A stretch of DNA of 26,345 nt from IMG/VR virus record IMGVR_UViG_3300021139_000121, positions 1-26,345 of that record, one strand, 5' to 3'. Below are positions 1 through 26,345 of this stretch, piece by piece. The notes under the pieces are model-generated. The model did no database searches and was not told where the DNA came from. It was given only the letters and a program-made list of their open reading frames with translations. The position numbers and the translations under genes were made by a program. Each line of letters starts with the position of its first letter. Positions within the stretch are counted from its first letter, which is position 1. Source of the DNA: a virus.

Positions 1-24
1 GTAAAAAATTTATTTTAAATATAT

Positions 25-1812
25 TTAAGCCTCATTTGTTGGTGTAGTTCCTCCGGCTGGTGGCGTAGCAGTAGGGGTAGTAGCTGTAGTAGGTGTAGTT
101 CCAGCAGTTGAAGTATTGGATTCGGTATCAGTAGAACTAGATGTACTATCTTCAGTAGAACTTTCTGGGGTAGATGAGGTATCAGAACTAGAACTAGAAG
201 AAGGCTCTCCACCATTACTACCAGAATCATCTCCTGTAGCAGAAGATCCAACTCCAGATAATGCAACCAATCCACCTTCTTCTTTTTCTTTCTTCTTATA
301 GGCTTCGTTTAGTTCCATATCTTTTGTAGATAATCCAAGATACCTATAAATTAAGAAGTCCTGGTCAAAGTGTGATTCTTCTACATCTCCTTTCTTTTCT
401 TTCAAATCACCAAGAGCAGTAATAAAATCTATACTCTTTAACATTTGTTCTATTTCTCTGGACTCACCAAAATAGTTATCAGAGTTAAATTTAATACCAA
501 GCTGAGATCTAAATACACTATCATCCTTTAAATCCGGATGGTCTAATGTCATTTGTATCCATAATGGTTTTATAATTATCTCCTGAAATATAGATCTAAT
601 CCTATTAATAAATTTACCATATCTTATTTCGTCCCTTTCTGCAGACTCTGCACCAACTTTATATGTACCAACTGCTCCTCCAGATCTTGCTGCAAATCTA
701 TTAAAAGGAATTTTAGAATCTAATTTTAGTTTATTAAAGAAATAACCAAGAACATCTATAACATTTAGATTTGGTCCTGTATTATTCATTGTTTCAATAG
801 TTGGTTGTTCGCCATTCATTACAGGGAATAGAAAGTTTTTATAAAACTGCAAATTTGGTCTACCATTTACTTCTAATTGACCTGTATCAGTATTAAATTT
901 AATATCTTCTTTATAGACATTCATTAATTCACCGAGTGTTTCTTTAGCTTTCTGTGGGGATCTAGTTCCAACTGGAATAGTCATTTTAAGTCTATATTGG
1001 GAATTCATTACGTTCCAAATTATACGGCTATGTTCCATAATCTTTAAAAGATTATGAGACCTAACTAATCTTTGTGTATAACTAATCCTAGACATAGTGT
1101 TTGATTTAGCATAGGAAATATAGATTACCTGCGAATCGTATAGTCTTCTTTGTCTAACTGTATCACCATAATACTGATACCATACTTGTGCCATTGTACC
1201 ATCTTCTTGCTTTTCTATAATTGGTGCTAATGACAATGGATCTAATTCTTTAAAACCAACGATCTTTTTGCCAGTGTCAGAATATACTATTTCAAAAGCT
1301 AAAAACCCATCTATTAAAAGTTGTTTAAAATATTGCCATGCAGAGGTACCATTAGTAAATCCATGAAGCATGTAAAGCTTCCTAAAGTTTTCACGGAGGT
1401 TCTTAAGAACCTCTTCTTTTAAATCCAATTGAAGAGTAGAAAGATAGCAGAAGAAGTTCTTATCATCATAAACTATTCCTTCATCTGTAACAATATCTAA
1501 TATCCATTCTATTTCTGCGTTTAATGCAAAAGACCTTAAAAATTCTCTCTGGAATGGTAAATCCTTATCATAATAGGCAATATATTTTCTATTAGATGTG
1601 TCCTGTGCAGCAAGGGAATAAATAAATTCTTCATCCTCCATACTAAATCCACTTCTTTCCCTCATACCGGCTTCAGTCATACCAATAGCCTGAGAATTTT
1701 TAATAACCATATCCTTATACTCCATTCCAAAGGAACCTATTCCTTTAACAACTTTTAGGATTCTTGATATTGCACTATTACCTTTTTGTGGATTGTCTAT
1801 AAAACCAGCCAT
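25..1812 (-). CDS. gp20: Portal protein, gp20-like (copy 2, more canonical)
   Basis: Portal vertex protein, 595 aa (T4 gp20 is about 524 aa). By family it forms the dodecameric ring through which DNA is packaged and to which the neck attaches. The core, residues about 25-510, has T4-portal-type stretches: RIIWNVMNSQYRL, SPQKAKETLGELMNVYKEDI, GRPNLQFYKNFLFP and KLKLDSKIPFNRF. The segment PTIETMNNTGPNLNVIDVL resembles the T4 gp20 segment at the same place better than the sister copy does, so this may be the ancestral-type portal. Residues about 515-595 are a Ser/Thr/Pro-rich, probably disordered tail. The ATG at 1812 lies 7 nt after the stop of the upstream portal paralog, so the two are very likely co-transcribed. 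The next gene downstream lies outside the window. Identity as a portal is strong; which copy builds the ring is not known from sequence. Confidence 0.93.
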   Translation of the reverse strand: MAGFIDNPQKGNSAISRILKVVKGIGSFGMEYKDMVIKNSQAIGMTEAGMRERSGFSMEDEEFIYSLAAQDTSNRKYIAYYDKDLPFQREFLRSFALNAEIEWILDIVTDEGIVYDDKNFFCYLSTLQLDLKEEVLKNLRENFRKLYMLHGFTNGTSAWQYFKQLLIDGFLAFEIVYSDTGKKIVGFKELDPLSLAPIIEKQEDGTMAQVWYQYYGDTVRQRRLYDSQVIYISYAKSNTMSRISYTQRLVRSHNLLKIMEHSRIIWNVMNSQYRLKMTIPVGTRSPQKAKETLGELMNVYKEDIKFNTDTGQLEVNGRPNLQFYKNFLFPVMNGEQPTIETMNNTGPNLNVIDVLGYFFNKLKLDSKIPFNRFAARSGGAVGTYKVGAESAERDEIRYGKFINRIRSIFQEIIIKPLWIQMTLDHPDLKDDSVFRSQLGIKFNSDNYFGESREIEQMLKSIDFITALGDLKEKKGDVEESHFDQDFLIYRYLGLSTKDMELNEAYKKKEKEEGGLVALSGVGSSATGDDSGSNGGEPSSSSSSDTSSTPESSTEDSTSSSTDTESNTSTAGTTPTTATTPTATPPAGGTTPTNEA

Positions 1813-1819
1813 ATTTTAG

Positions 1820-3583
1820 TTATTTATTTTTTGGTGTATTATCTTTTCCAGCTTCCCCGTTTTCAAATGATCCCCCGTCATCCACTGGTTTATTCTCTTC
1901 GGAGTTAGGATTATTATTTACAGGTTCGGTAGAAGTACTATCTGTTGGTTCTGTTGTTTCTGTAGTATCTTCTAACGAACCTTCTGTTTCTCCAGTTGTT
2001 GATCCCTCTGTACTAGAAGTATCTGTACCTGCTGTTTCTGCTGCCTTCTTTTTCCTTTCGTCTGTTTTCTTCTTAAACTTCAAATTAAGTGCCTTGTCTT
2101 CGTCTGTCATTGATAACCATCTATCAATAGCAAAATTCAAAGAGAAATAAGGATTACCATCAGAATCAATTAGACCTGCTATTTTAGCTACTTGATCTTT
2201 TCTTGATGCAAGTAAAGACTTATATTGATTTTCTGCAAAATCATTATCCTTATTATAATCTAAACCTAATTGACCTTTAATAAGCCAATCCTTCTGATGC
2301 TCTGGATAATCTAAACAAAATTGAACCCAAACTGGTTTAACTAAAATATCCTGAAAAATAGAACGTAATCTTGTTACAAATTTAAAGAATCTAATTTCTT
2401 CCTGATCAAGACCTTCTGCGTTTCCTGAATAAGTTCCAGATGTCCCTTTATCATCTCTATCAAATCTTGTATATGGAATTTTAGAGTCCAATTTTAATTT
2501 ATCAGAAAAGAATGCTAATGCCTTTACATCAGTAAATGCTGCTGCATCACCAGAACTACTTAATGGTTTAATATCAGGAGTTCCTAATGGAGTTTTGGGC
2601 ATTAGATAGTTCTTAAAAAACTGAAGATTTGGTCTACCATTAATAGATAGCTCCCCCGAATCTGAATTTAATCTAATATCCTCTTTATAGATACTCATCA
2701 ATTCACCCAATCTTTGTTTAGCTTTTTGAGGAGATTTAGTTCCAATTGGAACTGTCATGGTTAAACGATAACATGAATTCATTACGTTCCATATTATTCT
2801 TGTATGTTCCATAATACGAAGAAGATTAAATGACCTAATAAGTCTTTCTACATAACTAACCCTTGAAGTAGTATTACCTTTTGCGTAAGATAAGTAGATT
2901 ATCTGCGAGTCATATAATTTCCTAGTCATCTGTGGATTATCCGGATACTGAATATAAACTTCTACGAAACTTCCATCTGGCTGTTTTTCCGTAGATGGAA
3001 GTAACGAAGAAGGATCTAATTCCTTAAATCCAATAATATTTTTACCTTTATCATCGAAAATTATTTCAAATGCTAATATACCTTCTACCAGAAATCTTCT
3101 AAAGTAGTGCCATGCTGCAATATCCTGATTAAAACCAAATAGTGTATAAATTTCATTAAATCTATCATGTAATTTCTTTTCCTTTTCTGGCCCTATTCCT
3201 TCTATGTCACTATTATAAAGTCCCGCAAAGAAATTCATTTGATCATAAACTATACACTCATCACAAAGAGTATCCAAAATATATTCTATTTCAGGATTCA
3301 TAGAAAATTGACCAAGATATAATCTTTTGGATTTATAGTCCTTATCGAAATAGGCAATGTATTGTTTGCTTGTTGTATCCGATTTTCTTAATGAGTATAA
3401 GAAATTTTCATCTTCTATTCCACCTTTCTGTAGAAACATAGCTTCGGTAACACCGACAGATTGTGAGTTTTTCACAACCATATCACCATAATACATTCCA
3501 AAAGATCCAATTCTTTTTAGTCCGTCGAGCGCTTTTTTAAAGAAGGTAGTACTACCACCTCCTTGATCTGTAAATCCTGCCAT
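1820..3583 (-). CDS. gp20: Portal protein paralog, gp20-like (copy 1)
   Basis: Second portal-family protein, 587 aa, encoded directly upstream of the other copy. The two align over essentially their whole length: both start MAGF and share IGSFGM, DMV.KNSQ, RIIWNVMNS, SPQKAK..LGELM..YKEDI, NGRPNLQF and KLKLDSKIP. By eye roughly half of core residues match. This copy differs in the segment after GRPNLQFFKNYLMP (TPLGTPDIKPLSSSG..). Its tail, residues about 510-587, is also acidic and Ser/Thr-rich but diverged. The ATG at 3583 overlaps the stop of the upstream gene as TAATG, implying translational coupling. T4 has a single portal gene, so this is a tandem duplication with both copies kept intact. 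It could form a mixed ring, a second connector ring, or replace the other copy in some virions; these are inferences. Confidence 0.92.
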   Translation of the reverse strand: MAGFTDQGGGSTTFFKKALDGLKRIGSFGMYYGDMVVKNSQSVGVTEAMFLQKGGIEDENFLYSLRKSDTTSKQYIAYFDKDYKSKRLYLGQFSMNPEIEYILDTLCDECIVYDQMNFFAGLYNSDIEGIGPEKEKKLHDRFNEIYTLFGFNQDIAAWHYFRRFLVEGILAFEIIFDDKGKNIIGFKELDPSSLLPSTEKQPDGSFVEVYIQYPDNPQMTRKLYDSQIIYLSYAKGNTTSRVSYVERLIRSFNLLRIMEHTRIIWNVMNSCYRLTMTVPIGTKSPQKAKQRLGELMSIYKEDIRLNSDSGELSINGRPNLQFFKNYLMPKTPLGTPDIKPLSSSGDAAAFTDVKALAFFSDKLKLDSKIPYTRFDRDDKGTSGTYSGNAEGLDQEEIRFFKFVTRLRSIFQDILVKPVWVQFCLDYPEHQKDWLIKGQLGLDYNKDNDFAENQYKSLLASRKDQVAKIAGLIDSDGNPYFSLNFAIDRWLSMTDEDKALNLKFKKKTDERKKKAAETAGTDTSSTEGSTTGETEGSLEDTTETTEPTDSTSTEPVNNNPNSEENKPVDDGGSFENGEAGKDNTPKNK

Positions 3584-4167
3584 TATTTGAATTTGTTATA
3601 TATTTCCTCAATATTAGCACCCTCTATAGATTTTGTATTTAGATAAATCATATTATGCCAATCAGTAATAGGGATCTCTTTTAAATTTTGAATACTCTCC
3701 ATTCTAAAGCCGGTATATGAATGATTATAGTTGATACCACCGAATAATGTTTCCAAAAGTTCTTCCGTAAATAATAAAGGCATTTGTGCATTAGGAATAT
3801 CGTTCTCTACCTTTTCCTGGTTTATTTCTATAGGTTTTTGATAGATGTTAGTAAATCTTATTATGAACCTTAAACGGTCCATTGGGGGGAGCAGCATTAA
3901 ATCTATACCCCTTAGTATTCTTTTTCCTTGTATGGGTTTATCTGATACAATAAATAGAAGAGGCCTTCTATTTATAAATCCATTTTCCTGTTTATATTTA
4001 GAATTATAATAAAAGGTAAAGAGTTTTCCTGCTATAAGTTTATTAGTGTTTTCAGAATTAGCAACTTTGGCATATTTTTCTCCATAGTTATCAAAGGACT
4101 TTTTCGATAGATTTCCTATTGACCCTGCTTCTGTTAAAGCCTCTTCATATATTTTTTTAAAGTCCAT
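3583..4167 (-). CDS. Conserved phage protein of unknown function between gp4-like nuclease and portals
   Basis: 194-aa protein that I do not recognise with confidence. The N-terminus is MDFKKIYEEALTEAGS. The centre, about residues 48-110, reads as a compact domain: GKLFTFYYNSKYK, then RPLLFIV, then GIDLMLLPPMDRLRFI. It resembles a short phage-protein pattern (K.F.F.Y....K......PL......G..L..LP...R) that I associate with T4-like virion or packaging genes. I cannot name the family. No signal peptide or membrane segment is evident. Its ATG overlaps the stop of the gp4-like gene (TAATG at 4169-4165), and its own stop overlaps the portal start in the same way, so the three are probably translationally coupled. 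A head-assembly role is inferred from this position only. Confidence 0.72.
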   Translation of the reverse strand: MDFKKIYEEALTEAGSIGNLSKKSFDNYGEKYAKVANSENTNKLIAGKLFTFYYNSKYKQENGFINRRPLLFIVSDKPIQGKRILRGIDLMLLPPMDRLRFIIRFTNIYQKPIEINQEKVENDIPNAQMPLLFTEELLETLFGGINYNHSYTGFRMESIQNLKEIPITDWHNMIYLNTKSIEGANIEEIYNKFK

Positions 4168-4661
4168 TATCCAAATACAAATGATTCATCTATAGTACCA
4201 AATTGATATCCTATCGATTCCGCAAATTTCTTTGCCGCCTCAAACTTACATCTATTTATAATCCAAACAGATAATTTATCGTTATAGGCTTTTAGTTTCT
4301 TTTCTGTTACTTTACCGGTTATTACTGGCTTACATTCTAATGCGTATTGGTGTCTCGGTTTTACTTCCAATATCCAATCTTTTGTAGTACCATCCTTTTG
4401 TAATACCTTTACATAATAATCCGGATGGTATCTGTGCATCTTTTTATCAATGGGGCTCCAATACTCTATCGATAGAGGCTCGGAGCTCCATTTTACAATA
4501 TTCTGGTTTAAATCACAGTATTGGCAAAATCTAAATTCCCAAGAGGACCTAAATATGATAGAGTCTATATCCCCAATATATTTGTCTATATTGGATGGTC
4601 TATATTTACCATTTAGATATTTCTCACTTGCTTTTAGTTTTTTTATATCCTGCCGATCCAT
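4167..4661 (-). CDS. gp4: Head completion nuclease, gp4-like
   Basis: 164 aa, close to T4 gp4 (about 150 aa), a head-completion protein with a PD-(D/E)XK, TnsA-like nuclease fold that acts on filled heads before tail joining. Visible conserved segments are RSSWEFRFCQYCDLN (residues 38-52, with E42), W58-S-S-E, the block HRYHPDYYVK with D81, and the catalytic-type pair E99-V-K101. The E...D...ExK arrangement is intact, so nuclease activity is plausible. The ATG at 4661 is 2 nt after the stop of the gp55-like sigma factor. The gene overlaps the next one at TAATG. It sits immediately upstream of the portal genes, consistent with a head-assembly transcription unit. I am fairly sure of the family. 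Confidence 0.85.
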   Translation of the reverse strand: MDRQDIKKLKASEKYLNGKYRPSNIDKYIGDIDSIIFRSSWEFRFCQYCDLNQNIVKWSSEPLSIEYWSPIDKKMHRYHPDYYVKVLQKDGTTKDWILEVKPRHQYALECKPVITGKVTEKKLKAYNDKLSVWIINRCKFEAAKKFAESIGYQFGTIDESFVFG

Positions 4662-4663
4662 AG

Positions 4664-5020
4664 TTATACATTATAATTCTCGTTATCTTCTCTTACTATC
4701 CTGGAAAAAGCTATAGTTTTAACGGACCTTAAGGAATGTATCTTTTTCCAACCCTTCTGCATACCATTTTTAGCAATCTGGGATATGAAAGCAAATGGAT
4801 TATCAGACTTGTTAGGATTATATCTATTCCAATACTTAATTAAATCCTCCATGCCAAATGCCTGACAATCCTCTTTGTCTTGCGGATCACGATAAGGAAA
4901 TGTTTTAGATAGGCCAGCAACAATCAGGGTAAACATCTTAATAGTCTCTGGTGTTAATCTATTGTTGTCCCTAGATTCCAGTAGTGCTCTTTTTAGATCT
5001 TTGTTCTTTACGTATTCCAT
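4664..5020 (-). CDS. gp55: gp55-like late-transcription sigma factor
   Basis: 118 aa. It resembles the N-terminal two thirds of T4 gp55 (185 aa), the sigma factor that directs host RNA polymerase to late promoters. Shared features are the start YVKNKDL..AL, the block MFTLIVAGLSKTFPYRDP, a middle helix DLIKYWNRYNPNKSDNPFAFISQI, and the basic end KNGMQKGWKKIH. The N-P-F-A-F-I-S-Q stretch followed by a basic helix corresponds to sigma region 2, which binds core polymerase and the -10 element. It is shorter than T4 gp55 and shows no region 4. T4 gp55 also lacks a typical region 4 and works with gp33 and the clamp gp45. It is first in the sigma-gp4-portal unit, downstream of a hairpin-rich gap. 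A different, ECF-type sigma factor is encoded at 11936-12583. Confidence 0.75.
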   Translation of the reverse strand: MEYVKNKDLKRALLESRDNNRLTPETIKMFTLIVAGLSKTFPYRDPQDKEDCQAFGMEDLIKYWNRYNPNKSDNPFAFISQIAKNGMQKGWKKIHSLRSVKTIAFSRIVREDNENYNV

Positions 5021-5061
5021 CTTAAGATATGAATTATTTTGTTAGCCTCTTAGCGAGTACT

Positions 5062-5085
5062 AAAAAAGACCTTGTAAAGGGCCTT
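5062..5085 (-). terminator. Possible rho-independent terminator 2 after the 848-aa gene
   Basis: On the minus strand the sequence folds as AAGGCC, an 8-nt loop, then GGTCTT (one G-U pair), running straight into a T-tract (plus-strand A run at 5062-5067). It lies between the 848-aa gene and the gp55-like gene. The 6-bp stem is short but the U-tract is good. It probably backs up the stronger hairpin at 5143-5171. Confidence 0.5.
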
Positions 5086-5088
5086 CAA

Positions 5089-5104
5089 CTCTCTTTTTAG
5101 AGAG
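5089..5104. other. Perfect 6-bp inverted repeat in the gap
   Basis: CTCTCT, four T, AGAGAG. It has no U-tract on the minus strand side, so it is less likely to be an independent terminator there. It is the middle of three hairpins in the 170-nt gap at 5021-5190. It could stabilise the mRNA 3' end or be coincidental. Confidence 0.4.
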
Positions 5105-5135
5105 CTAATTAATATAAGTTTCCAAACCTTCCTAA

Positions 5136-5171
5136 AAAGAATAAGACCTTGCTATATAATAGCAAGGTCTT
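5136..5171 (-). terminator. Rho-independent terminator after the 848-aa gene
   Basis: A perfect 12-bp stem (AAGACCTTGCTA and TAGCAAGGTCTT) with a 5-nt loop at 5155-5159. On the minus strand it is followed by ATTCTTTTTA. It begins 19 nt past the stop of the 848-aa gene. This is the strongest hairpin in the gap and marks the end of the 10089-5191 unit. Confidence 0.8.
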
Positions 5172-5190
5172 TAACTAAATTTTTATAAAA

Positions 5191-7737
5191 TTACTTACCC
5201 TTTTTAACTTTACCATTCAACATTTTTAATGTGTTACCCTTTGTTGCTCCCTTCATACCAGGAGGGGTAGATAGATTAGAATTTTTCAAATTGTTGTGAA
5301 AAGGCTTACCATTATGTTTGGTTGATCCTGGAATTTTAGCCATATTAGAATCAGATGCTTTTTCTATAAATTTCTTACCTGCTGGTGCACTCTTACCAGG
5401 TGCTACTGCTAATGGTGCATTTTTTTGCTCCTTACCTTCGGTTAATTTGTTTTTTACCGAACCTGCAGATGTTCCAGATGGTTTATTAACAACTTTCTTT
5501 TTTTCACCTTTTGGTAATTCACCCAATTTCATGTTCTTAGTGTTATCAATATCCTTAGATGCTGTTTTTGCTTTTCCCTTAGGAAGTTTTGCTAGGTTCA
5601 TTGCTGACTCCTTGTTGATATCTTTTGCACCACCTTTAGCATTACCCCCCGGCATTTTAGCCATGTTGTTGTCTTCTTTACTAGTTCCCTTTACTTCTTT
5701 CGTTGCTGCTTTTCCTGCTCCACCTTTAAACCCTAAAATATTTGCCATATTAGATTTTCCTTGTAAACCAGTAGGTCCTTCAGTTTTTCCACTTGCTTCC
5801 TTAAATTTTAAAGTAGCCAGATTCATATTCTTTTCGTTCTCAATATCCTTTGCCCCCTTTTTACCACCAGTCATTTTATCTTTACCTCCAATTTCCTTAG
5901 ATGTAAATGTACCAGCAGATGTTCCAGAAGGCTTGTTAACAACCTTTTCCGTGTCTTTGTCTAATACGTTTGAAAGGTTCATGTTTTTCAAATTGTCTAT
6001 ATCTGCCCCTTCTACTACTGGATTAATATCAACTTTTTCGATTTCGTCAGCTACATTTATAACATCACTAAAGAAATATTCACCACTACCACCCTTTTCG
6101 GTCATAACGGTATAAGTTTTAGAATTACTATTAATTCCTATAATTGTTCCTTTTACACCATTCCTCTTAATCTTAATTGCTGTGTCAATACCATAAGTAC
6201 CTCTTTCGTTAATTTCGATTTTCTTAGATCCTTTTTCAAACCTTTCGATTTCTACATTAATTTCATTCCAACGAGATTTTAGTATTTCAGATTCATTGGC
6301 AAGCATTTCTTTTGCTGCCAATATTTCTGGTGCATTAGCAACCATTGGATTACCCTTAATAAGACCTTCTATTTTAAATAATTCGCCTTCAACTATTTTC
6401 ATGTTGTCTGCTATAGTCTTCTTATCATTATACATTATAGATTTTACCCTAGTTTCGCCATCTAAGAATTCACTTAGTGACTCAGAAATATCAAAACCAA
6501 TAAATTCCTTAACTAAATTAACTGTTTGGTTACCATTAGCTTCGAATAATTCGTTCTTCTTCATGCCAGGATTAACTCTCTGTACGTAGATTTTCTTACC
6601 AACTTTGAAAAGGTTAGCTTCTACACCTTCGTATACCTTAGATTTAATAGATTTTGCAAAATCCAATTCTGCTAATTCATCAGAATACTTAACCATATTC
6701 ATTACCCTTTCAACAATAGGAGCAGAATTACCAAAATAATTCCTAAATTCTATAGAAAGAGTAGTTCCAAGTGATTCTAATGGCATATTTCTGCCATTTA
6801 AATAAACATTCTTTTCTCCATTTTCAAATACTACAGATACTTTAGTTCTCGGTGCAACAAAATCAACACCATTTTCTGTAATCTTTATGTCCTGTCCCCT
6901 TAAGGAAGATACAGAATTAAGAAATCTACCAGGTAGTTTAGATACTTCGTTCTTTTCCATAATTGATAATTTGCCATTACCAATTTTTAAAAATCTTCCT
7001 CCAACTGCATGAATAGTATAACTTTCTGCTACCATGCTGGGTGCAATAATTCTTTTAACTTCGCAGTTAGAATTATCAGACTTAATAGTTAATTTAGTAG
7101 CAGATTTAGATTCTAAAAGAGAAATGTTATTAATTAAACCCTTAATAGCAGGAGTAAATGCCCATTTCTTCATTTCGAATAGAAGTGTCTCAGAAACCCT
7201 ATTAGGTGACATTAACCATTCTGTTAATGATTCGGATAGACCAGAAAAAAGTTCTCTCCCCCCAGAATTTCTAAGGTCTGCTATAGTCTTTAAAACTAGA
7301 ATCTCTCTTACATTAGCTTCATAAACCTTTTCAAGGTTATCTAAAGTAGCTTTTGCATTTGTTTCCCAAGAAAAATTAGAAAGGTCCCTAAGGAAGCTTT
7401 CGAATAAATAAACCTCAGGTATACCCTTAATGTTTAAATCATTCATATATCTTTCCAACATTATTTTACCTTCTGGTAAATCGTATAGGGAAGTATTTCT
7501 TAATGCGAGAATAGTGTGATTTAGACCTAAAGAGTAAAAACCTTTCTTAGGTGCCTCTGTACTACCATCTGACTCATTAAGAATTGCTTTTTTAATCCCG
7601 TCTACATAAGAGCCGGCATTAGTAGATTTTCTATTACTATCTAATCCTCTCCAGTTTTCGTTCAAAGATTGAGCTATATCCTTAGCCTTATCCATAGCTA
7701 ATTTTGAAAGTTTCTCTTCGTAATTCATTTTTTCCAT
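5191..7737 (-). CDS. Large protein with a basic, repeat-rich C-terminal tail; unknown function
   Basis: 848 aa, not recognised. Residues 1-570 look folded: a helical N-terminus (about 1-210), mixed alpha/beta to about 400, helices about 405-500, and a small beta module around 505-560 (GVKGTIIGINSNSKTYTVM). From 579 to the end it is Lys/Gly/Asn-rich and probably disordered, with about eight degenerate copies of a motif like D-I-x-N-x-x-N-M-x-L-x-x-L-P-K-G. A 12-residue string, KVVNKPSGTSAG, occurs exactly twice (598-609 and 748-759). The basic tail could bind DNA or dock repeatedly to one partner, as scaffold or internal head proteins do; that is inference. The ATG at 7737 follows an AT-rich leader, with a second in-frame ATG three codons on. 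It is the last gene before strong terminators. Confidence 0.85.
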   Translation of the reverse strand: MEKMNYEEKLSKLAMDKAKDIAQSLNENWRGLDSNRKSTNAGSYVDGIKKAILNESDGSTEAPKKGFYSLGLNHTILALRNTSLYDLPEGKIMLERYMNDLNIKGIPEVYLFESFLRDLSNFSWETNAKATLDNLEKVYEANVREILVLKTIADLRNSGGRELFSGLSESLTEWLMSPNRVSETLLFEMKKWAFTPAIKGLINNISLLESKSATKLTIKSDNSNCEVKRIIAPSMVAESYTIHAVGGRFLKIGNGKLSIMEKNEVSKLPGRFLNSVSSLRGQDIKITENGVDFVAPRTKVSVVFENGEKNVYLNGRNMPLESLGTTLSIEFRNYFGNSAPIVERVMNMVKYSDELAELDFAKSIKSKVYEGVEANLFKVGKKIYVQRVNPGMKKNELFEANGNQTVNLVKEFIGFDISESLSEFLDGETRVKSIMYNDKKTIADNMKIVEGELFKIEGLIKGNPMVANAPEILAAKEMLANESEILKSRWNEINVEIERFEKGSKKIEINERGTYGIDTAIKIKRNGVKGTIIGINSNSKTYTVMTEKGGSGEYFFSDVINVADEIEKVDINPVVEGADIDNLKNMNLSNVLDKDTEKVVNKPSGTSAGTFTSKEIGGKDKMTGGKKGAKDIENEKNMNLATLKFKEASGKTEGPTGLQGKSNMANILGFKGGAGKAATKEVKGTSKEDNNMAKMPGGNAKGGAKDINKESAMNLAKLPKGKAKTASKDIDNTKNMKLGELPKGEKKKVVNKPSGTSAGSVKNKLTEGKEQKNAPLAVAPGKSAPAGKKFIEKASDSNMAKIPGSTKHNGKPFHNNLKNSNLSTPPGMKGATKGNTLKMLNGKVKKGK
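5248..6003 (-). repeat. Array of about eight short protein-motif repeats (848-aa gene, residues 579-830)
   Basis: In-frame degenerate repeats encode NM/NL-centred motifs: DIDNLKNMNLSNVL (579), DIENEKNMNLATLK (631), KSNMANILGFKGG (661), DNNMAKMPGGNAKGG (689), DINKESAMNLAKLPKG (706), DIDNTKNMKLGELPKG (729), SNMAKIPGS (797) and LKNSNLSTPPGMKG (817). Spacing is irregular, about 17-70 residues. The KVVNKPSGTSAG stretch is duplicated at DNA positions 5461-5496 and 5911-5946 with many synonymous differences, so the protein rather than the DNA appears to be conserved. Confidence 0.8.
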
Positions 7738-7766
7738 TTTATGGGGGAGTTTTATTTTACTTGATC

Positions 7767-7776
7767 TATATATCCG
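7767..7776 (-). promoter_or_regulatory. Candidate promoter motif CGGATATATA before the 848-aa gene
   Basis: Minus-strand CGGATATATA, 29 nt before the ATG at 7737. The same 10-mer occurs before the sheath gene (21050-21059), and near matches lie at other gene boundaries. It may be a phage -10 element read by one of the two encoded sigma factors. The gap 7738-7837 also holds a weak hairpin on the minus strand (AAGGG...CCCTT). Confidence 0.35.
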
Positions 7777-7837
7777 TTTTATCCTGGATTTTAAAGGGCA
7801 TCAAATATATACCCCTTATTCTAATTTTTTATTCTAT

Positions 7838-8398
7838 TTAATAGTCCCTAGGATCTGCAGTTGTTGTATTATTTGCATCTATTCCAGAATCATCTACTAC
7901 CTTAGTTGCTATAATAATATCCAAATCTACATAATTAGAATGTGGATTATAAATTACAATACCACCAGTTGAAAAATAAGGACTAGTAAACTCACTATTT
8001 CCTGGTGCTACTATTACTCCACGTCCACCTGTTGCGCCTGGATTACCTGTCCAAATATGTAATTCTCCTATGGGATAAGTATTTCCCAAATATTTAAGAT
8101 CTATATATTTATCAGCATAGGAAGTAAAAGTAGTGGGATATGTAACCTTTATTAAGAGAAAACTAACCTCACCAAATGAATTTCCAAGACCTGCATCATC
8201 CAACAAGAATGCGCCCATTGGCTTTAATCTGGTATGTTGTGTAAAAAAATCATCTATGTCCATAGAGAAATTACAAAAGCTCATCGAATTTATTAAGGAT
8301 GAGTCCTGGGTAATTAATAAAGTACATCTGTCAAAATATGTTCTTTCTATTAGACTATTCGCTATATCAGCTGCACATACTAGTGGTGGTGTTGCCAT
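7838..8398 (-). CDS. 186-aa tandem paralog B, probable virion beta protein
   Basis: 186 aa, function not recognised. It is clearly related to the gene just upstream, which has the same length: a central block ending in DKYIDLKYLGNTYPIGELHIWTG matches DRYITINYKGSVFVCGPLMFLTG, and FTSPYFSTGGIVIYNPHSN matches ITSPDFTLGGMLIYNPTIG. Alternating hydrophobic residues suggest an all-beta fold. The C-terminus carries an extra Asp/Thr/Asn-rich tail (about residues 168-186). No signal peptide or membrane helix is evident. The start overlaps the stop of the upstream copy as TAATG at 8398, so the pair is probably translated in a coupled way. A decoration or adsorption role is possible but rests only on fold impression and context. 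Confidence 0.78.
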   Translation of the reverse strand: MATPPLVCAADIANSLIERTYFDRCTLLITQDSSLINSMSFCNFSMDIDDFFTQHTRLKPMGAFLLDDAGLGNSFGEVSFLLIKVTYPTTFTSYADKYIDLKYLGNTYPIGELHIWTGNPGATGGRGVIVAPGNSEFTSPYFSTGGIVIYNPHSNYVDLDIIIATKVVDDSGIDANNTTTADPRDY

Positions 8399-8958
8399 TA
8401 ATTCATAACTAATATTTGTACCTCTACTTCACCTATTGTAGGATTGTATATTAACATACCTCCAAGGGTAAAGTCCGGTGATGTTATATTTGGGTCTATC
8501 TGTGGGCTAAAATGTATTGGAGGTGCAGACATATTATATGGTTCTAAATCCCATCCATGCCATACCTGTGTGTCCTCCGTTGTACCGGTTAAAAACATAA
8601 GGGGGCCACATACAAATACACTACCCTTATAATTAATTGTTATGTAGCGATCCTCGATAGGAATTGATTTATCATAATTTACCTGTACCACAATCATTCC
8701 TACTTCTCCCTGTTCCTGTGCTATGTTACCCCCAAATAAGGTATAGGTCCCCCCAGTTGGGATATAGTAGCTTTTCTTAAAGCTTCCCCCATTCTCTGAA
8801 CCAAATTGTCCAAAACTACAAAGGTCTAATCCATATAAGGTACTACTACCAGAGATGATTTTTAATGTACATCCTTCGAAGATTATTTTCTTTTGTTTCT
8901 GTGGATTACAATCAAAACCCTGTATTAAGGTTTTATCTGTTGAAAGTACGTTCGGCAT
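8398..8958 (-). CDS. 186-aa tandem paralog A, probable virion beta protein
   Basis: 186 aa, function not recognised. It is the upstream member of a tandem paralog pair. The shared C-terminal half contains VGMIVVQVNYDKS, the DRYITINYKGSVFVCGP block and GGMLIYNPTIGEVEVQILV; the N-terminal halves are more diverged, though both have a CTL.I element near residue 30. It is Gly- and beta-strand-rich with no helices evident. The ATG follows the stop of the membrane protein gene with no gap (8959/8958), so the two are co-transcribed. It may be a head or tail surface protein; nothing in the sequence decides this. Confidence 0.78.
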   Translation of the reverse strand: MPNVLSTDKTLIQGFDCNPQKQKKIIFEGCTLKIISGSSTLYGLDLCSFGQFGSENGGSFKKSYYIPTGGTYTLFGGNIAQEQGEVGMIVVQVNYDKSIPIEDRYITINYKGSVFVCGPLMFLTGTTEDTQVWHGWDLEPYNMSAPPIHFSPQIDPNITSPDFTLGGMLIYNPTIGEVEVQILVMN

Positions 8959-10089
8959 TTATCTTAAATTAGTTGGGTCTGTATGTGGTATATATTGAAC
9001 TTCTGTATGATTATCACTAATATTTTTGTTTTCTAGCGGCATTTCTATTACTATATCATTATTAGGTGTCTCTTTAATACCTTCTATTGGTATTGGTAAT
9101 TCTTCTTCTTCGTCCTGTTCTGGTTCTGGATCTTGATCTATAACTTCAAATGGTAAATCCCTGTTATCAGCCGGCTCAAATTCCCAAAGAAAGTCAGGAA
9201 TTTCTTCTCCCCCTTTCATAGGGTCTTCTTCTATCGATTTTTCCTCAATATCTTTATCATCTGGTGTATGCGCAACGGCAGTTCTTTTGCTGTTCTTTGC
9301 ACTTAAAAGAAAATTCAATGCTATCACTAAGGACACTGCTAATGGATCAAAAACAAGCATTAAGGCTATGATGAACCAGTTAACAACCTGATCTAAAGAT
9401 TTACCTGTTAACTTAGCAATATATTTTAATGGGCCTACTTCTTTGGCCACATCTTGATTGGTTTGGAGAGATAAAGATTGGAGATCTAGTTCTTTTAATT
9501 TTTCATTTTTGGAACTCAAGCTATCATTTAGAACTTTTACCTCATTATCCAATTTTGTAATTTCCTGATCTATAGAAATCATTTGTGACTTTATACTATG
9601 AGTGGACATATTTTTTGCAATCAAATTGTCCATGGTTCCCTGTTGTTTAGCTTTAATATCACTTAATGAATTAATCCTATTATCCTTTAATGATATTTGG
9701 GACTCATATCTTTTTGCATCAGATTGAACTATAAGTTTTTGTTTATCTAATGCACCATTTTGTTTATCTAAAACTTCTACCTTATTAGAAGTTTCTTGGT
9801 AAGCTGCCGAAAGGAATCCGTAAATACCCGCAGAAGTAATAAGTATTAATATACAACAAGCAATGGTTAGGTAAGTTCTTAAAATTTTGTTTAATTTGCT
9901 CCAATAACTATACAAGAGAGATGCAATTACCAATTTGGAAAATTCAAGACTTCCAGCCATTATCATAACATTTGTGGATGCTCCAGCAAACATTTTACTT
10001 ATACCATATACGGAATAATAGGCAGCGGAACCAGAAACAGAAAATGCTGCCAGAGCAACAATCCATGGAAATATTCTACTATTTTTCAT
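8959..10089 (-). CDS. Multi-pass membrane protein with central coiled coil and acidic tail
   Basis: 376 aa. Three hydrophobic segments stand near the N-terminus (about residues 8-30, 38-60 and 71-96). A long predicted coiled coil follows (about 100-205, rich in K/L/S/N/D with IDQEITKLDNEVKVLNDSLSSK), then a fourth hydrophobic segment (about 233-262, WFIIALMLVFDPLAVSLVIALNF), then a highly acidic cytosol-type tail with a poly-Glu run (EQDEEEELPIP). It most likely sits in the host inner membrane. I do not recognise a holin, spanin or superinfection-exclusion family, though any of these could fit. The gene follows directly after a strong terminator, with GGGATATATA only 6 nt before its ATG. It therefore probably begins a transcription unit running through to the 848-aa gene. 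Confidence 0.85.
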   Translation of the reverse strand: MKNSRIFPWIVALAAFSVSGSAAYYSVYGISKMFAGASTNVMIMAGSLEFSKLVIASLLYSYWSKLNKILRTYLTIACCILILITSAGIYGFLSAAYQETSNKVEVLDKQNGALDKQKLIVQSDAKRYESQISLKDNRINSLSDIKAKQQGTMDNLIAKNMSTHSIKSQMISIDQEITKLDNEVKVLNDSLSSKNEKLKELDLQSLSLQTNQDVAKEVGPLKYIAKLTGKSLDQVVNWFIIALMLVFDPLAVSLVIALNFLLSAKNSKRTAVAHTPDDKDIEEKSIEEDPMKGGEEIPDFLWEFEPADNRDLPFEVIDQDPEPEQDEEEELPIPIEGIKETPNNDIVIEMPLENKNISDNHTEVQYIPHTDPTNLR

Positions 10090-10095
10090 ATGTTT

Positions 10096-10106
10096 TATAT
10101 ATCCCC
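10096..10106 (-). promoter_or_regulatory. Candidate promoter motif GGGATATATA before the membrane protein gene
   Basis: Minus-strand GGGATATATA lies between the terminator at 10110-10140 and the ATG at 10089. Position just after a terminator supports a promoter. With only 6 nt to the ATG, a start site at normal -10 spacing would give a leaderless or nearly leaderless mRNA. Confidence 0.4.
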
Positions 10107-10109
10107 ACT

Positions 10110-10140
10110 AAAAAACTCCCCAATTTATTAGGGAGTTTCT
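10110..10140 (-). terminator. Rho-independent terminator after the 175-aa gene
   Basis: A perfect 8-bp stem AAACTCCC / GGGAGTTT with a 10-nt loop (arms at 10113-10120 and 10131-10138). On the minus strand the T residues continue as a 6-T run. It lies 24 nt past the stop at 10165 and closes the 13276-10165 unit. Confidence 0.85.
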
Positions 10141-10164
10141 ATAGGGGAGGTTAATGACAAAAAA

Positions 10165-10692
10165 TTAACACATTTCAATACCTTGCTGAGCAGCAACTAA
10201 CTCCTTCTCAAGGTCTTTTGTTTTCATATTATCTGCGGATACCCTCTGTAGTGCATCCTCTATATTCTTATATAGATTTACATAATCTGCAACAATAGCT
10301 GATCCTTTACCTTCGTATTTAGTAAGGAAATAATGGGTAGCTTCTATATGAAGATTATTAAGGTAAACTGCATTATCCTTTATGCCATCAGACTTAATTT
10401 TCTCAATCTTCTTTAGCACTTCTAAAACACCCAAAGCTTCCTTACCTTTCCATGGTGATTGGAAATTCATAAAGTTCTCATAGAATTCAAGAAGCCTTAC
10501 ATCCATCTTTACCAAATATTCCCTCCTCGAATTTTCGCTCCTCATTGAATCCAATGCTTCCTGGGCTTTCTTAATCCTCTCGGGATCAACAGTTGTTGTT
10601 TCCGGTGCTTCTTCACCAGTAACATTATGGTATGTCTTAGAGAATTGTTCCTGGTCTACTCCATTAACTTTTAGTTTTCCTGCGTTTTCCAT
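10165..10692 (-). CDS. Hypothetical helical protein
   Basis: 175 aa, not recognised. The first 35 residues are probably disordered (GEEAPETTTVDPE). The rest is strongly helical and charged, with a run from about 36 to 65 (RIKKAQEALDSMRSENSRREY), an aromatic patch (LLEFYENFMNFQSPWKGK), and a helical C-terminus ending KDLEKELVAAQQGIEMC. There is no membrane segment and no catalytic motif I can identify. The start ATG at 10692 follows an A/T-rich leader without Shine-Dalgarno, 20 nt after the nuclease gene. It is the last gene before a terminator. Position next to a RecB-type nuclease gives no clear functional hint. Confidence 0.75.
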   Translation of the reverse strand: MENAGKLKVNGVDQEQFSKTYHNVTGEEAPETTTVDPERIKKAQEALDSMRSENSRREYLVKMDVRLLEFYENFMNFQSPWKGKEALGVLEVLKKIEKIKSDGIKDNAVYLNNLHIEATHYFLTKYEGKGSAIVADYVNLYKNIEDALQRVSADNMKTKDLEKELVAAQQGIEMC

Positions 10693-10712
10693 TTTTATAT
10701 TTTATTATTATA

Positions 10713-11483
10713 TTACGATGCCTTTAAAATGTTTCCGATAATTTCATTTTTTTCCTGGAATTCCTGTAAGAGTGAAATAAATTTCCTCAGATGAGGTTTT
10801 AATTCATTACCATTAACTATAAATTTTTGAATGGTATCATCCTCAACATTAGAAATCCAAATTTCTCCTCTTGCTGGCATTATACCATACCTTTCTGCGT
10901 ACATAAACATATACGCTGCTATTTGACAAAAATAGGATTCTATATCTTCCTCGATTTTAATAGTAGAGGAACTTTTAAAATCTATTACTACATGATCCTC
11001 ATTCCAATCCTCATAAATAAAATCACATGCTCCTGCCCAACCCCCTTTAAAAGTTGTCCATAAAAATATTTCATTATGGACAACTCTTTTAATAGATTTC
11101 CAAAATTCTTCATGATAGAAATTCCAAAATAGGTCACGTCCAATTTTAACCTGTGGTGCCCTTGAAGGATCTTCGTCTAATATAGATTTGGCTTTTAATT
11201 GTGCAGAGAGTAAAGCTTCTTCTTCATTATAGTCTTCGGAATACTTAATTAGAAAGGCTTCTAGCATAGAGTGCATTACTGTTCCCCTATAAGAAGCGTT
11301 ATCTAATAACGTATCCCATTTCACTTCTCCCATTTCTTTCCTAATTGGTTCCCATTTTGGCCCCGTTAATAATTTGAGCACCGTAGTAACAGAGGGCAAT
11401 ATATAATTTTCCTCACCATTAGTTACAATATAGGATCTTCCCCATTTCTGTTCTTTGCGAACAATTTGTATTTCTCCTTCCAT
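10713..11483 (-). CDS. RecB/Cas4-type PD-(D/E)XK exonuclease
   Basis: About 256 aa from the chosen ATG. Motifs run in the order of the RecB/Cas4-like nuclease family: RGTVMHSMLEAF (the His of motif I), a central Glu in VHNEIFLW, GGWAGACDFIYED (the Asp metal ligand), VVIDFKSSS (the D-x-K motif), and YFCQIAAYMFMYAE (the Q-x-x-x-Y helix). All key residues look present, so an active DNA exonuclease is expected, for phage recombination, replication or host DNA degradation. No four-Cys iron-sulphur pattern of Cas4 is seen. I chose the ATG at 11483 because it overlaps the upstream stop as TAATG; the frame is open to a TTG at 11504, which would add seven residues. Confidence 0.82.
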   Translation of the reverse strand: MEGEIQIVRKEQKWGRSYIVTNGEENYILPSVTTVLKLLTGPKWEPIRKEMGEVKWDTLLDNASYRGTVMHSMLEAFLIKYSEDYNEEEALLSAQLKAKSILDEDPSRAPQVKIGRDLFWNFYHEEFWKSIKRVVHNEIFLWTTFKGGWAGACDFIYEDWNEDHVVIDFKSSSTIKIEEDIESYFCQIAAYMFMYAERYGIMPARGEIWISNVEDDTIQKFIVNGNELKPHLRKFISLLQEFQEKNEIIGNILKAS

Positions 11484-11932
11484 TAAAATAAGTGTTGTGC
11501 CCAATGATAGACATTAGTAAATAAATGGAATTTATATTGAAGGAAAAATACACAAAACCAAAATAGGGCCCTTGTGAAAAACCATCTCCAACCCAATTCT
11601 TGAAAATATGGTTTATAAAGCAAAAGGAAAGATTCTGTACCGGGAATTAGCTTATAATCAGGAACAAGTATTTCCTGAAGATTTAGGCTGGTAAGATATT
11701 CATTAAGAGGTTTTGTTTGCTCTATGACATATGCTATCCATGCTGCTCTTGGAATATCAGGAGCTAATGTAACTTCTGGTGGCATATTATAAACTGTATA
11801 AATCCTACCAATCCAATCTATCCTTAATCCTTGCTTCGCCCACATAGGAGAAGATTTGGATTCTTTCTTTGCTATTTTACGTAAACTAAAATAGTTTCTA
11901 ATGTCTATTATGACCTTATGTATTTTTATCAT
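11483..11932 (-). CDS. Conserved phage protein with C-terminal hydrophobic segment
   Basis: 149 aa, function unknown. A basic N-terminus (KIAKKESKSS) precedes a conserved-looking core: MWAKQGLRIDWIGRIYTVYNMPPEV (about residues 30-54), then IPRAAWIAYVIEQTKPLNEYLTSLNL (60-85) and IPGTESFLLLYKPYF. Residues about 115-138 are aromatic and hydrophobic (WRWFFTRALFWFCVFFLQYKF), so it is probably a tail-anchored membrane protein. The core pattern (W..IGRIYTV.N.PPEV) feels like a recurring phage hypothetical family, but I cannot name it. It lies 3 nt after the ECF sigma gene and overlaps the nuclease gene by one base (TAATG). Confidence 0.75.
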   Translation of the reverse strand: MIKIHKVIIDIRNYFSLRKIAKKESKSSPMWAKQGLRIDWIGRIYTVYNMPPEVTLAPDIPRAAWIAYVIEQTKPLNEYLTSLNLQEILVPDYKLIPGTESFLLLYKPYFQELGWRWFFTRALFWFCVFFLQYKFHLFTNVYHWAQHLF

Positions 11933-11935
11933 ATA

Positions 11936-12583
11936 CTAATCATTGAATATTAATTTTATACCAGGAAACATTTCACGGACCTTTATTCTTGCTCTCCGTA
12001 TCCTAGTTGCTACTGCTCTCTTCTTCATACCATGCTTAGTAGCAATATCCTGATATTTCATTTTGTTTAACTCTCTATCTATAAGAATATCCTTATATAT
12101 AGCTGGTAAATCCTGAATTTTATCTACAACATCCGTATAGAGTCCATCCATTTTCATCTCTCGTGTTTGTAAATCCCAATCTGGATCTGAAAAGGATTCT
12201 GCAATACCTGGGGTTAATTCTACATGATCTCCTCTAAACGCTCCTCCTTGTCCACCTTCTCCGTTGTTATCAGCAAGATTTACATTTTCATAAACCAATG
12301 GGGTGTAACGTACCGAGTTCTTCTTAATTAATAAGGACTCATTTCGTGCAATATTATAAGCCCATGTCGAGAAGTTACCTCTATCCGAGTCATATTGCTC
12401 TAATTTTGTCCAAATTTTTTCAAAGGTTTTGGAAACTGCATCCTCGGCAATTTCCTCATCTACTAAAATACCTTTGCAATGATTTAGTAGGCCTGGTTTT
12501 AATCTATCATAGAGTTTTTTAAAGTCCCTTTCTGATGAGGATTGTAAATAATTTTCTGCTAATTCCTGAATGTTTTTTGACAT
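11936..12583 (-). CDS. ECF-type RNA polymerase sigma factor
   Basis: 215 aa with the two domains of a group 4 (ECF) sigma factor. Region 2 spans residues about 21-86: DFKKLYDRLKPGLLNHCKGIL, EDAVSKTFEKIW, and GNFSTWAYNIARNESL with the F-x-x-W-x-Y-x-I-A-R-N core-binding/-10 signature. Region 4 spans about 152-206: LPAIYKDILIDRELNKMKYQDIA, and a helix-turn-helix recognition helix KKRAVATRIRRARIKVREMF. The linker (about 100-140) is long and Gly/Asp-rich. It would redirect host polymerase to phage promoters containing -35 and -10 elements. It lies 5 nt after dCMP deaminase. No anti-sigma gene is adjacent. It differs from the gp55-like factor at 4664-5020, so the phage seems to carry two promoter specificities. 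Confidence 0.85.
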   Translation of the reverse strand: MSKNIQELAENYLQSSSERDFKKLYDRLKPGLLNHCKGILVDEEIAEDAVSKTFEKIWTKLEQYDSDRGNFSTWAYNIARNESLLIKKNSVRYTPLVYENVNLADNNGEGGQGGAFRGDHVELTPGIAESFSDPDWDLQTREMKMDGLYTDVVDKIQDLPAIYKDILIDRELNKMKYQDIATKHGMKKRAVATRIRRARIKVREMFPGIKLIFND

Positions 12584-12588
12584 ATATC

Positions 12589-13071
12589 TTAATGAGTTTT
12601 TTCTAAATCCAAATAATCTACCTCAATCTTAGCGAGGCTTAAAAGTTCCAATGCTTCAGTATTCCTATAAAATTCACAAAACACTACTCTTTTTATTCCG
12701 GCTTGTATAATTAGTTTAGCACAATCATAACAAGGCGATAAGGTAATATACATTGTACTACCATATGAGCTAACAGTATTTTTAGATAATTTTGTAATAG
12801 CATTGGCTTCCGAATGTAGCACCCACTTAATGGTATCCCCGTTTCCATCCTCACAAGGATTCGGGAAACCAGTTGGAGTCCCGTTAAATCCATCAGCTAT
12901 AATTGTTTTGTCCTTGACTACTAAACATCCGACTTTACTCCTAGTACATCTTGACAATTCTGCCCATGTTTTGGCCATTTTAAGATATACATTATCAAGT
13001 CTAAATTTTTTTTCGTCTTCGCAATTTTCTTTTGTGAGGGTTTTATAAAATACTTTATTCTCCTGATCCAT
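12589..13071 (-). CDS. Deoxycytidylate (dCMP) deaminase
   Basis: 160 aa, the usual family length. By family it converts dCMP to dUMP, feeding dTMP synthesis for phage DNA. Zinc-site residues are visible: H86-S-E88 (HSEAN, with E88 the catalytic glutamate) and C114-x-x-C117 in SPCYDCAKLI. The N-terminal block RSKVGCLVVKDKTIIADGFNGTPTGFPN is typical of phage and bacterial dCMP deaminases, including the substrate-binding G-F-N-G-T segment. The C-terminal RVVFCEFYRN also fits. The ATG at 13071 overlaps the end of the upstream 73-aa gene by 17 nt. An AT-rich genome needing much dTTP fits the role. Well supported. Confidence 0.93.
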   Translation of the reverse strand: MDQENKVFYKTLTKENCEDEKKFRLDNVYLKMAKTWAELSRCTRSKVGCLVVKDKTIIADGFNGTPTGFPNPCEDGNGDTIKWVLHSEANAITKLSKNTVSSYGSTMYITLSPCYDCAKLIIQAGIKRVVFCEFYRNTEALELLSLAKIEVDYLDLEKTH

Positions 13072-13276
13072 TATTCACTGGATTTAAACTGATTTTTAAA
13101 TCTTCTATCAAACTATAAACCATAGACGCAGGAAATTTTCCTAATACAGCCAATACCGTATTAATATCATCCGTATCTAGCTCCTCTTTTTCCAGAATAT
13201 TATTAGCAGACACTGATTGTTCCAGAAAAGAAATTAACTTTTCTTTAGTGTCTGGGTTTATTGTATATTTTGTCAT
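13055..13276 (-). CDS. Small hypothetical protein
   Basis: 73 aa, acidic, helical, function unknown. The segment DDINTVLAVLGKFPASMVYSLIEDL resembles a short pattern (LN..L..LG..P...V..LI..I) that I have seen in small proteins of many T4-like phages, whose role is not known to me. The ATG at 13276 follows an A-rich leader (AATAAAATAAAAC) without Shine-Dalgarno, a form shared by several genes here. Its end overlaps the dCMP deaminase start by 17 nt in another frame, which supports co-expression. The preceding 65-nt gap (13277-13341) is AT-rich with no clear hairpin. Confidence 0.68.
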   Translation of the reverse strand: MTKYTINPDTKEKLISFLEQSVSANNILEKEELDTDDINTVLAVLGKFPASMVYSLIEDLKISLNPVNNGSGE

Positions 13277-13341
13277 TTTTGTTTTATTTTATTATGATAT
13301 GCTAATTTAATCAAAAGTTTCAGAATAAAAAAATTTTATTT

Positions 13342-14937
13342 TTAATAATATTTTACCTTGCTGTCAATAGTTAGCAATGGCCCCTTCAATACGCTTAATA
13401 TTTGGAGCATTATTCCTTCCAGCCTTTCAAAATTTGGTGGTTCCTGTGCAGGTACAGTCTTTTCTGGTGATTTAGATATTTCTTGATTCTGATCTGTTTT
13501 AAATATATGTTTTTCCTCGTGTACCTGATTTTGTTTACCAATGGTTGTAACATCCTCTATAATTTCTTGTTTTTGTGGGGGAGCAACATGTTGAACTTCT
13601 CTTAAACTATTTGGTGTAGATCTTTCAACCCTTGGTACTTCAGAAGTTATTTTTAATCCACCAGTAGATTGAATAGAAGGTGTTTGAGAAGAAATAGAAG
13701 TTCCATTAGATTTTTGTAATCCCATCATTTTATTATCGCTAACAATTGGGCTTACTTCATTAATTGGATTAGTTTCATTCCTTAATACCAATCCCTTTTC
13801 TTCTTTAATACCCAACTGACGTTCCATATCATCTATAGGATCATATGTTCCAGAAGGAGTTACAGAGGATGTCGCTTCATTCTTTGGATGTATCTCACTT
13901 TTAATTCCTTCCACCTCGCTATTTCGAACCAGTGGAGTAATTCCAAGTTCCCAACTAATCTCATCTAAAGGATCATATTGTTTGTATTCAGAAACATTTG
14001 TTCTTGATATATTTACTATATTTGGATTAGTTGTATTAATACTCGTAGAGGAATTAGAATTATTAGTATTTGTTACACTTGTTGGAGATGTTAGTTTTGT
14101 TTCTTTATTAGTTATAGATGTATTTTGTGTATTTGAAGGAACTACAATATTTTCTATATTAGCACGAGGAATTTCATTTAATATAGGAGAAGGAGTATTA
14201 TTTATAGGTTCAAATAATTTAGGCTGTACCGGAACAATAGAATTAATTTCAGTAAAGGACCTTGTTTCTGTTTTTATTTGCTCGTTTCTAACATTGGTTT
14301 CATTTATAGTTCCTGTTGGAGAACCTGTATTTTCATTTGAAAATAACTTACCAAGATCCGGTTGTGGATTATTAGGACCTTTATAATCTTCTGTTCTTGG
14401 AAATCCTAATTCCTTTAAATAATTACTTATTGTTAGGTTTTGAGCATCTAATAAATCCTTAAGGTCATTAGATTTTAGACCCTCCGGTAAATCATTTCTA
14501 TCTATTTCTTTTTTTGCTAATTCCCCAATATATTCATTTAGACCCTTTAGATTTTGTCCACTCGCAATTCTTAATTTATTTCCTGCTTCTGAATTATCTA
14601 CATCAAACGGGCTAACTGTTATTGATAAATCAGGGGTTCCCAATATTCCTTTATCAAGAGTTCCCGTTATTTTTTCTATTTCACTTCCTATATTCCTATT
14701 TACCCCATCTATTTTCTCTGGTGTATCATATTTAGTAGAATTAAATCCAAAATCTGGTGTTAATGAATTTCCAATTGCACTACTAAGGATATTATCAAAA
14801 CCATCGTCTGTTACATCAGGATGATTTTTAACAAAATTCTCTTTTTCTTCTGGTCTAGCGGAAGCAAAATAATCAACCCTAGCCTTTTCTGTAGAAAGAT
14901 CTATATCCTTATTTACTTCATTTTTTTCCTCTGCCAT
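13342..14937 (-). CDS. Long, mostly disordered protein with a duplicated linear motif
   Basis: 531 aa, not recognised. Residues about 1-190 contain charged helices (EKARVDYFASARPEEKENFVKNHPDV and GLNEYIGELAKKEIDRNDLPEGL). Residues about 200-500 are rich in Asn, Thr, Ser, Pro and Ile and look disordered. Inside this stretch a motif occurs twice: YDPLDEISWELGI (321-333) and YDPIDDMERQLGI (365-377), each followed by a V-R-N or L-R-N element. The last 30 residues form a hydrophobic helix (LEGIMLQILSVLKGPLLTI). It lies just downstream of the hub gene, where tail phages often encode a tape measure. Its composition is not that of a typical tape measure, so I leave it as unknown structural or assembly protein. 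Confidence 0.8.
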   Translation of the reverse strand: MAEEKNEVNKDIDLSTEKARVDYFASARPEEKENFVKNHPDVTDDGFDNILSSAIGNSLTPDFGFNSTKYDTPEKIDGVNRNIGSEIEKITGTLDKGILGTPDLSITVSPFDVDNSEAGNKLRIASGQNLKGLNEYIGELAKKEIDRNDLPEGLKSNDLKDLLDAQNLTISNYLKELGFPRTEDYKGPNNPQPDLGKLFSNENTGSPTGTINETNVRNEQIKTETRSFTEINSIVPVQPKLFEPINNTPSPILNEIPRANIENIVVPSNTQNTSITNKETKLTSPTSVTNTNNSNSSTSINTTNPNIVNISRTNVSEYKQYDPLDEISWELGITPLVRNSEVEGIKSEIHPKNEATSSVTPSGTYDPIDDMERQLGIKEEKGLVLRNETNPINEVSPIVSDNKMMGLQKSNGTSISSQTPSIQSTGGLKITSEVPRVERSTPNSLREVQHVAPPQKQEIIEDVTTIGKQNQVHEEKHIFKTDQNQEISKSPEKTVPAQEPPNFERLEGIMLQILSVLKGPLLTIDSKVKYY

Positions 14938-14955
14938 TTAAAGATTTATATTATC

Positions 14956-15279
14956 TTATATATTTGCAGGTTTGCCTGGTGTTAAATTAAACACTGAAAC
15001 CAGGCCGGTTGCTTCTTCTGTTCTTTTTTGGTTTTCCTTATCTATTTCATCATTAATCTTCTCTACAATATCCTCATATTCATAAAAGGATAACTTATCT
15101 AATTCAGAGAAAGAGATATTATGGGGATGTTTAGCAAGTTGTCTTCTAATATTAGAGAAGTTCTCCAAAGATATTTGATATACTATAAAGGGATCGAAGT
15201 CCTCCTCGAAATCGAAGGGGGGCGGTGACCTCGGCACCGCATTTTGAACAACTAAGAGCAATTTGGTTCTTCGTAGCAA
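14956..15279 (-). CDS. +1-frame 3' extension of the hub gene, probably expressed by frameshift
   Basis: Open frame of 107 codons overlapping the end of the gp26-like gene in the +1 frame. Its only in-frame start is a TTG at 15279, inside the zinc-finger codons of the hub gene, and there is no Met codon anywhere in the frame. Downstream of the C-run it reads like the natural continuation of the hub protein: FDFEEDFDPFIVYQISLE, then ISFSELDKLSFYEYEDIVEKINDEIDKE. This is a helical, acidic segment similar in style to C-termini of tail-assembly chaperones or hub proteins. A +1 shift at CCC (15220-15218) would give a 402-aa fusion: 316 residues of the hub frame plus 86 from here. I doubt it is an independent gene. 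The alternative is a one-base insertion (real or sequencing error) in a single 402-codon gene. Confidence 0.65.
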   Translation of the reverse strand: MLRRTKLLLVVQNAVPRSPPPFDFEEDFDPFIVYQISLENFSNIRRQLAKHPHNISFSELDKLSFYEYEDIVEKINDEIDKENQKRTEEATGLVSVFNLTPGKPANI

Positions 15280-16165
15280 ACGTAATCATTTTTGTGATTT
15301 GGTCTACTACATTGAACTGCGTATAACTCCAATTCCTTGATTCCCTTTCATAATGGTCATAAAGACCTTCATCTAAATCCCTCCAATTTGGTAAAATGAA
15401 AGTAGAATATCCAGAGAATGCTTCGTCGTACTTTTTGCCACTTTCTTTTTTGGCTTTTAAGATTTTTCTAATCCCTGTTACAATACCAATAGTAGGTATG
15501 AATAATTCAATTGCCTTCTCTCCATTCTTTGGAGTTAGAATATAACATCCTTTATCTGCATCATAATACCTAATTAGTTCTTTTGGTAATTTAAAATTCG
15601 TTAATAAATTGGAGCGTAATTCTATTTCATTACCAAGAATACATTTCTCTTCTTTACATTCCTTAGCTATAGGAAGCATTAATTTATTTTCTCCTTTAGC
15701 AAAAGTAATATCTCTAATAACCATAAAGATATAGAAACGATCTTCTTGGTATAAGTCTTTATAATGTAATACTCCACCACTATATCTAATTTGGGTATTC
15801 TTACTAAGAATGTGATTGATTTTATCATCAACATCAATACGATCATATTCATCTATCGTAGAGTAATGACGAATTTCTGCAACCTCACATGCCCGAATTG
15901 CTATCTCTAATTTATCTGGGTAGCCAAATCCCTCGGAAGGTAGGTTTATTAATGGTAATGGTTTCCATGGAGATTCCATTCCAAGGGTTTCTTGTTCTTG
16001 TGCAAAAGAAGCTTTACCTAAAGGTGAAGTCTTTGGTGGTGATGTTGCCAATGGTGTTTCCTCTATAGGTAAAGATTGTTTTTGTTTCGGGGAATCGTAT
16101 TCAAAGCCGCTGGCTTTCTCTTTTTCCTCTAGTTTCTTTAGTAGACTATCGTTGTAATTTTCCAT
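15152..16165 (-). CDS. gp26-like baseplate hub / tail assembly protein (0-frame product)
   Basis: 337 aa in frame 0. Residues 1-65 are a charged, Pro-rich leader. The core has the pattern of T4-type gp26 hub proteins: PLINLPSEGFGYPDKLEIAIRACEVAEI (70-97), a stretch with INHILSK, DLYQEDRFYIFMVIRDITFAKG (137-158), a Cys pair C170/C175, then NWRDLDEG and a second Cys pair C306-S-K-C309 near the end. Such cysteines commonly hold zinc. The last 21 frame-0 residues (from L317) are Arg/Gly/Ser-rich and look unlike the rest, whereas the +1 frame continues with a sensible acidic helix. The 0-frame product is therefore probably either the short form of a frameshifted pair or a truncation. The ATG at 16165 follows a leader with no Shine-Dalgarno. 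T4 gp26 itself is shorter (about 208 aa), so orthology is tentative. Confidence 0.7.
   Translation of the reverse strand: MENYNDSLLKKLEEKEKASGFEYDSPKQKQSLPIEETPLATSPPKTSPLGKASFAQEQETLGMESPWKPLPLINLPSEGFGYPDKLEIAIRACEVAEIRHYSTIDEYDRIDVDDKINHILSKNTQIRYSGGVLHYKDLYQEDRFYIFMVIRDITFAKGENKLMLPIAKECKEEKCILGNEIELRSNLLTNFKLPKELIRYYDADKGCYILTPKNGEKAIELFIPTIGIVTGIRKILKAKKESGKKYDEAFSGYSTFILPNWRDLDEGLYDHYERESRNWSYTQFNVVDQITKMITFATKNQIALSCSKCGAEVTAPLRFRGGLRSLYSISNIFGELL
15217..15240 (-). promoter_or_regulatory. Candidate +1 frameshift site: C6 run with adjacent GC hairpin
   Basis: In the mRNA sense, codons GCC CCC CTT contain six consecutive C (15222-15217). Slipping +1 after CCC replaces CTT by TTC and joins the hub frame to the downstream frame. 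Directly upstream, overlapping the first C, is a perfect 6-bp GC hairpin: GCGGTG, 7-nt loop, CACCGC (15240-15222). The surrounding 55 nt are about 62 percent G+C by hand count, in a strongly AT-rich genome. CCC-type +1 slippage is known from Listeria phage PSA. Confidence 0.6.
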
Positions 16166-16218
16166 AAATTGTTATATTTCTATCTATCGTTTTAGACAAA
16201 AATACACAAAAATTTCCG

Positions 16219-16431
16219 TTATTGGTCCTTATTATTTTTTCTACGGAAATAGTAATGGGTTACAAAGAAAGCTCCTGAGATGGTGTAAAATGTAATGTCA
16301 GCTACCCAATAAGAATGAGCCGCATCCATCACTAATTTGAAGAGGGCATCATATCCAAAGGGTAGGAAGAACATTGCAAGCATTAAACTCCAAACTTCCA
16401 TTTTCTTGTTTAACTTGTTTCTGTTTATCAC
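16219..16431 (-). CDS. Small two-helix membrane protein
   Basis: 70 aa with two hydrophobic helices (about residues 12-33, WSLMLAMFFLPFGYDALFKLVM, and 40-60, YWVADITFYTISGAFFVTHYYF), a basic N-terminus and a basic C-terminus (RRKNNKDQ), suggesting both ends are cytoplasmic. The start at 16431 is GTG; an in-frame ATG at 16401 would give 60 aa and remove the basic leader. It stands alone between a terminator (16443-16480) and the hub gene 53 nt away, amid tail genes. It could be a small holin-like or membrane-associated accessory protein, but no family is recognised. The existence of the gene is supported by length and composition only. Confidence 0.6.
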   Translation of the reverse strand: MINRNKLNKKMEVWSLMLAMFFLPFGYDALFKLVMDAAHSYWVADITFYTISGAFFVTHYYFRRKNNKDQ

Positions 16432-16442
16432 TTTGGTCCATG

Positions 16443-16480
16443 CTTATAAAATATTAACCCTTTACACTAGGTGTAAAGGG
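16443..16480 (-). terminator. Rho-independent terminator after the tail tube genes
   Basis: A perfect 10-bp stem (CCCTTTACAC with GTGTAAAGGG, arms at 16458-16467 and 16471-16480) and a 3-nt loop. On the minus strand it is followed by TTAATATTTTATAA, a U-rich but broken tract. It lies 40 nt past the stop of the second tail tube gene and separates abundant tail-tube mRNA from the genes beyond. Confidence 0.8.
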
Positions 16481-16505
16481 TGTAATTCTTACCAGAGTTA
16501 CCAGG

Positions 16506-16513
16506 TATATATC
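16506..16513 (-). promoter_or_regulatory. GATATATA motif between tail tube 2 and the 70-aa gene
   Basis: Minus-strand GATATATA, just after the stop of tail tube 2 and upstream of the terminator. It matches the core of the motif found before other genes here. Any transcript starting here would meet the terminator hairpin at once, so it may be a chance AT-rich match. Confidence 0.2.
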
Positions 16514-16520
16514 TCTAAAA

Positions 16521-17102
16521 TTAGTTGAAAATATCTTCGAACCAGTCTGCTCTTAGATCCATTGTAATTTGATAAAGCTTATCTCCTGCATCATAAGAAA
16601 GTGGCATTGCAGTTATTGCTTCTACCGGGAATACATTATGTAACTTAATTTGTCTGAATACATCACCTTCTTTGTTGAAGATGTTAATAAGCATATAGGT
16701 ACCATTTGCATAAGTACTCTTTATACCCATTGCACCAGTTAATGGATTGTATACAAGGTCGGACCATTGCCTAAGTGTTTTAAATACGTAGTTAGATCCA
16801 TTATCATCCAAGTTAGTTTCAAATACCATTTTAAGTCTAATACCGGTATCTTCCACTGCTGGGCCTGCATATCTCCTGAAAGAGAATTTATAGTGTTGCT
16901 CAACTGGTTTGTTTGGTGTCTTATCTACACTTAAACCTGTCATAGATAAAAGATTTTCAACCAATAGAGTCCTACCACTATTTCCCGCAGGGTTAAATAC
17001 TGCTGGAGGTGGTTGCAAAATAACCTCGAACTGATTTAAATAAATCGGTTCATATAGTGCTACAGCTGCTTTAGCTGAATTAAAATGTGATAGTCCTGCC
17101 AT
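16521..17102 (-). CDS. gp19: Tail tube protein, gp19-like (copy 2)
   Basis: 193 aa (T4 gp19 is 163 aa). By family it polymerises into hexameric rings forming the inner tube inside the sheath. It shares with its upstream neighbour the start MAGLSH, YEPI.LNQFEV, L..TGLSVDK, FKTLRQWSDLVYNPLTGAMG, FNKEGDVFRQI and an ending with an aromatic D-W/Y-x-x-D-I motif (ADWFEDIFN). By eye about 45 percent of residues match. The ATG at 17102 follows an A/T leader with AAATAAAATAAAA and no Shine-Dalgarno, 13 nt after copy 1. A strong terminator follows. One copy may be the main tube and the other a minor ring at the baseplate or neck; the sequence does not say which. Confidence 0.9.
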   Translation of the reverse strand: MAGLSHFNSAKAAVALYEPIYLNQFEVILQPPPAVFNPAGNSGRTLLVENLLSMTGLSVDKTPNKPVEQHYKFSFRRYAGPAVEDTGIRLKMVFETNLDDNGSNYVFKTLRQWSDLVYNPLTGAMGIKSTYANGTYMLINIFNKEGDVFRQIKLHNVFPVEAITAMPLSYDAGDKLYQITMDLRADWFEDIFN

Positions 17103-17115
17103 TTTTTTATTTTAT

Positions 17116-17694
17116 TTAAACCCAAATATCGTCCCAATAATCTACTGCCCATTTCATCCTTATCTTATAAATGTTTGTAGCGCCATTTATATAATTCAAA
17201 TCCATTTCTTTAATGGCTAGCATTGGGAAAGCATCCTTACAAGTGATTTGTCTAAATACATCACCTGCTTTATTAAAAGCCTTAATTACAATAGTACCAG
17301 TATAGTCTTTCTTAAGGCCCATACCACCTGTTAGTGGATTGTATATTAAATCTGACCATTGCCTAAGAACCTTAAAAGCATACATGGAATTATTAATATC
17401 CAAGTTTATTTCAAATTCAATTTCTAAATCTATAAATGTATTAGTCGGTGCAGCTCCAGAGTAGTACCTTTTAGCATTCTTGTACTTCTGCGTTACTTCA
17501 CCAGGGTTTTTATCTACGCCCAAGCCAGAGAGACTAATAACCTGTTCCAGCATGATATTACCATTACCTGGATTACCAGCTGGAACCGGTATAGCAGCCG
17601 GAGGTGTTATAAGAACCTCGAACTGGTTTAAGAATATAGGTTCATACTTTAAAGTAGAAGCCTTTGATGTTGAATAATGTGATAGTCCTGCCAT
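17116..17694 (-). CDS. gp19: Tail tube protein, gp19-like (copy 1)
   Basis: 192 aa, immediately downstream of the sheath gene as T4 gene 19 follows gene 18. Conserved tube features are MAGLSHYSTSKAS, YEPIFLNQFEVLITPP, SLSGLGVDKNPG, FKVLRQWSDLIYNPLTGGMGLK, FNKAGDVFRQITCKDAFP and the ending DYWDDIWV. The loop IPVPAGNPGNGN is longer than in T4. The position next to the sheath makes this the likelier main tube protein, which is inference. The leader carries GAATATATA 7 nt before the ATG and no Shine-Dalgarno. It forms a tandem paralog pair with the following gene and is probably co-transcribed with it. Confidence 0.92.
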   Translation of the reverse strand: MAGLSHYSTSKASTLKYEPIFLNQFEVLITPPAAIPVPAGNPGNGNIMLEQVISLSGLGVDKNPGEVTQKYKNAKRYYSGAAPTNTFIDLEIEFEINLDINNSMYAFKVLRQWSDLIYNPLTGGMGLKKDYTGTIVIKAFNKAGDVFRQITCKDAFPMLAIKEMDLNYINGATNIYKIRMKWAVDYWDDIWV

Positions 17695-17701
17695 TTGTTA
17701 T

Positions 17702-17710
17702 TATATATTC
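17702..17710 (-). promoter_or_regulatory. GAATATATA motif before tail tube 1
   Basis: Minus-strand GAATATATA in the 38-nt gap between sheath and tail tube 1, ending 7 nt before the ATG. It is a near match to the GGATATATA motif. It could give extra tube mRNA relative to sheath, but the short distance to the ATG would imply a nearly leaderless transcript. Low confidence. Confidence 0.25.
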
Positions 17711-17732
17711 ACCCATTGGTTATTCAATAAAA

Positions 17733-20700
17733 TTACCCAAACTGTATGAATCCACCAGAATTAATACCACCAGTTCTTGTTACTGTTACTCTGTTGATAA
17801 ATTTCTGTATCCCCCTTGCAGGTTCAATGATAACATCTATAATACCCAAGTTTTGGTCGATAATTGCAGGGGTATTGTTAGAAGAATCCATAATTGTTAG
17901 GTAGTTATAGATACCACCTACATTTTCTACTCCACTTAAGAAGTTATCTACGAGGGTCTTAATTTCTAGCCTAACTGAATCTTCATTAAAATCAAACACA
18001 TAATTTGATAGTATACTTTCGATATTAGTTTCAAGGGTGATCAATAGGTCTCTAACATGCAAGTTATTGAATGCACTATTAGTTCTTTGATAGTTTGTTT
18101 GGTTACCATAAATTACTATACCTATACCTCTCCTTCTGATAATAGGATTAATACCAAACGGTTCAAGATAATCCCTATCAGTTTGGGTGAAATCATACTC
18201 TAGACCAACAACATTAGATCCAGATATAATACCCCTTTTCTGTCCTGCTACGATTGCATAAGGTTCACCAGTCACAAATTTTCTAATGAAATTGTTACTT
18301 ACATGAGCTGCAGGAGGTATATTTATATTTTTGTTGTTCTCCCTAATTGTTAAGAATGGAGAAAATGTACCTGCAAACTTAGCTCCATTATCTTCATCAG
18401 GAAGTGTAAATTCAAATGAAGGATTAAGAGATAGGTTACCACCAGATGCAACATAGCTAGCATTAAATAAAGGTGCTGGATTACTTGCAGTAGTAGCATC
18501 AGTAAATCTAGGATCAGTAGATGCCATAAATTTAGCGATAGAAGGAGCATTTATAATAGCTAAACATTTCTGCCTCTGCATAGCAAGTGTAGAAAGCTGG
18601 TATTTAGAATTAGTTTTAATTTGGCCATCAAAAGTATCTACTACATACCTAAAGGTAATAATATTAGGATCTGAAAGAGAAGTAGCAATGTTAGTTGTGT
18701 ATAGAACATTTAATATATTGTCTATCTGAGCATCACTACCATCTGGTTTGTGATAAGGTTTTAAATTAAATCCTGGTAGATATGTGAACTGATAGTTTTG
18801 TACGAACTGCTCAATTGCAATGAATTTCTTTACCATTAATGGTGTGCCAGGGAATAACATAATAGGCCTATCTGTTGTTACATATATTGTGTAAATACCA
18901 GGACTACCAGTAGGAACCCTATTAACTTTTGTAATCCTTGTAAGCCTATTTTGGGACGGTATAAAAAGATCAGTATCTGTCGATACTAATAAATTACCTA
19001 CCGCGATACCACTTGTAGTTGCGACATCACTACTTAATTGTATCTGTGTAGAAGAGATAGAAGACATTATACCAATTTCTTGGTTTAAATTACCAGATAA
19101 TGATATAACTGCGATTTGATTTCCACCAACAGTATCACTAGCACCAGTAGCCATTGTAGTAAATGTATTTCCTAAGGTTGGAATTACTGCTAGGGTGGTT
19201 AAATCCGCATCGCTATAACCAATCATTGTTATAGTTAAGAACGTATCCCTATCTACAGAAGTGGTTAATCCGATATATTGTTTACTATTTCCTAACCAAT
19301 CCATATAAATAACGGCCCCGTTTGTTATTACTCCTCTTTCATAATTTTGATAGATTAAGGAAGATTCATAACCAACATACTGGTAATGTCCAGAAGAAGG
19401 ATTTTGGCGATTGAAATAATCAGATAAACCAAACTGGTATCTAGTGGAGTTTATATTAGTATCTGCATAAGGAGCAACCAAAGGATTTGCGGATGTATAT
19501 AATGGGTGGGACCACCTAATTCTCAATTGAGGATTTCCTCCAACTACTACGGTTGATACACTTTCAACCTTTAATTTTACTAAGTCATAACTATTGAAAG
19601 ATGCAAGTGCTATTGTATTACCAGTTAAATTACCTGCTTGTCCGAGAATATAAGTTGGGCCTGGATTACTTATCGTAGAAGTTAAGAATGTTTGTAATGC
19701 TGCTAATAAATCTGCTGCACCACCACCAGTTGCATTAGTTTGTAGATATGGTAATCCACTATCCAACGATGCTGGATTATAAGCAGCAAAACTACTAGTA
19801 TTTATACCAGTAATAGAGCTGTATATAAATAAAGTTCCTGCCTCATTAAGAGTACTACCAGGAGATACTGCATCAAATAGAGAAGTAACATTCTGATTGT
19901 ATACTAAATCAGAGAATAATGGGGTGTTATAGCTCAAAAAATCTATATTAGGATTAGATACAGTTGGATTATTATTTTCTAAAGAATCTATAAGATGGTG
20001 TCCAACAAGGTCAATTAAACTATAATCACCAGTAGCAAGATCATCTAATGCTTGGTCATTAACTGCGCAAAGAATACCAGTTTGCCCAACTTGATTATTA
20101 ACCAACACTTTAATATCCTGGTTAATACCATTAAGATCAACAAAATCCGGAATAAAGCATCCTGTTACTGATAAAAGTACATTAACATTAGTTAGGGCTA
20201 AGAAATTATCTATTTGTTCCTTTATGAACCCTTTGTTTGTAAAATAAGTAGAGTATAAAGGATCCAATGAAAGAGTAGAATAATCTGTCCAATTACCACT
20301 AATTACAATAACATCAAGAAAGTAATCCGAAATATAATCATAAGGGTGTAGAAAAGATGGTACATTATTAGCTCCATAATATTCCTGTGCACTTATATCA
20401 AATCCTCTGATTGGAATAGTAGCATCTAATGATTTTTTTATTATAACACTTACTGGATTTTGGCTAAGGTTAACAAAACTGAATAATTTAGTACTATCTC
20501 CATTAGTTGTATCCATTGTAGCAATTAAAGCAAGAGGATCAGGAAACCAGAATTTTTGCTTATTGTAATAGGAAGAAAGAAGTTTATCCTCTTTAGATAA
20601 GTAAGTATTTACAGTTGCATAATCGGATGTTGGATTTTGTCCATTTATTTGTGCAGTATCTACAGAAAATGCCCTATACCTAGCAACATCTGCACCATTT

Positions 20701-21032
20701 GCAACATCAGGAGTTCCAGCATCAGTAGTAGCATCATTTAATCTTAATAGATTTACGACAAAAATAGGACCAGTATTTAAACAAGTAAATATTGACCTAT
20801 GAAAAAAAGATCCTTTCTTTTCTAAAGAACGATCTATATCACCAAAGACCGACAATGCAGTTTGTGGATCTGGTAGATACACTGCAGTGTTAAAAGGTCC
20901 AACGTTAGAGTATCCAACAACCAATCTTATTGTCTGCGGGTTCAGTATTATATTCTGAGAAGCGTCGAACTCCAAGGTGTATACCCCTGAACTTTTGAAT
21001 ACAGAAAGATCTAATGTTATTTTTTGTGCCAT
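17733..21032 (-). CDS. gp18: Tail sheath protein, gp18-like, greatly enlarged
   Basis: 1099 aa, against 659 in T4 gp18. By family it forms the contractile sheath around the tube. The N-terminal sheath domain is seen at residues about 30-100 (NPQTIRLVVGYSNVGPFNTAVY and GPIFVVNLLRLND). The polymerisation core lies at the C-terminus, about 915-1099 (KFVTGEPYAIVAGQKRGII, DRDYLEPFGINPIIRRRGIGIVIYGNQT, HVRDLLITLETNIESIL and a last strand INRVTVTRTGG). Residues about 430-800 are Gly/Thr/Ser/Ala-rich, strand-forming and seem to be extra domains on the outside. Examples are VGGNPQLRIRWSHPLY (497-512), NQIAVISLSGNLNQEIGIMSS (638-658) and a stretch at 660-740. The ATG at 21032 lies downstream of CGGATATATA and an A-rich leader. 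It sits between terminase and tube as in T4. Confidence 0.93.
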   Translation of the reverse strand: MAQKITLDLSVFKSSGVYTLEFDASQNIILNPQTIRLVVGYSNVGPFNTAVYLPDPQTALSVFGDIDRSLEKKGSFFHRSIFTCLNTGPIFVVNLLRLNDATTDAGTPDVANGADVARYRAFSVDTAQINGQNPTSDYATVNTYLSKEDKLLSSYYNKQKFWFPDPLALIATMDTTNGDSTKLFSFVNLSQNPVSVIIKKSLDATIPIRGFDISAQEYYGANNVPSFLHPYDYISDYFLDVIVISGNWTDYSTLSLDPLYSTYFTNKGFIKEQIDNFLALTNVNVLLSVTGCFIPDFVDLNGINQDIKVLVNNQVGQTGILCAVNDQALDDLATGDYSLIDLVGHHLIDSLENNNPTVSNPNIDFLSYNTPLFSDLVYNQNVTSLFDAVSPGSTLNEAGTLFIYSSITGINTSSFAAYNPASLDSGLPYLQTNATGGGAADLLAALQTFLTSTISNPGPTYILGQAGNLTGNTIALASFNSYDLVKLKVESVSTVVVGGNPQLRIRWSHPLYTSANPLVAPYADTNINSTRYQFGLSDYFNRQNPSSGHYQYVGYESSLIYQNYERGVITNGAVIYMDWLGNSKQYIGLTTSVDRDTFLTITMIGYSDADLTTLAVIPTLGNTFTTMATGASDTVGGNQIAVISLSGNLNQEIGIMSSISSTQIQLSSDVATTSGIAVGNLLVSTDTDLFIPSQNRLTRITKVNRVPTGSPGIYTIYVTTDRPIMLFPGTPLMVKKFIAIEQFVQNYQFTYLPGFNLKPYHKPDGSDAQIDNILNVLYTTNIATSLSDPNIITFRYVVDTFDGQIKTNSKYQLSTLAMQRQKCLAIINAPSIAKFMASTDPRFTDATTASNPAPLFNASYVASGGNLSLNPSFEFTLPDEDNGAKFAGTFSPFLTIRENNKNINIPPAAHVSNNFIRKFVTGEPYAIVAGQKRGIISGSNVVGLEYDFTQTDRDYLEPFGINPIIRRRGIGIVIYGNQTNYQRTNSAFNNLHVRDLLITLETNIESILSNYVFDFNEDSVRLEIKTLVDNFLSGVENVGGIYNYLTIMDSSNNTPAIIDQNLGIIDVIIEPARGIQKFINRVTVTRTGGINSGGFIQFG

Positions 21033-21049
21033 TTTCCTATTTTTATTTG

Positions 21050-21059
21050 TATATATCCG
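21050..21059 (-). promoter_or_regulatory. Candidate promoter motif CGGATATATA before the sheath gene
   Basis: Minus-strand CGGATATATA ends 17 nt before the sheath ATG. It is identical over ten bases to the motif before the 848-aa gene. A promoter for highly expressed sheath and tube genes is expected here. The same 83-nt gap (21033-21115) also contains a possible imperfect hairpin (GGGG...CCCC at about 21066-21089). Confidence 0.42.
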
Positions 21060-21096
21060 ATTTCTGGGGGACCATACTCGGATAAACCCCTAACAC

Positions 21097-21104
21097 TATA
21101 TATC
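21097..21104 (-). promoter_or_regulatory. Second GATATATA motif before the sheath gene
   Basis: Minus-strand TTGATATATAG, 12 nt past the terminase stop and 47 nt upstream of the first motif. Two copies in one 83-nt gap are suggestive, but AT-rich DNA makes single matches weak evidence. Confidence 0.25.
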
Positions 21105-21115
21105 AATAAAATCTA

Positions 21116-22933
21116 CTAAAAATATTCCTTGAATATGTTCCACGTTTCCCCTTCGTAATCTTTAGAGGTTCCACCACCTCCTGCATTAATCTCTTCCATC
21201 TTTTTATCGATAGCATCTCTAAATTTTTGTGGAATTGTATCATAAACTTCCTGCACCAATTGATTAAAATCAGTATAATCGAATACAGAATTGGCAATAA
21301 CATATGTCATGGCTATATCATCTTTACCACTTTGGCTAGAATAATTACCCTTGGTATTTTCACCAAAATCACTCAATTCTAAAATTCCTATTTTATCAGT
21401 TGGTATAATTCTACCGCTCCTACAATTGACTTTTAATAATTCACAGCACCTTTCTTTGGTTGCCGGGGTCATTTTTATACCAGTTTTCATTTGTTTTGAA
21501 CTTTCATAGTGTTTAGTAAAAACAAACATTTCATCGAATACTTTATCCCCGTTTAAAAGCTTTTCTATAAGCTGTTCCCCTTTAAAATCGACTTCTACTG
21601 CTATTTTAACAGTTTCTGGATTTAAGACCTGAGTTGTCAAAACTTCCATAAAAGGCTTAAATTCCTCTGGTGACATGGTATTAGATCTAAACATACCAAC
21701 TTGTAGCAGACAGAAAAAATCTGATTCATCCTCGTAAAATTTCTTATCCTGTATTAAATTTAATGGTAAAGGAGAAACTTTTAATATATTTGCTACTGTA
21801 TAATCACCACCAACACCCGCAGAAGTATCTACTGCTACCACAAATCTTTTCTCCTCATCACTTTCCCATAGTGATGTTGGATCAAATAGCGGATGCCATT
21901 TTAGTTCATCGTAATTTATTGTTGTATTGGCAAATGGCATTAATCCCCGATGTACAAAATTAACCTCTGTCTTTTTTAACCTTTTTAAAGTAAAAGAATC
22001 TAATAAAAGTCTGGAAGAGCTTAAAAATTGATTACCATATTCCTGATTAAAGTCTTCCTCTGATCCAAGATTAGCTATTTCTTTTATTTTCCATGCTTCA
22101 TCTCTTCCAGGTACCTGCCACCAATCTACTCTAATTGGATTAAAGCTATTCTTTCCCGCAAGGGCATCCGTATAAATGTCATAGAATTTATTTGTTCCAT
22201 TAGGGGTTGATGTTATAATAATTCTGGATATCAGAGAAGCGGCCACAGTAGGGAATACTGATTTAAAGAAAGATCCTATAAAATTTGGATTAATATGGGC
22301 AAACTCATCCATATATAAAAAGTGAACAGTAAAACCGATAGATGATGATTTAGTAGTAGTCTTTGCCATTACCCTACATCCATTATCAAATTTCATTGTC
22401 ATCACATTATATACACTAATTCCAGGTTTCATGAAGAATGGTAATTTCTTCATGATAGTTTTGATTTTATCCATCAATTCAGCCGATGTATCTCCAATAT
22501 TTGCAAGGATCATCGCATTTTTTTCGGAGTTAAATAGTAAATACCACAAAAGGAAGATGGAGGACGTAATAGTTTTACCACTCTGCCTAGGGCTTAGAAA
22601 GATATTAAATCTATTATTTTGATATTGTCTTAAAATTTGTTCTTGATAATCCCTTAATGTAACCTGAATAATACCATCATCTGTCATTACATGGCAATAG
22701 TTATTAGCAAAATATATTACATCATTTGCGCATTTATCCATTTCCATTCTTTCCCACCCCGTTAATTCAAAAAGAACCTGACCTTTTTTTAATTCCGGAT
22801 CATTTTCATGGAAGGGATTATCCATAGATTTAAAATCTAGGCCTTCCTCGTCTGCTCTCTTCATTATACTGTTAACCTTTGCGGTTGTCCAGTAATTACT
22901 TGTTTTTTCTTGTACTAATGTTTCTGTTGCCAT
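21116..22933 (-). CDS. gp17: Terminase large subunit, gp17-like
   Basis: 605 aa, close to T4 gp17 (610 aa). It is the motor ATPase and headful nuclease of DNA packaging. ATPase: Walker A SPRQSGKT (114-121), Walker B FLYMDE with D209/E210, and coupling motif TSTPNGT (241-247). RNase-H-type nuclease: D369 in VVAVDTSAG, E447 in IAVEVDF and D538/D539 in GKDDIAM. All catalytic residues appear intact. The N-terminus (about 1-90) contains FELTGWERMEMDKCANDVIYFANNYC, typical of the T4 family. A Gly run (INAGGGGTS) occurs near the C-terminus. The start ATG at 22933 is 6 nt after the probable small terminase gene. Identification is very secure. Confidence 0.97.
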   Translation of the reverse strand: MATETLVQEKTSNYWTTAKVNSIMKRADEEGLDFKSMDNPFHENDPELKKGQVLFELTGWERMEMDKCANDVIYFANNYCHVMTDDGIIQVTLRDYQEQILRQYQNNRFNIFLSPRQSGKTITSSIFLLWYLLFNSEKNAMILANIGDTSAELMDKIKTIMKKLPFFMKPGISVYNVMTMKFDNGCRVMAKTTTKSSSIGFTVHFLYMDEFAHINPNFIGSFFKSVFPTVAASLISRIIITSTPNGTNKFYDIYTDALAGKNSFNPIRVDWWQVPGRDEAWKIKEIANLGSEEDFNQEYGNQFLSSSRLLLDSFTLKRLKKTEVNFVHRGLMPFANTTINYDELKWHPLFDPTSLWESDEEKRFVVAVDTSAGVGGDYTVANILKVSPLPLNLIQDKKFYEDESDFFCLLQVGMFRSNTMSPEEFKPFMEVLTTQVLNPETVKIAVEVDFKGEQLIEKLLNGDKVFDEMFVFTKHYESSKQMKTGIKMTPATKERCCELLKVNCRSGRIIPTDKIGILELSDFGENTKGNYSSQSGKDDIAMTYVIANSVFDYTDFNQLVQEVYDTIPQKFRDAIDKKMEEINAGGGGTSKDYEGETWNIFKEYF

Positions 22934-22939
22934 AATGAT

Positions 22940-23719
22940 TTAGAATAACTCTTGGTCCATATCAAATCCAGGATCATCTTCATCCTTGATATTAAATTGC
23001 TCCGGTGTTACTAAATCCTTATTTCTAGGATCCACTAATTCATTATTATCCGTCACAATTTCACCTTGCTTGTATTCCGATTTGTTTTTTATTGAATTTT
23101 GTATATTTTCCATAAGGGCTTTGTTCCCCCTAATTTTTACATTACCTCCAGAATATATTCCAGATACTCCTTCTTCGTCCGTATTATTTAATAAAATAGC
23201 ATCACCAGTAGCATCCCTTTTCTTTTTCTCCTCCGCGTGATTTTTATATGACTTTTCCATTTCGGCAATATACTTTTGGAATTTTTCTGGCATGGAAAAT
23301 AGTTGTCCCTGCAATTGTGCTAATACCTCATAATTCCTAGCCATATATTGACCTCCACCACCAGCATCTATTTCATCCATTAATTTAGTAATGCTATGTT
23401 GGGCAGATCTAATAGCAAATGCCATAGTAGATATGCTAAGTACATCTATTTTAGATTTATAATGAGCAAAATCATCCTGTTTTATTAGATTGTCATCTAA
23501 ATAAAATTTCAAAAGGGATCCTAATAAACTTTTGGCTTCAGATTCTACTTCTACTCTAGCAGCATCAAAATTCATCATCCTGACTGGTTTAATTGGAGGA
23601 ATATCCGGGGTTGATAATCCAGATAGCATCTCATCTGCTAATAGAATTTCATCCAATTGCTTTTTAATCTTAAGTTCCTGCTCTTTCGAGACCTGTTGTT
23701 TTGGTTTTCTTCTTGGCAT
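22940..23719 (-). CDS. gp16: Probable terminase small subunit (gp16-like)
   Basis: 259 aa (T4 gp16 is 164 aa). Identified mainly by position directly before the large terminase, as gene 16 before 17 in T4. The centre fits the oligomerisation domain of T4-type small terminases, two long helices: DDFAHYKSKIDVLSISTMAFAIRSAQHSITKLMDEI (about 82-117), then NYEVLAQLQGQLFSMPEKFQKYIAEMEKSYKNHAEEKKKR (about 128-167), separated by a GGGG turn. The N-terminus is basic and Lys/Gln-rich (MPRRKPKQQ); the C-terminal 90 residues are acidic and probably disordered, ending DDPGFDMDQELF. By family it would bind DNA and stimulate gp17 ATPase. No helix-turn-helix is clear. Direct sequence support is modest. Confidence 0.65.
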   Translation of the reverse strand: MPRRKPKQQVSKEQELKIKKQLDEILLADEMLSGLSTPDIPPIKPVRMMNFDAARVEVESEAKSLLGSLLKFYLDDNLIKQDDFAHYKSKIDVLSISTMAFAIRSAQHSITKLMDEIDAGGGGQYMARNYEVLAQLQGQLFSMPEKFQKYIAEMEKSYKNHAEEKKKRDATGDAILLNNTDEEGVSGIYSGGNVKIRGNKALMENIQNSIKNKSEYKQGEIVTDNNELVDPRNKDLVTPEQFNIKDEDDPGFDMDQELF

Positions 23720-23723
23720 AAAA

Positions 23724-24113
23724 TTAACTTATTCTATATAATTTATTAATACTTCCCATATACCATATATTTTTAGCTGAACCAATTTGATATTTTTCAA
23801 TAGGGTCCCAAATACTCATTAGAATTTTTGTATTTGTGTTCTGGGAGTAATTTATTTCTACGTCTATTATTGGAAATAATGAATATATTTTTCTAATTGT
23901 ATGTTTATCGGCGCAAGTGAATATTAATTCATATGGATTGGTGGATTTAATTTCCTCTATTATTACACCTCGTAGATTATCCATTATTAATTTTTTTAGT
24001 TCCGGCATTGTATCAAAATAGTACCTAGTTGATATAAAGGAAAAATAGGTTTTTAGCCCGAATAGGGTTTTGGTCCACAAACTTAATTCTTCATATAGTT
24101 TTATATGTTTCAT
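23724..24113 (-). CDS. Small protein between neck-like and terminase genes
   Basis: 129 aa, function unknown. It begins MKHIKLYEELS, a start common among small hypothetical proteins of large phages. It has a helical first third, then strand-forming stretches (VIIEEIKSTNPYELIFTC, IIDVEINYSQNTNTKILMSIWD) and a short motif SAKNIWYMGSINKLYRIS at the end. No membrane helix or catalytic motif is seen. In T4 the gene here is 15 (tail terminator, 272 aa), but this protein is half that length and shows no clear similarity, so I do not call it gp15. It lies 1 nt after the large neck-like gene and 4 nt before the small terminase gene, so the three are surely co-transcribed. Confidence 0.72.
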   Translation of the reverse strand: MKHIKLYEELSLWTKTLFGLKTYFSFISTRYYFDTMPELKKLIMDNLRGVIIEEIKSTNPYELIFTCADKHTIRKIYSLFPIIDVEINYSQNTNTKILMSIWDPIEKYQIGSAKNIWYMGSINKLYRIS

Positions 24114-24114
24114 A

Positions 24115-26343
24115 TTATCTATTCTTTACAAATTGAGGTAGGGAAAGAGCTGGTTTAGCATTATCTATTATAATACTCAATTGAGAATCTTCTATAATAT
24201 TCTGGTTTAGTACTGTAGATTGCTTTTCCTGAGCTATCATATTTTTAAAGATCCTTATATTTGTCAGATATATTGGACTAGTCATTATCTTATATGCGTT
24301 TCTATCCGTATTCCAAGTAGGATTATTTAGATCTGTTTCTAAATCAACAGGAAAACTAAATGTATATGGTATACTTAAGAAATCTTCTTTTGTATGTAGA
24401 AGAATTAAATTAGATGTTTGAACGCTTGGATTAGTAGGATTGTAAGTTAATCCCCATACATTTATAGAATATTGGTTAAATATATTAGATAGATTGAATA
24501 CAAAACCATACCATTCGTCTAGCGCAGGTATAAAATTACTCGAAGGATTATTAATAGATGAACCAAATGGTGATAAAATTTCCTTGCTATTTAGTAATAT
24601 CCTAAACGAGCCAGCTTCTAAATAATTGGGTATTATTTGGGTGGGGCTAACTGTAATAGGGTCAGAACTAATAGTATTAGTTCCTGTGTATATCATTTCT
24701 ATACTAATACCAGTAGATCCATTATATCCATTTATTAAAGGTCTAGAATCTGCTTTTTGCATTTGCCAACCAGTAAAAGAATTTATGGACGTTCCATCAT
24801 CAAAAATAGTAAACTGAGTTCCTGTATTATCTATACTTAATATTTTGTAACCTCCAGTTTTACTTCCACCTAAGATAGAAACATATCCTCCTGCTGTTAA
24901 AAGGTGTTTTGAAGGGGCGGTAGAGTATGTTGCAGTACCAGATGCTTGGGTTACTCCGGATATTGGTAATATCCTAGGTGGTCTAGGAACTAATTTTGTT
25001 TGGTCTATAAAATTTCTAATCTTAATCCAACAAGTAAAACTTAATTCATCTGTATTTGTTAAAGAAGGGGAAGAAGTATATCTAACTGCTTCGCTTTCAT
25101 TATCATAATTTAAAGTTTCTAAATCATAATAAGAATTAAATACAATAGTCCAGTTATTATTTAAATCATAATCTATTATAGGTAAATTAACACTCATATA
25201 ACTTCTTACAGGATCTTGGTCCCTTTTCTGAGTAGAAACATAATATTGTTGTGGTTTTGTATTTTTTTCTATTTGGTCCTGCGTTTCCTCCCCGAAAAGA
25301 GCCTCTGCACTAACTGTATAATCGTGTAATTCTGCTTCTTTTGCTGGATCATTCCAACTTGTATCTTGCCTTTTCTCATACTTAACCAATCTACATTTGA
25401 AATAAATTGGATAATAATCAAAACCTCTATGTAGATAAGTTGATTCTATGGTATAAATTCTATTTGTTAGAGGAAAATAAATTATATCCCTTTTTCTAGG
25501 TTGTGCACCTTTACCAAAGAAGCTTTCGAAATACCTCTTATCTATATGGGCTTCCAGTATTCCAGCTTCTTCAAACATTATACCAAAACTGTCGTATACA
25601 GGTTTTCCGTCACCAAATTCATTCTTATTAACTAATACTTTTAAACATTTTTCATCTACTACATCAAATAGATTGTATTCCCTTAATATAATATCTCTAC
25701 CCCTACCATTTGGTTGAACTGAATAATAATTAATCATATGACCAAATAGATTATTAACAGCCAAACTAAGATCTTGTTCTATATTTATACCCCTATTTAC
25801 TGCATAAGGATCAAAAATATTAGTACAACTGGCATTAAAAATAATAGGTTTATCATATTTTTGATTAGAACAAATTATAGCTGGCTTAGTTGCAAAATCT
25901 CTTTGATCCACTACTCTATATGTTAAATCTGGCTCTAGGTCATTTAATATTATTGGTGGATTGATTGTACTTCCTATCGATAATACGGGGCTCATACTTG
26001 GACTAGTATTATTAGATACAGCAGTGATCCTAAATTCTAAATAGAAGGGGTTATCTGGATTTAATGGGATTAAATTAAGATTAGGATCTGTTAATTCAAC
26101 CCACAAAGACCAGTTGTCCCCATTTATGCTCCAACGATACTCGTAATAAAGGAAAACATAATTAGGTACTTCGTTTTGAGTGTCCGCAATATACCCATTT
26201 ATACTTATTACATTTGTGAATGGTTTAGAATAAGTAATAGTACGATAATTTCCAACTGTAGTAAAATCTATAAGATTTCCTGGGGAACTTGGAGACCCTA
26301 TAGAAATAGAACTTGGAGACCCTAAATATCCAGAATAATCCAT
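24115..26343 (-). CDS. Neck protein (gp14-like) fused to a lectin/LamG-like domain; 5' end may lie beyond the window
   Basis: At least 742 aa. Residues about 205-360 look like T4-type neck protein gp14: FGIMFEEAGILEAHIDKRYFESFF, then GAQPRKRDIIYFPLTNRIYTIE and YPIYFKCRLVKYEK, where T4 gp14-type proteins have a P-R-x-G-D-x-I-Y-x-P pattern. Before it (about 35-120) is a beta domain (VFLYYEYRWSINGDNWSLWVEL) of fibronectin or jelly-roll style. After it (about 430-705) is a concanavalin/LamG-type fold: ELSFTCWIKI, then LDEWYGFVFNLSNIFNQYSINVWGLT, interrupted by a Gly-rich insert at about 462-525. T4 gp14 is 256 aa. The chosen ATG is three bases from the window edge, and the frame may extend further. 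By family, neck proteins join head to tail; the lectin-like part may be a whisker-like or glycan-binding decoration (inference). Confidence 0.72.
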   Translation of the reverse strand: MDYSGYLGSPSSISIGSPSSPGNLIDFTTVGNYRTITYSKPFTNVISINGYIADTQNEVPNYVFLYYEYRWSINGDNWSLWVELTDPNLNLIPLNPDNPFYLEFRITAVSNNTSPSMSPVLSIGSTINPPIILNDLEPDLTYRVVDQRDFATKPAIICSNQKYDKPIIFNASCTNIFDPYAVNRGINIEQDLSLAVNNLFGHMINYYSVQPNGRGRDIILREYNLFDVVDEKCLKVLVNKNEFGDGKPVYDSFGIMFEEAGILEAHIDKRYFESFFGKGAQPRKRDIIYFPLTNRIYTIESTYLHRGFDYYPIYFKCRLVKYEKRQDTSWNDPAKEAELHDYTVSAEALFGEETQDQIEKNTKPQQYYVSTQKRDQDPVRSYMSVNLPIIDYDLNNNWTIVFNSYYDLETLNYDNESEAVRYTSSPSLTNTDELSFTCWIKIRNFIDQTKLVPRPPRILPISGVTQASGTATYSTAPSKHLLTAGGYVSILGGSKTGGYKILSIDNTGTQFTIFDDGTSINSFTGWQMQKADSRPLINGYNGSTGISIEMIYTGTNTISSDPITVSPTQIIPNYLEAGSFRILLNSKEILSPFGSSINNPSSNFIPALDEWYGFVFNLSNIFNQYSINVWGLTYNPTNPSVQTSNLILLHTKEDFLSIPYTFSFPVDLETDLNNPTWNTDRNAYKIMTSPIYLTNIRIFKNMIAQEKQSTVLNQNIIEDSQLSIIIDNAKPALSLPQFVKNR

Positions 26344-26345
26344 CT

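Follow-up and report, generated by a model that had tools for sequence, protein, structure and literature searches.

What does a phage do with two portal genes? To our knowledge, every portal known so far, the gate by which DNA passes into and out of the phage head, is a dodecamer of one protein, and genomes usually carry a single portal gene, although this habit is not strictly defining. The window analysed here, which is the whole 26,345-nucleotide stretch of the IMG/VR virus record IMGVR_UViG_3300021139_000121, breaks this habit without any effect on the homology itself: two adjoining, intact genes for T4-type portals, here called A and B, lie on its minus strand.

Two T4-type portal genes in one morphogenesis locus

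An initial annotation made from the letters of the window described two adjacent full-length gp20-type genes of 595 and 587 amino acids, and its coordinates and lengths proved exact (Table 1). Both proteins start with MAGF, both score far over the curated cut-off of the Pfam family PF07230 (Portal_T4; 22.9 bits), and the profile match to T4 gp20 (PF07230; PDB 3ja7, 6uzc, 9mkb) runs over almost the whole core (E ~5e-24). By BLASTP the two are 48% identical over 505 amino acids (E 1e-174). The AlphaFold models of the A and B monomers are poor (pLDDT 56 and 58, TM ~0.3); their order of secondary-structure elements fits a portal, and the best Foldseek matches of the low-confidence B model are T4 gp20 (E 3e-14). 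A and B are thus T4-type portals, and the new element is the two-gene arrangement.

Table 1 Features of the window discussed in the text
Feature	Coordinates	Strand	Details
Portal copy B	25..1812	-	595 aa, downstream; PF07230 201.8 bits; PHROG 213
B tail	25..306	-	~residues 503-595
B inner clip loop and channel loop	757..843	-	residues 324-352; outgroup-like GPNLN
B clip core	844..999	-	residues 272-323
A-B junction	1813..1819	-	TAA, 7 nt (ctaaaat), ATG
Portal copy A	1820..3583	-	587 aa, upstream in transcription; PF07230 188.8 bits; PHROG 213
A tail	1820..2083	-	~residues 501-587
A inner clip loop and channel loop	2525..2617	-	residues 323-353; two-residue insertion adjoins
A clip core	2618..2773	-	residues 271-322, common to B
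T4 gp2-like DNA end protector	3583..4167	-	PHROG 429, 1.2e-08
T4 gp4-like head closure / nuclease	4167..4661	-	PHROG 218, 5e-41; PF08722
Late sigma factor (gp55-like)	4664..5020	-	PHROG 234, 6e-13
Tail tube copy T2	16521..17102	-	PHROG 45 tail tube; 50% identical to T1
Tail tube copy T1	17116..17694	-	PHROG 3629 tail tube
Tail sheath	17733..21032	-	single; PHROG 34521, 1.5e-109
Large terminase	21116..22933	-	single; PHROG 5989/2

The surroundings fit a T4-type portal as well. Genes for gp2-like and gp4-like proteins, a late sigma factor, terminase, sheath and tube all lie within the window, and the gp2-, gp4- and gp55-like neighbours recall the gp20 locus of T4. Transcription runs from the gp2-like gene through A to B. 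A begins with an ATG that overlaps the stop codon of the gp2-like gene, and the junction between A and B measures 2-11 nt in relatives, with a TAA stop in nearly all of them; because of this short junction and the overlap at the start of A, coupled translation of A and B is likely. Many relatives have A and B in phase across the short gap, and there the two are reported as one joint frame of ~1,090-1,104 codons. Readthrough or fusion was nevertheless rejected, since TAA stands nearly everywhere and some gaps are out of frame. On the 3' side of B, the overlapping contig L001 carries ORFs that by eye resemble a ligase, a clamp loader, a kinase and an exonuclease, and no further head genes were recognised there.

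Several other features of the window were observed in passing. At 1,099 aa, the tail sheath is unusually long. Another tandem pair, at 7838-8398 and 8398-8958, encodes 186-aa proteins that are 24% identical and have no family match; a 219-kb relative carries orthologs of both. An 848-aa protein (5191-7737), also conserved in that relative, repeats an NMNLAKLPKG-like motif in its C-terminal part and matches no informative family, and a 742-aa protein (24115-26343) has an ortholog there with a weak match to PF11649, the family of the T4 neck protein. In the 219-kb relative itself (L269), four related proteins, each 389-519 aa long, are clustered at 4503-11494; three of them were scanned, and all three match radical-SAM families.

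An ancient pair, kept together across a clade

Peptide-pattern scans of IMG/VR returned 80 loci with B and 80 with A, and each portal ORF in them was classified. On related environmental contigs, a complete A with room downstream is directly followed by B in 117 of 118 cases, and a B with room upstream is directly preceded by A in 120 of 120, counts that are not independent since all loci go back to one duplication and many contigs are near-identical (the distinct sequences number 55 for A and 61 for B). The gene order is always A then B, and the sole A not followed by B appears to be that of L160, whose A frame is broken. Exactly two portal genes were found in each of ten long relatives, including the 219-kb contig, and two likewise in 13 of 13 clade records examined for this; single-copy relatives have one full copy. 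Being clade-wide, the tandem pair is beyond chance. In most relatives the orthologs of A are ~61-74% identical to it and those of B ~61-72%; the A of the closest relative, L121, reaches 94%.

Outside the clade we find single portals. Matching with B located a T4-type portal in 2,087 phage-collection records, at 2,089 places, and no tandem portal pair among them. A second matching place occurs in just two of them, LR756501 and LR756503, and that of LR756501 is a fragment of 101 aa rather than another gene. The portal-like fragment in LR756501.1, the record of L084, lies at 15166-15351 on the minus strand within the 101-aa frame, far from the full portal of this 735-kb phage. The nearest named relatives, LR756500 (462 kb), LR756501-4, Lak and Sphingomonas phage PAU, have portals ~28-45% identical to those of the window, and each has one full portal gene, as well as one tail tube where tested. 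In IMG/VR two neighbouring clades were sampled, and a single portal occurs in 56 of 56 loci of the clade around LR756501-4 (counting those with at least 1.8 kb on each side) and in 47 of 47 of the clade around LR756500, together 103 of 103 loci with good flanks, and likewise in Lak-B1 and PAU. A host search in bacterial genome contigs and plasmids gave no match. The accessible portions of the papers on bS21 phages (PMC9723584) and moraphages (PMC12619734) describe phages that are likewise freshwater and large, with predicted Bacteroidota hosts and some related to Lak; the bS21-phage abstract uses the wording 'portal vertex proteins' (PMC9723584), and these portions report no paired portals. 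The same holds for the accessible parts of the huge-phage and gut huge-phage papers, and a search of the accessible main texts for duplicated, tandem or hetero-oligomeric portals returned nothing relevant.

In a tree with single-copy outgroups, A (UFBoot 97), B (100) and A plus B (100) each form a clade, FastTree agrees, and the A and B subtrees are congruent, with the same main splits. Because each copy is monophyletic, a single duplication before the radiation of the clade explains the pair. A recent duplication or an assembly artefact is ruled out by the 48% identity together with the clade-wide conservation. Among matched ortholog pairs, the median pairwise dN/dS is 0.026 for A and 0.025 for B, rough values given that synonymous distances often exceed 1, and both alike and far below 1, which rules out a pseudogene or a relaxed copy. 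A and B are under equal and strong purifying selection (dN/dS ~0.025). The suggestion that both copies look functional is therefore strongly supported: they are intact, equally constrained and kept together, with no relaxed selection on either and neither absent from close relatives, the two outcomes that had been named as speaking against it. Paired portals are present in a group of huge phages, and both copies are ancient and equally well kept.

The portal is not the only pair in these genomes: the tail-tube gene, which the initial annotation passed over in this respect, is paired in the same way. Both tube genes, T1 and T2, occur in all nine long clade members in which this region is complete; the tenth (G012) has one truncated tube copy at its contig edge. 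A lone tube gene was seen in each of the 12 single-portal relatives tested. T1 and T2 separate into two moderately supported clades. Clade members tested for the major capsid protein have one copy of it, and self-comparison of the 219-kb relative revealed neither a second terminase nor a second sheath. In this clade, two ring proteins along the path of the DNA are thus both paired, which may be a coincidence, as this is one clade. There is precedent for tube paralogues that divide positions between them; in T4 gp23/gp24 and gp19/gp54 and in eCIS tube pairs such as Afp1/Afp5, the copies of a virion protein sit at different positions.

A shared clip core, divergent lumen loops and tails

Taking domain limits from Sun et al. 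2015 (PMC4493910) and an alignment with T4 gp20, we asked where the copies agree. The shared motifs quoted in the initial annotation are present (RIIWNVMNS, A262-270; SPQKAK, A284-289; GRPNLQF, A316-322), and on T4 gp20 they map, in this order, to the end of stem helix 5, to the clip tip and to the clip sheet. In the clip core A and B are 70% identical, while each shares ~44% identity with LR756500, a relative that has one copy. For the wing, helix 8 and the N-arm, the identity between A and B is close to that between either and the outgroup. The clip core is therefore unusually well kept between A and B. By the T4 alignment, this common core comprises the subunit sheet and the terminase-docking tip: PQKAK, conserved in A and B, aligns with T4 clip-tip residues N291-K296, which dock terminase and whose mutation abolishes packaging (PMC4493910). 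Recent gene conversion was rejected as the cause of the likeness, since A-B identity is the same within a genome as across genomes.

The clear difference that had been noted past GRPNLQF corresponds to the inner clip loop and channel loop. The differing tails are unrelated sequences rich in S, T, E and P. The aligned core holds 41 fixed A/B differences, and 11 of these lie in the clip and channel loops, a span of 31 residues where 2.5 would be expected (nominal P 8e-6, the boundaries having been drawn after the sites were known). The channel loop of B, GPNLN, resembles the GHNLN or GPELS of the outgroups; that of A is rewritten and has two extra residues. In T4 the inner clip and channel loops touch DNA (PMC4493910), and A and B thus differ in loops predicted to face it.

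At the C-terminus, the strict form EF[KT][LI]-COOH ends 46 of 55 distinct A sequences and none of 61 B sequences. The A of the window lacks it, ending in PKNK, as does the A of its closest relative, L121. In the single-copy clade around LR756501-4, the protein ends in EFEF or something close to it at 76 of 81 loci. Read most simply, the tails point to a putative C-terminal docking peptide that A retained and B has lost, with a polarity that is uncertain because the second single-copy clade, around LR756500, ends in LA[GD]I or DLGI. A general C-terminal targeting peptide was rejected, the strict motif ending just one other protein of the 219-kb relative. In L043, L046, L047 and L050, the A and B tails both end in GGDMGTI, which suggests local tail exchange between the copies.

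A possible mixed ring, or two uses for the portal

How might both copies be used? Most likely, and at about even odds in our judgement, A and B co-assemble into one mixed dodecamer at a single portal vertex. The paralogous subunits go back to one duplication in the ancestor of the clade, and since A and B seem to share the surfaces that touch the neighbouring subunit and the terminase, either copy could take the same place in the ring. The ring, perhaps of six A and six B, would now need both, because just B has the outgroup-like channel loop and just A the EFx(hydrophobic) tail. Complementary loss without any advantage would suffice, as proposed for the fungal V-ATPase proteolipid ring, another case in which a duplicated ring-subunit gene was kept (cited in PMC11066126); there the mixed ring is demonstrated, whereas for A and B we infer it. 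T4 itself has one portal gene and a homo-dodecamer, in contrast to the two conserved paralogues of this clade. The mixed ring is favoured because the clip core stays alike while the lumen loops and tail diverge in complementary ways, and it accounts for the strict pairing, the equal constraint, the kept clip core and the complementary divergence. Among the options first offered (a mixed ring, two stacked rings, or specialisation for packaging and neck docking) it fits best; the split between packaging and neck docking is disfavoured, as the clip tip PQKAK, aligned with the terminase-docking residues of T4, is conserved in both copies.

The alike clip core would be equally expected if A and B formed two separate homomeric rings, in A-heads and B-heads or stacked, that gate DNA differently and have their terminase and neck contacts in common. 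Each copy appears to retain the full set of portal elements, including the clip tip, and their lumen loops differ in fixed ways, as such rings would allow. However, the strict adjacency in one operon with a short junction offers no obvious switch between copies, T4 heads have one portal vertex (PMC4493910), and neither the terminase nor the major capsid gene was seen in a second copy. We regard separate rings as unlikely, holding perhaps a fifth of the weight or slightly more. A little less probable still is that just one of the two serves as portal while its partner has taken up a new job, as a scaffold or membrane initiator shed early, a neck adaptor or an ejected protein. The fixed lumen-loop differences and the tail motif only on A would suit such a change, and gp23 and gp24 of T4 are a precedent for the reuse of a paralogue; yet equal dN/dS and an alike clip core and terminase-facing tip are unexpected for a freed copy.

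Two further ideas have very little in their favour. Redundancy, with interchangeable copies kept for more portal, suits adjoining genes of the same fold, but it is highly improbable at just 48% identity with copy-specific differences fixed throughout the clade, and supplying twelve subunits to each head takes no extra dose. Portals are sensed by some Avs proteins. Escape from host sensors of structural proteins by duplicating and varying portal and tail tube, precisely the duplicated genes here, recalls the recognition of the tail tube by DSR2 (PMC10981675), but is the least credible reading of all, as a second copy is an added target and not a hidden one, and the slow evolution of both copies shows no sign of an arms race.

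Returning to the mixed ring, a wider and more tentative extension, which we consider possible with somewhat worse than even chances, is that the whole DNA conduit consists of paralogue pairs, with an obligately mixed A/B portal ring leading into a tail tube of two kinds of subunit, in which case this would be the first heteromeric portal.

The 12-fold/6-fold and 12-fold/5-fold mismatches at the portal vertex are long-standing problems of the packaging mechanism. In a conserved natural two-gene portal, evolution has already separated individual lumen-loop roles, and the pair is a place to test the growth of ring complexity by complementary loss. For huge phages, the pair would also show that the portal is not a safe single-copy marker, and in this clade the DNA gate of the head may be built from two kinds of part.

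What the first reader, a model, noticed from the sequence alone, without database searches (positions are those of the whole stretch)
14956..16165. Hub/tail-assembly gene split at a C6 run: candidate programmed +1 frameshift
Frame 0 of the gp26-like gene passes through codons GCC CCC CTT and then runs 20 codons into an Arg/Gly/Ser-rich tail unlike the rest. The +1 frame instead continues with an acidic, helical 86-residue segment that reads as a natural C-terminus. That frame has no ATG at all; its only start is a TTG inside the zinc-finger codons, so independent translation is unlikely. Directly upstream of the slip is a perfect 6-bp GC hairpin, GCGGTG / CACCGC with a 7-nt loop, and the surroundings are about 62 percent G+C in AT-rich DNA. 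Two products (337 and 402 aa) would parallel the gpG/gpGT tail-assembly pairs of other tailed phages. Such pairs are usually -1; +1 at CCC is known in Listeria phage PSA. I know of no such case for a T4-type gp26.
Basis: partly seen in the sequence, partly recalled or inferred. Interest (0 to 1): 0.85.

Follow-up and report, generated by a model that had tools for sequence, protein, structure and literature searches.

The report
Phage tail-chaperone gene using +1 frameshift
A gene for a phage tail-assembly helper protein is built to be read in two ways: most ribosomes should make a short protein and some should slip forward one base to make a longer one, and the same slip signal (three U's and a C behind a small RNA hairpin) is kept in dozens of distantly related large phages.

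Summary
The break is real, conserved and almost certainly programmed, but the slip is not at the C6 run. In all 61 representative relatives (<93% identical; 132 loci), the gp26-like frame ends with its own stop, and the +1 frame overlaps it and extends 52-133 codons beyond (18 in Lak-B5 if TAG is read as stop). The C run is not conserved. What is conserved is a frame-0 UUU followed by C (60/61, 57-58 of them at the same place), usually before a rare codon (CCC or CGN, 51/60). It sits 15 nt after GAG GTC, which lies in the loop of a covarying hairpin. Synonymous constraint starts at CGA UUU C. In four relatives a +1-frame stop lies directly 5' of the UUU.

The frame-0 product matches the T4 gp26/gp51 family (phrog_150), and the +1 domain matches the gp51 C-terminus (phrog_634; 22/39 members, best 8.6e-9). 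This is therefore the short/long tail assembly chaperone pair (like lambda gpG/gpGT). T4 encodes the pair as two genes. Cyanophages, KVP40 and phiM12 show a -1 arrangement with U UUU UUY.

That T4-like phages have such chaperones is published (Vladimirov 2022). I found no report of the +1 UUU_C form with a 5' hairpin. No translation experiment exists.

The parts
15152..16165 (-). frame-0 gene: gp26-like short tail assembly chaperone (TAC-N), 337 aa
   Evidence: ORF; phrog_150 baseplate hub 8.6e-5, 17/40 relatives match, best 6.6e-11; AF2 model finds T4-like baseplate hub proteins in BFVD
14956..15207 (-). +1-frame extension (83 codons + stop): C-terminal domain of the long form (TAC-NC), homologous to the gp51 C-terminus
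   Evidence: conserved FSLFQISL...PYYEFE domain in 39 aligned relatives; phrog_634 in 22/39 members, best 8.6e-9; the window's own copy only E 0.033
15208..15211 (-). inferred slip site UUU C (frame-0 codon TTT then C of the rare codon CGA)
   Evidence: a frame-0 TTT C within 93 nt of the stop in 60/61 representatives; start of synonymous constraint; +1 stop directly 5' of TTT in four relatives
15222..15240 (-). 5' hairpin GCGGTG[CCGAGGU]CACCGC, ending 10 nt upstream of the UUU
   Evidence: covariation in three subfamilies; more stable than codon-preserving shuffles on average (mean z -1.86), though not for the window's copy alone (p 0.39)
15227..15232 (-). GAGGTC: Shine-Dalgarno-like element in the hairpin loop, 15 nt before the slip codon
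   Evidence: GAG exactly 7 codons before TTT in 56/60; GAG and GTC codons invariant in 16 genes although GTC is 4% of Val codons in the window
15217..15222 (-).
15155..15207 (-). dual-coded stretch: both the frame-0 C-terminus and the start of the +1 domain are conserved
   Evidence: synonymous identity 0.80-0.97 against about 0.4-0.6 upstream
13342..14937 (-). next gene downstream, 531 aa; position fits a tape measure protein, but no family match
   Evidence: a gene of about the same length (529 aa) follows gp26/gp51 in P-SSM2

Best explanation
The gene encodes the tail assembly chaperone of a T4-related myovirus. Most ribosomes read frame 0 and make the 337-aa short form. A fraction shift +1 at UUU C: peptidyl-tRNA-Phe re-pairs from UUU to UUC while a rare codon (CGA here, CCC or CGC in most relatives) waits in the A site. 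They then make a 402-aa long form carrying the gp51-type C-terminal domain. A conserved hairpin ending 9-10 nt upstream in most relatives, with GAGGU in its loop, probably stimulates the shift, for example by refolding as the ribosome leaves it or by pausing through anti-Shine-Dalgarno pairing. Shown: conserved two-frame architecture, site conservation, hairpin covariation, homology of both halves to gp26/gp51. Inferred: that slippage occurs, its efficiency, the tRNA movement, how the hairpin acts, and the chaperone roles (by analogy with lambda gpG/gpGT).
For: All 61 representatives keep the overlapping +1 ORF. TTT C is conserved, with CCC or CGN in 51/60 A sites; 35 of all 90 CCC codons in these genes sit there. 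Synonymous constraint begins at CGA TTT. Four relatives have a +1 stop directly 5' of the TTT and no start codon upstream of it in the +1 frame. Hairpin pairs covary: GC10/AU8/GU3 in one subfamily, UA11/CG7/UG3 in another. The +1 domain matches phrog_634 and frame 0 matches phrog_150. T4 gp26 aligns with gp51 6-203 (E 7.5e-22), leaving gp51 204-249 as the extra part. Other T4-like groups place the same two parts in the -1 frame with U UUU UUY.
Against: No expression data. In the window alone the hairpin is no stronger than codon usage predicts (p 0.39). Exceptions: MA9V (TTT C only further 3'), PTm1 (TTT C further 5') and LR756504 (none in the stretch examined). CAA, which is not rare, fills the A site in four. 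An SD-like stimulator is hard to square with Bacteroidota hosts, where SD use is weak (my knowledge). The direct profile comparison of the fused product with gp51 is weak (probability 8.6%).
Confidence: 0.9

Rival explanations
1. The +1 frame is a separate small gene started internally at GTG/TTG or by re-initiation near the frame-0 stop, giving a free gp51-like peptide.
For: GTG codons occur about 26-38 nt upstream of the slip in most relatives; GAGGU could be a ribosome-binding site; annotators list small ORFs there.
Against: Six representatives have no ATG/GTG/TTG in the +1 frame from the last stop to 30 nt past the slip; four have a +1 stop directly 5' of TTT. The conserved +1 domain begins before any usable start in these. 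T4 gp51 carries both parts in one chain.
Confidence: 0.06
2. +1 slip at the C6 run, CCC C.
For: A Pro codon is a known +1 site (Listeria PSA, PMC5009743).
Against: Run absent in relatives; low synonymous conservation there; +1 stop between that position and the UUU in four relatives.
Confidence: 0.02
3. +1 slip further 3', at CTT T (as in prfB).
For: TCC/TCT CTT T is kept in many relatives; it may be the site in LR756504.
Against: The 642-735-kb-phage subfamily has ATT TTC there, others TTA TTC or GTC TTT; constraint starts 21 nt earlier.
Confidence: 0.05
4. Assembly or sequencing error, or a recently broken gene.
For: None found.
Against: Same arrangement in 61 diverse representatives and in a second near-identical assembly.
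Confidence: 0.01

Closest known systems
T4 gp26 / gp51 (tail assembly chaperones of T4-like phages; Vladimirov et al. 2022, title and citing papers only)
   Same: Same protein families for both halves (phrog_150, phrog_634); same short/long logic
   Different: T4 uses two genes, gp51 being an in-frame long copy; here one gene and a +1 shift
Cyanophage/KVP40/phiM12/HTVC008M gp26-gp51 overlap
   Same: Short frame followed by the gp51 domain in an overlapping frame
   Different: -1 frame with U UUU UUC or U UUU UUU just before the stop; poly-T -1 signals in T4-like TAC genes are already reported
lambda gpG/gpGT
   Different: -1 at a slippery heptamer; no sequence homology shown here
Influenza A PA-X +1 site (UCC UUU CGU)
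   Same: UUU followed by a CGN codon, +1 by re-pairing at UUC (motif in papers; mechanism from my knowledge)
   Different: Eukaryotic virus, unrelated gene, no 5' hairpin known to me
HSTV-2 (halophilic archaeal virus) tail gene and Listeria PSA
   Same: +1 frameshifts proposed or shown in tailed-virus structural or assembly genes (PMC5009743)
   Different: PSA: Pro codon, capsid and tail shaft genes. HSTV-2: tail gene, site not compared here

Membership tests
Tail assembly chaperone short/long pair (TAC-N/TAC-NC) | Short ORF plus a long form sharing its N-terminus through a conserved overlapping frame | tested here: met
   61/61 representatives
Tail assembly chaperone short/long pair (TAC-N/TAC-NC) | Lies directly upstream of the tape measure gene | tested here: inconclusive
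   A 531-aa gene follows but matches no tape measure family
Tail assembly chaperone short/long pair (TAC-N/TAC-NC) | Binds the tape measure and tail tube; absent from the virion | not testable with these tools
   Needs experiment
T4 gp26/gp51 family | Frame-0 product matches gp26/gp51 N-terminal profile | tested here: met
   phrog_150 8.6e-5 for the window, 17/40 relatives, best 6.6e-11; Foldseek hits to T4-like baseplate hub proteins
T4 gp26/gp51 family | +1 domain matches the gp51 C-terminal profile | tested here: met
   phrog_634 in 22/39 relatives, best 8.6e-9; window's own copy only E 0.033
Programmed +1 ribosomal frameshift | Conserved site allowing P-site re-pairing in +1 | tested here: met
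   TTT C within 93 nt of the stop in 60/61
Programmed +1 ribosomal frameshift | Slow A-site codon or stop | tested here: met
   CCC or CGN in 51/60; CGA 0.8 per 1000 codons in the window
Programmed +1 ribosomal frameshift | Fusion product detected | not testable with these tools
   Needs mass spectrometry or a reporter
Listeria PSA-type +1 at a Pro codon (CCC) | Conserved CCC at the shift point | tested here: not met

The most novel reading that the evidence does not exclude
A large clade of T4-related phages (Flavobacterium, Tenacibaculum, Chryseobacterium and Prevotella Lak phages, 460-735-kb uncultured phages and many metagenomic ones) uses a +1 frameshift at UUU_C driven by an RNA hairpin behind the ribosome, its refolding pushing the ribosome forward. 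The same chaperone pair would then be made by +1 shift, -1 shift or gene duplication in different branches of one phage superfamily.
Probability: 0.4. Interest if true: 0.75.

Novelty: new variant of a known kind. Interest (0 to 1): 0.62.

Why it matters
Known bacterial +1 sites mostly rely on a stop codon; here the signal is a sense UUU_C followed by rare codons, with a covarying 5' hairpin. That makes it a natural series for testing how upstream RNA structure can move a ribosome forward. It also fills in the evolution of the T4 hub chaperones gp26 and gp51: three decoding solutions to one stoichiometric need. And it corrects annotation in dozens of large phages, where the +1 part is missed or called a separate small gene.

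Tried and rejected
CCC C and CTT T as slip sites, and a -2 shift (no re-pairing possible at the conserved codons), were considered and rejected. A 3' stimulatory structure: 70 nt downstream no more stable than shuffles (mean z -0.12). Direct profile comparison of the fused product with T4 gp51/gp26 was too weak alone; PHROG scans settled it. No PDB fold matched. The 18-sequence alignment was too diverse for a collection scan. The Vladimirov 2022 paper is not held.

Full report
1. Observation. The gene is on the minus strand: ATG at 16165, stop at 15154-15152, 337 aa; the +1 frame is open to a stop at 14956. The hairpin, C6 run and G+C figures hold. The +1 ORF has no ATG but several GTG/TTG codons. 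A second assembly (L002, one mismatch in 7,011 nt) has the same sequence, so a local assembly error is unlikely.

2. Conservation. Scans of IMG/VR and of the phage collection gave relatives from 100% down to about 20% identity. After thinning, 61 representatives were examined: all have frame 0 ending in its own stop and a +1 ORF that overlaps it by 59-140 nt and runs 52-133 codons further (18 in Lak-B5 under table 11; its stop there is TAG, and reading TAG as Gln, as in some Lak phages by my knowledge, restores the frame). The -1 frame shows no such regularity. Both the frame-0 C-terminus (G-G-I/L-R-S-L-Y/F...LL*) and the +1 domain (FSLFQISL...) are conserved.

3. Where the slip is. Three tests agree. 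(a) A frame-0 TTT followed by C is found in 60/61 within 93 nt of the stop; in 57-58 of them it stands at the same place, while MA9V and PTm1 have it elsewhere and LR756504 has none. GAG lies exactly seven codons earlier in 56/60. (b) In 16 genes of the window's group, identical-codon use at synonymous positions is about 0.4-0.6 upstream, 0.26/0.46/0.48 at GCC CCC CTT, 1.00 at CGA and TTT, and 0.80-0.97 from there to the stop. (c) In L037, L040, L099 and L120 the +1 frame opens only at -2 relative to the TTT, because a +1 stop lies directly 5'. The next codon is CCC (35), CGC (12), CGA (3) or CGT (1) in 51 of 60; CCC makes up only 90 of 20,024 codons in these genes, 35 of them at this site. 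In the window CGA is 0.8 per 1000 codons. tRNA-Phe can pair with both UUU and UUC, so a +1 move is chemically easy; a -2 move is not. The resemblance to the influenza PA-X site UCC UUU CGU is one of motif, not of descent.

4. The hairpin. In the window group one pair is GC in 10, AU in 8 and GU in 3 sequences, with no mismatch. In the 642-735-kb-phage group another is UA in 11, CG in 7 and UG in 3. In a third group three pairs change on both sides. Slid versions pair 16-77% of cells against 94.7-98.4% for the structure. Codon-preserving shuffles give mean z -1.86 over 60 genes, 29 with p <= 0.05; the window's own copy is not significant (p 0.39). The stem registers differ between groups, but GAGG(U) stays in the loop and the 3' arm ends 9-10 nt before the UUU. 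No 3' structure was found. How the hairpin acts is inference: refolding at the mRNA exit could favour forward movement, or the SD-like loop could pause the ribosome. The latter is doubtful in Bacteroidota.

5. What the proteins are. Frame 0 matches phrog_150 (8.6e-5; 17/40 relatives, best 6.6e-11), to which T4 gp26 and gp51 both belong. The +1 domain matches phrog_634 in 22/39 relatives (best 8.6e-9), the family of the gp51 C-terminus (1.2e-23); the window's own +1 part alone scores only 0.033. T4 gp26 aligns over its length with gp51 residues 6-203 (E 7.5e-22), leaving gp51 204-249 as the extra domain. A model of frame 0 (pLDDT 81) finds T4-like baseplate hub proteins in BFVD with E about 1e-9 to 1e-4. 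T4 gp26 and gp51 are listed as hub assembly chaperones and gp51 is absent from the virion (PMC3004832).

6. The wider family. P-SSM2, S-PM2, HTVC008M, phiM12 and KVP40 carry the same two parts with the second in the -1 frame and U UUU UUC or U UUU UUU just before the first stop. T4 and Campylobacter phage CP220 have a short gene and a separate in-frame long gene. So one chaperone pair is produced by +1 shift, -1 shift or duplication.

7. Prior knowledge. [quoted passage not shown] I could not read the paper and know it only through citing papers. These report separate short and long genes in some T4-like phages (PMC10885494) and poly-T -1 signals in T4-like chaperone genes (PMC12846349). I found no paper on a +1 UUU_C form with a 5' hairpin, but the search covers open-licence papers only.

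8. Verdict. It is a new variant of a known kind.

Noticed in passing
25-1812 and 1820-3583 (-): Two adjacent, diverged T4-type portal genes (595 and 587 aa, both Portal_T4 with E about 1e-55 to 1e-59). Two portal paralogues side by side is unusual.
   Followed up: no
16521-17102 and 17116-17694 (-): Two tandem tail-tube-like genes (phrog_32623; phrog_45/phrog_3629).
   Followed up: no
L220, L229-L232 (P-SSM2, S-PM2, HTVC008M, phiM12, KVP40): gp26/gp51 in overlapping -1 frames with U UUU UUC or U UUU UUU before the first stop; annotated as two separate genes in P-SSM2 and KVP40.
   Followed up: partly
L048 (Prevotella phage Lak-B5): The +1 domain is open only if TAG is read as an amino acid, so the frameshift product also depends on the phage's altered code.
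   Followed up: no
L041, L043, L047: Exceptions to the fixed TTT C position: MA9V (ATT TTT CTA further 3'), PTm1 (CGG TTT CAA further 5'), LR756504 (no TTT C in the stretch examined); the site may have moved in these lineages.
   Followed up: no
11936-12583 (-): Sigma-factor-like gene (phrog_1740, 2.7e-20) inside the structural region.
   Followed up: no
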